From Terebella lapidaria (Eukaryota > Annelida > Polychaeta > Terebellida > Terebellidae), in contig OX424561.1 of NCBI GenBank assembly GCA_949152475.1, forward strand, positions 5,518,001-5,582,000: a stretch of DNA of 64,000 bases. Direction: 5' to 3'. Every line of letters begins with the position of its first letter. The first letter of the stretch is position 1. The translations under genes were made by a program, and so were the position numbers. Below are positions 1 through 64,000 of the stretch, piece by piece. The notes beneath the pieces were generated by a model. It had not been told where the DNA came from and did not search any database. It saw only the letters and a program-made list of their open reading frames with translations.

Positions 1-385
1 TATCAATTGCTCCGTTATATTTGACTGTGTCACGCATCAAATTTGACATTAGATCAGCGATTCAACACTTTATCGTAAGCACACGCTAGAACCATAGGGG
101 TTTCTCTGATTTTGACAAAATCTATTTGTTTTTGTGGTTTGCCGAGTCCAATATGAGATGCAGATCTGACCCACTAGGCGCTGCATAATTGACCCACAAG
201 GGGCTGAAGAAATGTACCACCATTCCGGTTCATGAAATTCGTTTTTCTTTGTAGAAAATCCCCTATTTACTCATTTCATGTTATTTTTTCCTAATTCAAA
301 ACCTTCAGAATGGATTAGTACACGAATGAACGTGTCATTAAATATGAATGTGTTATAATGCAATAAACTTGCGAGTGATGGTTAT
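1..385 (+). repeat. Left arm of terminal inverted repeat
   Basis: Reverse complement of 5313-5699. Shared landmarks are the TATCAATTGCTCC end, a GCCGAGTCC block near 145 and a CCTAATTCAAAACCTTC block near 290. The match fades after about 385. Confidence 0.75.
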
Positions 386-1621
386 CATGGTGCATGGTTT
401 GAGAAGTCTCATTAGGCCAGGAAATGAGCACCAAAGAAGACCATGTTGTCGAAGAACATACAACATCTCTGGTAACATTTCGACAATTGCCTGTAACTCT
501 TCGTCCTGGGAGTGAAGGAAGTATGAGATTTGCCTGCATCATCATAACTGTTTCGGAATAAATTTTTCTTCTTCAATGATTTTGTTTCCTCATGAACTGT
601 TTTTTTTTTTTGGCTGCTGGACTCTTCCCAAGAGTTATAGTCAATTCACTCACGTTTACGGAGAGGTCCTCCTCTACAGAATATATTTTGTTCTGTAATG
701 TGACCCCCGAAACTCCGTATGTCTTTGAGTGCACCTTGCATGGCCCGTCCACTCTGTTCACACAACTGTGGTACTCTCATTTTATTCCAGTGTTCTGGTG
801 ATGATTAAAGTCTAACTCAAGTCAGAATGAATTTCAAGTTATTATACTTTGTGCGATAGAAAATGCAAAAGGTAATATGCTGGCTTTTACAGAACCTTAA
901 TATCTCTAACCGTTCTCGAGATATTACCAATTTTGTGTCATTTTTTTTTAAATATTTGTACTTGAATTATGAAGCCCATTAGTTATTATAATGAGTATTC
1001 GGGACGTCACACAGGTAACTCACTTTAATTAGCTATTTTCAAAGGCCTTTTCTGACTGATCCGTGCATAGTATTGCTGAATAATGCGAATATAACAATGA
1101 TGATAGAAAATATACCACACCCATAAGATGTGTCTGGTCACCATGCCAACCGTATTTAACATACGGCCCATAGCAACGTGGTTGCTAGGGGACTTAACTC
1201 GGGACTGGTAAGCAAAATGACGTTTAAAATTATTCAATGGATTTCAGAAAAGGCTCTTATCCACATTTTCACCGGTTTTATGGTACCTAATTCAATATTC
1301 AGGGCGTTGGGCCCCTAGCAACCATGGTTGCTATGGGTCATATCTCGAGAATAGTTACCTTGGCAACCAATTATGGAAATTGAATACTGATTATATCTCA
1401 TGCCAAACAGAGCACATGCCAAATAAAGGTCATGTTATCATCGTACATATTTGAAAATAGACGTTTCATTACCTTGATTAACTTGTTTTACCCTTGTGAC
1501 GTCATGATTACTCATTATAATAGTTAATTAGGCACAAGAAATTGAGCCCAACATTTTCACTTAAACTGTCATATCTTCATAAATAATTGGGTATTGACAT
1601 ACTGTAAAATCTATAATAAGT

Positions 1622-1735
1622 ATGGGATAGTGACCCAGGTTGAGTGATTCGCCCAGTTAGTAACCTCCCACGAGCGCGAAGCGCGAGGGGGGGTTACTAA
1701 CTGTGCGAATCACGAAACCGTGGTCACTATCCTAT
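1622..1735. repeat. Hairpin-forming inverted repeat
   Basis: Arms beginning GGATAGTGACC and ending GGTCACTATCC enclose a second palindrome (AGTTAGTAACC against GGTTACTAACT) around a GCGCGAAGCGCG centre. It is one of several such palindromes in this element. Confidence 0.65.
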
Positions 1736-1934
1736 ATAGTGCATGATTTCACCCCCTGGCCATTACGACCCATAACGCTACAGTTCGACCAGACATGCAC
1801 ATAAATGGTCACACTTGAATGGACACAATAACTAAAATTAGCTACTGGTCCCATTGTTCTCCAGAGGTCGATAACTAACTTATACACCCGCTAGCAGGTA
1901 TGTAACTAACAACAATAGAGCCAGTAGCTAAGTC

Positions 1935-2037
1935 AGATATACACTTCGCGCTTCGGTGAATTAGAATATTATGAAACCTCGCGGCTTCGCCGCTCGGTCC
2001 ATAATATTCTAATTCACCTCGCGCTCAGTGTATATCT
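1935..2037. repeat. Hairpin-forming inverted repeat
   Basis: AGATATACACT with GTGAATTAGAATATTATG on the left is mirrored on the right by CATAATATTCTAATTCAC and AGTGTATATCT. The GC-rich loop GCGGCTTCGCCGC is itself palindromic. Confidence 0.7.
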
Positions 2038-2191
2038 ATTACATACTTGACTGAAAATTACCGTGAATACATAACCCCTTGTATATGATGCCGATTAATG
2101 TATTGCAATTTTCAAAATGCGGTCAAGTGGAACCAAGATCAACAGTAGGCTAACATGCAACTGACGGCTTCGGCTCAACTCAGATATTTAC

Positions 2192-3200
2192 ATGGCGACA
2201 TTCAACTCCAGAGAGCATTCTGTTGTTATGGCTACCCGTACTATGCACATAGTCCAACCGAGCATGTTTCTAGTGGATGTGTTTACCTGTTTCCCTAGTA
2301 ACTTGTTTGTGTGTATTACTCACATGAACCATTATAAAAGCGAACGCGGCAAGAGGCGCGCTCACTTTACCACGGAAAACACTGCAATAACGTTCAATGG
2401 TGCGAAAATGCATACCTTGGATATCAGCACTGGGGATTTCAATCCGTATTCAAACCTGTTGTTAATGGCGGAATACAATCATTGCAAAACGTTTATTCTT
2501 AGAATGATGAGAACGATGGTGTGACCGGATATCAGCAAGACTTAGCGGGTGAGTTTTTTTACCTATTTGATTGCATTGGATTATGAACAACAATTAGCAT
2601 TCTTTCCCCTTTCCGGCCCTTTTCCATCTGCATTAACAAATTGGCTGTACCTGTCTACCTGTCCTGTACCTGTCCACCAAGATATATAGAAGTTGACTGA
2701 ATTAAAATAGTGTTACTGTTCTAACTGAATAAGCCTCGTCATAATGTAGCGGGACATATTTAAAGAGAAATCCTATCCTGCATTTCCCTACTCGTTATCA
2801 AAAGAAAACGAATTATATATTTTCAGTTTACTCGTGAGATTCACAAGCTTGGAGATGTCGACGGTGAACTATTAAGGCTGGTTCGGCTGGTTCTAAAGAT
2901 TGATCCATTGCATCAAAATGCGACAGGTAAGGTAATTACATGATATGAACGTTCTGTTTAAGTATAATACGGGACATGCGATATAAATGTAATTACCTAA
3001 ACGAATATTGTCTTTCAAGTTTATACCATCTATATTCACAGTGCAAGAACAACGAGCGTGCATAGCTGCATGTTTCTCAGCGGATTTCTGCAGGATTTCG
3101 CCCCAGTTCTGGAAATACATGTATGTGGAATATCGCAGGAATATCAAAAGATCTGGAATCACAAAAACACCGTTTTCACTGGATAAGGGCGGATAATTTC
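2192..3200 (+). other. Promoter-like/exon unit A (duplicated with 3930-4875)
   Basis: A TATAAAA box near 2335 is followed by a conserved block ending in GCGCGCTCACTTT, a possible first exon ending at a GTGAGT donor near 2549, a second open segment (about 2826-2931) ending in GTAAGG, and a third conserved block after CTGCAG near 3090. The same order of blocks recurs 1.7 kb downstream. I could not assemble a convincing protein across the putative exons. It may be a short gene of the element or a non-coding transcript. Confidence 0.35.
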
Positions 3201-3568
3201 AATAACTATTAACTATGTACCAATATATCGTCGACAAAATGTGGATATATCGTATGGATACAAGTTACTACTAAATGATGCTATACTGTGCAACTCTATA
3301 TGCATTTCAATTTGTTTTCAATATGTGATTTTGATGTGCATTTGTGTGTTCTTGTGATCGATGGAAATTAAATGTGTACAAAACTGTTATTTTCCATATA
3401 CACGTTTTCCCACCAACACTCGTAAGTGGTAGGTTCCATACCGAGAACCTGCAGGTTATTATCTGAAATATTAACCTCTCGGGAGGTTAATATTTTATTT
3501 ATTAACCTCCAGGCGGAGTTCCTAACATGGATAATTACCCTTGAGAACAATGGGACACTCCCCAAATC

Positions 3569-3692
3569 ATGCACTATGTATAGGATAATGCCCTAGGCTG
3601 AGTATTTCTCACGAATAGAGACCGAGGCCGAAGGCCGAGGTTTCTATTCGTGAGGAATACGAAGCCGTAGGCATTATCCGACATAGTGCATG
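3569..3692. repeat. Near-perfect long palindrome
   Basis: The flanks ATGCACTATGT and ACATAGTGCAT pair, followed inward by GGATAATGCC with GGCATTATCC and CACGAATAGA with TCTATTCGTG, around a GGCCGAAGGCC centre. A cruciform-capable repeat, apparently a short insertion of its own. Just downstream are two poly-C tracts (about 3697-3712 and 3750-3765). Confidence 0.7.
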
Positions 3693-3929
3693 CACCTCCC
3701 CCCCCCCCCCCCACACACGCACACATTTCTGGTACAAGCCACTACCAACCCCCCCCCCCCCCCCCATACACTTTACTTAATTCACTATATATCAAAAGAA
3801 CAAAACTGCAAATGCAACGCACAGTCCTTGCCCAATCAAGTGTATCCGTCAGGAAAGCTTTGGATCTATTACTCGCTACAGAAACTGCTTCACCACATGA
3901 CTCAGCTCATAGATTTGTACCTTCAACCC

Positions 3930-4875
3930 TAGCCCGCATTCTGTTGTTATGGCTACAGTATGCATGGTTCCAATTGAGTGTGTTTCTGGTGGACTCGCAC
4001 TGTGCCTTTGAGCTGTTTTCTCCCCCTAGTAACGCGTTTGTGAGTATTGCTCAAATGGAACCCTATAAAAACAAACGCGGCAAAAGGCGCGCTCACTTTG
4101 AAACAGCATGCTACGTGACATCAACTTCGTGATGAAAAATGCAACACATGGATACGATGCATGCGGATATAAACACGTGTTCTGACGCGCTTGTTTGTTG
4201 GATACATTTGCAAAATCTTATTCCTGGGAATGACTCAAAATGTTTGTCTAACCAGATACAGTATATGAACAACATACCAGATTTGTAAACCGGTGAGTAT
4301 ATCACTTTTTTCTTTGAATTCAAAACAAAATTAGCATTTTTTCCTCCTGCATTATCCAACGGGTTGTATTCGTTAACAAAGAATTGAATCATAATATATG
4401 CCCGAACAAATATCTTTATCCTGCGTTCTTTCAATATTCATAAGAAAATAAAATCGATTTGTACACATGTATTTACAGAATTCCTCGTAAAATCACTACG
4501 GCGATTCTAAAGTTTGATCCATGACTTCCATGACTTCAACGTACGACTGGTAAGTAAACGTTTTTTTGTGTGTGCTATTCGTGCATTTAATTTATATGGC
4601 GGAGTGAAAGTTCTATTCAAATTGTTCCCATAATACATATGCTGAATAGCTATAAACTAGATTTGAAGAGAAACATCAAACATTCATGCTTGTATATTTC
4701 ATTCATGTTTGCAGGAAAATTACGTTATGCGTGATCTCTGGAGGCTACCCTAGGATTCCGGTACATTTGCGGATGTGGAATATCGCAGGATTATTATCAA
4801 AACCTCCGGAATTCCAAGGATATTGTGGATATATACGTTTTCACTGGATTTCTGCAGAAGGCGGATGATTTCATG
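3930..4875 (+). other. Promoter-like/exon unit B (diverged copy of unit A)
   Basis: It repeats the unit A landmarks: ATTCTGTTGTTATGGCTAC at the start, a TATAAAA box near 4066, GCGCGCTCACTTT, a GTGAGT donor near 4291, an acceptor-like TTACAG near 4480, a GTAAGT donor near 4551, and a GTGGAATATCGCAGGA block after TTGCAG. The signals are conserved better than the sequence between them, which favours a functional transcription unit in the past, but no protein is recognised. Confidence 0.35.
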
Positions 4876-5027
4876 AACCAAATGTCCAAAAATTAACAAA
4901 ACTGTTGTGACCCATGGATTAAACTCGCACACCATAGCGATAAGCTGTTGATGTACATCGAGTAATATAAGTCTGATACATGTATATGCTTGGCAATAAA
5001 AAATACAATCCGGTGTTTATTGTGTCC

Positions 5028-5140
5028 ACCAGTATTGAATTTTTTTGATTCAATACCTGGGACAGGTATTTATTGGAAATAGATACCTCCCACAGAGGTA
5101 TTTATTACAAATAGATACCTGCTCGAGACAATGGAATCAT
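5028..5140. repeat. Short interleaved inverted repeats (AATACCT/AGGTATT)
   Basis: Several alternating copies of GATACCT and AGGTATTTATT form overlapping small hairpins close to the right inverted repeat. A related AT-rich hairpin (AACCTC/GAGGTT) lies near 3470-3512. Confidence 0.45.
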
Positions 5141-5312
5141 GCACTATTTCGTGAGATTCACTCTATCATCTGTCAAAAATTAGTATCCTGACTTTAGTTG
5201 GACTTAATGAAATGCTTCAATACTGAAAACGCATGATGTGACTTGTCACAATATCCAGAGGTTATTAGATCTTCCATTGTGATCTTGTACGCGTTCCTGA
5301 ACTGTTAATGAT

Positions 5313-5699
5313 TGTTAACCATCACATGCAAGTTCATTGCATTATAACACACTAATATACGATGACACGTTTATTCGTGTACTATTCCATTCTAGAAGTT
5401 TTGAATTAGGAAAAAATAACATGAAATTAGTAAATTGGTGATTTTCTACAAAGAAAAACGAATTTCATGGACCGAAATAGTGGTACATTTTTTCATCCCC
5501 TTGTGGGTCACTGATGCATCGCCTAATGGGTCACATCTGCATCTCATATGGGACTCGGCAAACCACAAGAACAAACAGATTTTGTCAAAATCAGAGGAAC
5601 CCCCATGGTTCTAGCGTATGCTTACGATAAAGTGTTGAATCGCTGATCTAATGTCAAATTTGAGGCGTGACACAGTCAAATATAATGGAGCAATTGATA
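5313..5699 (-). repeat. Right arm of terminal inverted repeat
   Basis: Mirror copy of 1-385. It ends at GGAGCAATTGATA; the following bases have no partner inside the window because the left copy starts at base 1. Confidence 0.75.
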
Positions 5700-7257
5700 C
5701 GTTTGGGTGTGAAATGGGTGATAAATGGGGAATGTTTACCTTGTGCTCGCTCTGCATAAAAAATATCTGCTGTCATGTTGTTTAATCGCCGCTAAAAATC
5801 CGTTTTGAGTATATTGAACGTAACTACAATATTCTATTGAGTAGTTCCTCGGATTTAGTATGCATTTGCATCACCAAACTGAACAGCCGAAAATTTACCT
5901 TGCCTGTTTTCCGCGAAATTTGCAGAAAAACACCACCTCCAGTGACCAAATCTTCAAACTGCTTGCGCACTGTGGGATAGAGAATGATCGGCCTGCCTAC
6001 CTTGACGGTTGCCACAGTATCTAGACAAATAACAATGACGTCATCAGACTATGTATAGAACTCGCCCACAAGGCGGGCCGATTTGAGGAAAAAATGATGC
6101 GAGATTGACTGGCCCGAACTTGAATCTTGATTTGGAAACTCACTTTAGGCACGTAATACAAATTTGTACTACTTCTCATTCCTTAGACAGAATAAAGCTA
6201 TCGCAGAATGAATAAATTTTGTCAATTCTAAAAGTGATTATAGTTTTAAATTGGAAACTGCCGGCTTATTAATCACACAACGACCCAGTAGCCGGACACT
6301 TTGACTGCGGCCTGATACCGGCCAGTGAATGGTATTCTTCACATGAATATTCGCAGAAGAATGATGCATTCCAAAAAAAACAGCCCATATCAACAATACT
6401 TTTCATAATTTCAACCGCAGTCTTTATCAACAAGCTAAACAGTCGTAAATGCTCTCATCTTGTGAAATTAGAGATGAAGTTACTGCATAGATTTCGAGCA
6501 AAATTCCAAAAGGTGCAATTTTGGTCAATTTGGGCCTTTTCACCCTACATTTCGGGCCTTTCGAGCAGTTCAAGGTCTTCTTTCTCCATACACAAGCTAA
6601 ACAGTCTTAAATGTCATCCCCATGTGCAATAAGAAAAGTGCTGAATAGTTTTCGAAAAATGTGCCAGAAAGTTAAATATTGGCCATTTCGGATATTTGGG
6701 GCCTATATTTCGAGCCGTTTGAGCGATCTAAGACCTACCATTTATATACACAGGCGGACGACGGAGAACGAACACAAAGCCCTGCCACTAGGTTATCGGA
6801 CCATAGGTCCGTAAAACTAAAAACAATGGGCTAAAATACCAATTTTTCTAGTGGTGCAATATGTGTATACTAGCTGGTATAACTATGACTTTATTATGTT
6901 TGATGTGTGGAAATATAACTTTACAACTAAACTCTGCTACTACACTTCTCCAGAGATAGATGTGATTTGACATTTCTTCTTCATATATTTTATCTTCATT
7001 CATAACATTATTCATAATTATAGACTTGCTTCACGAATATCAAGGGAAGGCGGTCTATTTATTTCCATTTTTATTGATAAGCACTTATTTTATAAAGCAA
7101 AATATCGAACAGCACTGCTCCAAAAAAAGTATGAATTACAAAAAAGTAATAATATGATAGATCCTACATTTACATTATGAAAACATTAGAATCATCAAAA
7201 TATATCAGGTGTGAATTTTGTGACACCTGGTGTAACTCGCTTTGTAATAATAATGAC
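5700..7257. other. Intergenic; dispersed repeat fragment only
   Basis: No convincing gene. The stretch from about 6430 to 6830 resembles 30040-30450: both have a CGAGC(C/G)-TT-GAGCGAT block and end with TAGGTTATCGGACCATAGGT, which contains the palindrome GGACCATAGGTCC. This looks like a dispersed repeat family. The small open frames here show no family features. Confidence 0.5.
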
Positions 7258-8447
7258 TTAATCGCCTTGCCCAGCACTCAGAATCTCAAGTGCTGCCTCT
7301 GCACACCTGTCGAGTGCTTTCTCCAAAATTTTAGCGATTTCCATTTTCATCTCCTTCTTGAATCCAGTCACGTAGGCGAAGAAACTCAATGGCAGAATCG
7401 TAAAAGGGAGAAAAAGACGAACAATTGCAAGAAGAACCGGTCCAATGGCCCCAAAGAGTTCACGGGTTTCCTCTGTCAGGATCCTATAATCTACATCCAA
7501 CTTCGATAGATTTTCCTTTGTCAGACCAAACTGATCCTTGTAGAAGTTGACCTCGGTGACGATTCGACCATCCGAGGTTTGTGCCCAAATCTCATCTATG
7601 GAGGCCATGCGAGCAACTATCGGGATTCTCTTCATAAGGTCAGCTTTCTTTTTGCCAATAATTTCCTCTAAACAAGCAGCCAGGGAGAAGATGAGAGACA
7701 ACCGTTTGTTTGCAGGAGCAGTCCTTACGATGGTCTCCATTAGGCGTGGGAAATCATAATTGGCTTTGTATTTGAGATGGGTACTGGCGATAAATATGTT
7801 GTCAGTGGGTAACCTCCCTTTCAGATTGTCTGCACAGTCCTTACGAACGCTCATCATCACCTTCTTGGGGTCGTGTTTCCGGGGTTGAACTTGCTTGTCA
7901 TTGTATAGGTCAGCATCGATCTTGGTGCGCAAGAAATAGAACTGTTTCTTCATAATACGGATGGACTCGGCCAAGTACAGGTCACCCTCTTTGAACCTCT
8001 CACTGGACAGAATCAGGAAGAAGTCATACTTCTTGAAGTCCACCAATTCCAAGTACTTTTCTCTGGGAAAATTCGCAGTTCCGATTCCAGGAAGGTCCCA
8101 GTACACGATGTTGGGGTGTTGGGGGTCTGGTACGCCTTTACTCTCATCGTGGTCTCCGTGACTCCCACTGCAGCAGCCCAATCGTCATCACCATACAAAT
8201 TCCGAACACAGTTGATGAAAGAGGACTTACCAGAGCCAGACTGCCCAGTGACTGCCACGTTGATGGGAGCTGAATGGTGCTTGTTCAGAAGCTTCTTCAG
8301 TAACTTGTGCAGGTTTTTGACACCGTGATTCTGGATGTGTTCGTCAATCTCTCGTTGGACATCCTCAGGCAGACTGAGTGACTGTTCATAGCTCTCATTA
8401 GAAGCGGTAAACTTGCTATCGGATGTTTCTCCTTCAATTTCTGTCAT
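7258..8447 (-). pseudogene. Immunity-related (IRG/IIGP-like) GTPase, one frameshift
   Basis: Two overlapping minus-strand frames together form one IRG-type GTPase of about 400 residues. The first (start ATG at 8447) has an N-terminal helical stretch and the P-loop GQSGSGKSS. The second carries the G3 motif DLPGIG, the switch-to-G4 region and the helical C-terminal domain with a hydrophobic segment near AIVRLFLPFTILPL, ending at 7258. Continuity is lost by a one-base shift at about 8130-8150, just after the VGVTETT motif, where the downstream frame resumes at ESKGVP. In vertebrates, family members are interferon-induced or constitutive GTPases acting on pathogen vacuoles and membranes; invertebrate members are less studied and often have single-exon coding regions, as here. 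It is either a recent pseudogene or a sequencing error. It is the only host-like gene in the window. Confidence 0.85.
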
Positions 8448-9640
8448 ATATGAGAAAATAATTTACAAAAATTTAAGATAATTTTCCGTTCATTGCTTTT
8501 ATTCACCTCTAAACTACTACATGCTTCTTTTCGACCCTAATAATCATTCTAAATAGAAAATTCACGTGATTGAACTAGGCACGATCATCTGCCTCATGAC
8601 CCGTGCTCCTTTTCTCGCCAAAATGACGGGTGCCCGTGCGCGCAAACGCAGCAACTTCACTGTTCTGGCTCAAGCAAAAAGGAGCTGCTAGCACAAGAAA
8701 TGGTGTGGAGGATAGTAAAGTCTTCTACTGTAATACTTTAGATATGAGTAATAGCAATAAACGGAAAATTACTTTAAATTTTTGGAAGTTTATTCTATAC
8801 ATCACCAATCTAGACTACTACATGCTCAGTGAGTCATGAAATAGACGATCAGTCAAGGTCTTAAGCAAATCAGAATGTCAAGCAAACTCAGAATGTAATA
8901 CTTTATTGACAAATAAAGCATACATACCCAAATTTGGCATTCACTCGACAAAAATTCACCGATCGCTCAAAATTGACGCTCTCCTCGAGCCCAAAGCCAA
9001 GAAATAAGAACAACTTGTGTACTATACATGTATTGTGCAGATTAAAACCCTGACTTCCTGTCCAGCTGGTCAGACGACTTTCTGAGCCACGGCTAGTGGT
9101 CCCCGACTAAATATTGGTGGCCTTGTTTTGCTGCATGCCAGCATTGAAGAAGTAATACCCGATGAATGTCATTGAATTAATCCACATTTCGGCCCTTATG
9201 ATATATTCTAACTCAATATTCAATCGGGCCGCCCAAGACATCGAGATGTGTCAGAATAGTGTAACTGGCTGGTAAGGCTGATAAGGAAAGAATAGACGTT
9301 TTGAATCTTTTCTGATCATTTTCGTGTGAATGATTTAAATTCTCATCGCATGCACAGGACATAACAAAGCATCCGACACAATCCATACGTGACCGACGAT
9401 AGACGGCAGCACAATCGGACTGAATAGACGTGGAATCAATACCCAGTATTAAGTATTCCGAGCAAACAAAGCAGGGTCCGTTATCCAATCTCATAGTCCG
9501 GGGACAGAAAGTCATATCAGGCATACGAAGTGAGAGAAAACAAAAATGACATGGAAACTCATGAACCCCCAAAAATGGCCATTAGGAGGTGAAATCAGGT
9601 GTTCCGGAAAGAGTGAGCAATGCTTTCCCTCCCTCTACTG
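8448..9640. other. Intergenic, no gene seen
   Basis: Both strands lack a recognisable coding region. It includes the sequence upstream of the IRG gene and the target of the Gypsy-1 insertion. No clear repeat partner was seen elsewhere in the window. Confidence 0.5.
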
Positions 9641-9940
9641 TGTAGTAGAAACAGCTAGTAGAAACAGCAAGTGCTGCCACCTGGGGAATATAAACGAAAT
9701 TTATCAAGTATTTAGTGCTGCCCCTATCGACTATAACCTCCGTCATCCCCCGTACGGTGCTGCCCCTGTGGGAGGAACACGAGATACAGGGTAGAAGAAC
9801 GCCAACCCCCGAGAAGAACGGACCGGATCTCCGCTGCTGCTGATCGTTGCTGTGTCGGAGCCGCGGATTGCCGTTCTTGATTCCTTCTTCTCAACTTGTC
9901 ACTGGTATTTATCCAAGTATTATAAACCAGTTATACTATA
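9641..9940 (+). repeat. Gypsy-1 5' LTR
   Basis: 300 bp, starting TGTAGTAG and ending ACTATA (imperfect inverted ends rather than TG...CA). A TATAAA box at 9689-9694 could drive the element. The LTR holds a short tandem repeat (AGTAGAAACAGC twice) and three GTGCTGCC copies. No difference from the 3' LTR was found. Confidence 0.95.
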
Positions 9941-9942
9941 TT

Positions 9943-9960
9943 TGGTGTCAGAAGTGATTC
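9943..9960 (+). promoter_or_regulatory. Gypsy-1 primer-binding site (tRNA-Leu type)
   Basis: TGGTGTCAGAAGTG begins 2 bases after the LTR and is complementary to the 3' end of eukaryotic tRNA-Leu (which ends CACTTCTGACACCA). Homology continues with ATTCG after a 2-base gap. Confidence 0.8.
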
Positions 9961-11074
9961 GGGCGCCTGTATAGTAATTATCAGTGACACTTAGAAAATA
10001 TTTTTGCATGGAAAATTTCCATGTGCTTTCACTGGTAACTTAGTGAAGCGTGACGAAAGGCCACCTAAACGTCCCGTATTGATTTTTTTTCACGGGCTTT
10101 GCATTGCCGGGCCCTGTAATTGACTGGACAGTAGTCTAAAGTGTATAGCTCGTGTACATAAGGCACGCGCGCCGGATTAGAGAGTTGTATAATTTAGCTT
10201 GTCCTGTCTCCGACATGGGACGGGCTGTCACTGTAAATTTACAGTAACAGTTAGTTTACTCAGAATTTTGCCATTATCAGTTTGTTTCTGTCTCTGTCAT
10301 AGCACAAACTGTACTATAATTAGAAAGTTTTTTTTTCACTTAGCATTGTGCTCAGTGTACATCAGCATACTTGAGTGATTTATAGACTGAACCAATTCTA
10401 GTTTGTAGATTACGTTAGTATAAAAAGTTAAACATTTCTGGTATATTGTAAATTTTTCAAAACAACTTAGTTTTCACTAAATTGTAGTGGATCTAATTTA
10501 ATCTTTAATATTTTGAAGTGTATTTTGAGTCAGATATTTCTGTCCAGAATATAAAATAGATCTACATCTGTTTTTTCTTCTTATCTCATATTATACATCT
10601 AAAAACTATTTCGGCAACTAGTCTATTAACGATAGATTAGTATTAATTTTTCAATTTAATAAATTTTGGAAATAAGTTAATTTTGAAAATAATTTAAAAT
10701 TTTCCTAAATAAAACTTTACATATTTTCATCTTGGGTATTTAGTTTATTTTACCTCATCACTTCCGGGTTTTGACTTTGTCTCAGATATTATCATCTTAG
10801 ATAATTAGGGGTAGGAGTAGTGTGTATCTACTATATAATATCTGATATTACATACATTTTCGTGGTACTGCGCATTCGTTATATTGTGGATTTGCAACTT
10901 CGTGCTTAGTCAGATTCACACTAAAGTGTGAACTTATAATATTATAGTATTCAACTGGTAAAATAATACATTATTTTCAATTTAACAAAATCAGTACGTC
11001 CTGTAATTAGATAAGACATCTAACACGAGTAACTAACACGTCGCTGTGAGCACACTCACGCAAGCAATTTCGAC

Positions 11075-14000
11075 ATGGTGCTGATTGATTTAAGGATTGA
11101 TTGCATGTGATCGTCATGAACCTGGCATTGACCAGCTGTCCATTCACTTATAATGTAAATATAAAGGTAACAAATTCATGAATTTACACACTTCCAATCA
11201 ACGTGAAACTTTGCCTTTCTGATTGTTAGCCATCAAGGATTACTAACCGAGACTCTGTTTCTTACTAAGCAATGTTAAATTTGTTAAATTCATCGTTTTC
11301 ATATGTCATTTTCCGACCTATTTCTCAGTCTACAAAATACACTCACAACAGGGCGAGCGAAAGGATTATGCTGTGCAGCAAATAGCTGGTGAGGCCAGTA
11401 AAACTCACAGGTGATATGGGATTATGAATGTTCAGCTCATTGTATTCATCTCACAGAAAGTATAGCCCTAGATATTCTCATTATTTTGTCGACAACAAGG
11501 AATAAATATATGCAAGAGCCAGTGCTTGTCAAGCAGAACACTCGAATCTTCGTTTTGGTGAAACGTATAAAATGATTTATCTAATCATCAAATTGCACAG
11601 CTTTCGTGATATCATTTATGAAACCATGTCTCGGTTCATCATCCATGAGTATATGTGTGTGTGCTAGCCAAGTTTTAGGTCAGGGGATTGTATTGTTTTG
11701 GTGATTTTGTTACCTTTACTTTCACATTATAAGTCAATGGAAAAGTGCCTCAGTGCAGTGACCGGTAAGTTACGTGCAATCACACCTTAAACACCGCCAC
11801 ACTTGATGAGCTGGAAAGCATAAATGGCATTGGTGATGCTCGGGCCACAGCGATTCTTGGTCTACAATCATCAAGTCCGATAACGATGCCTCAGTTGGTA
11901 GCCGCCACAAACCTGCCAGCCAGATTTTTCCAAGATCTCATCAGTGATTGCAAGATTGTCGACATCCCTGTTGATGTGGCAACTGATCCATCAATTCCTG
12001 GTGCACTTGCTCACACATTGGAAGACCCACGGGATGCTGATTTTTCTCCACTACCCGTCGCGCAGTCACAGCACATAGATGCTCGTGATGAGGAACTTCG
12101 AAGGAAGACGGAAGAAGTCAACTACTTGAACATGATGTTAGAACGTCAACAACAACAGATGGCGTACGAGATGGGTATCGCTCTTCAACGCCAAAAAGAT
12201 GAAATCAAGTACCAGCTGGAACTTCAAAAAAAAAGAATGGAAGAGGAGTTTGAGTATCAGAGGGCACTGAAACTTCGAAGATCTAAAGACTCTTCAGACT
12301 CTGATGCTTCACATAGGAGTCGTAGAACTGTCCTGAGACAATCTGTCCAACAACACAAAATCCAGCAGCCACCTCCACCACCGCCACAACCTGTTGACGC
12401 TGTCTGCGTGATCCAATCACATCCGAATGTAACCTCAACTGATCAGATTGACGAAATACAGGAGGTCAACACAAAGGAGATTGAGACATCACCTACAGGA
12501 GTGAAAATTGACAGCAGGAACTCCCAAGAGCGCTTCATAGACCAAATGTTACGCTCAACAGTTTATAATGCAGTTCCTCCAGAGTCCAAATTACCTCTCC
12601 AACAGAAACTGGGCTCAGATCCACAAAACCTTCAGCAGATACAAACAGTTGTTGCCCAACACGTGACTCAACCTGAACACGGTCCAGTGTTTCAGGGCGT
12701 CAGCGCTCCCCAGCCACCACTGAGTCACAGTAGTCCAAAAGTAACAAGTGATCAATCACCTTGGCATGGTATGAACCAAAAGTTGGAGAAAGTCTTCAAT
12801 AAATGGCAACATGAGGGTGGACTTGGTCTCAAGCAGGAAGGGAATATCCAACCATCCACAAATTATCTGCCCAGCTCCAAGCTTGATACTCGTTTACCAA
12901 AGTGTGATCCAGGCTTGAGTTTCAACCAAAGATCTGCTGGTCGCCAAGACGATAAATCGAAACATTTCAATACACGTCACCATGAAGATCTGCTATGGTC
13001 CGGCCACCAAGATGTGAAACCTAGCCGGTCAACTCGAAGCCGCTCTGTCGCTCGTCATCTGCACAGATTCAGCTCCAGCCCACAGTCGTCTGACACAGAA
13101 GCTGAACAAAAGCCGAGAGCTTCAATCAATGCTTCCACCCGTCGAAGAAGATTCAGCACTTCTGAATCTACCTCAGATTCAGAAGGTCGTGATAGCATTC
13201 ATCATAGGTCGAGACGTGCAACCTCAGACACAGGAAGATCTCGAAAGTCAAGGTCAAGAAGGGATGATTATCAGGATCGTCACTACTCAACCTGGCAACT
13301 TCGTCAAGACAGAGGTCGAGATCGTCAAGACAGAGGTCCGCATCATCAAGATGGAGGTCGGGATCGTCAAGTTCGAGAATGGGATCGTCAGGATCGAGAT
13401 AGGGACCTAGGTCATCAAGATCGTGATAGAGATCGTCGAGATCGCAATGAAGGTCGAGATCATCGAGATCGTCAAGACTGGAATGGAGATCAGGGCCGAG
13501 ATCGAGAACGCAGGCACCACCACGGCCAGTACCGACATAATTCCGATGATGAGTACCGTCATGGTCATCACCATGATAGACGTTTCAGACCAGGAAATCG
13601 AGGTCCACCACCACCAAAGATGTCTACATTTGAGGGAAAACCCAAAGACTGGGAACCTTTTTTCTTGCAGTTCAAGAACACAGCTCGAATGAATGACTGG
13701 ACACGACCCGAGAAATTGGAAAGACTGTTGACTAGTCTGAGAGGACCAGCCATCAAATTTGTTTACACAAAGCCAGCTGTAATCCGTCGGGACTACAAGA
13801 TGTTGGTGGAAGTGCTAACGGAAAGGTATGGTCAGATAGACCCACCCAAGTCCATACGGAAACAACTCCTTTCCATCCGTCAGGAGGAAAATGAAACCCT
13901 AGAAGATTTTGCAGATAGGGTCCTGACCATGACTTTCGATGGCTACCCTTCTGCTGATGATGACCTGGCACAGTCGATAGCAGTGGACAACTTTCTGAAA

Positions 14001-14582
14001 GGTTGTAAGGAGAGAGGCGCTGTATTCATGACCCTGGAAAAAGAGCCACAGACGGTCCATGAAGCCTTGACCAGCCTGAAGCGAACTCTTCACAACCAGA
14101 AAGTGGTGACACAATCCAAAACTTATTCGACTCGACAAGTGAGCTTCGACTTAGGTTCAATGGGACTCGAAGACAGCCCAAAGGTACAAGCAGTGGGAAA
14201 CAGCACTGAAAGTAGAAAAATGGAACAATTAGTCCAACAGTTGTCGTCCGCTATGACTGTTGGATTTGACAAAATGAACCAACTACTAACTCGCCACATG
14301 AGATCCCCAAGTCCATCACCAGTTCGGGATTCTCGAAACCGAGAACTGGAGCGTCGAGAGACAAATACTGCAAGAGACCTTCAACGGCAAGGCTCCAGAT
14401 TCAACTCGAGATCACCATCACCAACTAGGAGCTACAATGGTAAAATGGTATGTTTCCATTGCCAACAACCAGGACACTTTGCGAGGGAATGTCCCCAAAA
14501 GCGGGAAAAGTCAACCTCACCGATCCGGTCACCCGATTCCATCACAGGGAATGGAGTTTTAAACTCCAAAGAGCTGAAGTAG
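11075..14582 (+). CDS. gag: Gypsy-1 gag, with HhH-like N-terminus interrupted by a MITE
   Basis: The structural protein of the particle. The longest uninterrupted frame starts at the ATG at 11886 (898 aa), but the same frame is open back to the MITE edge at 11790 and resumes before the MITE at the ATG at 11075. The segment just after the MITE (LDELESINGIGDARATAIL) looks like a ComEA-type helix-hairpin-helix. In the 898-aa frame: coiled coil at about residues 60-135, a proline run near 160, a long Arg/Asp and Ser/Arg-rich stretch at about 380-575, a retrotransposon gag/capsid region at about 578-745 starting MSTFEGKPKDW, and a CCHC zinc knuckle CFHCQQPGHFAREC near 856. The RD/SR-rich stretch is unusual for gag and may bind RNA. 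The last codons contain the frameshift signal to pol. The HhH assignment is by motif only. Confidence 0.85.
11090..11790 (+). mobile_element. piggyBac-like MITE with TTAA duplication, inserted in gag
   Basis: A 693-bp non-coding element (11094-11786) bounded by TTAA on both sides, with terminal inverted repeats GGATTGATTGCATGT and ACGTGCAATCACACC. A second copy, inverted, is at 33596-36756. TTAA duplication is the hallmark of piggyBac transposition. It sits five codons after the ATG at 11075. With the insert set aside, the frame from that ATG runs across the TTAA straight into the open frame upstream of 11886, so the insertion disrupts gag. Confidence 0.85.
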
Positions 14583-14607
14583 GAGGCCAACTTTCAGCTC
14601 TACCTCC
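14558..14607 (+). promoter_or_regulatory. Programmed -1 frameshift signal: UUUAAAC plus pseudoknot
   Basis: The heptamer T-TTA-AAC (14558-14564) is in the correct phase for gag (GTT TTA AAC), 15 nt before the stop codon. After a 5-nt spacer, 14570-14578 (AGAGCTGAA) pairs perfectly with 14593-14601 (TTCAGCTCT). Loop bases GGAGG (14582-14586) can pair with CCTCC (14603-14607), giving an H-type pseudoknot. Pol lies in the -1 frame, so all parts agree. Slippery site, spacer length and structure match classical viral and retrotransposon frameshift cassettes. The gag stop TAG (14580-14582) lies within the pseudoknot. Confidence 0.85.
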
Positions 14608-17600
14608 AAAGTGCCTCACAACAGGACCTGAAGCTCCCATTAAGCTAGAAAATGATGAGGTTATTAATCACATGTCTCATGCTGATACCGTAGGGATAAC
14701 TGTTGCGGCTTCGCCTGCACAAGCCTTCTCTTGTGTCACAAATGATTCTTGTGATTCAGTTGTTGACACCACAGGGACTGTTGCGGCTCCGTCTGCACAG
14801 GCTCCGCTTGGTGTCACAAATGATGTTTGTGATTTTTCCTCAGGTAACGGTGAATATGCCATTAACAACATCCACAAAGTCACAACGTCAACACCACATT
14901 GGACAATGACTGTTCCGGTGATGATAAATAGCGTCAAGTTATCCGCCGTAGTCGACACTGCTGCTGAGATAACTTTGATCAACAACCGTATGGCTCAACG
15001 CCTACACCTAGATTTGAGGTCTTCAGTCGATTTTCCAATGAAAGGTGCATTCCATGGCTCCGATTCTACTGGACGACTTGTAAAAAGCGTCAGGCTTCAG
15101 CTGGGTTGCCACACCTATCCATGGGATGTAGTAGTCGCTAATATCCATGAAGACATGTTACTTGGTTGCAATTTTTTGAAATCACGCTCTGCTCAAATAG
15201 ATTTTCTGAAGAACGTTTTGTCTATCAACAATGACATAATTGTGGCGGAAAGCAAAGTTGGTCCTGGTGGGACCAAAGTCTTGATCCAACGTGTGGTACT
15301 GAAGCGTGGAATCGTGGTACCGCCCAATAGCATGAAGGTCGCTATAGGTCATCTTCCATCAAAACCTACTGACTCCCTTGGAATCATCGCCATTGAGCCG
15401 ATAGGTGAACATCATCAACTTTTGATACCCAGGATGGTTTCTCGATTCCAGCCGGAATTTCCGATTTGCCTTTGTAATAGTACCAACAAGTATATTCGAC
15501 TAAAAGTTCGACATCAGATTGGCACGTGTGAAGAGGTGGAGGCCATAGAGGGTGACCAGAGGGTGGATTCTGATTCTGATGCGGCGTCTCCCGATGCTTC
15601 TGAAGACGCAAATCTGCTGTCTCTGCGCCAACCTGAAATGGTCTGCCAAATTTCTACCAAGGATGAAGTGTGTGAATCGACAGTGCCTGCACATTTGCAA
15701 AAGTTGTTTATGGACAGCTGCACTGAGCTGGATGAGCCCCAGTCTTCACGAGTTGCAAAACTGCTGACTGAGTACTCAGATGTTTTTTCTAAACATGATT
15801 TTGATTTAGGAAGATTTTCAGAAATCCAACACCGCATAGACACTGGTGATGCTGCTCCTGTCCGTCAACGGATGCGCCGAACACCAATGGGTTTTGAGCA
15901 GGAGGAAGAACAGTGTGTTAACAAAATGCTAGAAGCTGGGGTGATCAAGCCTTCACAGTCAGAGTGGGCATCCGCTCCAGTGCTGATAAGGAAAAAAGAT
16001 GGCAGTGTTCGATACTGCATAGATTATCGCCAGCTAAATGCAAGAACGGTGAAGGACGCTTTTCCTTTACCACTGATTGAACAATGCTTCGACAGTTTGA
16101 GAGGAACACAATATTTCAGTACTCTGGACCTCTCATCAGGGTACTGGCAAGTTGCTATGCATCCTGATGACCGACACAAAACTGCATTCATCACAAAATC
16201 GGGTCTCTATGAGCATGTTAGGATGGGATTCGGTCTCTGCAATGCCCCTGCCACGTTTCAACGAATCATCAATCTAATTCTCCGTGGAATGATTTGGAAG
16301 GAGGTGTTGGCATACATCGATGATGTGATCGTGATGGGTAAAACCTTTGAAGATCATATAAAGAATCTTGAAAGAGTATTTCAACGCTTTCGCACCAGCA
16401 CCCTGAAACTGAAACCTAGAAAATGTGTCCTCATGAAAACTTCCGTTGAATTTCTAGGCAAGAGGATAGGGCGAGAAGGAATCAGCGTTAGCGACTCCAA
16501 AGTCAAATGTGTGCAATCTTGGTCCCGCCCTCAAAACAAGAAAGATGTGGAGTCTTTCTTAGGCTTTATGAATTATCATCGAGAATTTGTGCCTCAATTT
16601 GCTCAACTCAGCATTCCTTTGTATGCTCTCACTGGCAAAGGTACCTTCTCCTGGGGACCAGAACAGGAAGAAGCTTTTCAGACACTTAAAACCAAGGTAG
16701 TAGAGGCTACAGTGCTGAGATATCCAGATGATGAAGGACTATTCATCTTAGACACAGACGCTTCTGATGTAGCTGTGGGAGCTGCTCTTTCACAAGTACA
16801 GAATGGTAAGGAAGTGCCCATTGCCTTTGCCAGCAAGGTCTTGAATGGTCCACGGCGGAAATACTGCACAACAAGGAAGGAACTTTTAGCCGTGGTCGCT
16901 TTCACTCGACACTTCCGTCATTATTTGCTAGGTCGCAAATTCATCGTCCGCACAGATCATCATAGCTTGGTGTGGTTAACTAGATTTCGCCACCCGGAAG
17001 GACAACTCGCCAGATGGTTAGAAGAGGTCAGCCAGTTTGACATGACAATCCAGCATCGAGCTGGGAGCAAACATCAAAATGCTGATGGTTTGTCACGAAT
17101 TCCAGATGAGCTAACTCGCTGCGATTGTTATCAAGCCGGACAAGAATTGACGGACCTACCTTGTGGAGGTTGTAGTTATTGTGCCAGAGCACATCGACAA
17201 TGGGCTCGTTTTTCTGTTGAAGTCGATGACGTAATTCCCCTCGCAGTTCGAAGTGTATCAACCGTTGCAACTGTCAATAACGTGTATGGCTGTGACGTTC
17301 AGTGTGTATCTTCTGGGGGGTCTCCTGATCCTAAGGAGGATAGCTCATTGAGTGTTCCGCCTACTACATTGTCCTGGAAAAATTCTCGGTATGCGTGTTC
17401 AGGTGGGTCTCCCGATCCTAATGAAGACGCCACATTGAGGATTCGGTCAGTCACAATAGACTCAGAAGAATCGGGGAATGTTACTCTCTCCTCGTACACC
17501 AGCGATGAACTGAGAAAATTTCAGCTAAACGATACAGACATCAAGCCAGTTCTTGTATGGTTGGAGGGGGAGAGTGAGCCAACATCAGCTGAATTATTCC

Positions 17601-17811
17601 TGAAATCACCAGCGACCAAGCGACTATGGACCTGCAAGTCACATCTGCAATGTGTGAATGGAGTGTTGTATTACCGCTGGGAGGGTAATATCTCATCAAA
17701 ACTCAAGTTGGTCGTACCGGTCAATCTCAAGGATGAGGTACTCCACCTTTGCCATGATATTAAGTCAGTTGGTCACCTAGGACAAAACAGAGCACTCGCT
17801 TGGTTAGAACA
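14565..17811 (+). CDS. pol: Gypsy-1 pol: protease, reverse transcriptase, RNase H, start of integrase
   Basis: Expressed by -1 frameshift from gag; the open frame in fact begins at 14450. A linker with two tandem degenerate repeats (about 14690-14840) precedes the aspartic protease, whose active site reads DTA (VVDTAAEITLI) instead of the usual DTG/DSG. RT follows with YCIDYRQLN and FSTLDLSSGYWQV and the catalytic box YIDD (about 16313), then RNase H with FILDTDASDVAVG and TDHHSLVWL. Between RNase H and integrase a motif GGSPDP-ED occurs twice (about 17318 and 17403). The zinc-binding integrase N-terminus (HLCHDIKSVGHLG) then starts, but homology stops at about 17811, before the CxxC pair and the DDE core. 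Enzymes act in the particle to copy the RNA; integration in cis is not possible from this copy. Confidence 0.92.
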
Positions 17812-18357
17812 ACCCCACCGTTGGTCCATATCACACCGTATCTGTGTGGAGGCCTGCAGCAACTCTATGAAAACATACGCGCGGGCGCACAGGACTGGCT
17901 ACATGATTGTGGGCAGTTCACAGACGAGGATGGTGTGTTCAGACCGAGGATTGGAATGCCGTTGTTGGCCGGCCGCTACAAATTCCAGGACTTACTCGGG
18001 AAAGGACAACCGTCTGTTCTCATCAAAGCTCAAGACACATTTTGTGCGAACAGCGTTGTGTCCATTAAGGTGCTACACACTCACTATAACGTGCTCGGGG
18101 CGCAGGAGATGGACTGCATCCGCAAACTGAACCAGGCTGATCCCGAGGGTCTATCCCCCACCGTGCAACTCAAGACTGTGTTCACCCTAGACGACCATTA
18201 CTGCATGGTGTTTGAACTGCTGAGCCCAAGATCATTGCTGACTCATTTCAAAGCAATCACTCAACCTGCAAAAAAGATGAGCTCTATCCGCAAGGTCGTG
18301 CTGCAGCTGCTACAAGCTCTGGGCTTCTTTCAGCAGCAGAATGTCATCCACGCGGAC
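17812..18357 (+). pseudogene. Captured protein-kinase N-lobe fragment inside pol
   Basis: A frame offset from pol (open 17800-18432) encodes about 180 residues resembling a CMGC (DYRK/HIPK-like) kinase. It has a degenerate glycine loop GKGQPSV, the VAIK-like lysine in VSIKVLH, a helix-C glutamate in GAQEMDCI, a hinge region (HYCMVFELL), and it stops at the catalytic loop VIHAD (HRD equivalent). It lacks DFG, the activation segment and the rest of the C-lobe, so it cannot be an active kinase. There is no intron, which fits capture from a processed mRNA by template switching during reverse transcription. It replaces the integrase core exactly between the INT N-terminus and the pol C-terminal tail. 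The kinase subfamily is tentative. Confidence 0.75.
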
Positions 18358-18432
18358 TCTAACCAACCTACCTTCACGAGGACAGGACGCCAGATTAAAC
18401 CACCTCGTCACCTACAAGATTATTCAGTGTAA
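18358..18432 (+). CDS. pol: Remnant C-terminal tail of Gypsy-1 pol
   Basis: The frame leaving the kinase fragment ends with the basic tail TRTGRQIKPPRHLQDYSV, a form typical of Gypsy polyprotein C-termini (T-R-x-G-R-x-x-K-P-P). It marks the downstream edge of the replaced segment: everything between the HHCC domain and this tail was exchanged for kinase sequence. Confidence 0.7.
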   Translation, partial: SNQPTFTRTGRQIKPPRHLQDYSV

Positions 18433-18527
18433 ACGGCGACTATTTAAGATCCAAAATACTAACCATAGAGTTAAGAATATCCAATTATCTAAATATTCCA
18501 AAGTAAAAGTTTTCAGAAACAACCGAC

Positions 18528-20012
18528 ATGGAAGGCGACTGGCAGGACCAGCTGGACTATGAGGAGGAGATGCCAGAGGAGGGAGTTTCGACCTCTCCGT
18601 CGGACAAAGTAGAGGAGGACCTCAAGCGTCCTAGCACGTCTGAGGAGGCGGGTCCCTCGAAGAAGAAAAAGAAGAAGCCCAAGCGACAGGAATGTCCCAT
18701 ATGCCAGACCTTGACGCGAAACCGGCTTCGTCGGCATGTAGAGGAGGCCCATCTCCCCTGGTATTATGACCCTCACTTGTGCTGCTGGACCTGCGAGAAG
18801 AGCTACTTCTGTGTGGGTCTTTTGAAGAAACATCATGGCCCTGACCAGCCTGGGAATGACAGGGAGTCCCTCCTAACCGATGAACACCTTCAGCGCTGGT
18901 GCCGCCTCATGTGCGGGTTTTTGACACATATCGCCTTTCTCTTTGGCAAGACCACGCCAGAGGGACTGCTGGAGATGGTCCAGAAACAGGGCCTACATCC
19001 GAGTCATCTGCCACTGACGGAGCAATATCAACTGCAGTACCGGATGTTCGACAGGTATTACCAAGCTACAGAAGTTGGTGTCTGCCGAGTGGATCCCCCG
19101 AACAGAGCGTCCAGTCTACTCCATTGGACCATCACTACCCAGCTGTTGGCGCGATTGCCTACAGAGGCTAGATCCGACTTACGAACGTACATGCAGTCGG
19201 GGCCTCGTCAGTGGGGCTTGAGGTTGGAAACTGTCGACGCTCATTGTCATCTCGACAAGATGTTGTCTTCCAGATACCCTGGAGTGGATGAATTGGCAGC
19301 GGATCATCAGGGACGTGGCCTCAGCTGCTGGAGGATGTTATGCTGTTTGGCATTTCCAAGCCGGTGGCTCCGTCTACCTACCTTGGAGAAGTCGGACAGT
19401 ATCCTCTTCCAGATGGGGCTGCACCCCAGAGTTGCTGACCTGCCAGTGTCTGACCAAATGTTTGATGACTTAGTAAGGTTACTGCGCCATCCCCGATGTG
19501 TTGCGCTAGGAGAAGTCGGCCTGGACTACGGCCACAGTGATCAACCAGCCCGAAGATGTCAAAAACTTTTCCTGGCAAGAATTCTACCCGTAGCTGTTGA
19601 ACACAAGAAACCGGTGGTCATCCATGCCCGTCAAGATAGTGACCCCGACGAGGTCTACCAGGATGTGCTGGACATCCTTCAACAGCATGTACCAGCTGGA
19701 CATCTCATCTATTTGCACTGCTTCGCTGGAAGCCTGCGCCAGGTGTCAATGTGGACGAAAGCGTTCCCGAACTGTTATTTTGGGTTTGGGTCGAAGATCA
19801 TCGACAACAATTCAGGGGAACTCGCCCAGACTCTGCAGGAGTTGCCGCAAGATCGGATCCTTCTCGAGAGTGATGCCCCCTTCCTACTTCCCCACCCCTG
19901 GGCACTGAGGCCCGTAGTGGATGTGATCGCTCGAGCACGCAATCTAGCGCCAGTCATGGTCTGCGACCTAGCCAAGCAGAATGCCTGCCGGCTGTTTGGG
20001 ATAGCTGAGTAA
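18528..20012 (+). CDS. Gypsy-1 ORF3: zinc-finger/TatD metal-dependent nuclease
   Basis: 494 aa, uninterrupted. An acidic N-terminus and a lysine-rich patch (KKKKKKPKR, possible nuclear signal) precede two zinc-finger-like motifs: CPICQTLTRNRLRRHVEEAH at residues 56-75, then CCWTCEKSYF...LKKHH at about 85-103. A middle region of unknown fold follows, then a TatD domain (about 233-493) with all metal-ligand motifs: DAHCHLDK, GEVGLDY, VVIHAR, YLHCFAG and LLESDAPFL. TatD proteins are metal-dependent DNases/3'-exonucleases of the amidohydrolase fold. The zinc fingers could direct it to nucleic acid. It lies between pol and the 3' LTR with its own ATG, 95 nt after the pol tail, in the env position; it has no signal peptide or membrane segment. 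Residues around 255-285 fit TatD poorly and may hide a compensated frameshift. Role in the element is unknown. Confidence 0.85.
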   Translation: MEGDWQDQLDYEEEMPEEGVSTSPSDKVEEDLKRPSTSEEAGPSKKKKKKPKRQECPICQTLTRNRLRRHVEEAHLPWYYDPHLCCWTCEKSYFCVGLLKKHHGPDQPGNDRESLLTDEHLQRWCRLMCGFLTHIAFLFGKTTPEGLLEMVQKQGLHPSHLPLTEQYQLQYRMFDRYYQATEVGVCRVDPPNRASSLLHWTITTQLLARLPTEARSDLRTYMQSGPRQWGLRLETVDAHCHLDKMLSSRYPGVDELAADHQGRGLSCWRMLCCLAFPSRWLRLPTLEKSDSILFQMGLHPRVADLPVSDQMFDDLVRLLRHPRCVALGEVGLDYGHSDQPARRCQKLFLARILPVAVEHKKPVVIHARQDSDPDEVYQDVLDILQQHVPAGHLIYLHCFAGSLRQVSMWTKAFPNCYFGFGSKIIDNNSGELAQTLQELPQDRILLESDAPFLLPHPWALRPVVDVIARARNLAPVMVCDLAKQNACRLFGIAE

Positions 20013-20276
20013 CTTAGTGCGTATGGTTCTCTGTCGTTGGTTCTCGTCTCCGTTATGATTATCAATGATGGAGAGCAATCATCTCATATTTCATCGCTTT
20101 CGGCTGTTGGTCAGTTGTCTCCGTCATGACTACTGACAGCTGGGGGTGAACTCATTGAACTCATTTATCACCCTTGTGAATAGTTGTATATACTGTACAT
20201 ATAGCCAAGTTGGGCTCTAGTTTCATTTGGGGAACTTCAACATAATCTTTATGGAATAAACACAACCTAGTTTTTC
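20013..20276 (+). other. Gypsy-1 3' non-coding region
   Basis: Short untranslated stretch after the TatD ORF with an AATAAA near 20255. No further ORF. Confidence 0.6.
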
Positions 20277-20290
20277 AAAACGGGGAAGGG
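20277..20290 (+). promoter_or_regulatory. Gypsy-1 polypurine tract
   Basis: AAAACGGGGAAGGG directly abuts the 3' LTR and would prime plus-strand synthesis. It has one pyrimidine. Confidence 0.85.
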
Positions 20291-20590
20291 TGTAGTAGAA
20301 ACAGCTAGTAGAAACAGCAAGTGCTGCCACCTGGGGAATATAAACGAAATTTATCAAGTATTTAGTGCTGCCCCTATCGACTATAACCTCCGTCATCCCC
20401 CGTACGGTGCTGCCCCTGTGGGAGGAACACGAGATACAGGGTAGAAGAACGCCAACCCCCGAGAAGAACGGACCGGATCTCCGCTGCTGCTGATCGTTGC
20501 TGTGTCGGAGCCGCGGATTGCCGTTCTTGATTCCTTCTTCTCAACTTGTCACTGGTATTTATCCAAGTATTATAAACCAGTTATACTATA
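20291..20590 (+). repeat. Gypsy-1 3' LTR
   Basis: 300 bp, matching the 5' LTR at every position I compared; followed by the ACTG duplication. Confidence 0.95.
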
Positions 20591-20899
20591 ACTGCAGCAC
20601 GTGCTTTAGGCGTGAAACCACGCACAGGATAGAGAGAACCCCCATCATTCGCATATGCAACCCTTGTGAAAAATCGATAACAGCAATATCCAATTGTCTC
20701 CACCCACAGGGTAATAAGACCAGAAAGATGGTTGTCAAGGTTGACCGCTGTAGAGAAACATTCTGCAACGACTCCAATGGGGCCTTTGTGAAACAATATA
20801 ACAGAAAAGCCATGTCCCAATCCGAAAGAATTGGAATGTAAGTATCAATCTATTATCACCAATACAGCCAAATTTTGATGATTTTGATGAACTCAGTGG

Positions 20900-23830
20900 G
20901 GATATAGCGATTATTAGACAAATCCACCCCTTCGCACGAATACAGATCCCAACATGGACCTATATCCCTCGATCGTTGACGGCTTATGATTGAGCCTATC
21001 AAAGAAATAACAGAGAATGTCTAGGACTTCATTCATAGAAGCAGAGAACAGATCCAGTCGCCTTCTGTTACACCAATGTACGAAGACTCTCCCCTTAGCC
21101 TCATACGTTCGAGAAGAGGATTTTTGATTTCCTTTGCAAGATGCTGAGACACCCGTCTAGAAAAACCTGCCTCCTGGAAGGATCGCTCGATAGCCTCCAC
21201 ACGTGTGATTTGAGTATGTTGGCGGAGTCATGAAATATATCCCATCCTGGCTGCTTCAGCCACCGGTTAGAGACCAGTAGTACCCTCGATACATCGATCA
21301 CCAGGCAGAGCAGCAGTGGAAACCATGCGTGCATCGGCCTACATGGCACCACCAACAGAATCTTGCAATGAAACCTGGCCACCTTGTGAAGCACATGAGG
21401 AACCGGGTTGGTGGGTATGCATACCCGTACATCCCATCTAATGACTAGGACATCGCATCCACTGCCAGTGCCTCGCTCTCTGAGAGTGGTGAGTAAAAGA
21501 CTGGGAGCTTGTAATTCCGGTCGTGAATAGGTCTATGTTCGATGTCCGAACACCAGACAAATGCGCTGAAACACCTCCAGATTGAGGCTCCACTCCATTC
21601 CAATCACCTTGTCCGGCCCAGAGACAGCATCTGCCAAGACGTTTCTCTGACATGGCCTGATGTACAGGCGACGTCGGAAGGCAAACCTGATCCGGCACTT
21701 GGCCTTCAAACAGGCATATCCTCGATCGAGTGCCCCCTTGTTTGTGCACATATGCTTTTGGATCAAGCTTTTGGTCTTGGCAGTGGTTTTAGAGTGTCCC
21801 ATCAAAAGGTGAGAACCTCCATCACCCATGACACGACGCTTGGGTTGAAGTCATGTTTTAGACTGCATGATCGCCATCCACCTGGGGCAGAGGAGACCCC
21901 CGAAAGGGCTGCTGCGAGGAAACTTTCACCTTAGAAGCCTTAAGCTGTACCGTGGGCCGTGCGCACGCAGCACTACAGACATGACCTCTAGAGAACACTG
22001 TAGCCATATCCTCACCATGCAAATGGCCCCTCATGAGACAGACATTGAACTGAGAAAGGTTAGCATGAATAGTGGCTGCCTACGCAGCTCGGCCTCATTG
22101 ATCGTGATGTCATTCCGAGTATGAAGATCAGCATCTTCCACAGCGAGATCTGACTGTGCGCCCAGGTCAGCACTAACATACTCTACATCCTGCAGCACAC
22201 CAGACCAACCCCCAGTACTTACGATGTCTGGCCCCAAAGTTCGCCTCGTCCACAAGCTTCTGCATCAACATCTACAACCAACTGATGGGCCAGCGTATGC
22301 CAGTGATTCAAGCATTCCTTATTCAAACATCTGAGAAGCAGGCTGAGGTCCGGATCGTCAATTGATAGGTAATAATACGTAGGCATTAACTGATTGCCAT
22401 TGACTATGGCTAGGCAGAAGCATTGCCTCCAAATGAGAGACGTTCCTTCTAGCCACCAGCCCTGAATAAATTTTGTCAAACACCTTGAATAATTCAGAAG
22501 CCACAGGTGACTGGGTCAGACAACAATTAGGTGTTGACACGAACCTCCCAATGCTTCTAGATTGCTGTGGTTTCACGATCGATAAGCCCATATGCCCGGC
22601 CATCGAGCCCACTGCCCACTGAAGGCCAGAGCCTTCACCACGATCGTTAGCATGTTCCTCCAATGAGGAATATTTATGATCGTAGCCACACTGACCACCT
22701 CAATCACTCGATCCCATTGACCCGATCGAGGCACTCACAGGCGACCATGAAGGTCGGCTCTGAGACGGTCGTGCAGCTTTCTGCTCCCTAATAGCGCCAC
22801 TCGAGCGACTTGAGTTAGAGTACACAGGATTAAGGAAAACTTAAGGGAAAACGACCCCAATGACTGAACGATCGTACCTCGATCAAGAACGATCAAGAGT
22901 AGGATCAGATAGTGGTAACCCTCGATCGCCCGAACGTTTGAGAGAAGCACTCACAATTTCTGAAACCACCTGCCCTTCTGCCACAGGGGCCAATAAAGAC
23001 CTGATCGAAACACGAAGCCTGACCATCAATCCACCTTCATGCTGGACAGACAGAATGGCATCGCTCTCAAAGAGCATGCCAGTCATGAGGCATCCCTGCG
23101 GCCTGGGAGCCCTCGGAATAACCCTCTGTCATAAACATACAGGTGGAAGGACGCCACAAATGACACAGGTCGCACCTAAAATCCTCATGGGCACCAGACC
23201 TTGATCCAAGCAGACGAAGAATAAATTGTGCTTCTCCCCTCGACGAAGGATGTTAATCCTGCACTGGGAACACACTCTCGAATCCTGAGCACTGCTGACC
23301 ACGAAAAAAGATTCGACATGGTTACCAAACAATCACAAGGGTGAACAACAACTAACAGTAAGAGGGAAAAAGTGGAGAGCACTGAAAAAAACTGTACTGC
23401 GCTGAAAGAAAACCCTAACAGGGATACGGATATACCTGTTATATATACATGTAGTAGAAAAGGCTACAAGCTATAAAATATCCAAGTAAAAGACGACAGA
23501 TAAATGTAAACACTACAAGTACAATATTTGACAATCGGTGGACGATAATAGATGAACTGGCTATACAAACACTGACTTATCTAGCAGTATCAAATATTCG
23601 TCACAATACTTATCTTCAATAGACACAAAACCATGTCTATTGACACCTTGATAAAATTCCGTAAGAAAATATCGCAACAGACTGGTTGCACACTTAATTC
23701 ACGGAAACATCAGGAGAACAAATCCAAAGCTGCCAAGGCAAAATCATGGTTGATATAATCATGAGGCCGACGATCGTGAGGCCGACGATCGTTCCTAGTT
23801 CAATTTCGCGAATTTTCTATCCAGAACGAT
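20900..23830 (-). pseudogene. Decayed DIRS-like retrotransposon (tyrosine-recombinase type)
   Basis: Read on the minus strand, broken frames resemble a DIRS element in order. There is a cysteine-containing N-terminal piece (about 23350-23180) and a gag-like region around 22670-22230 (LLLRCLNKECLNHWHTLAHQ). A post-RT region around 21650-21430 has VIGMEWSLNLEVF followed by TIDLFTT and the MYGYAYPP-type stretch. A recombinase N-terminal region around 21110-20920 has VFVHWC and STIEGYRSMLGS. Many stops and frameshifts are present and the RT core appears deleted near 21850. The tract is rich in CGATCG. A tandem GAGGCCGACGATCGT repeat at about 23762-23794 may belong to a terminal repeat. DIRS assignment rests on motif order and wording, not a search. 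Confidence 0.6.
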
Positions 23831-24239
23831 CCTCAGGATAGAAAAGCAGCATGTATTAGTTTACATGGGTGATGTATAGAATAAACTTATTGTATACTAT
23901 AAGTGTCATTTTCAAGTATATGCTATCTTAACGTAGTCCACTATAAACAGTGAGGTACGAAGATTCAAAATTAAAAAAATATTCCTTGGATATTATCTCT
24001 TCAAAATGAGCTATTTTATAGAGTAAATGATCACCATTCTCATACTGAAAAGAAAATAGGGGGTCACTGTGCTGGTTTCTTCAACATATTCGATCAAAAT
24101 CACAAACATTTACCTAAAAATGAGATAAATTATGGCATTCTTGCACATTTTCTGTCCATATTCACTTGTTGCATCGTGTTTTCCATGCAAATGGATAAGG
24201 TGACCCCCTATATTCTTTTCAGTTTTAGGATGCTGATCA

Positions 24240-24953
24240 TGGATGCTGCATGAGGTATCGTATGAAGGGCTCATTGAAGCTAGCATACCATCGCTACCAA
24301 AATGTAAGAGCTCAATGCCGGCAAGTTTTGGTGATTTTGGTTGCTGTAGACTTGTGATTGATGCCACGGAGATCTCTCAGGATGTTCCTGGGAGTGACAT
24401 GAGGCTTCAATCACAAACGTACAGCTACATGTACTGTAAGAACAACCACACTGTCAAGTCCGTGACAGGCGTGGCTCCAAATGCGGCTATAGTGTGTGAG
24501 TAAGCTCTACCCTGGAAGTACACCTGATGTGGCTATCGTTGAGCACAGCAAATTACTTGATCAAATGAAGGCAGGGAACATGATATTAGCAGACAAGGGT
24601 TCACCATCCATGAGCTGTTGCCTGCTGGGGTTCATCTCAACATACGACCATTTCTTACAGGGATATCTCAGTATACACCCGCAGAGGTGCAGCTAATCAT
24701 GAAAAGTGTCCCTTCTCGTACACATGTTGAGCATGCCAATGAGCGCATCAAGAACTTTGCAGCATATTCCACACCAATACAGAATTTTGCAGCATATTCC
24801 ACACCAATACAGGTTCATCAGCACCAAACTGTTCCAGCTTTGCTGTACCTTGGTGAATTTCCAAGCCCACTTGCTGCAGGAGATTGCTGTCTAATGTCAA
24901 TGGTTTTCAATTTACCAGATGGCACATTTACTGCATTTCGTAATCTCGCTTAA
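24240..24953 (+). pseudogene. ISL2EU/PIF-Harbinger-like DDE transposase, frameshifted
   Basis: Three overlapping frames add up to a DDE_Tnp_4-type transposase C-terminal two thirds. Visible motifs are RLVIDATEI (first catalytic Asp), [26 protein letters not shown] (second Asp), [11 protein letters not shown], and HVEHANERIKNF (catalytic Glu). Frames change at about 24495 (one extra base) and about 24600 (one base lost). A 33-bp tandem duplication near 24760-24815 repeats NFAAYSTPIQ. A TTTTAG acceptor-like site just before 24240 hints at an upstream exon that I could not find. The enzyme would cut and paste the element; this copy is inactive. Confidence 0.75.
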
Positions 24954-25682
24954 TGTTCCACAATTTACATGCTTAATGATGCAATCAATTTTCCTTTTTT
25001 ATTAAATTATGACTTTTCCTGTATGCTATGGAATTTCATGTTTAGATTTTTTCGGGTGTGAAAGATACAAGTTACATTTTGAGTGAAGAATCAGGAGTAG
25101 TAAATATATTGAATGTCCACTTGTGCAAGTTCAAATTTGTTAACATGTGTATGGAATGATTTGTGTATCATGTAATGGATTGTTGTGTTTATTGTGTGCT
25201 TAAGAGACTATGTTGGCTTGAATTTTAATTTGTTGGTGTCAATATGTTGGCACATGTTGTGTGATGTAGTAAATGGTAGAAATTGAATTCGATGTGGGAA
25301 AATTGTGACTTAGCGAGTTTCTAAATAGTGAAGTTCAGGTTACCGCCATACCATATTAGCTACAAGGAAGCAATTTGTATATGTACATCTGCATGGACTG
25401 CACTTTGTTGTGCAATGATCATGTCACATGTACATGTGCATGTTCTGCATGTTTGAGAGAAAATAGTGTCACATGGATTGATTCTTTAAATTGAGTACAT
25501 GTACAAACTTAACCTAAAATGTGTCTGATTTCCTACGAATGAATATCACATGTGAGTTACACTGCTGCGAGTTGTGACAGTAAATTAGCGATTACAACAT
25601 GTATTCAAAAATCTTAACTGAACGAGAAATTGTGGAAATGATAAGACATTATTGAAAAGTTAACATGAAAATAAAGTACTGA

Positions 25683-26700
25683 TTAATGTATTGCATATGT
25701 ATTCACACACATACCCAGGCAAAAGTCCTTGACATTGGCGATAGCCTCGGGGATAGTCATGTCTCTTGCTACGTAGGGGCACTTGACCTCTAGGACTTCT
25801 GGCTGGATGCTGAGTAGGGAGTCAGTCTGCAGGCAGAATCCATATGTGGCTGTTCTTCGGATGAGTCCATCCGGACTGGCCCCCACACACCGCTGCTGTG
25901 CAACCACACTCCTTCAAAACAAAATAAAAATATCACCGGTCCAATGTTGCACTGCATCAACAGAATTTTTGTACATGAATGAAAAAATATTAACCTGTTT
26001 TCTCTACAACATCATCTCCGAAAGAGCTGTACTTCTGGATGGCAACATCCTCATTTGCAACTCCCCAGATTATTGCGCCCTTCTTGATCAGATTGTATGT
26101 AGATGACAGCTGGTTGAACAGTGACTTTGGGAATCTTATGGGAAAATTGCATGTAGTTTCATACCTTATTAACATGAATACACATATTCCTGTGAAAATA
26201 TTGTAACATATTATATTTTGATAGTACCATCAATGCAAAATACTCAAATACAACTGGTAGGTGTCAACAAAAAAACATATATATTTCTTCCTACAGCTGC
26301 CAACACAGTGCCAAACAGCGAAGCAGTGATTCGGTGCTTCCTTACGGAAGTTGTTGATATAGTTGTGATATCTTATTTGCAGGTGGCAGATATAGTTGTG
26401 ATATCTGCCACCTGCAAATAAGAAATTTAATGTCACAAATTGAGCATGTTGGTCCATGTACACACATGCCACTTAAATTGTGTAGTACCAAATGGTGATA
26501 CATGTATCACCTACATGTACACATGAAATTGTAATGCTCCCACCTGCCTGATTTTGGAATTGTTGACAGCCAACTGTTGTCGAATCCAAGTCAGAGGGTT
26601 GTCTGCTGCCAGATATGCCTCGCTCGTCATGAGGTCTTCCACAAGTGGGACACACAATTCCGGCTGCACTGGTTATGGCGACATGATCCAATGCATGGCT
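25683..26700 (-). CDS. YqaJ-family exonuclease of ISL2EU element, at least three exons
   Basis: Minus-strand exons. Exon 1 (about 26640-26548) reads VEDLMTSEAYLAADNPLTW and ends at an AG/GTGGGA donor. Exon 2 (about 26166-26003) contains FPKSLFNQLSSTYN and WGVANEDVAIQKYSSF and ends at CAG/GTTAAT. Exon 3 (about 25916-25683) contains GASPDGLIRR and LEVKCPYVARDMTIPEA, the metal-binding core of YqaJ/lambda-exonuclease-like nucleases (Asp, then Glu-x-Lys). Introns are short and AT-rich. ISL2EU elements are known to encode a YqaJ protein besides the transposase; the converging arrangement here fits that. The 5' end and the 3' end beyond exon 3 are not resolved, and exon limits are by eye. Confidence 0.7.
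26372..26422. repeat. Perfect 22-bp-arm hairpin
   Basis: CTTATTTGCAGGTGGCAGAT(AT) and its exact reverse complement flank the 7-nt loop AGTTGTG. It lies between exons 1 and 2 of the YqaJ gene. Confidence 0.85.
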
Positions 26701-27011
26701 GTGATACGAAACAATAATGAACATAGTTAACATTTGACATACACTTTCAATAATCCATTCACATAATTTTAATACAATGTACATGCCACTTCACCATGTT
26801 CATGATGATTGAAGCTATTATATACATTAGTTGCCTTTGCCTGCTATTCCGACTATATTCATATCTCTGAAACAGAAACAATTATTTTTTGGGGTGTACA
26901 TTGTATACAGCTGAAAAAATATTGAACTCAAAACCAAAGAATACAATTACCAAAAAGTAGTTTCTGCATGTGGCACCAGCATATATACTAAAAGCTGAAT
27001 AATAACCATTC

Positions 27012-27606
27012 TTGACAATATTGACAATATGTCAGTCAATATGTCAGTCATATTGTCATCTGACTGACAATATTTATGTTAAATTTGATCACAAACAGGC
27101 ATTGCAAACTGCAATATTAGCTCACGATATATCCGATCATTTTCCTGTATTTTGTTCAGTGAATTATCCCCAAAAACATTCAGAACCATGTAAACCACTC
27201 ACATTTGAACACAGAAAAATGACAGACGCGCAATTAGGAAAAATACGATCTGATTTGGATGAAATAAATTGGGAAAATTCACTGGGTGCCTTGAGTCCTG
27301 AAGAGGCATGGGACAAATTTGTGAATGTGTTAAACAACATAATAAATATCAATGCTCCCATGAAAACCATTACCATTGCAAAAAACAAGATCATCAGGGT
27401 TCCGTGGATGACACCTGCATTATCTCATTCGGCCACAAATTGCATCAAGTTATACAAACATTGTATTGGGAAATCAAAATCCGACCCTTCCTACAAAAAG
27501 TATATAACTTACAGAAACCTATCTAACAAGCTGAAACGAACTGCAAAAAAACAATATTATAGCGAACAACTAGAACAATTTAAAGGTGACATGAAAAAAA
27601 ACTTGG
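27012..27606 (+). pseudogene. LINE-A part 1: end of endonuclease and linker
   Basis: Open frame with DHFPVFCSVN (last motif of an APE-type endonuclease) and a linker including EEAWDKFVNVLNNIINI and VPWMTPAL, typical of jockey/CR1-type ORF2 proteins. The element is 5'-truncated near 27050. The frame is broken by one extra A in the run near 27593, then by insertion of the 5.7-kb inverted-repeat element at 27607. The protein continues at 33328. Confidence 0.8.
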
Positions 27607-28956
27607 TAGTCAGGAGGAATATTGAGCATATAGCACACAGGGTGGAATTGTAGTACAGACTTTTTCTATCGATTGATATTGCTTCATAATGATCTAAGAC
27701 AACCTTTTTCAGAGGGTGTGCAAAATTTTCTCCTGGGCTAACTTTTTTACGGCCTTTTTCAAAATGGCCGCCACCGACAATTTGGTATTTTAGGAAAAAA
27801 TCAAATTTTTTTCCTAAAATGATACTTTGGGTCTAGTGTGGTACAATTTACTTATATGGAAATATATTCTTCATAACAATACTATTAATACCGATTCAGA
27901 CCCCCAAAAATGAAAAAAAATCCAAGATGGCCGTCAAATTCTCGCCGTTTTTACACGAATACTCATTACTTCGTGCCAAATTGAGATATGAAGCCAATTT
28001 CGGTGTCTAACCCTGGGATTTTGGGTATGAGGATTCCAAATAAATAACCAGTTCTGTGATTGGATGGTTTGTGGCTGCTCAGAATCCAAGATGGCTGCCA
28101 AATTATAGCTCGATTTCGCAAATAAGCACCAATAACCATCACATATTCAAAATAAGAAGCCAATTCTGGTGGCCAGTCCTGGGGTTTGGGGTATGAAGGT
28201 GTTACCTGAAGTAATACTTTTGTGTGTAGATGGTGATTGGCCAGTTTAAAGCTGTCCGAAAGCCAAGATAACGACTAATTAATGAAACACATGCAAACAA
28301 ACATGTTTAATAGCACTCACTCGCATTTCGGAATAAACAGTACCACTACCAGGCATAATTTTCTCCGAGCAATCAAACCCAAGTATATTATATTACGCAA
28401 ATCGATACCAATTATATTAGGCATATAAAAACAACATAACAGCTGCCAGAATGTTTGATCAGAGTAAAAAAAACTCCATGAAATTGATGATCACTTCACC
28501 ATCAAATCAAATTGGCAAAGTCTGTGACTACTTTGTTTGAGTTTCTATGAAGAGATTGGCCTCACATTGATACTTACATTCACTGCCTTTTCTGGGAGGA
28601 AATTCCTCCCAAGCTGGACTCGGAGTTTGATGAGGAAGTTGTTGATGCTTTTAACAAATATTTCAACACAGAAGACGTTGATAAGACGAGATACAGCAAG
28701 TTACATGACATTATAAATGACTCAGCTTCATTCCAAGAAATATACAAGGTCATGCAATAAGGGAAACAGGACCTACAGATTCAGGTCATCACGTCCATCT
28801 TCTTGTCAGACCTTTATGTGCCGTCCCAGCAGACACTGATCCAGATGAGTGAAAAATTAGCCCAATGGGCTAGTAAGGTTACCGGAGAAATATACAGAGT
28901 TAAGCCGAGAAAGTTGAAAGTCAAATTCAAGGTGACCACTGAAATCGCCATATCTC

Positions 28957-30024
28957 TAACCTTGAAAATGGGATCAAAGGTTAAATTCTAGATCACCAAA
29001 CTATTCAGCATACATCATTTCCTATATGTTCACTATGGACCCCTAAGCTGTAAATTTGATAAGCGAGATATAAACCATTTTGTCCTGTTGACCTTGAAAA
29101 TGAGGTCAAAGGTCAAATTCAAGGTCATGAGAATTTTCAGCATATATCATTTCCTATATGTTTACAATTAATTCCTAAGCTGTAAAGTCGCTAATAAGCA
29201 AGATATTGGCCATTTTTTCCTGTGACCTTGAAAATAGGTCAAAGGTCAAATTCAAGGTCATGAGCATTTTCAGCATATATCATTTCCTATATGTTCACAA
29301 TTGATTCCTAAGCTGTAAAGTCGCTAATAAGCAAGATATTGGCCATTTTGTCCTGTGACCTTGAAAATAGGTCAAAGGTCAAATTCAAGGTCACGAGCAT
29401 TTTCAGCATATATCATTTCCTATATGTTCACAATTGATTCCTAAGCTGTAAAGTCGCTAATAAGCAAGTTATTGGCCAATTTGTCCTGTGACCTTGAAAA
29501 TGAGGTCAAAGGTCAAATTCAAGGTCATGAGAATATTCAGCATATATCATTTCCTATATATCCACAATTGATTCCTAAGCTGTAAAATCGATAATAAGTG
29601 AGATATTAGCCATTTTGTCCTGTGACCTTGAAAATGAGGTCAAAACTCAAATTCAAGGTCATGACAATAATCTGCATATATCATTTCCTATATGTTCATA
29701 ATTGATTCCTAAGCTGTAAAGTCGATAACAAGCGAGATATTAGCCATTTTGTCCTGTGACCTTGAAAATGAGGTCAAAGGTCAAATTCAAGGTCATCAGA
29801 ATATTCAGCATATATCATTTTCTATATGTCCACAATTGATTCCTAAGCTGTAGAGTCGATAATAAGCGAGATATAAGCCATTTTGTGCTCTGACCTTGAA
29901 ACTGAGGTCAGGGGTCAAATTCAAGGTCACGAGAATATTCAGCATATATCATTTCCTATATGTCCACAATTGATTCCTAGTCTCTAATCTCAATATCAAG
30001 TGAGATATTAGGCATAATGTGTCC
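28957..30024 (+). repeat. Satellite: eight 133-134-bp units with AGGTCA-type half-sites
   Basis: Units start at about 28957 (diverged), 29089, 29223, 29356, 29489, 29623, 29757 and 29891. Most units contain TGACCTTGAAAAT, AGGTCAAAGGTCA and TTCAAGGTCA. AGGTCAAAGGTCA is a direct repeat of the nuclear-receptor half-site AGGTCA with one-base spacing (DR1), and TCAAGGTCA is the extended monomer site used by ERR/NR5A-type receptors. The rest of each unit (CATATATCATTTCCTATATG, CTAAGCTGTAAAGTCG) is AT-rich. Function is not shown. Confidence 0.9.
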
Positions 30025-30539
30025 CATTATAAAGCATAGGAGAATTTAACATGGGAAAGTCCCATTTGGGCCGAGTTTGGTCCAAAATGGCCCACTTCGA
30101 GCGATTCAAGCGCAACGAAATTTATAGACATTATAGGAGTACATACGAGGAGTCTTATGTATCAAAAAGAGAAAAAGTTACTGAACAGATTTTGAGAAAA
30201 TGGCCGCCAAAGTCCAAAATCAGGCATTTTTCGTCGAAAACGGCCGCCATTTTGAAAAAAATTCGAAAACCAAAAAACTAAAAAATACCTCCTTCTTGAA
30301 TTATTTTTAAGTATTTTTGTGCAAAATTTCAGAAAAATTCGCCCGTAAACAAAAAAGATAAAAATGTGGACGACGACGGACGACGACGGACGACGGACGA
30401 CGGACGCAACGCCATGCCAATAGGTTATCGGACCATAGGTCCGGTAACCTAAAAACGCCGTTGAAGTACAAGTCTGGAACATTATGACCTTCACGAAAAT
30501 GGTTGTACATAAGCATAAACACAAAGACTGCTGGGTAAT

Positions 30540-32560
30540 TCGGTACAAGCCTGGAACCCCAATTGTGACCTACAATATGTTGATGATGCATACGCCTGCA
30601 TTCGATATATTGTGTCATGTTATTGCAGCAAGAGTGAAGATGGTCAGCTCTTCCATGAAGAACCATGCAGAGCACAATATGCTGGGATAAGACAGATGAT
30701 AAGCTACAATGACTCGGCAAAACATACCTGATCAACAGGGAGATGAGTGTCATGGAGGCTATTTACAAGGCCACAGGCACACCTCTCAAAAACTGTAGTC
30801 GGGATGTTGTTTGGATTGCAGATCCGACAAGTACAAGACTGACACTTCCACTCTTACTGCTGAGCCACTGAGATCCAGGCAGTGAAGACGTGCAGGCTAC
30901 ATTTGTACTAGACAGGTACCATGCACGCCCTCCTGTAGATATTCTCAAAGACCTGTCTGGTTGAAATTGTATCCCTCTGCAAGGTTGATAGTGAACCAAG
31001 TAGAGACTATGAACCATCTGAAGAAAATTCTACCCATAACAACGACAACCAGTCCAATATTCCATATGCTTCAGTGAAGTTGGCTCGGAATAAAGGATAG
31101 ATCTCAACGCGGAAATCTTCCAGTAAAGGTTGCACATCTGTAGGGACAGTGAGAAACATTATCAGAATCTCATTTTGAAATGGATTTAAATGAGTGGGAG
31201 CATTTCCTACTATGGCAATAGGAACATTGCCATAGTAATGTCAGCAACATAATCAAAGAAAAGCAAACGCTATTTGGAAATAATATCAAAGAGGTTGAAG
31301 TGGCCATGACGAAATCCCAGAAAATCATCTTGCAGAAGATGCCTTGGCACACTTGATGCCTTGGCCACTTGGTGAAGAGCTCATCACTGCCCCCAAGGTT
31401 AGGTTTTAATACCTCGAGCTGATAATCATTGATGTGATCTCAGCAGAGGCATGCTGAATTCCATCACAGGTAATCTGGATCAACTCAAGAGAAACAAGAG
31501 TTCTTCATGATTCTGGCTGTCAGCGACTTTATCCACTGCCGCATGTAGGAGGACAAAGACTGTGACCCAGCTGCCCTTGCGGGGCCTTGGGACGATTTCA
31601 AGGTTACTACTTTGACCGACATAATGAGACAAAAAAGTGACAAATCGTTTTCAGAGATGTTGAATCATAGAGTTCTGTGAATTAACAGATGCTCAAGGAT
31701 CACTGATCCCCCCCACCAGATGTACTTCATGTGTTATCTTTCCGAAAAGTTGCTGCTGCACACAGTGTAAAGATGACTGATTCTTTGAACAGACAGAAAT
31801 CGATGATAACATGTCCGGGGAACATGTCCGGGGACTTTCAATGTATTGGTAAAGGAAAGTTTATAACATCAAAGTCCTGATGTGTGGCTCCAACTGGCAG
31901 GGCAGCATTTACCATGCAAAGGTCTGTGGGCTTCCATGCAAAACCACTTGGTGAAGAGCTCATCACTGCCCCCAAGGTTAGGTTTTAATACCTCGAGCTG
32001 ATAATCATTGATGTGATCTCAGCAGAGGCATGCTGAATTTCATCATAGGTAATCATAGGAGGACAAAGACCCAGCTGCCCTTGCGGGGCCTTGTGACGAT
32101 TTCAAGGTTACTACTTTGACCGACATAATGCGACAAAAAAGTGACAAATCGTTTTCGGAGATGTTGAATCATAGAGTTCTGTAAATTAACAGATGCTCAA
32201 GGATCACAGATCCCCCCACCAGATGTACTTCATGTGTTATTTTTCCGAAAAGTTGCTGTTGCACACAGTGTAAAGATGACTGATTATTTGAACAGACAGA
32301 AATGGATGATTATGGCTGTGAATGTTATCGAGAATAGATCTTTCTTGTAGAAGAACACAACACCTGTACCCATTGAATGCAACCTTTCTGCTGAAGATAC
32401 ACTCTGTGAGGGCTCCATGGTGATTATGATGAGCAATCCCAATGTATAGGATGGTTTGGTGAGAGGCGTCATGGGAACGGTCTTGAGGATCATCGAAGGT
32501 TCCAAATCTCTATGCCAATCACAATGTGCGAGTTAGATTTGACAATGACCAAGTTGTAGA
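30540..32560 (+). pseudogene. Decayed Helitron-type Rep/Pif1-like helicase
   Basis: Scattered frames on the plus strand resemble the helicase part of Helitron proteins. EMSVMEAIYKATGTPLKN near 30743 and LDRYHARPPVDILKDL near 30910 match the region before the helicase. VTTLTDIMRQKSDKSF near 31605 matches a Pif1 motif (L-x-x-I-M-R-Q), repeated near 32120. GSMVIMMSNPNV followed by DGLVRGVMGTVLRI near 32410-32490 matches the C-terminal Pif1 block. Stops and frameshifts are frequent, and 31365-31805 is duplicated at 31944-32310. Helitron helicases unwind DNA during rolling-circle transposition. The copy is dead, and no Helitron termini were identified. Confidence 0.65.
31365..32310 (+). repeat. 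Internal direct duplication in the helicase remnant
   Basis: The segment beginning CCACTTGGTGAAGAGCTCAT (31365-31805) recurs at 31944-32310, the second copy lacking about 70 bp. The match is about 95%. Confidence 0.85.
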
Positions 32561-33327
32561 TGATTTGACGAAGACCTCCCGAATATGAAATATTTTTTTT
32601 CTGTTTGATAGTGGTTGATTCTGTTGATTTTGTGCGAGTGAGTGCTATTCGACGGGTTCGTTTACATGTTTCACATTATTTAATGGTTATCTTCGCATTT
32701 GAACACCTTTAAATTGGGCGGTCACCATCTACACACAAGATTATTTCTTCAAGTAGCACACTCATACCCCAAAGCCCAGGACTTCTTATCTTGATATATA
32801 TGACGGTTATTGATGCTTATTTGCGAAATCAGGCTAAAATTTGGCAGCCATCTTGGATTCTGAACAGCTTCAAACCATCCAATCACAAAACTGGTTATAT
32901 ATTTGAAATCCTCATACCCCAAAACCCAGGGTTAGACACCAAAGTTGGCTTCCTATTCAATTTGGCAGGAAGTTATGAGCATTTGTGTACAAATGGCGAG
33001 AATTTGGCGGCCATCTTAGATATTTTCCCTTTTCGGGGCAATCTGAATCGGTATTATTAGTATTGTTATGAAGAATATAACTCCACATAACTAAATAACA
33101 CCTTATTAGACCAAAAGCATCATGCCAGGAGGATAATTTTGATTTTTTTCCTAAAATACCAAATTTTCGATGTCGGCCATTTTGAAAAAGGCCATAAAAA
33201 AGTTAGCCCAGGGGAAAATTTTACACACCCTCTGAAAAAGGTTATCTTAGACCAATATGAAGCCATATCAATCGACAGAAAAAGTCTGTACTACGTTTCC
33301 ACCCTGTGTGAAATTTCCTCCTGACTA

Positions 33328-33591
33328 TGGCAAGTAATCAACTTAACAATTGGGAAAAATAATAATAAAACCGAAACGCCACAAAAGTTCCTGCACAATG
33401 GGTCAGAGATAATTGAGGATAAACGCATTTCTGAGGAATTTTGCAAATATTTTACGGAAATCGGACCTAATTTTGCCAACGCTATCGGCAAATCCAAACA
33501 CAGTTCATTGCACTACCTACATAATAACAGACACAGTAACCCGAAGTCATTATTTCTCTCTCCGACCGATCATTTTGAGGTATCTAGCATA
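33328..33591 (+). pseudogene. LINE-A part 2: linker before reverse transcriptase
   Basis: Coding sequence resumes after the inverted-repeat element with a frame typical of the pre-RT linker (VINLTIGKNNNKTE, then a stretch with EEFCKYFTEIGPNFANAIGK). It ends at the TTAA target of the MITE and continues in frame at 36761. Confidence 0.75.
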
Positions 33592-33595
33592 TTAA

Positions 33596-36500
33596 GGTGT
33601 GACTGCACGTAACTTACCGGTGACTGCACTGAGGCACTTTTACATTGACTTATAATGTGAAAGTATAGGTAACAAAATCACCAAAACAATACAATCCTCT
33701 GACCTAAAACTTGGCTAGCACACACACCAGGGGCGGATCCAGGATTTTTGAATAGGGGGGGTGCTCTTCTTAAATGTACGTGATCTTGAAATAGTGTGAG
33801 CGAGCGTAGCGAGCGAAGCCGTATGCGGTGTGGGGGTTTGGGGGCGCCGTAAGCCCGCCGATCAATTTTTGGAATTTAGTGTCTCTGAGATGGTTTCTAA
33901 GGTGTATTTGCAACTGTACTCTGTGAAATCACTAAGCCGATTTTCACTTTAGGAGTCTGTTTTTGTTGTGAATGGAGGATACATCACTGACTAGCGAGTG
34001 AAGCCTTATGCGGTCTGGGTTTTTTTAATCTAGTGTCTAGAGATGGTTTCTAAGGTGTATTTTACAACTGTACCTTGTGAAATCAATAAGTAGAATTTTA
34101 CTTTAGAAGTCTGCTTAGTTCTGTTGTAAATGAAGGATAGATTCTCAACGAAAGGAAGGTCTAATAGTCCTACCATTCTAAGGCTGTTCTAAGGTTCTTA
34201 TGCACCAGACATGGTGATGGTCAATCGTTTAATAATAAAGATAAGATATAATTATCTTCCAAGTTATGCCGACATCCAGAATTATATCCAGAGTTATAAA
34301 GAACCCTGTCTGTAACAAATAAATAAAATAAAAAATATCCCCTGTGTATTTTCAATGACAGTTTCAGTATGAAGTCAAGTGTGTCGGACTAGATTTATTA
34401 TGGAGGGGTGGGGGGTGGCAAGCTGGTTAGAGGAGTCATATAGAGGAGGCAAATATGCAAATGAGCAATGATGACGTCATATGAGTCACTGAAAGATAAT
34501 GAGCTCATTGAAACCAGTACTGCTCAATATTAAAGAGCATGAAAATAGTTTTTGTTCCACATAATGACTCCATACAGAAAATATTCAAAATTTGAATAAA
34601 TTTTGTTGGTGTCATGGCAACCAGAGCCGGAATATGGCCCATAGCAACCACGTTGCTATGGAGATTTTGTTGCTAACCACTGATTATTCCACTTTATTAG
34701 GACCTCAACTTTTGTTACATTATGATCCTTTGTGAAAATGTTAAAAGAAAGTAACACTTTCACATGTCCTAACAGGTCAATTGTCCATAGCAACCCACCC
34801 AACAACTGGTTGCTAAGGGGCGCTAGCTCTGATTGTGTAGCCTTGACAACATGCTGGCATAACAAAAGACTGACTATGCATTACCACAAAACATATCAGT
34901 CTCTATAGGATCCTTTATATACATTATAACCCTTGCATAAATGAGGTTTGGATAGCTAATTATAGTACCTGACTCATATGACGTCATGAATATCTAATTA
35001 TAATAATTAATGAGGTCCTGCAAATTGCTGATAGATTGGAAAAAAGTAATTCACGAAAATAGAAATATCTCAGCTTGTGATTGAGATTTTCCAAGTTCTG
35101 TAAAAACCAAAATGATCAGGGAAACCATCTCCACGGTATAAGAACATAAAAATTATACACTCTAGTTAGACTTTAAAACATAAAATAATTGCCTTATCAT
35201 TATGATAACTCTTTTAGTTACGAGCAAAGGTCCCTAGCAACGGCGTTGCTATTGACAGTATCTAAGGGATAGATGGTATGGTGATGTTCGACTACACATA
35301 TTTATGGTATATTTTTCATTGGGATGCCATACAACAATATTTTTCGTGATAATATATATAAAGGACACAGATTTAGCATCCGAATATAACTAATTAAAAC
35401 AGTTATACTGGTGTGACGTCATGAATACTAATTATAATACATAATTAGGTGTTAATTTTGGCGGGAAAATAATTCGAATAAATCATAACTTAGAAACCAA
35501 TTAAGATATCAACATGCTGTAAAAACCACGTTAATTCATACGAATGACTCTATTTTCATGTGCCAAAGCTAATAAATTTACGTTATATTACGTAATCACG
35601 CCTTTTTGGGCAAAGTTGGATATCCTTTCATAGAGGATCCTTGATTCAATTGCATAATTATTGACCAACGAATGTTAGGCCTATGTAACGCTGTATTGAG
35701 TATTTTTCTTTCCACACATGCATGTAAATATTGCTGGTATTCAGATTTATTTATCCCAAAACTACTAATTTTCACTTTACATATCACATGTCATATAACT
35801 TAAAGAACTCATGAATAATGACACTCAATTGCATAATTATTGACCAACGAATGTTAGGCCTATGTAACGCTGTAATGCACCTTAACATATTTCTGAGTCA
35901 CAGATTTTTTTGTTGAAAATATATTGTGGGGCTCTACCCCCCCCCCCCTCCCTCCGCCCCCCCCCCCCCCCCGGTCAAAAATATCAAACAAGGAAAATTA
36001 CACTCATATTTCGTTACATAGGTGCATACCCACATTTTCTATAGCTTTTTGCTCTCCCTTTTTTCTTTTCTTCTTGCTCTCTCTCTTTTTTTTCTCCTTT
36101 TTTTTCACGGCCCAATAGGGGGGGTGCGCACCGGGTGCACCCCCCCCCCCCCTGAATCCGCCAGTGCACACAAATACGCATGGATGATGAACCGAGACAT
36201 GGTTTCATAAATGATATCACGGAAGCTGTGCAATTTGATGATTAGATAAATCATTTTATACGTTTCAGCAAAACGAAGATTCGAGTGTTCTGCTTGACAA
36301 GCACTGGCTGTTGCATATATTTATTCCTTGTTGTCGTCAAAATAATGAGAAAATCTAGGGCTATACTTTCTGTGAGATGAATACAATGAGCTGAACATTC
36401 ATAATCCCAAACACCTCGGTGCACCCGAGTGCATATCATCTGTGAGTTTTACTGGCCTCACTAGCTATTTGCTGCACAGCATAATCCTTTCGCTCGCATT

Positions 36501-36756
36501 GTTGTGAGTATATTTTGTAGACTGAGAAATAGGTCGGAAAATGACATATGAAAACGATGAATTTAACAAATCTAACATTGCTTAGTAAGAAACAGAGTCT
36601 CGGTTAGTAATCCTCGATGGCTAACGATCAGAAAGGCAAAGTTTCACGTTGGTTGGAAGTGTGTAAATTCATGAATTTGTTACCTTTATATTTACATTAT
36701 AAGTGAATGGACAGCTGGTCACTGCCAGGTTCATGACGATCACATGCAATCAATCC
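33596..36756 (-). mobile_element. Second copy of the TTAA MITE, inverted, split by an hAT-like insertion
   Basis: The reverse complement of 11094-11786, flanked by TTAA at 33592-33595 and 36757-36760. The copy is interrupted after about 130 bp by 33726-36165. LINE-A reading frame is continuous across the TTAA when the insert is ignored, which fixes both ends. Confidence 0.85.
33726..36165. mobile_element. hAT-like element, 2.4 kb, 8-bp target duplication
   Basis: The ends CAGGGGCGGATCCAGG and CCTGAATCCGCCAGTG are inverted, of the GGCGGATCCAGG type often seen in hAT elements. Flanks GCACACAC (33718-33725) and GCACACAA (36166-36173) form an 8-bp duplication with one mismatch. It holds G-rich and C-rich subterminal runs, a tandem pair of about 180 bp (from 33870 and 34035), and a 47-bp direct repeat (35646 and 35826). 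Another part is rich in CATAGCAACCACGTTGCTATG-like hairpins resembling 1150-1350. No transposase was found, so it is non-autonomous. Confidence 0.65.
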
Positions 36757-36760
36757 TTAA

Positions 36761-38304
36761 AATCTTGTAAACCAAAAAGCAGTAGTGGCCATGATGCCAT
36801 AAGCATGAAACTCCTAAAAACAATAAGCGATTCTGTGTCCATCCCAATAAATATCATAATAAACAAATCACTGATGACTGGTACAGTACCCAAAAACTTG
36901 AAATTAGCCAAAGTAATAGCTATACATAAAGCGAAAAGTAAAGCAGAGTTTTCAAACTACCGACCCATCTCGCTCCTGCCCTCGATATCGAAAATATTAG
37001 AAAAAGTAGTACACAAAAGGCTTGTTTTCTTTCTGGAAAGTAATGACTTATTATACAACAATCAATATGGATTCCGATCAAAACGAAGCACGATAGATGC
37101 AGTCACAAAATTTGTTTCCGATATAACATTGTCTCTTGATCAAAAGAGATCTGCATTATCTGTATTCCTAGATTTGTCGAAAGCATTTGATACCATCGAC
37201 CAAGATATATTACTACAAAAAATTACATTTTTATGGAGTCCGTGGAATTGCTCATGATTGGTTTCGAGATTACCTTATGAACAGGCAACAATATGTAGAA
37301 TATCGAGGGATCAAATCAAGTACCTGTAATATTAGATGTGGTGTTCCACAAGGCTCAGTGTTAGGACCATTATTATTCATTATATACATTAATGATCTCC
37401 CCCAGGTTCTGAACCATTCTAAATCAATATTATTTGCTGACGACACAACCTTGTACATAACAGATTGTAATATTACCAGACTCTGCAATCACATGAATGA
37501 GGAACTGATTTCGTTAACTGATTGGTTCAAAGCAAATAAATTGTCTCTTAGCGTAACAAAAACAAATTATATGTTATTTTCAAATTCACTGAGTAATAAA
37601 ACATCAAGGAATTTAGTGCTAGCGAATAAAACCATTACCGAATGTGAAAACACGAAGTTCCTAGGCATACACATAGACCATAAACTGAAATGGGACAAGC
37701 CTATAGAACACGTCAATACTAAAGTCTCTAAGGCCTTATTTGCTATAAACAGAGCTCGACAAACACTTCCAATCCACAACATAATCTCTATATATTACAC
37801 TCTGGTGTACCCACACCTATCGTACGGTATTACGCTTTGGGGTGGTGCTCAGAAAACGTTCATTAATAAAATAGTTGTTCAACAAGAGAAAATTGTGAGA
37901 GCTATTACCGGCGTCCCCTATAACTCACATTCTGATCCGCTTTTCCGAAGCCTGAAACTCTTAAAACTCAATGACATTTATAGATTGCATGTTGCCAAAT
38001 ATGTTTATTGTTTTTTTTCCAAAATGTCCTACCAGCCCCGCTACGTGAACTGTTTATTTTATCTAGCATGCACAATCATGAAACGAGACATAGCTCGCTT
38101 CCCAAACTAAAACCTGCTAAATTTAACAGTATGACTTATGCTCGATGTATTGTGAAAAAAGGACCAGATATCTGGAATAATTATATACCTGTATCAATAT
38201 ATATGAACCCAGACCAGACAATGTGCAGCAAGAAAGTAAAGTCGCAAGCGTCTAAAGTTTCAAGTTTCAAGCGTCTTGTCGTCCAGGGATATAGTGACCA
38301 CTGA
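36761..38304 (+). pseudogene. LINE-A part 3: reverse transcriptase and C-terminus, two frameshifts
   Basis: RT domain with FSNYRPISLLPSISKILEKV, NQYGFRSKRSTIDAV, FLDLSKAFDTID, GVPQGSVLGPLLFIIYIND and the catalytic LFADDTTLY (about 37430). The frame slips at about 37220 in an A-run and again at about 38030, where the C-terminal region (HNHETRHSSLPK, GPDIWNNYIPVSI) continues to 38304. The order of motifs places it in the jockey/CR1 group of APE-type LINEs. RT would copy the LINE RNA at a nicked target. Confidence 0.88.
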
Positions 38305-39133
38305 ATCAGGCTGTGACAAAATTCCTCGGCTCGTGGGGGCACTGTGGTGTTACTTCAGACCTTAATCCGTTCCATGTCATCTCTTCTTTCTCATTGCAAT
38401 CATCATCATTATCTTCCGCATCACCCCTCCCCCCCCCCCCTCATCATCACCATCATCACTCCCCCCCATCGTCATCCCCCTCATCTCCCTCATCATCCCC
38501 CTCATCATCATCCCCCTCCCCCTCATCATCATCATCATCACCATCATCCCCCTCTTCATCATCCTCATCCACTTCATCTTCAATCATCATCCCCATCATC
38601 ATCTGCATTAACCGCATCATTAAAATTCCTTCACCCACAACACAATCCCTTCTTCATCATCATCATCCCCCTCCCCCTCATCCTCATCCACATCATCATC
38701 ATCATCGCCGCATCCCCCTCATCATCGTCCGCATCCGCATCATCATCATCTCTCTTCCCACTTTTCCCCCCACGATCACTTAGCTTGCACAAATCGACAC
38801 ATTTACTTCTATGTTACCAAAGTTAATTATCGTTAATTTGTTTAATGTATCTATGTTATGCGTGTACATATGTTTCAACTCAATTATCCATACCTACCTG
38901 GGCTTTTAGTTTGTGTGATATTTTTGTTCTTTGTTTTTCTCTCACCATGAATTGTTGGGCACCTGAGTGCTGCATCATTATTCATTGTTTTTTCAATTCA
39001 TTCTCCATTATTCACCAGGTATACAGCCAAGATGGCTCAAGCCCTTCATCTCGCCATTGGTTGTATATTTTCTCATGTACTAATGTGAATTATTGATTAT
39101 GTACCAGTGCGAAATAAATTCTATTCTATTCTA
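38305..39133 (+). other. LINE-A 3' untranslated region with CCCCCTCATCAT low-complexity tract
   Basis: It contains an imperfect TCATCATC/CCCCCTC microsatellite (about 38395-38765) and ends with AATAAATTCTATTCTATTCTAT, the kind of short tandem tail found at CR1/jockey-type 3' ends. Open frames here are artefacts of the repeat. Confidence 0.75.
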
Positions 39134-40840
39134 TGGACTTTACAGTCTTAGAATGTTCGTCATCAGGGTTTGAGAATATTTTGGTGATGACAGACATATT
39201 CACCAAATTTGTGCTCACTGTACCGACCAAAGATCAAACAGCTAAGACTGTAGCAAGGGTACTAATACGTGATTTTTTGACATTAGAGCGTTGGGGGCGA
39301 AGCCCCCAACTCTCTACATGTCTATGTGCTGACTTTTTCATGGAGGTTTCATGCCAACTTATCAACGCCCGTTTTGGCATGTAAACGTTTAGATACCTAC
39401 TTCAAATGAGGATTTTCTTCGTCCTTGACATAAAATCTCTCCAATTGATAGCAAACTTCGAATATACCACAGATATATAAAGCATAAATCGATGTGTTAG
39501 TTTTGAGAAAAATACGAAAAACGCTCAGGTCGTCTTGAAAACGTCAAAATGGCGGAGCCGATGGAAATTGACGTTCCCAGAATGCAATGCAAATTTTACC
39601 GGAATGATGCGTATTTTGGAACACACAATTCTGTTCAGCAATTCGTACATGCATAGATGTAAGCTTGCGTGTAGCCTTCTCTGGCGTTATAAAGTAAACA
39701 AAACGATTCGTCTGCAATGCCACGGCTACATTTACCGTAATTTGATGTATTTTATCACATGACAAAGTGTTTCATGCTGGGTTCATGCGAAGCCTTTTTA
39801 TTCTGGTCTTTTAATTTGCCTAGTAGTAGGCATGTGTTCTATATCATGATATCAGATGGAGATATCCCTCTTAGTTTCCAGTATTTTTAAGGATATTTAT
39901 TGAGGTTCAATATTATTTCAGCAGGTGTATCTGTTTCGTTGATCGATTAAAACAAAAAGTTTACTTATTAGGAATATAAATGAATGATAATATACGGGAA
40001 TAAATGGGAATCATGTGGGTTAGGATATGGTAGCATTTTTTTTTTTTGGGGGGGGGGGGGGGCTGGCATTGTGTAGTGGTGCTGATGAGGTGCTCGAGCT
40101 CTAATGTTGCCTCCCGCAGTTAGCTGCATTTTCTTGTTTCAACAGGTATGGCATCCCCAGGCGACTGCATAGTGACAAGGGCAGATCATTCGAGAATCAT
40201 GTCATTGAGGAGTTGTGTTCCATCTACGGTATCACAAAAACTAAACCATCCACGACACCTTACCATCCACAGTCTATTTCACAATGCGAACGTTACAACA
40301 GAACGATGCATGGTTTGCTGCGAACGTTGGAAACTGACCATAAACTGAAATGGCCAGAACACATTCAGCAGTTAACTTTCATCTCTAATTGTACTCCGCA
40401 TTCTTCTACAGGGTTTTCCCCGTATCAGTTGTTCTTCTGTCGATCACCCTATTTCCCAATTGATAATATCCTTGGGTTACAGAAGTCGGAGACAACCGAT
40501 AATCAGGAAGAATGGCTGGTAAAGCATCGCATCAAAATGAAGGAGATGTACACGAAACCCATCAGTCGTATCAAACAAAAGGCTAGTCAAAGGAAACGTC
40601 GAAATGACGTTAAGGCAAAATCTTACTCCCTATCTCCAGGTACAAAAGTGTTGCTTCGAAACAGAGTTTCAGGACGCAATAAGATCAAGGATATCTGGAC
40701 GCCTGACGTACATATTGTTGTGGGTAGAGTTAAGGGAAGTGATCCTTATATCGTTCTTAGGTATGATGATGGACAAGCATCACGTGTCATTAACCGGACA
40801 GACCTACTTGAGTACACTGGTAAAAAAAAAATAATAAGAC
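39133..40840 (+). pseudogene. Gypsy-type integrase fragment with an ~860-bp insertion
   Basis: Left part (39133-39283): first catalytic Asp region and NILVMTDIFTKFVLTVPTKDQTA. Right part (from about 40144): RYGIPRRLHSDKGRSFE (second Asp), TPYHPQSISQCERYNRT (Glu), STGFSPYQLFF and a C-terminal GTKVLLRNRV/IVLRYDDG domain up to about 40825. The piece is only the integrase end of a Gypsy pol; LINE-A's 3' tail abuts its left edge. The inserted 860 bp contains a GTTGGGGGCGAAGCCCCCAAC-like hairpin at its left edge and a poly-T/poly-G tract near 40028-40060. Confidence 0.8.
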
Positions 40841-41047
40841 TCAAGAAATATTTATTTGAATTTTCAACCAAATTGGAATTTTTTTTTGTTATATCTACAC
40901 TTTTATTGATTCTTCAACTAAACTATTGGGTGTGTTTGGTTTGTCAAGCTCTCTTAGTTTTTGTGCAACAGACTGGAGTGTGGGATTCCCACAAAATCAC
41001 CATTCACATGCCACAAATCATAAACATGTTTTTCTTCAAAAACTACT

Positions 41048-41830
41048 TTATTGGGAAAAATAATGACTCAATTTGTTCACTAGTAATGGGTAGATGCACC
41101 ATTCAATTTCACACATTCCAGACACCGTCTCTGCATCGAAACAACAGTGTTCCGGATCACTGCTCGAGGAATGTCGTTCCACTCCTCTTGGAGAGCTGTG
41201 GTTAGGGTTGTAACGTTTGTTACGGCGGGATTTCGGTTCCTGACCCTTGTCCCCAACATTGTCCAAATGTTTTCTATGGGATTAAGGTCAGGAGACATCG
41301 CTGGCCACTCTATCCGCTGGATATTGTTGTCCTCAAGGAACGTCGTAATGATCCTGGCTCTGTGTGGAGCAGCTTTGTCGTCCATAAGAAGGAACCTGTC
41401 ACCCACACGGTTTCTCAATGGTAGCACAATGGTCTGAAGAACACTGTCACGGTAGTAACATGAGTTCATGTTGCCTTGGACTATGTGCAAATCAGTTCGC
41501 TCAGTCACGGAAATTCCGGCCCACACCATTACGGATCCACCACCCCAGCGGTTAACAGAAACTGAATATTGAGGGTTGTTACGTCTCCTGTGATCAGCTG
41601 ACATCCTTCGAACAACACGCGGTACACGAGAGTGAAGACCAACTTCTCTGAGTCTGTTACGTACAGTTTGGGAGCTGATTGTGATGCGGGTAGCTTGCCT
41701 GAACTCATTCTGGATCCGTCGTGCACTCTGGAATGGGTTTCGCCGAGCCGAAAGCGTCAAATGGTATACATTCAGTGGGTGAGTAGTATTAAGGAGCAGT
41801 GTACGGTACTTGGGCCAGTAGTATTAACAG
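41048..41830 (-). pseudogene. Tc1/mariner transposase with internal deletion
   Basis: A 226-aa open frame (41080-41760) against about 340 aa normally. It has the end of the DNA-binding domain (TVRNRLREVGLHSRVPRV), GGGSVMVWAGIS, FLLMDDKAAPHRARI (second Asp) and SPDLNPIENIWTMLG (third acidic). The segment with the first catalytic Asp (usually FTDES-like) is missing between residues about 62 and 63, so it is inactive though in frame. Terminal inverted repeats were not located. Confidence 0.85.
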
Positions 41831-42130
41831 AGTAAGGTGCGCTACTTGGGCCTGAGCTGGTTAAACATACTATTGCTCATAATCGGATATATAAGCGGTC
41901 TAAGATCAGGGTGTATTTCGGGTCGATAATAAATCCATCCCGCTTGGGAACTTGGGTTTTTTTCTTGGCCTCGGCGCGGGGTCATACGTTGTAAATTTAT
42001 TTTTATCACTGCTTTCGGCTGATCATAATTGTTCTAACCACGAATAGCTTATTTCCATTAGTTTGTATACAATCTTTATCCTGCTGGGGTGATTATTTTA
42101 ATGTCATTGACCACCAGTACGGCAGCAATA
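41831..42130. other. Intergenic, nothing recognised
   Basis: A short stretch between the Tc1 remnant and the LINE-B tail. It includes the short repeat TACTTGGGCC twice near 41808-41852. Confidence 0.4.
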
Positions 42131-42200
42131 GCTAAATAATAAATAATAAATAAATAATAATAAATAATAATGCTTTATTTCAGGTATAAACACCCATATA
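42130..42200 (-). repeat. LINE-B 3' tail microsatellite (ATT/ATTT)
   Basis: AATAATAAATAATAAATA-type repeats at the 3' end of LINE-B (minus strand), as in CR1/L2-type LINEs. Confidence 0.65.
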
Positions 42201-42255
42201 AAAAGAGGACAATACATCATAAAAACGCATAACATAAATAGTATGGAGATGGCAT

Positions 42256-45106
42256 CTATATCAAATACAGAAGAGAGTGCCAATGATTAAACAAGTAATT
42301 GTTGCTGCACCAATTATTGTTATTGAGTGTTTGAATCAGTGTGTTCGAACTAATTTGAAGTCTCCTAATAAAGGAAAAGCACGACTTCCTATGTCTGGCA
42401 TCAAAGGTATCGATCCGATTAGACAGAAACATATTCGAAGCACTGTCCCACCTATTATTATAGCCAAGAATCTTGCGATATACATTGTACATTGTTGTAA
42501 GCAACGCGAAGTTTAGACAGCGCTTGCTTACTCGAGGTGCGCCACAAGTAAGGGCAATAGAAGTTCAAACAGAAAGACTCAACCAAACGACATTTGACAG
42601 ATATAGAACAATGTGCAAACTTGAGCAAAATGGTATTAGCACTAGCATATAGACTATGAAGTTGCCTTTTTATATCTTGGCGATCATCGAAAGACCTACT
42701 AATAATCACACCGAGGTATTTAGCACTATCGACTTGGCCAATAATATTACCATTAAGGAAAACAGATGGGGACGACAACTGCCTGCCCTTGCTTGGGGGA
42801 ACAATAATACAGTTTGATTTCGATGGATTGTACAAAATATCGTGAGAAAAGCCATAGAACTCACAAGCATTGAGAAGTAACTGAAGTCCTAAAGCTGAGG
42901 GTGCAAGGAGGCAAATATCATCTGCATAAAATAGATGATTCATAGATACTGAACATAGATAGCAACCAGCCTGTAGCTTTTGGAGTACACGGCTGAGGTC
43001 GTCCATATATAAGGCAAATAACATGGGAGATAGAATTCCACCCTGACGGACACCGTTTGTAGTAAAAAATTCAGAAGAAGTAACCGAACACCATTTGACA
43101 CAAAACTCCTGAGTTCTGTACCAATAACACAAAAGTCGAACAATCAGGGATGGGACACCACGTTCAAACAATTTTTTAAACAATAGCCAATGATTGACAC
43201 GGTCAAACGCTTTCGAGGCATCAAGATAACAAGTAAAAACTGTGCTACCATGACAACGATAATATTCTATGACACTTTTCAGTGTATAAACACACAAGTC
43301 AGTTCCCATATTACGCTTAAAACCAAACTGATTATCAGTAGTAGTAATATATTCATCAATCAAATCCAACAGAATCAGCTCAAATATCTTTGAGGATGAG
43401 GTAACCAAGGCTATGGACCTATAATTAGATTTGTCGCAGATATTGCTGGTCTTATTTTTTACCAATGGGACAATAATGGTTTTCAAAAGTACACTTGGCA
43501 AATAACCATGCGACATACAAGAAGTGAATAACATTGACAACAATACCGATATAGAGTCATGAGCATGAATAAAGTGCTCTGCAGCCAACAAATCGTGACC
43601 TACAGCCTTGCCCTTTTTGAGATGTTTGAGAGCACATGTGACATGACTGGGGCAAATGGAAATTAAGTCATGTTTAGAGACAGAACTACAATTAGTCTCA
43701 ACAAACTCTCTAGCAGAATCTGAGTGGACACAGTTCAATAAATCAGAATAATGATTCTTCCAAGTTTCACATATTTCACTACCACCAGAAACGTCATCAA
43801 TAGTAGAAGCGAGAGGGACAGATTTTCTGTTTACTTTCCTGATTGTTTTCCAAAAAGTAACCATATCCTTATCACATAGTGAATTAGCGAGCCCATCTGC
43901 CCGTGTTGTATCTTCAATCGCTAGGCACTGTCGATAATTATATTTAAATCGAAGGCGGGTAGCAGTCATGAGATCACGAAGGGGCCCCTCTCGAGGCTTG
44001 CCCGAGTCTCGCCACGCAATATAGGCCTGCCGTGCTTCCGTGTGAGAATCACGGACATACTCATTCCAACCTGGGACAATATAATCACTAGAATTTGAAC
44101 ACTTTGTACTGGGAATACACATATCACCAGATTTGATCAATGATTGGAATATATCCCCATACATTCTATCAAGATATGCCCTATGAGCCTCTGATTTGCA
44201 TTGGACATCGTTGCAAAGTATAACGTCAACAGGGAGATCAATATTAGATAGTAAAGAACGCGTCATATTATAATACCTATCGATATCTGTTTCTGAACAT
44301 TTGGACCAATTCGAGATATTAACAGTACTATTACAAGATAAGTCTTTCAGGTTACTAGTGACCCCATCAGGAATCACAAAGGACGCAGACAAAAGAAGGT
44401 GGTCAGAACTGGGAACTTTGTCTAAAATATCAAGGTCCGATAACAAACGATCTGCCCCATGACTACATATATAATGATCTAACCACGAAGTTGTAGCATG
44501 TGCATCGCTAACATAAGTGAACACATCAGCAAATCGACCGAACCTGTTATAGTCAGGTACATCCATCTCAGAGACAGTACAAAACTTCAACAATTCCTTA
44601 TCAAATCTAGAGCCAACTTTAGCATTAAAATCTCCAAGTAGAACTAGATAAGAGGTTTCTGACTCATCCACTATGGCATGTAACTTGCCAAGATAGAACA
44701 TATAATCATCATAATTTTCATCACATTGATATGGCATATAGACATTGAGGAACTGTACACAACAATTACCAACATTAACAGTGCAGCCTATGACATGATC
44801 GTCATTATAATGATGTATAGATATATGTTTAGCCAGAGACTTTCTCCACAGTACACCAACGCCGCCATATGGTCGGCCAGTTACGATATTTTCACAAGTG
44901 ACCATGCTACTTATCCCTTGACCAATAAAATCATTATCTACAGAGTTAAAACAATCCAACTCATCACTTCTGAGCCAATGTTCTTGAATAAAAATGATAT
45001 CGTATGATTGACACAATTTTTTAATGTCAAAAACTGATGATTTGAATCCATAGCAGTTCCAGGTTATAGTTTTAATATTGAAAGTTCTGGACACAACATG
45101 GAACAC
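42256..45106 (-). pseudogene. LINE-B ORF2: APE endonuclease and reverse transcriptase, late frameshift
   Basis: 882 aa open from the ATG at 45106. The APE endonuclease occupies residues about 10-245 (TWNCYGF, FIQEHWL, YLVLLGDFNAKVG, SDHLLL). The RT at about 500-770 has SNYRSIALVTSSSKIFE, NQFGFKRNMGTDLCV, YLDASKAFDRVNHWLLF, GVRQGGILSPMLFALYMDDL and LFYADDICLL. The frame ends at 42458 because of a shift near 42490; the usual C-terminal region (MFLSNRIDTFDARHRKSCFSF) follows in another frame to 42256. Otherwise undamaged, so it is a young copy. The start lies 17 bp after the ORF1 stop. It belongs broadly to the CR1/L2-like APE LINEs. Confidence 0.9.
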
Positions 45107-45123
45107 AAATGTAACAGTCAGAA

Positions 45124-45740
45124 CTATTCGTAGTAAGGTCGCACAAGACTGCTTGCCGGCCAGAGGTCTGGATCCAACAGCTGACTAGCATCGCGACGCG
45201 AGGCATGGATGTGGAACGAGCTGTACGAGTTGTACTTCGTCTGTACTGGCTCACATCTAACATGCAGTCCAGTCTCCATGAGAACGTGAGCAGATACGTC
45301 CTCTGGACGTGTATTCCGGGCAAGTCGAGACACGAAGACACCAGTGATGCGACGAACAGGCCGCTGCGAGTTTTTCTTGTATTTCTTTGCAGCAGTTAAA
45401 GCGAATCTGGTTCCACTGCCGATGATAACGTTCGCTCTCTCACGAGAATCACCAGCAGGATCACGATCCTGTGAATCCCGGTGTTTATGGGTTCGGTGAT
45501 TACGCTTGCCAACTACTGTGAACCTGATAGAAGAGGATTGCGTCGTGTGATCATTCGAGGACGTCGGGTGCGTGGACTTGAGTGCTGAGGAGTACCTCCG
45601 TCGGGATGTATGCTTCGTCAGAGGAGCGTGAGCATCAATATCGGAGTCGGTACTATCACTACTGTCACTAGACTCACTGTCACCTCCAGTAAGATCACCT
45701 CGGAAGCTGAAGATTGAACGACAATTTTCTTGTGTTGAGC
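45124..45740 (-). CDS. LINE-B ORF1, C-terminal half (after Gypsy-2 insertion)
   Basis: The frame that is cut at the Gypsy-2 target continues here without a stop to TAG at 45124. This half has a Ser/Asp-rich stretch, then a basic region and a C-terminal domain with RRITGVFVSRLARNT and GLHVRCEPV. ORF1 proteins of such LINEs bind RNA and form ribonucleoprotein with ORF2. Together with 59140-59983 the ORF is 486 codons with no other lesion. Confidence 0.8.
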
Positions 45741-45744
45741 ATAC

Positions 45745-46480
45745 TGTGACGAATATCGTTCACGGCCGATATCAAGCCGGTTTAACTGGGTCGTCGTGTG
45801 ATACAATAAGCCGGCAGTTTCAATTTAACTGTTTATTGTGGTGATAAAGACTGATGATCAATCACGCACAATCAGGGTCGCACTCTCACCTACGTCGGGT
45901 GATATCCCAGTCTATGTTTCTATATACTCCTAGTATAGTCCTTTATACAACTTGCACATATATCCGATAGATTATATATATTAATATCGACAGTCTCACA
46001 GGAGCTTCTTGTATACACGTCCTGCCACTGGGATTTACACTTCACTTCTGCGCAGTATACTGGGGCCGAGGGACCATGTGGCTGTGTAATTTCCCGCCAA
46101 GTGTAAGCGGTGTTGTGATAGGTTGAATGTGTGGTGCAATGCGCTGATGTCACCGGGAAAGTGGGTTTCCCCGGCTCGTGTCAATACTTGGAATGCCTGT
46201 ATGTGTGCACGTGATGTATGGAGTATGTGTGTCAAGTTCTATGTTTAGAAGTCAGTGCATGTGAAGGTCAAGGTCGAGTAAACGGGGCCGAGTGTACTGA
46301 GCTAGCGGGGCCGCAGGTGCGTGGTTTGACCTGTGTATGTAACCATGACTACATGGAGTTTATGCTTGTGATCGTATAGTGTGTACTTGTCCTGTATGTA
46401 AGTCATGTAGAATGAATGTTTGTTGTGGAAATGTGTAGTGCGCGGGAGGGACGGGAGTAACAGTCGCTAAAATTACTACA
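45745..46480 (-). repeat. Gypsy-2 3' LTR
   Basis: 736 bp, TG...CA ends. It matches the other LTR at a constant offset of 12,659 along its whole length. It contains five GGGYCG copies (plus strand). Confidence 0.95.
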
Positions 46481-46492
46481 TAACACCCCTTC
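46481..46492 (-). promoter_or_regulatory. Gypsy-2 polypurine tract
   Basis: On the minus strand GAAGGGGTGTTA abuts the 3' LTR; a short and imperfect purine tract. Confidence 0.6.
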
Positions 46493-46982
46493 ATTAATCC
46501 TACGCCCTCGGGATTACCCTCCCCGGACCCTACCGTCGCCAAAAACTAAACAATAAAAAGCTAAAAAGTCCTAAAGGTCAAACCCAAAAGCACTCACACA
46601 CACACGCCGCGCGAAATGAGAAAACACTTCATACAATAAAAATTCCTAACTGTCAAAATAAACGTCAGCAGTCAGTCCGTCAGCAGTCTCTACGATGATA
46701 CATATACAAATACATGCACAACAATGAATGGAATGTATGATATGGAATGAGAAACAAAACTCCTCGACGTTTCAAAGCGAAACGGAACTATAACTTTAAG
46801 AGTCTAATGAACTGAAATAAAATGTAGATTAAATTTAACTAAAATTACATGTATAAAAACAAAAAGCCATGACTAGGATATTAAATGTATATGTACACTA
46901 TTTACAATATATATATGCCGTGACCAGAATTGTTTGGTCACTCGGGGCCGCATCAAAGGGGCCGAACAGTTCGGGGTCGTAT
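46493..46982 (-). other. Gypsy-2 non-coding stretch between ORF3 and 3' LTR
   Basis: AT-rich, no ORF; GGGYCG copies cluster at 46940-46980, next to the ORF3 stop. Confidence 0.6.
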
Positions 46983-49781
46983 TTACTTGTCCTCCCGTTC
47001 ACGCCTGCTGGCGGGAGGAGGCGGGGCCGCTGGCGATGCCTGCCGCATCAGCTGTAGCTGTTCGTCCGGGGGTAGTCTGGGCAGGATGGACACGATCGTG
47101 GCCAACAACTCCCCCGGGATGGTCGGTGTGGTCGGGGTCGACGGAGCTTGTGCCTCCGATGGCGTCGGGGTCGAAGTCGCTCGAAGCCGAGTGATTTCCT
47201 GTCGTTGGTGGGCGACTTGGTCCTCCAACTGAGTCACACGGACTCGAAGCCGTAGATTTTCTTCGGACAGGGCGTCCGGGAACGTGGGCTGGTGGCGCTC
47301 GTGCAGAGCACCCATCCCAAAGCCGACAGACAGGCCGTTATATTCTGCCTGCCTGATGTGGTGATCCAGGGCCGACAGGTACTCCCGACGAATTAGTCGC
47401 AAGTACTGGTGCGCTAGATCATCAGCGCGGGCGAGTGACAGGGTCGGAAGGTGCTCCTCCGGTTCTGACGGCAGGAGCAAGGGGTCGGCATTATGGGCGG
47501 CCTGTTCGAGACGAGCCGTCCAAAAGTCCTCGTGAAATCCGAGGTAGTTCGGGAGCCGCTGGGCGTCCTCATCCCGTAGGAAGTCTGTGAGGTCGGGATT
47601 CTGGCCGGGTAGTGCCTGCAGGCCGGGAAGCGAGCGGGTCGCCAAACGTCTGCCGTGTTGCCGCAGGAACTGGAAATCGGCCGCGAACTCGCCGGATCCA
47701 TGAAGCGGCAGACGCTCGTCGAGGTCTCTGTGGAGTGACTCGAGCTGCTCTGGGTCGTCCACTTGGAGTCGGGGCCGGTCTCTATCGGTGCCGCGTGTCG
47801 GAACGGAGCGCAGAGGCTCCACTTCCTCCGTGAGGTACGGTGGGAGCGGGACGGGTTCCACCATCCGTCGTGAAGGCTCCGGTGAAGATTCCGGGGTCGA
47901 AAACGGTGTCGGGGTCGCACGTACAGGAGATCCGGGTGCAATCTCCCTGAGTGGAGGTGGCCGATCCTCAACTGGGCTCTTCGGCTCGGGAGTCTCCTTG
48001 CCGGTTGATGACGATACCGGTGTGGTATTCAGGGGTCGACTTGGGAGTGGCGGATACTCCTCAGGTGGAGGGACCAATCCCTCACGGACTCGGTAGTCCG
48101 TGACGTTAGAGGCCGTGGGTCGTTCCACAACCATCCGCCGGGGTATGATATCCGACGGCCGAGCTCTAGACGGGGTCGAAGATGTCACTGTGGTGACCGG
48201 TCGAGTTGTCGCTGGCGACACCACTGTCGCGAACGAAGCCGTCGTGACGACTGCCGAGGCCGAAACACCGGTGGTCGTTGTCGGGACCTCCTCCGCCGTG
48301 CTCACCGACGTTGTCTGATAATTTATGGGCCGAACGAAGAAGATCGTACTGGGTCGTCGAATTCGAACCCGCGTGTTCATGGTCTCGATGTCACTGACCA
48401 TGCGGGTAAGCCGAATCTCGTCTGCCGGGGTCGAAGCACGATTGTACTCCAGTCGACGGAGTACCTGTTGCACTTCCGGGGCCGAGTTGGGCGGATACTG
48501 CTCAAAGAGCTCTGGCGCCATGTGCCAGATGCCGAACGTCAGGACGGTGTTAACATCCCTCCTGAAGATCGGGATATTGGCCGGAACTCTTGGGGGTCGA
48601 TAATTCGGGTTCGGCTGCATGTCGACTCTGCAGCGTAGCGCGAACCTGACGAGCATGGGGCCGGATGCCGATAGTCGTCCTTCCTGGTAGAAGGGGAACG
48701 ACGTCACGTGCTGCGGGGTCGCTTGAGACAGATGCCGGAACATCTCCTCCTGGGCCAATGTCCGGAAGCCGTCGCGGGCCGGACACACGAAGTAGCGCAG
48801 GAACGGAAAATGATACGCTAGCACGTGCGCATCAAGACTCTGGGCCGTCCGAAAAGGTCCGCGTCGTGGCACGGAGGACCACTGTCGTTCTCCTGCTCCC
48901 TCCTCTTCGCCGATGCAGAAGGGGCACTCGAATCGACCGTCTCCACGCTGTAGCGGGGCCAATGTGAGGAGGTTTCCCTCCGACAGGGTCGACTGCTCAT
49001 CGAAGTTATGGATGTGGCCGTATCCAGCGCTCCGATTTCGCTTACTGAGTGGAACCTTGTTCCAGTCTATGGGCCGAGTTCCGTAGGGTGTCACGGGAGA
49101 TGGCACCAATTCCATCAATTCCGCCACTTGCCGACGGAAAGTCGAGGTCGGGGCCGTAATAGCAGATCCGCCGCTGGAGCGTGACGAACTGCTGGAGGTC
49201 GATCGGGCTCCCGCTCCATGCTTCTTCTTGAAAGAAGTATAAGTTCTCTTGTTTGGAGAACGGGAGGCCGCAGGTCGTGCTACCGCTGAACCGGAAGCGG
49301 GTGAAGTCGGGGCCGGAGCGATCGGGGCGATCACTTGATTTGCTGGGTCGGGTTGGCGGCTCGCGGTGGCGACTCGTTGAGCTTCTTGGGCCGCTTGTCG
49401 TGCTTCAATTGCACGCTGGACAATACTTCCGCCCTCCTCGAGTCGGCGGAAGCGTTCGGGGTCGATATTGAAGATATCGTCCGGAGTCGGGCTCGGTGTA
49501 TGGCGCTCTCCTCGTTGCGCCAGCTTGTTCCGGGCCGTTTTGGGTCGCGCTCCCTTTTCCGATCCACTTGCCGTGTCACTGAGCGTGACTGGATCGCGCT
49601 GTTCAGGCTGCGAGTCGGGGCCGGACGAAACTTCGTTGTCGGGGACGATTATGGGATGATCTGATTCATCCCCTGTGTCGATTACTTGGACAGTGATGTT
49701 ATCGCCGTCCAACTTAACTGTGCGGGGCCGATTGTCACCTGGGTCGCTATTTTCCCGGTCGTCTCCGGGTTTGTCAGCCAT
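46983..49781 (-). CDS. Gypsy-2 ORF3: accessory protein with zinc-finger-like and coiled-coil segments
   Basis: 932 aa, no stop, own ATG. An acidic, disordered N-terminus is followed by Ala/Arg-rich and Ser-rich tracts. At about residues 283-352 there is a paired finger-like motif: ECPFC, then LDAHVLAYH about 30 residues later, directly followed by FPFLRYFVC and ending MFRHL. A long Thr/Pro/Ser-rich linker follows, then a helical region and a coiled coil at about 830-870 (LRLRVRVTQLEDQVAHQRQE). There is no signal peptide or membrane helix, so it is not an envelope protein. No known family is recognised. The finger layout recalls the N-terminus of the Gypsy-1 TatD ORF (CPIC ... HVEEAH LPW ... 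C..C ... LKKHH). Possible roles are DNA binding, nuclear targeting or countering silencing; none is shown. Confidence 0.75.
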   Translation of the reverse strand: MADKPGDDRENSDPGDNRPRTVKLDGDNITVQVIDTGDESDHPIIVPDNEVSSGPDSQPEQRDPVTLSDTASGSEKGARPKTARNKLAQRGERHTPSPTPDDIFNIDPERFRRLEEGGSIVQRAIEARQAAQEAQRVATASRQPDPANQVIAPIAPAPTSPASGSAVARPAASRSPNKRTYTSFKKKHGAGARSTSSSSSRSSGGSAITAPTSTFRRQVAELMELVPSPVTPYGTRPIDWNKVPLSKRNRSAGYGHIHNFDEQSTLSEGNLLTLAPLQRGDGRFECPFCIGEEEGAGERQWSSVPRRGPFRTAQSLDAHVLAYHFPFLRYFVCPARDGFRTLAQEEMFRHLSQATPQHVTSFPFYQEGRLSASGPMLVRFALRCRVDMQPNPNYRPPRVPANIPIFRRDVNTVLTFGIWHMAPELFEQYPPNSAPEVQQVLRRLEYNRASTPADEIRLTRMVSDIETMNTRVRIRRPSTIFFVRPINYQTTSVSTAEEVPTTTTGVSASAVVTTASFATVVSPATTRPVTTVTSSTPSRARPSDIIPRRMVVERPTASNVTDYRVREGLVPPPEEYPPLPSRPLNTTPVSSSTGKETPEPKSPVEDRPPPLREIAPGSPVRATPTPFSTPESSPEPSRRMVEPVPLPPYLTEEVEPLRSVPTRGTDRDRPRLQVDDPEQLESLHRDLDERLPLHGSGEFAADFQFLRQHGRRLATRSLPGLQALPGQNPDLTDFLRDEDAQRLPNYLGFHEDFWTARLEQAAHNADPLLLPSEPEEHLPTLSLARADDLAHQYLRLIRREYLSALDHHIRQAEYNGLSVGFGMGALHERHQPTFPDALSEENLRLRVRVTQLEDQVAHQRQEITRLRATSTPTPSEAQAPSTPTTPTIPGELLATIVSILPRLPPDEQLQLMRQASPAAPPPPASRREREDK

Positions 49782-51230
49782 GCTGACGGGCCGAAATCAA
49801 GCCGAAGTACTTCCCAAGTACTGACTAGGCTGGCTGTAACAAAGTCTGGATTTCTTCAAAACCAGCCTAGTTCAAATGCCGATGATACAAGCCGAATTAA
49901 CTCCAAAGTCTTGTGACCAGGATTTCAATGATATCACAGTCTATAGGCCGATAAATATTGTTCGATTAGCACAGTTTCTATAACAATAGTCTGTATCTCA
50001 ATAGCCGAAACTTCTGACAATAGTCCTTCTCCTCCAAAGTCTCAGGCACAAGTGACCTGATTGCCGCTAATCTTCAATGCCGTACACAAAGATGCTGACA
50101 GCATCTCGATTCTTAGAACTGGGCCGGGGGGCGCTCTCTATATGTATAGAAAACGTCTTTACGCTATGTATCATTGTTCCAAGCGTACACACAGCAAGGC
50201 GGGGCCGTCGTCAAGGAAACGCGGGGCGATCCTTCTCTGACCTCTTGGGTCAGTCCATTACGACAGTAGGGGTGTCCTCACACTGTCCAGATTTCCGTAT
50301 GTCCATCTGCCGTCCCCTGGATAACTCGTGCCGAATCATTGTCTTTTTATACTAGTCGACTGTTCGGATTACTGGGCTCTTTTTTGCCCGACGACTCACT
50401 ATTGTAATTATTAGGGGAGACTTCATGTAGGTGCTGTAAACAGCTAAAATGTTTATTAGCGCTCGTGCGTGCCTTGTGAACTCATCAGTCCATCATTCCT
50501 TCTCCCACAAGTTAGCGCACAATAAACTACGGGGTCGAGTTGCTGTTTCACAGACGACACACAGTTATTAAAGGCTGAGATATGAATATCAATCGCTCAC
50601 AGGGGCGGACATCGTTCCATTCATTTTCAGCCAGTTCACAGGACGACGGGGCCGCAAATATTGTAGGGGTCGAAATTGCAATGATCTGGGTCGGTCACAC
50701 CGCGGCGCTTTGAATATTTTGGGTGATGAATTTGATGACAGGCCGCATCTTGGCATGATAGCTATGTAGTGACTGGTTCACGTACCACTGGGCCGTTCCT
50801 CCGAATATTACATGGAGTGGGTAGAGGCTCTGTCGACGCATACTCCAGAACGAATCACACTATCACCTCTTCGACAACTAAGTGGCCTTACTCACGGTGT
50901 GACTGGTTATTATCCTCTTCGGCTGGCACATGGATTGAAGCTTTACATGATAATCTTAGTCATTGCGTAACATACGCCTTGATCAATGGTACATGTTATA
51001 CGGGGTCGAAACACATATCATCATGCAACCAATTTTTCACCAGCATCATAATTATAATATCATATCTAGTGTGTATATATCGAATTTGCCTCACTGACAT
51101 CTTGTACATGTTAAATGCATATATTGTTATTGTAATATAATATATTATTATTGGGAAAGACATGATATCATAGTCCATTAGACATGCATAATTCATCATC
51201 AATGACATCAATCAGATAACAAGGCCGGGG
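49782..51230 (-). other. Gypsy-2 non-coding stretch between pol and ORF3
   Basis: 1.45 kb without a long ORF, yet carrying about ten GGGYCG copies. It probably holds the start or splice signals for the ORF3 messenger. The AT-rich end near 51040-51230 follows the pol stop. Confidence 0.55.
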
Positions 51231-54200
51231 TTATCTGTAGCGGGCCGGTCTGCGTGCGTGGCGTCTGGGTCGATTTGGTCGTGCAGGCGGGGGCGTAGCC
51301 TCGCTTGTCTCGGGGTCGGAAGATACCACAGGTTTTTGCCTGCGTGTCTTGCGTGCCGGTTTTGGAGTGTCGGAACTTGATCTGTGTGATCTTTTCCGTT
51401 GCCGATGTCGACTTGAGCCGGATGAGGTCGGAGATCGCGATTGACGATCCTGGGTCGTTTGCGAATCAGACTCTGCTGTTTGGTCTGAATCAGTATGCCG
51501 ATCTTGGACTGTTACCTCCCAAGGGTAATAGAACTCCTTGAGAAGTCCCATGGGGTCGGGTGACTGTTCTGGGTCGGACTTGCTTGACGACGACGTGGGT
51601 CGTACAGGGTCGGAGTAGATGTGGGCCGCTTGGTTGTCACCTTCGTATGGCTTGAGCACATCCAGATGAACAACACGAGTGTTCCGAGGGTTGGAAACCA
51701 GGGCGATTCGGTAATCAACCTCGGTTACACGGTCGATGATCCTCCAGGGACCAGTCCAGGGCCGAGCGAACTTATTATTCTGCGTGAGTGGCAGATAATA
51801 ATACCGGACCAGTTCGCCTGGTTGAAACTGGGGTCGTGGTTTCGCGTGGGCGTCATAACCCATCTTTTGCCGAATTGCCGCTTTCTCGAGATGGTCTTGT
51901 GCGAAACCGTGGGCCGTTCTGATGGCTTGCCGCAAATACTCCACATACTCCGGACCACACGGAGGTAGAGGCTCAGGGTCGTAGGTCGGAAACATGAGGT
52001 CGACTGGCAAGTTACACTCGTGTCCATACACCATCAGATGCGGGGTGCATCCCGTGGACGAGTGTACTGAGGTTCGATAGGCCATTAACACATATGGCAA
52101 GTGCAAGTCCCAATCGTTTGCACGATCGCTGACGAACGCACTCAGCATGTTGAGCAATGTCCTGTTGAATCGCTCAACCTGGCCGTCGCTCTGGGGTCGG
52201 TATGGGGTCGTACGAATCTTCTTAGCGCCCAGTAGACGCACAACATGCCGGAACAGGGACGACTCAAACTCAGTACCTTGATCGCTATGGACCGCTTTGG
52301 GGACACCGTGGTAGACTATCCACCGATTCACCAGGGTGTCGGCAACATTTTTGGCCGTATGTCGCCGTAGCGGAAAAGCGTCAGTGTACTTCGTGAAGTA
52401 GTCCGACACGACTAGCACATACCGATAGCCTCTTCCCGTGACCTTGTGGGTGTCGAGGATGTCCATCGCTATTCTGTCGAACGGCGCTCCTGTCGGTAGC
52501 TGTGTCAGGGGCGATCTTTTTGGGGCCGGTTTACCCTTGCGGGTCACACATTGCGGGCAGCGGGCACACCAGCGGGCGACGTCCAGCGCCAAGCCGGGCC
52601 AGTAGAATCGGCGCCTGACTCTCTCGATGGTACGCTGTATGCCGAGATGTCCGACAATCTTGAGGTCGTGTAGTTGGTGCAGAACTTGTGTCCTGAGTGC
52701 TACGGGGAGCACGGTTTGCACCACGGGCCGTCCAGCAGGGTCGGGTTTTATATGTCGAACTAGCACACCGTCTTGTAGCGCCAGGAGGTTCCAGCGGGAA
52801 ACAAGTGTCTTTACCTCCTCTCCTTGGCGGGCGACTTCTCGTGAGTCGGGCTTGGTGCCGGCTAGTATCCATTGCCGCACTTTTCCGACGCTGGGGTCGG
52901 CTTGCTGTGCCGCGACAATGTCCTGGGTCGAATAGTCCGAAAGCCACTTTTGTCCATCAAGTGTGGCGTCCAAAGCACGGACTCGAACAACTTGGCGTGC
53001 CGAAACTAGCTGGGGCAAGACCGGTGATGTTATCGAATCACTGTCCAGGAGGTCTGCCCTTGTCTGGGTCGGAACAACAGTTATCCGACGAACTGGAAGT
53101 TCTCCGGAACTTGTTTCTGGGTCGGTCGGAGGTGTGACGAGTCGTCCGGGACAGTCTTGGTGTTTGCAACTGTGGCACCGTGACAAGCCGTCGGCGTTAC
53201 CGTGTAATTTTCCGGGTCGATGCTCTATCCGAAAGTCATACTGCTGTAGCTTGGCGAGCCACCTAGCGAGCATGCCGTCGGCGTCGCTGTAGTTTTTCAG
53301 CCACCTTAGCGAGCTATGGTCGGTTCGGAGGAGGAATTTCCTACCCCAGAGGTAGTGCCGATAGTGTTGCACCATCTCAACTACTGCCAGTAGTTCCCGA
53401 TAGGTGGTGCAATAGTTCCGCTGGGTCCGGGACAGGGTCTTGCTGGCGAACCCGATGGGGATCTCCTTCCCGTCAACCCTTTGTGAGAGGGCTCCTCCCA
53501 CAGCAAAGCCGCTTGCATCCGTATCGAGGATGAAGTAGTCCTCCGGATTCTGGGTCGGATGAGCGAGCTTGGGCGCCTTGATGAGGGCGTCGCGGAGTCG
53601 CTGGAAAGCTCGTCGCTGGGCCGGTCCCCAAGTGAAGTGGCATTCACCTCGGGTAAGCGCTACGAGAGGTTCAGCGATCTCAGCGTAGTCCTTGATGAAT
53701 CGCCTGTGGTAGTTGGCGAAACCAAGGAAAGCCCTGACGTCGGTGATCTCGCACGGGGTCGGCCATTCTCTGATGGCTTTGACTTTGTTGGGGTCGACTC
53801 GGATTCCTTGGCCGCTCACTATGAACCCTAAGTACAAGATTTCCCGTTGAAATAACTCACACTTCTTGGGCTGAAGTTTCAGGCCTGCCGATCTGATTCG
53901 ATCCAGGACCGCTTCCAGGTTTGCGAGTGCCTGGTCGAATGTTCTGCCGTAAGCTATCACGTCGTCGAGATAGCACATACACCGGGTCCACAAGTAACCA
54001 CGGAGTATGGTCTCCATAAGCCGTTCGAAGGTTGCCGGGGCGTTGCTAAGGCCGAATGGCATGACCTTAAACTGATAGAGTCCCTTCCTTGTGGCGAAGG
54101 CAGTCTTCGGTCTGTCGCTGGGGTCGACTTCAACCTGCCAGTAGCCAGAGGCCAGGTCTAGGGCCGAGAAGTAGTTGGCGCCTGCCAGGGCGTCATGAGT

Positions 54201-55766
54201 ATCCTGAATGTTGGGCAAGGGATACGAATCCTTGCGGGTGACGTCATTCAGGAGCCGATAGTCGACACAGAAGCGTACCTGTCCGTTCTTCTTCCGCACG
54301 AGCACTACCTGTGCGCTCCAGGGCGAATCGGACGGCTCAATACACCCCAAGCGGAGCATCTTGTCGATCTCCTCGTCGATGATGCTTTGCTGTGCCTGAG
54401 GGACGCGTCGCTGTCGTTGTCGAATTGGGGCCGAGTTGCCGGTGTCGATTCTATGCTGGACGACTTGGGTCCGTCCCAGTTGGCCGTCTGGGTGCATAAA
54501 TGTGTCCTGGTATTGGTGAACCAGGTTGGCGCAACGCCGATGCTGTTCCGGCGCTAGTCCGGCGCGATCCACCATTTCTTGTAGATGTGGCGGTAGGTCG
54601 CGGTAGTGACTGGCGTCTACCGTGGCCGGGTCGGGCTCCTCTCCGGGTCGTGGCAGAGCTCCGACGACACTTTCGACAGGGCTTGCTATGGCGACAGGGT
54701 CGGAACGGGTGAGCGTAATGCCGGTATCTGCTGGATTGACTACCGACACCTTTACGCACTGCCGATTCAGGGTCGTAAGTGTTCTCCCCATGATGAGGTC
54801 GGTTTCCTCGGGAAAGGTCGTAAGTGGCTGGACTATCCTCGGGTGTTGTCGAACTCGAACTCGGGAAGTCGGGACCAGCTCCACTATTGCTTCGCTGCGT
54901 GCGGGGACGGTGACAGCTCGTCGCACGGCCATTCTGACAACATTGGCCTCAATGTCTTTATGGGCGAACAGGATTTCTTTGTGTACCTGTATCGTCCCTT
55001 CACCGTAATTCACTACAGCGTGAGCTTGCCGAAAAAAGTTCATGCCGAGAATCATGTCGTCATGTATGTCAGCCACACAAAAGGTTACGACCATATGGTT
55101 AGTTCCGACCTGTATTGAGAGGTCGATCAGTCCATCGATCGGGCTTGACTGTCCGGTGACGTCACGAATAATAGCCGAAGTAGACCGCAAATGTCGCTGG
55201 TCAGCGGGGACGTGACGTAGCTGATCGCGTCGGAGCAGAGAGATCTGCGCTCCGGAGTCGAGTACAGCCTTTATCGTCTTGTTTCCGACGTGTACCGGCA
55301 ACTTCCAGCATTTGTGATTGGTGGCGCTGGAGTTGTTGATGACAGCCGGAATTTCGGGGTCGTCTAGCGGTGGCCGGAAGAGTGTGTGCAGAGGCGGCAG
55401 TTTGGATTCCGGTCCACTCGGAAAAGCGTAGAATCCTCCATCGTCGGAGATCCACTCGATCTCGGACATGCTGTCCGTTCCGGTGCCGTTGGCGGTCGGG
55501 GGTGACACCCCTTCAGGACGACGGTCTCCACGTGGTGGTCGCTGTGGCCGCGGTGCGGACACCCCTTCATGAAAAGAGGCCGATTTCGGGGTCGGAGCTT
55601 GACATTTTGTACACACCCCTTCAAGGAGCTGAGGTGTGGGCTGGGCCGGCTGCGGGGTCGTTATTGGTGTCGTTACCGGTACAGTAGTCGTGACAACCGC
55701 AGATGTGGAGCGGGGAACGTTGTCCTGTTGTCTGGAAGGTCCTTGCTCCTCAGCACCTTCCCCCAC
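51231..55766 (-). CDS. pol: Gypsy-2 pol: protease, RT, RNase H, integrase (complete)
   Basis: 1511 residues from the first GTG in frame; it overlaps gag by 94 bp in the -1 frame, so a ribosomal frameshift is expected, though I see no canonical slippery heptamer (a G-run at 55757-55763 is the best candidate). Domains: protease DSGAQISLL at about 169; RT with FCVDYRLLND, FSALDLASGYWQVEV and YLDD at about 600; RNase H with FILDTDASGFAVGG at about 745; integrase HHCC (HQLHDLKIVGHLG ... CARCPQC) at about 1030-1070; core with IAMDILDTH (D, ~1100), VHSDQGTEFE (D, ~1160) and DGQVERFNRT (E, ~1197); a GPW-type C-terminal domain (GPWRIIDRVTEVDYRIAL); and a basic tail. All catalytic residues are present. 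Confidence 0.95.
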   Translation of the reverse strand: MGEGAEEQGPSRQQDNVPRSTSAVVTTTVPVTTPITTPQPAQPTPQLLEGVCTKCQAPTPKSASFHEGVSAPRPQRPPRGDRRPEGVSPPTANGTGTDSMSEIEWISDDGGFYAFPSGPESKLPPLHTLFRPPLDDPEIPAVINNSSATNHKCWKLPVHVGNKTIKAVLDSGAQISLLRRDQLRHVPADQRHLRSTSAIIRDVTGQSSPIDGLIDLSIQVGTNHMVVTFCVADIHDDMILGMNFFRQAHAVVNYGEGTIQVHKEILFAHKDIEANVVRMAVRRAVTVPARSEAIVELVPTSRVRVRQHPRIVQPLTTFPEETDLIMGRTLTTLNRQCVKVSVVNPADTGITLTRSDPVAIASPVESVVGALPRPGEEPDPATVDASHYRDLPPHLQEMVDRAGLAPEQHRRCANLVHQYQDTFMHPDGQLGRTQVVQHRIDTGNSAPIRQRQRRVPQAQQSIIDEEIDKMLRLGCIEPSDSPWSAQVVLVRKKNGQVRFCVDYRLLNDVTRKDSYPLPNIQDTHDALAGANYFSALDLASGYWQVEVDPSDRPKTAFATRKGLYQFKVMPFGLSNAPATFERLMETILRGYLWTRCMCYLDDVIAYGRTFDQALANLEAVLDRIRSAGLKLQPKKCELFQREILYLGFIVSGQGIRVDPNKVKAIREWPTPCEITDVRAFLGFANYHRRFIKDYAEIAEPLVALTRGECHFTWGPAQRRAFQRLRDALIKAPKLAHPTQNPEDYFILDTDASGFAVGGALSQRVDGKEIPIGFASKTLSRTQRNYCTTYRELLAVVEMVQHYRHYLWGRKFLLRTDHSSLRWLKNYSDADGMLARWLAKLQQYDFRIEHRPGKLHGNADGLSRCHSCKHQDCPGRLVTPPTDPETSSGELPVRRITVVPTQTRADLLDSDSITSPVLPQLVSARQVVRVRALDATLDGQKWLSDYSTQDIVAAQQADPSVGKVRQWILAGTKPDSREVARQGEEVKTLVSRWNLLALQDGVLVRHIKPDPAGRPVVQTVLPVALRTQVLHQLHDLKIVGHLGIQRTIERVRRRFYWPGLALDVARWCARCPQCVTRKGKPAPKRSPLTQLPTGAPFDRIAMDILDTHKVTGRGYRYVLVVSDYFTKYTDAFPLRRHTAKNVADTLVNRWIVYHGVPKAVHSDQGTEFESSLFRHVVRLLGAKKIRTTPYRPQSDGQVERFNRTLLNMLSAFVSDRANDWDLHLPYVLMAYRTSVHSSTGCTPHLMVYGHECNLPVDLMFPTYDPEPLPPCGPEYVEYLRQAIRTAHGFAQDHLEKAAIRQKMGYDAHAKPRPQFQPGELVRYYYLPLTQNNKFARPWTGPWRIIDRVTEVDYRIALVSNPRNTRVVHLDVLKPYEGDNQAAHIYSDPVRPTSSSSKSDPEQSPDPMGLLKEFYYPWEVTVQDRHTDSDQTAESDSQTTQDRQSRSPTSSGSSRHRQRKRSHRSSSDTPKPARKTRRQKPVVSSDPETSEATPPPARPNRPRRHARRPARYR

Positions 55767-58342
55767 TGGTTTGACGACGGGGTCGGAGGTGTTGGTGGGG
55801 CCGGTTTAGTTTGGTTACCGGTTTGGTTAGGTACTGACAACACTTGAGCTGTCCTTCTGTCAGTACCGGGACCATTGGGCCGAAATGCTAGCGGTTTCAT
55901 GCCGTTACGTACTAGCACATCCTTAAGCCGAAAGCACCGCATCCAGCGATGGCCGGGCTTCTTGCAAAAGAAGCAAACCATGGGTCGTCCGGGTTGCGGG
56001 GGTCGATCACCTTTCATCGGGGCCGTTGTTCGTAGGACAGAGAAGATAGCCGTTTCCTCGCACAGTCCATTCTCGTCACTAAGGACGCACTGGAAGGCTT
56101 CAGCCACCCACTCGCGTGAGCTGGTTGGCACTGAGTGTTCGTCGCAACCTTGTAGGCCGGTAGTGTCACTGTCCGCGGGGTCGTAGTAGGCCGCAATTTG
56201 CTCTGGGGTTAGTGTTTCCCCCTGAGTGACTTGTCCCATGGCACAGGACAGTTCCTCATTGACAGGGTCGTCTTCCGCGTATCCGCTTGCGGAAATGTCA
56301 GCACGTCGTGTGCCTCGATGTCGATCTCTGGCTGTCCTCTGTTGACGACTCTCTACCTTGAGAACGGCCGTAAGTGCCTCACTGTAACTGTTAAAAGTGA
56401 GGGCACACAGTTTATCGGCAATGGGGTCGGGTTGGCCGTTCACGAATTGCGCAATTACAGTTCGTTGCCGCGACGTTGGCGTAACGTCGTCGAACACTTG
56501 CTCCGCCAGGGCCTGGAGTCGCTCCATGTAGTGTTCCGCGTCCTCTTTTCGTTCCCGCTTGAGGAACGGGAAATCGTCCCGTTTGGACTGTCGACGGGGC
56601 TCGGGTTCCCAGCCCTCTAGGAGTTGGCGACGGAACTCTCCCCAGGGAGTTGCGACCGGGATATTGAGAGCTAGCGCTTCAGCGCGGCCGCGTAGCGTGC
56701 TCCGGAAGGTCGTCGTCTTGTTGAGGTCGGAGTAAGTAAAGGCCGCAGCGAATTGTTCGAAACTCCGAACGTATTGAGTGAGATTGCCCTCCTTAAAGGT
56801 CGCACGCCATTGAGCCATCTTAGCCGTAGCCAACGTTTGGGGCTCAGACGTGAGTCTCTGTGGCGTGGGCGTGTCAGCACTCACCGCAACTGGTGTAGTC
56901 GCTGTAGTGGCCGTCGGAGTCGGAACAGCCGAAGTCGCTGGAGCCGTCGTATCTGGGCCGATCGGGGTCGCGTTAGCGGGGGCGGTCGGTGCTGTCGTCG
57001 CGGAGACGGCGAGCGATGCGGCGGGTGGTGCCGTCGTGTGGCTGGGGTCGTGTGGTGCTTGTGCAGCGAGGGCCGGTTGACTGTATGGAGGCGTCACCCA
57101 TGGTATCCCGACTGAGGGTGGGAATACAGCCGGTGGTGGATATCGGTATACCGATCCATCCGGGCATACACCATGGTACACTAATCCGGGTTGTGTACCA
57201 TGATAGCCGGTGTCAGCGATCACGCTGGGAACGCCACCATATCCAGGCGGTGGGTTCGCGTAGCCGACATGCGGTGAATAGTATCCGACAGCTACTCCAT
57301 TTGGAACACCGCTTGTTGCGCCAGGGTATCCGACTGGCGGTACACCATATCCGTTGGTGTTTCCGACTGATTGTGAGATCGGAGGTCCGATCATTTGCAC
57401 AACACTTTCTGCCGGAGCAGACACAACTTGATCTTGCGACGGATCGAAGCGCGGTTGTTCTCCGGTAGTCGGCGATGGTCGGTGCGTGGTCGGCGCGGGA
57501 GCGCGTGTGTCGGAAGTCGGCGTGTCGGGGTCGCAGGGTCGGCGACTTGATGTCGAGGGTGCTTGTCGGGGTCGCGCTTGTCGCATGGTGGCGCGAGGTT
57601 CCGCCGTTGTGTCGCTGGGTCGTTGTTGTCGTAGCGGCGTCGCGATCCGGGTAGCGGTCGTCATCAGGATGTCTTCGGATGTCGCACCCGTCTGGCTGGG
57701 TCGTGTGTACTCTACCACCGTAGGCTCGGTCGGTATGCGTGAGTACATTTCTGGCGCGGGGCCGTGTTGTCTCGGCGTCATGGACGGCGCCAGGGGTCGA
57801 TTGGCCGAATAAGCGTTCGGCGGGGTCGATTCCGGAACATTGTCAGACTGACAAACCCACTGTCGTATCCGAGAGTTACTTGGTGGGTGCGTAACCATTG
57901 ACGTGTCTATGGTTACCGGCCGAACGTCCACTGCTAATTGTTCTGGGTCGATATCACAATCTACGCTCGCTCTTTGACGTGAGCGCGTATAGTTTCTGTC
58001 GGCAAAGTCACTTTTCTGGGTCGCTCTAGCCGGCGTGGCCGAGTACGCTCTAGCGTGCGCACGCAGAATGTCACTTACTGTATGTGACGGGTCGAGCGGG
58101 TCTTCGTCTAGGAACTCCTGCACCAGGTCGGTAGGCGGCGAAAACGATCTCAGGGACGAATGGTCGCCAATGGAGTCGAAAAGGCCGGACGGTTGTTGCT
58201 CCTGCGACAGTGGAACTGTATCGCTCATGGCAACTGAGCGAGGGCCGGAAGGTCGGAAGGCCGAATTCGGATTGATCGTCACTTCATCATCCGTAGGGTC
58301 GAGTGGCTCACCGCGGGAGGCTCCCGGGGCCAATGCCATCAA
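55673..58342 (-). CDS. gag: Gypsy-2 gag
   Basis: 889 aa from ATG at 58342, only 61 nt from the 5' LTR. Disordered Thr/Pro-rich N-terminus; a Gly/Tyr/Pro-rich low-complexity stretch at about 325-420 (GYPGATSGVP, VGYANPPPGYGG); a retrotransposon capsid region at about 507-665 (MAQWRATFKEGNLTQYVRSF); and a CCHC zinc knuckle CFFCKKPGHRWMRC near 790. It forms the particle and binds genomic RNA. The GY-rich stretch could promote condensation, which is inference. The end overlaps pol. Confidence 0.92.
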   Translation of the reverse strand: MMALAPGASRGEPLDPTDDEVTINPNSAFRPSGPRSVAMSDTVPLSQEQQPSGLFDSIGDHSSLRSFSPPTDLVQEFLDEDPLDPSHTVSDILRAHARAYSATPARATQKSDFADRNYTRSRQRASVDCDIDPEQLAVDVRPVTIDTSMVTHPPSNSRIRQWVCQSDNVPESTPPNAYSANRPLAPSMTPRQHGPAPEMYSRIPTEPTVVEYTRPSQTGATSEDILMTTATRIATPLRQQRPSDTTAEPRATMRQARPRQAPSTSSRRPCDPDTPTSDTRAPAPTTHRPSPTTGEQPRFDPSQDQVVSAPAESVVQMIGPPISQSVGNTNGYGVPPVGYPGATSGVPNGVAVGYYSPHVGYANPPPGYGGVPSVIADTGYHGTQPGLVYHGVCPDGSVYRYPPPAVFPPSVGIPWVTPPYSQPALAAQAPHDPSHTTAPPAASLAVSATTAPTAPANATPIGPDTTAPATSAVPTPTATTATTPVAVSADTPTPQRLTSEPQTLATAKMAQWRATFKEGNLTQYVRSFEQFAAAFTYSDLNKTTTFRSTLRGRAEALALNIPVATPWGEFRRQLLEGWEPEPRRQSKRDDFPFLKRERKEDAEHYMERLQALAEQVFDDVTPTSRQRTVIAQFVNGQPDPIADKLCALTFNSYSEALTAVLKVESRQQRTARDRHRGTRRADISASGYAEDDPVNEELSCAMGQVTQGETLTPEQIAAYYDPADSDTTGLQGCDEHSVPTSSREWVAEAFQCVLSDENGLCEETAIFSVLRTTAPMKGDRPPQPGRPMVCFFCKKPGHRWMRCFRLKDVLVRNGMKPLAFRPNGPGTDRRTAQVLSVPNQTGNQTKPAPPTPPTPSSNQWGKVLRSKDLPDNRTTFPAPHLRLSRLLYR

Positions 58343-58379
58343 TGCCGGTCAGGTCTGGGTCGATAATCCGAGACTAGCT

Positions 58380-58403
58380 CAGATCCTGGTCGAACGGCGC
58401 CAA
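58380..58403 (-). promoter_or_regulatory. Gypsy-2 primer-binding site (tRNA not assigned)
   Basis: On the minus strand the sequence immediately following the 5' LTR is TTGGCGCCGTTCGACCAGGA. The TGGCGCC start is as in many retroelement primer sites, but I cannot name the tRNA with confidence. Confidence 0.6.
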
Positions 58404-59139
58404 TGTGACGAATATCGTTCACGGCCGATATCAAGCCGGTTTAACTGGGTCGTCGTGTGATACAATAAGCCGGCAGTTTCAATTTAACTGTTTATTGTGG
58501 TGATAAAGACTGATGATCAATCACGCACAATCAGGGTCGCACTCTCACCTACGTCGGGTGATATCCCAGTCTATGTTTCTATATACTCCTAGTATAGTCC
58601 TTTATACAACTTGCACATATATCCGATAGATTATATATATTAATATCGACAGTCTCACAGGAGCTTCTTGTATACACGTCCTGCCACTGGGATTTACACT
58701 TCACTTCTGCGCAGTATACTGGGGCCGAGGGACCATGTGGCTGTGTAATTTCCCGCCAAGTGTAAGCGGTGTTGTGATAGGTTGAATGTGTGGTGCAATG
58801 CGCTGATGTCACCGGGAAAGTGGGTTTCCCCGGCTCGTGTCAATACTTGGAATGCCTGTATGTGTGCACGTGATGTATGGAGTATGTGTGTCAAGTTCTA
58901 TGTTTAGAAGTCAGTGCATGTGAAGGTCAAGGTCGAGTAAACGGGGCCGAGTGTACTGAGCTAGCGGGGCCGCAGGTGCGTGGTTTGACCTGTGTATGTA
59001 ACCATGACTACATGGAGTTTATGCTTGTGATCGTATAGTGTGTACTTGTCCTGTATGTAAGTCATGTAGAATGAATGTTTGTTGTGGAAATGTGTAGTGC
59101 GCGGGAGGGACGGGAGTAACAGTCGCTAAAATTACTACA
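58404..59139 (-). repeat. Gypsy-2 5' LTR
   Basis: 736 bp, the same as 45745-46480. Because the element is on the minus strand, this copy drives transcription leftward. Confidence 0.95.
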
Positions 59140-59983
59140 ATACCTTAGGAGGAGAGGACGTCTGGTTTTTCATAGAGTCAGTGTCTATCATATCCTGACC
59201 TTGAACGGGCTGTGCGTTAGACATGAACCAAGCTGCGTGTTTTGACACTGTTTCTGACACAGCTGTCTGAGCACGAATAGATGACGTGAACCCTTCCTCC
59301 AAAATTATCACTTGTTGCTGCAGTTTCTCCATACTGTTCACCAGAGAGGAAACATCAAAGTTACTAGGGCTCAAAGGTGGGAGTTTGCAAAGATCTCTCG
59401 CGACATAGACAGGAAGAGATGATACTGGTAGCTCCAGTAAAATGTTAAGTATATCCTGTAAATCATTCTGCTTTTTGTTGCTACCCCGTCGCTTTATTTT
59501 TCGAGGGGGTTGAGAGCCAACAAAAGCAGAATCAAAGAGCGTGTCCTTGGCTGACTCAATGTCCTGTTCAGAGTAGAAATCAAGACATAATTTCACCAAC
59601 ATGTCGTATGCCATGGTTGACATTTTGCAGACTAGGAAGCACAATAGCTCTGAGACCACAAAATCACAAGATTTAGATCCGTATTGGGCAGCCTCACAAT
59701 CACCAGTGGTGCTGCTGGATACATCCCTCGCAGTCTGATGATCAGGGTTATCCAGTCGATCAGTGGACGAGGCAGCAGTAGCAGAGGAGATGTCGTAGGA
59801 ATACTTGGAATCCTTCACATTGTGTGTATGTAGACACGGCTCACAGAGTAACTCGTCACCATTAGATAGCTTAAGGTTTGGGCCTCCTTTACCACATTGT
59901 TCACAGTTTTTCTCTCTGCCTGATCCAGGGCCTCCATATGGACGCGGCATGATAATTGCATGCAACTCGCCAGATGGCGCCAC
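59140..59983 (-). CDS. LINE-B ORF1, N-terminal half (before Gypsy-2 insertion)
   Basis: About 281 codons from ATG at 59983. A cysteine motif (CEQCGKGG ... LLCEPCLHTH) near residues 27-52 looks like a small zinc-binding module. It is followed by a Ser/Thr-rich stretch, a helical domain (YDMLVKLCLDFYSEQDIESAK) and a coiled-coil-like segment (SMEKLQQQVIILEEGF). The frame runs into the LTR for two codons and stops there; the true continuation is at 45740. ORF1 proteins package LINE RNA. Confidence 0.8.
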
Positions 59984-61900
59984 CTGTTCAAACGAGCGTC
60001 ACAACGTTCCAGTAGATGAGGTCTAACTTTGTCAGGGGACCCCTATGATATTGGCGGGCTTGTTTACATCCACAGTTGGCACTGAGCGATAAATAAGACC
60101 ACAAGTATAACGCCATGTTTTTAGAAAAACATGGCAGAAAACCCGGCCCTTTTATATGTACATGTTTTCCATGGACTCACAATACTGAATGTCGAGTTCA
60201 CATTGTAAAAAGATGTCCCATAAAACTTGGAATAAGTCACACCAATATTTATACAGTTCATATAGATAGTCAGACAATCAGTCACATCAAAGTAAATGAT
60301 ACAGGAAATTGTGTACATCCTCAGACAATTTATCTCTAGATGTACCTATCCTTGTCAGATCGCCAGATCGCTAGCCGTCGGCAGCTCTGTTAAAATCATC
60401 CCACTGAATTCCAGTTCCATATATGTCGCCCAGAACTCAGAACCTTCTTGTTTAAAATCCCGGATTACCAATATCCTCCAAACATCACTATAGGTACACA
60501 CAAAGCGCCTTTATAATCTTCTTAACACTTTCCGCAATCTGGTCAGGTCTAACCCCTTCCCGTCGATATGCAAGAAAATTATCGATAGGGCATAACAGCC
60601 TATCATGGATGATGCACAAATACGAATTTCCACTCCCTTTAAATATTTATATATAAGTGGCAGGATTTGATGAATACGTTTAGGCCTATTACAATAAATA
60701 GATGTGTAGTTCCTGCACACTAGGCCCCTGGGCATATATACAAAATTATGTAATAGGGTTCATATAAAATAGGAAAATTATGCCTTTATTATGCCTTTAT
60801 TTATTATTAAATTATTTCAATGACTGGTGTACGCTAAAAACTCGGCTTCGTCACGGCGGTCTTGGCTATTTAATGCGGTCGCGCTTGTAAAGCAATTTTC
60901 ATGCTTCAGTTTCGTTATGCTATAGCCAAAGCTCATCATCGACAAAGTAATCGAACCTGATAGGCCTAATACAATGAAAACAATTCGGAAAGAGAATTTC
61001 AAACTATTTTCTGAAATGATTACAACTAATTATCACTGTCCATCACTGCAATACAACATATTTCTAGCGGTTACGTGTTGGCGTAGTAATATAGATAATT
61101 ATAGTAATTAAACCAGGTCAGACTTATGCGAGTTCCAAGATAACTGGTAGGAGATTCGGTAATTGCACTTGCGCATACCAGCCGCAAACTAATTCAAAAC
61201 AGCGCTTTCCATTGTCATGCAATTACAGTTATCAATACATTTATATCAGCAGTGTTTTTCAATCAGTTTAACGAGATGTACCGGGTTTTATCGCAAATTT
61301 GCGAAACCCACACCAGTGTATGCTGAATCTAAGAGAGTCGTCCGGAGAAGTCAGAAGACAGGAGATACATCGGGTGAGGTCAACGACAATCACATATACC
61401 CGGCCCTGAGGGGCCGGGAACCAGCATAAAAAACACTCAGTGCATATGGAAAGTCATGTCAGGGTATCAACTTGTTTTCTTCAAGTGTTCATATACCTCG
61501 TGTGAATATCTGTAGATGCACAACTGTTCACGAAACACAGTAAAACAATGATTTCTTGGCAGATTTTTCACAACATGTAGGAGCTAAATGACTTAATTTA
61601 ATTACTGTATGTGATTGGGGAATCCCCCGGGATGACCAACTTGATTTTTGGTCACCCTTATACATGGTATGCTAGGAGTCACTGGGTGGAGATGCATGTG
61701 TCTGTATGAGCCTAAACAGAAAACATGATCCGTTTATTGTACTGTATCGATTGATGTTAAGAATAGACGTTTCCACGGAGGCATGTATACACTGCTGCGC
61801 GTGCAGAATAGCTGCCACTATCTCTGCTGTATATACTGTGTAACCAGCGCTTGCTCGTCATTCGAGCACTCGCCACTGGTGGAGACAGATCTGCAGATCT
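59984..61900. other. LINE-B 5' region and intergenic; no gene seen
   Basis: The LINE-B 5' untranslated region probably ends near 60000-60100 but its exact start is not visible. Beyond it the sequence is AT-rich with no recognisable gene; a short GC palindrome CCCGGCCCTGAGGGGCCGGG lies near 61400. Confidence 0.45.
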
Positions 61901-61936
61901 TGACTCCCAGTGCTTACAGTGAAAGAGTGCTTGAAT

Positions 61937-63090
61937 ATGTCAGAAGTGTCTGATGGGGAAGGCAAGGGAGGGAAGCTTCCTCCAGATAGTGATCACGAGA
62001 TCCATTCCAGAGATAAATCCCTTGACAACGTTAACACGCTTTCGGGACACCCCTACCCTGAGGATGATGGCCGCTGGGCTGTCTCCATATGGGTAGCGTT
62101 ACGAGTTCTGCGGAATCCGACTCCGGTGCCGACACTGAAAGTGTGATCAGCAGGATCAACCTCGCTGTTGGCAGTGATGTTGACACTGCTGATGCCGATG
62201 AGCTGCAATTCCAGGAGGCTCTTCCACTGATGGACGTTAGCGAGGGGGGTCCTGTTACTTTGGAGCTCGAGCTCCATCCCAGTGAGGAGATACCCCCATC
62301 TTTTCCTCTGGAGGAGGAGTCTCGTCCAGAATGACGTCCAGATGACTGTGGTTGTCCGGACAAGGTATCCGGCGGGAATCCTCAAGGTTCTGAAGTGGCG
62401 AGATCGGTTCTGCCTACTGAGGACGAGTCTACGAGCTGGGCCGACTGGGTTGAAGCAGAGCAATCTGCTTCCATACCTGGTCTGACTCGCAACAGCCCGG
62501 CCTGGACAAGCAAGACAGCTCGGAGCAAAGGTTTATCCCATCTGTCTCCAAGCATACGTGTGGCAAGGCGATAATGGTTGCTAAAAAGCAGTTGGAGGCC
62601 GAAGAGAGGGTGAGGGCTGCCAACCGCGGGCAACCGCGGGAGTCCATATCCACTGCGGGTGCGGACTGTTCCACCGATGAAAAGAAGAAGAAACTTCAGA
62701 AGAAGAAGAAACTAAGTCCGGGGGTGCTAAGGCACCAAATCCTTCGGGAGGCGGTGCGGCTTTGCCTCCACAAGATCCGGCCAGGGCCCCGAGAGGTCCC
62801 CGAGAGCAGTCGCCCATCTGGGCATCAAAAGGTACTGGCTCTGGCAAACCTTCCGTCAAAGTCAAACAGGCCGGAAGAGCCAAAGGTGGGACCCCGCCAT
62901 CAGACTCCTCGTCTCGACCCTCTTCCATGGCCTCTGATCCAACAGATAACGAACAGCCACTCAAGCTACTTCGGAAGCAAGCCGGGGAAATGAGCCAGGA
63001 GTTGACAGACAACGCTCTGATGGCTGGCTGGTTGAGAGTCTTGCTAAGACGGAAAAAGCCAGCTGAACACGCGAAAAGTGCACCCAACTG
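61937..63090 (+). pseudogene. Frameshifted gag-like ORF, uncharacterised
   Basis: Protein-like frames succeed one another: MSEVSDGEGKGGKLPPDSD from 61937, a Ser/Asp-rich acidic piece from 62089 (SSAESDSGADTESVISRINL), a Trp-containing piece near 62430 (TSWADWVEAEQSA), a lysine-rich coil near 62574-62720, and a Pro/Ser/Lys-rich end from about 62762 to a stop at 63089 (LTDNALMAGWLRVLLRRKK). At least three frame changes occur. The composition and order resemble ORF1/gag of DIRS- or Ngaro-like elements, but I cannot name a family. There is no RT downstream: LINE-B sequence begins at 63271. Confidence 0.35.
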
Positions 63091-63270
63091 AATTCGGTCA
63101 CAGTCCGGTCCGGTCCGGTAGGAAACAGCGGCCTACCTCGAAGCAGCAACCACTCAAAAGGCTGTGGTCTGAGATGGGCCCCAAACTGCCGGGTGTGTGC
63201 CAGGGTGAGCTATTTCACCCACGTTATGGCAGGGACACCTACTCTTGATGCTCTTCGGAAGCGGGCGCGA

Positions 63271-64000
63271 ATTATAATGATGTATAGATGTATGTTTAGC
63301 CAGAGACTTTCTCCACAGTACACCAACGCCGCCATATGGTCGGCCAGTTACGATATTTTCACAAGTGACCATGCTACTTATCCCTTGACCAATAAAATCA
63401 TTATCTACAGTTAAAACAATCCAACTCATCACTTCTGAGCCAATGTTCTTGAATAAAAATGATATCGTATGATTGACACAATTTTTTAATGTCAAAAACT
63501 GATGATTTGAATCCATAGCAGTTCCAGGTTATAGTTTTAATATTGAAAGTTCTGGACACAACATGGAACACAAATGTAACGGTCAGAACTATTCGTAGTA
63601 AGGTCGCACAAGACTGCTTGCCGGCCAGAGGTCTGGATCCAACAGCTGACTAGCATCGCGACGCGAGGCATGGATGTGGAACGAGCTGTACGAGTTGTAC
63701 TTCGTCTGTACTGGCTCACATCTAACATGCAGTCCAGTCTCCATGAGAACGTGAGCAGATACGTCCTCTGGACGTGTATTGCGGGCAAGTCGAGACACGA
63801 AGACACCAGTGATACGACGAACAGGCCGCTGCGAGTTTTTCTTGTATTTCTTTGCAGCAGTTAAAGCGAATCTGGTTCCACTGCCGATGATAACGTTCGC
63901 TCTCTCACGAGAATCACCAGCAGGATCACGATCCTGTGAATCCCGGTGTTTATGGGTTCGGTGATTACGCTTGCCAACTACTGTGAACCTGATAGAAGAG
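63271..64000 (-). mobile_element. Second LINE-B copy, lost on its 3' side, runs off the window
   Basis: It matches 44807-45535 at about 98-99%; the part from 63537 differs from 45072 onward at only three or four bases in about 460. It includes the start of ORF2 (with a 2-bp loss near 63410 that breaks the frame) and the C-terminal part of ORF1. On the minus strand everything 3' of the early endonuclease is missing, the reverse of the usual 5' truncation. Confidence 0.88.

What the first reader, a model, noticed from the sequence alone, without database searches (positions are those of the whole stretch)
45745..59139. One-strand dispersed hexamer GGGYCG saturates Gypsy-2
By eye I count about 77 GGGTCG and 45 GGGCCG on the plus strand in 13.4 kb (chance about 6-7 in total), in both LTRs, gag, pol, ORF3 and the non-coding gap, while the reverse complements CGACCC/CGGCCC seem nearly absent on that strand. 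In coding parts the motif uses all three frames (read as RP, DP or (N)TP), so codon choice does not explain it. The enrichment stops at the LTR edges; LINE-B around it lacks it. A dispersed, oriented short motif throughout a transposon, with an accessory finger-like protein, parallels plant VANDAL elements, whose VANC proteins bind short dispersed motifs to lift silencing. The function here is inference.
Basis: partly seen in the sequence, partly recalled or inferred. Interest (0 to 1): 0.88.

Follow-up and report, generated by a model that had tools for sequence, protein, structure and literature searches.

The report
Retrotransposons with family-specific dispersed hexamer codes
A jumping gene in an animal genome has one short DNA word written about 120 times along its coding strand and never on the other, and a sister family has rewritten much the same genes with a different word, which points to a private self-recognition code, perhaps read by a protein that the element itself makes.

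Summary
Confirmed, and it goes further. Gypsy-2 (45745-59139, minus strand) carries GGGTCG 77 and GGGCCG 45 times, the reverse complements 0 times; dinucleotide shuffles give 15.2 (max 29 of 500) and 6.5. In RNA sense the word is CGRCCC. It exceeds synonymous-codon shuffles in gag, pol and ORF3 in all three frames, and dinucleotide shuffles in the LTR and two gaps.
Sister families in the same genome have Pol 79-93% identical to Gypsy-2; two (G3, G4) have a homologous, faster-diverging ORF3 (50-60% over aligned parts). G4 uses CGRACT (58 coding sites against 17) and has CGRCCC at chance; Gypsy-2 has CGRACT at chance; G3 uses TTCGGC beside CGRCCC. Gypsy-1 and a LINE show nothing comparable.
So this is a selected, family-specific, strand-reading code. 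The Gag zinc knuckle is nearly unchanged between families; ORF3, with a C2H2-like finger, is not, and is the best candidate reader. The strand rule favours reading of sense RNA. VANC-like DNA anti-silencing is a strong rival, supported by little CpG decay in coding but hardly in non-coding parts. Function is inferred, from one copy each of G3, G4 and G5.

The parts
45745..59139 (-). Gypsy-2, Ty3/Gypsy LTR retrotransposon carrying 122 CGRCCC (sense), 0 GGGYCG (sense)
58404..59139 (-). 5' LTR, 736 bp, 5 motifs
   Evidence: 100% identical to 3' LTR; motif 5 vs 0.3 by shuffle
45745..46480 (-). 3' LTR, 736 bp, 5 motifs
45741..45744 (.). target site duplication ATAC, left copy
59140..59143 (.). target site duplication ATAC, right copy
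58385..58402 (-). probable tRNA primer binding site, begins TGGCGCC
   Evidence: sequence one base after the 5' LTR; assignment inferred
46486..46492 (-). probable polypurine tract GAAGGGG
   Evidence: sequence before the 3' LTR; assignment inferred
55673..58342 (-). gag frame (889 aa from TTG; true start not determined), 26 motifs
   Evidence: no Pfam hit
55934..55975 (-). Gag zinc knuckle CFFCKKPGHRWMRC (CX2CX4HX4C), nearly unchanged in sister families
51231..55766 (-). pol: aspartic protease, RT, RNase H, integrase; 38 motifs
   Evidence: Pfam PF13975, PF00078, PF17917, PF17919, PF17921, PF00665
49782..51230 (-). non-coding gap between pol and ORF3, 9 motifs
   Evidence: 9 vs 0.48 by shuffle
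46983..49781 (-). ORF3, 932 aa, 35 motifs; candidate reader of the code
   Evidence: homologues in families G3 (60%, part) and G4 (53%); no Pfam, PDB or outside relatives found
48810..48926 (-). C2H2-like finger of ORF3 (CPFC ... F-x5-L-x2-H-x4-H; L for F in G4), Cys/His invariant in G2, G3, G4, helix residues vary
   Evidence: alignment; coordinates
46481..46982 (-). non-coding stretch between ORF3 and 3' LTR, 3 motifs
   Evidence: 3 vs 0.08 by shuffle

Best explanation
Gypsy-2 and its sister families carry a dispersed, family-specific recognition code on the sense strand, kept by selection on the nucleotide sequence itself and laid over genes and non-coding parts alike. The code marks the element's own transcript as 'self'. 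Its most likely reader is the protein of the element's third ORF, which has a C2H2-like finger and has diverged between families much faster than Pol and the Gag zinc knuckle. Shown by sequence: the motif, its strand, its excess over codon and composition nulls, its family specificity, the co-occurrence with ORF3.
For: Selection on the word: 99 coding sites against 25 by synonymous shuffles, all frames; where the protein allows the word it is used at 25 of 39 RP, 31 of 39 DP/GP and 43 of 86 NCG places; LTR and gaps enriched on their own. Strand rule: 122:0 in G2, 49:0 for CGRCCC in G3, 86:1 for CGGAC in G4; several reverse-complement words are below synonymous shuffles (GGGYC 0 vs 13.6; GTCCG in G4 1 vs 8.0). 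Family-specific word (300 shuffles each): CGRACT in G4 gag/pol/ORF3 14/22/22 against 4.6/5.6/6.6, in G2 1/4/2 against 1.4/3.9/2.5; CGRCCC in G4 5/4/0 against 4.6/4.0/3.6; TTCGGC in G3 pol/ORF3 12/15 against 1.9/2.6. Between G2 and G3 pol, 16 CGRCCC sites are G2-only and 1 G3-only, while TTCGGC is 1 and 8, so the drift has opposite directions. One host with several words argues against a single host reader. Reader: Gag knuckle CFFCKKPGHRW[MI]RC shared by G2, G3, G4; ORF3 identities 50-60% against Pol 80-93% among the same three.
Against: No binding data. Predicted local RNA accessibility of the motif does not differ from same-composition hexamers in G2, G3 or G4. Not all reverse-complement words are depleted: in G3 GCCGA 18 vs 17.2 and GCCGAA 2 vs 2.9, in G4 AGTCC 7 vs 7.0, in G2 CTGG 42 vs 38.6; TTCGGC in G3 is 29:3, not strict. 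Words that would pair with the motif only through G-U are not depleted in G2. Single sites are not conserved above background between distant families: 2 of 18 G2 sites with the same amino acids remain in G4, where GC-rich hexamers in general keep 14%. In the part of G3 gag that was read CGRCCC is near chance (5 vs 3.9). Little CpG decay in coding parts fits a DNA role at least as well. G5, whose sampled copy lacks most of ORF3, still has CGRACT in pol (17 vs 5.2). Gag as a whole is not excluded: only its knuckle region was compared in all three, and G2-G3 Gag is 77% over 483 aligned residues. Only four families from one genome were compared, and ORF3 divergence may partly reflect recombination (codon difference at identical residues 0.61 in ORF3 against 0.28 in pol for G2-G3).
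Confidence: 0.42

Rival explanations
1. VANC-like anti-silencing on DNA: ORF3 binds arrays of the word in the integrated double-stranded DNA and removes or blocks CpG methylation and silent chromatin on its own family only.
For: Family-specific words with a co-diverging accessory protein, as in VANDAL21/VANDAL6 (PMC5735166, passages read). Every family's word holds a CpG. CpG o/e 1.08-1.11 in G2-G5 against 0.72 (Gypsy-1), 0.67 (LINE) and a median of 0.80 (range 0.58-1.02) in 16 stretches; codon-boundary CpG 0.94-1.09 (G2 gag, pol, ORF3 and G4 pol) against 0.48-0.59 in Gypsy-1 and 0.54 in the LINE. Among 8 Gypsy-2 copies CpG transitions are 21 of 116 two-allele variable sites, about 1.7 times the rate of other transitions, far from strong hypermutation. 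VANC motifs are also arrayed in one orientation.
Against: Orientation is 122:0 with random spacing and no tandem repeats, so it was selected site by site, which double-stranded binding does not require. The word fills coding sequence; VANC motifs are mainly non-coding. In non-coding parts the CpG contrast is small: G2 LTR 0.94 and gap 0.92, G4 gap 0.88, against 0.91 in the Gypsy-1 LTR stretch and 0.82 in its leader, and TpG is raised in the G2 LTR (1.32) and G4 gap (1.43). High CpG could also reflect GC content, codon selection, the CpG in the word (G2 without it: 0.98) or recent arrival from another host.
Confidence: 0.3
2. Dispersed packaging signals read by Gag: the word is bound by the nucleocapsid part of Gag during particle assembly.
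For: Sense strand only and spread over the whole genomic RNA; dispersed packaging signals with a shared recognition motif are proposed in RNA viruses (PMC6281560, passages read).
Against: The zinc knuckle and the 14 residues after it are almost identical in G2, G3 and G4 although the words differ. Packaging signals there are stem-loops; no sign of structured presentation here. Other parts of Gag do differ and were not tested.
Confidence: 0.1
3. A host RNA- or DNA-binding factor is the reader; families differ because they use different host factors.
For: G5 keeps CGRACT although its sampled copy lacks most of ORF3; dispersed export elements in intronless mRNAs are a recalled idea (search listing only).
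Against: At least three words in one genome among close relatives; the two unrelated elements tested in the same host (Gypsy-1, one LINE) show no word of this strength.
Confidence: 0.1
4. A mutation bias or compositional effect of reverse transcription made the hexamer.
For: The sense strand is C-rich (29.9% C, 20.4% T), so some excess is compositional.
Against: Dinucleotide shuffles and order-2 Markov models do not give it. Of 32 one-mismatch neighbours 24 are at or below the synonymous-shuffle mean; CGACCT, CGGCCA and CGGCCT exceed it most, by less than CGACCC and CGGCCC do. Sister families with 81-93% identical Pol prefer different words.
Confidence: 0.03

Closest known systems
VANDAL21/VANDAL6 elements and VANC proteins of Arabidopsis (DNA transposons)
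   Same: Element-encoded accessory protein; short motif in one orientation at high density; related families with different motifs.
   Different: Here an LTR retrotransposon of an animal; motif in coding and non-coding sequence, in all frames, without tandem repeats; no DUF1985; reading level and function unknown.
Dispersed packaging signals of RNA viruses (MS2 and others)
   Same: Many sites with one recognition motif over the whole genomic RNA.
   Different: There stem-loops read by coat protein; here a linear word, about 120 sites, with a conserved Gag knuckle and changed word.
Chi sites of bacteria (recalled, no call)
   Same: Oriented short word, embedded in codons, differing between species.
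   Different: Read by a recombination helicase on DNA; here confined to one element family inside a genome.
Drosophila gypsy insulator with su(Hw) sites (recalled, no call)
   Same: Ty3/Gypsy element with repeated short binding sites.
   Different: A single local cluster read by a host zinc-finger protein; no whole-element code.

Membership tests
Ty3/Gypsy LTR retrotransposon | identical LTRs, TG...CA ends, short target duplication | tested here: met
   736-bp LTRs 100% identical, TGTGACG...TACTACA, ATAC duplication
Ty3/Gypsy LTR retrotransposon | PR-RT-RNase H-IN order in pol | tested here: met
   Pfam hits in that order
VANDAL/VANC anti-silencing system | VANC-type protein (DUF1985; recalled) | tested here: not met
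   ORF3 has no Pfam family at E 1e-3; at E 1 only two weak coil-type matches below cut-off
VANDAL/VANC anti-silencing system | motif mainly in non-coding regions, grown by tandem repeats | tested here: not met
   99 of 122 sites coding; 0 tandem arrays in 45745-59139
VANDAL/VANC anti-silencing system | related families have different motifs together with diverged accessory protein | tested here: met
   G2, G3, G4 words and ORF3 identities; three families with ORF3 only
VANDAL/VANC anti-silencing system | protein binds the motif in DNA and causes loss of methylation | not testable with these tools
   only indirect and mixed: little CpG decay in coding, small contrast in non-coding parts
Dispersed packaging signals | motif presented in local RNA structure | tested here: inconclusive
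   accessibility equal to same-composition hexamers; stem-loops not modelled one by one
Dispersed packaging signals | capsid protein binds the motif | not testable with these tools
   against: Gag knuckle conserved while word changes

The most novel reading that the evidence does not exclude
The ORF3 proteins read family-specific words on the nascent sense RNA of their own copies and keep those copies expressed and unmethylated: a transposon-made mirror image of piRNA-guided co-transcriptional silencing, with the address written as a hexamer code across the element's own genes and changed from family to family. This joins the strand rule, the even spread over the whole transcript, the stop at the LTR edges, the little CpG decay in the genes and the fast ORF3 divergence.
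Probability: 0.16. Interest if true: 0.96.

Novelty: new variant of a known kind. Interest (0 to 1): 0.86.

Why it matters
Sequence-specific self-recognition by a transposon's own protein has been worked out for plant VANDAL elements; if it has arisen independently in animal LTR retrotransposons, and is written into the codons of every gene, it would be a second, much denser form of such a code. The families give a ready experiment: similar Gag knuckle and Pol, different word, different ORF3. That makes it directly testable whether an element protein reads the word, on RNA or DNA, and whether it shields the element from silencing. It also warns that synonymous sites in transposon genes can be under strong, family-specific selection.

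Tried and rejected
Composition, codon choice and protein sequence as causes: rejected by dinucleotide, low-order Markov and synonymous-codon nulls. Helical or nucleosomal spacing: no clear periodicity at the ten periods tested (largest 0.13 at 200 bp against about 0.09 expected), spacing like random placement (CV 1.04, null 0.83-1.18; the count of spacings under 8 bp there is not comparable, as the word cannot overlap itself freely). A second motif in G2 after masking CGRCC: only weaker words, several sharing its CGGC core, such as CGGCTT 17:0. RNA accessibility: no difference. Selection among young copies: 117 variable of 7529 ungapped columns in 8 of the 31 listed copies, 4 in motif columns where their share of columns predicts 5.8: no signal. 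Homology of ORF3 to Gypsy-1's ORF3: none by profile comparison. Structure of the ORF3 finger region from one sequence: pLDDT 29, useless, not searched further. ORF3 relatives outside: none among the 7991 and 7989 candidates scored in two protein searches, none in the PDB. Pol relatives in IMG/VR: none confirmed. A wider set of Gypsy clades from this genome could not be drawn: judged by place and open-frame length, queries P0016, P0026 and P0038 listed mostly the same families (a few frame lengths were not assigned); the one new place fetched is a close relative of G4 (98% Pol); P0061 did not complete. Whether the ORF3 deletion of G5 is shared by other copies was asked and never answered. Literature: eight searches, of each of which the 2-10 best hits with the start of their abstracts were seen (two searches had 6 and 2 hits in all, the others 13 to 1,513); none of those listed looks like a report of such a code in an LTR retrotransposon. 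Only passages of PMC5735166, PMC10398659 and PMC6281560 were read.
Full report
The element. Gypsy-2 lies on the minus strand at 45745-59139, with two 736-bp LTRs that are 100% identical and a 4-bp target duplication ATAC. Its frames are gag (55673-58342), pol (51231-55766, with protease, RT, RNase H and integrase by Pfam), a 1.45-kb gap and ORF3 (46983-49781, 932 aa, no Pfam family). The window lies in an unnamed 762-Mb genome; a Pol query listed 31 places, all that were scored of 15,693 first-look candidates, each 100% identical after rounding and without stops. The family is young.

The observation. GGGTCG occurs 77 times and GGGCCG 45 times on the plus strand; both reverse complements occur 0 times. 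In RNA sense the word is CGRCCC. Dinucleotide shuffles give a mean of 15.2 (maximum 29 of 500) on the enriched strand and 6.5 on the other, where none of 500 reaches zero. A motif model grown from the data gives CGRCCC followed by C/A and G, with a graded set of sites: hits above a log-odds of 5 are 154 sense to 4 antisense in the element counted with one LTR, against 12 to 10 in Gypsy-1. Sixteen 10-kb stretches of the genome, at places I chose by round numbers, give 0.22 sites per kb per strand. Eight further Gypsy-2 copies, 7.5 kb each, have 60-62 sites on the coding strand and 0 on the other.

Not codons, not protein. Shuffling synonymous codons inside each gene keeps protein and codon usage; gag has 26 sites against 8.3, pol 38 against 9.8, ORF3 35 against 7.2, each above the maximum of 300 shuffles and above the mean in each of the three frames. 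Where the amino acids permit the word, it is used at 25 of 39 RP, 31 of 39 DP/GP and 43 of 86 places of the third kind. Non-coding parts show it alone: LTR 5 against 0.3, pol-ORF3 gap 9 against 0.48, ORF3-LTR gap 3 against 0.08. Spacing is like random placement and there are no tandem arrays. The word therefore arose and is kept site by site.

The strand rule is active, though not for each piece of the word. Against synonymous shuffles Gypsy-2 has GGGYC 0 against 13.6, GGYCG 12 against 28.7, CGGG 18 against 40.0 and the full GGGYCG 0 against 3.8 (1.3% of shuffles reach zero), while GGGA (38 against 36.0), GGGG (17 against 17.4), CTGG (42 against 38.6) and TGGG (21 against 24.6) are not clearly depleted. 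In G4, GTCCG is 1 against 8.0 but AGTCC 7 against 7.0; in G3, GGYCG is 11 against 24.0 but GCCGA 18 against 17.2; in G5 GTCCG is 2 against 4.9, not clear. Words that would pair with the motif only through G-U are not depleted in G2 (GGGTT 6 against 4.9, GGTTG 8 against 7.9); in G4 one of seven is (GTTCG 4 against 10.4). Pairing avoidance in RNA is thus not clearly the cause.

Sister families have other words. Queries with Pol relatives found further families in the same genome. G3 (L028) has Pol 92.5%, Gag 77% (483 residues) and ORF3 60% identical to Gypsy-2 (the stretch ends within ORF3); G4 (L029, L031) has Pol 81% and ORF3 53%; G5 (L030) has Pol 79% to Gypsy-2 and 85.5% to G4, and only the two ends of an ORF3 in the copy sampled. 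All are strongly one-sided: in G3 CGRCCC 49:0 and TTCGGC 29:3, in G4 CGGAC 86:1, in G5 CGGAC 37:3 from visible counts. The leading words against synonymous shuffles over the coding frames held are: Gypsy-2 CGACCC 67 against 17.0 and CGGCCC 32 against 8.4; G3 TTCGGC 28 against 5.0, TCGGCA 25 against 5.7, CGGCCT 17 against 4.0; G4 CGGACT 33 against 8.7 and CGAACT 25 against 7.6. Gene by gene (gag/pol/ORF3): CGRACT in G4 14/22/22 against 4.6/5.6/6.6, in Gypsy-2 1/4/2 against 1.4/3.9/2.5; CGRCCC in G4 5/4/0 against 4.6/4.0/3.6; in G3 CGRCCC 5/23/12 against 3.9/7.3/3.9, so the part of gag read is near chance; TTCGGC in G3 1/12/15 against 0.2/1.9/2.6, and also raised in Gypsy-2 gag and pol (6 and 5 against 0.8 and 1.4); CGRACT in G5 pol 17 against 5.2. 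The words look related: CGRCCC and CGRACT differ at two positions. Gypsy-1, another LTR element of the window with 300-bp identical repeats at its ends, and a LINE have no word of this strength: best z 4.8 and 4.4 against 14.4 in Gypsy-2. Small one-sided counts do occur there (GATCGT 11:0 in Gypsy-1).

The genes were recoded. In aligned pol, 38 Gypsy-2 sites meet 18 places where G4 has the same amino acids over the word, and the word is kept at 2; for G5 it is 15 and 0. GC-rich hexamers in general are kept at 14% between G2 and G4, so single sites are not held longer than background over that distance; the surplus is held by turnover. Between closer families they are held somewhat more: 19 of 28 for G2-G3 against 58%, and CGGAC 13 of 24 for G4-G5 against 30%. 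Between Gypsy-2 and G3, 22 sites are shared, 16 are Gypsy-2 only and 1 is G3 only; for TTCGGC the counts are 4, 1 and 8. The two families differ in opposite directions in one conserved gene, which speaks against a shared mutation bias.

Several words in one host among close relatives point to readers made by the elements. The Gag zinc knuckle with the 14 residues after it is almost the same in the three families (CFFCKKPGHRW[MI]RC[FY]RLKD[VI]LVRNGMKP); the rest of Gag differs more and is not excluded. ORF3 is the most divergent of the proteins compared. It keeps CPFC and HVLAYH with the [FL]-x5-L-x2-H-x4-H spacing of a C2H2 finger (spacing rule recalled) and differs at helix residues between the families. 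That this finger contacts the word is inference. ORF3 has no relatives among the candidates scored in the protein collection, in Pfam or in the PDB.

RNA or DNA. A strict strand rule at randomly spaced sites is natural for RNA or single-stranded reading and not required for duplex binding; this favours RNA. Against it, predicted accessibility does not differ from controls in three families. In favour of DNA, these families show little CpG decay: CpG o/e 1.08-1.11 in G2-G5 (Gypsy-2 0.98 without the word's own CpG) against 0.72 in Gypsy-1, 0.67 in the LINE and a median of 0.80 (0.58-1.02) in 16 stretches; at codon boundaries 1.01, 1.09, 0.96 (pol, gag, ORF3 of Gypsy-2) and 0.94 (G4 pol) against 0.48-0.59 in Gypsy-1 and 0.54 in the LINE. 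In non-coding parts the contrast is small: 0.94 and 0.92 (G2 LTR, gap) and 0.88 (G4 gap) against 0.91 and 0.82 in Gypsy-1, with TpG raised to 1.32 and 1.43 in the G2 LTR and G4 gap. Among 8 Gypsy-2 copies, CpG transitions are 21 of 116 two-allele variable sites and of 88 transitions, about 1.7 times the rate at other positions. This is what lasting freedom from methylation could leave, but GC content, codon selection or recent arrival from another host could do it too. I put RNA reading by ORF3 at 0.42 and DNA anti-silencing at 0.30; a nascent-RNA version would unite both.

Known systems. In VANDAL elements, VANC21 binds YAGTATTAY arrays that are mainly non-coding, in one orientation, and spread by tandem repeats, and VANC6 has other words (PMC5735166, passages; PMC10398659, passages). 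The logic matches: private word, private protein, drift of both. The placement, the mode of growth and the protein do not. Dispersed packaging signals (PMC6281560, passages) share the many RNA sites but are stem-loops read by coat protein. Among the papers listed I saw none on a whole-element, one-strand code in an LTR retrotransposon; the lists were short and abstracts only.

Limits. One genome; one copy each of G3, G4 and G5, and a 3.9-kb pol piece of a near relative of G4; no expression, binding or methylation data; further clades could not be fetched. The family-level statement rests on the four families named.

Noticed in passing
18528-20012 (+): Third ORF of Gypsy-1 carries a TatD-type DNase domain (PF01026, E 1.2e-46) after an N-terminal stretch with Cys/His pairs; unusual cargo for an LTR retrotransposon.
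   Followed up: partly
9640-20590: Gypsy-1, a second Gypsy element on the plus strand with a 301-bp exactly matching repeat at both ends, no word of comparable strength but strong CpG decay in its genes (codon-boundary CpG 0.48-0.59).
   Followed up: partly
L030:6026-6531: G5 copy with an ORF3 reduced to its two ends (about 110 and 75 aa), the middle with the finger missing; a natural test of the word without its candidate reader.
   Followed up: partly
L028 (reverse strand, about 1500-1970): The sampled G3 copy has its Gag frame interrupted before the zinc knuckle, which continues in another frame; described only.
   Followed up: no
7258-8181 (-): Interferon-inducible GTPase-like gene (IIGP, PF05049, E 2.2e-48).
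   Followed up: no
28964-30033: Array of 133-134 bp spaced direct repeats, 62-91% alike to the reference copy.
   Followed up: no
42458-45106 and 63271-63708: LINE with endonuclease-RT ORF; its start region (44804-45243) recurs nearly unchanged 18.5 kb away on the other side of Gypsy-2.
   Followed up: no
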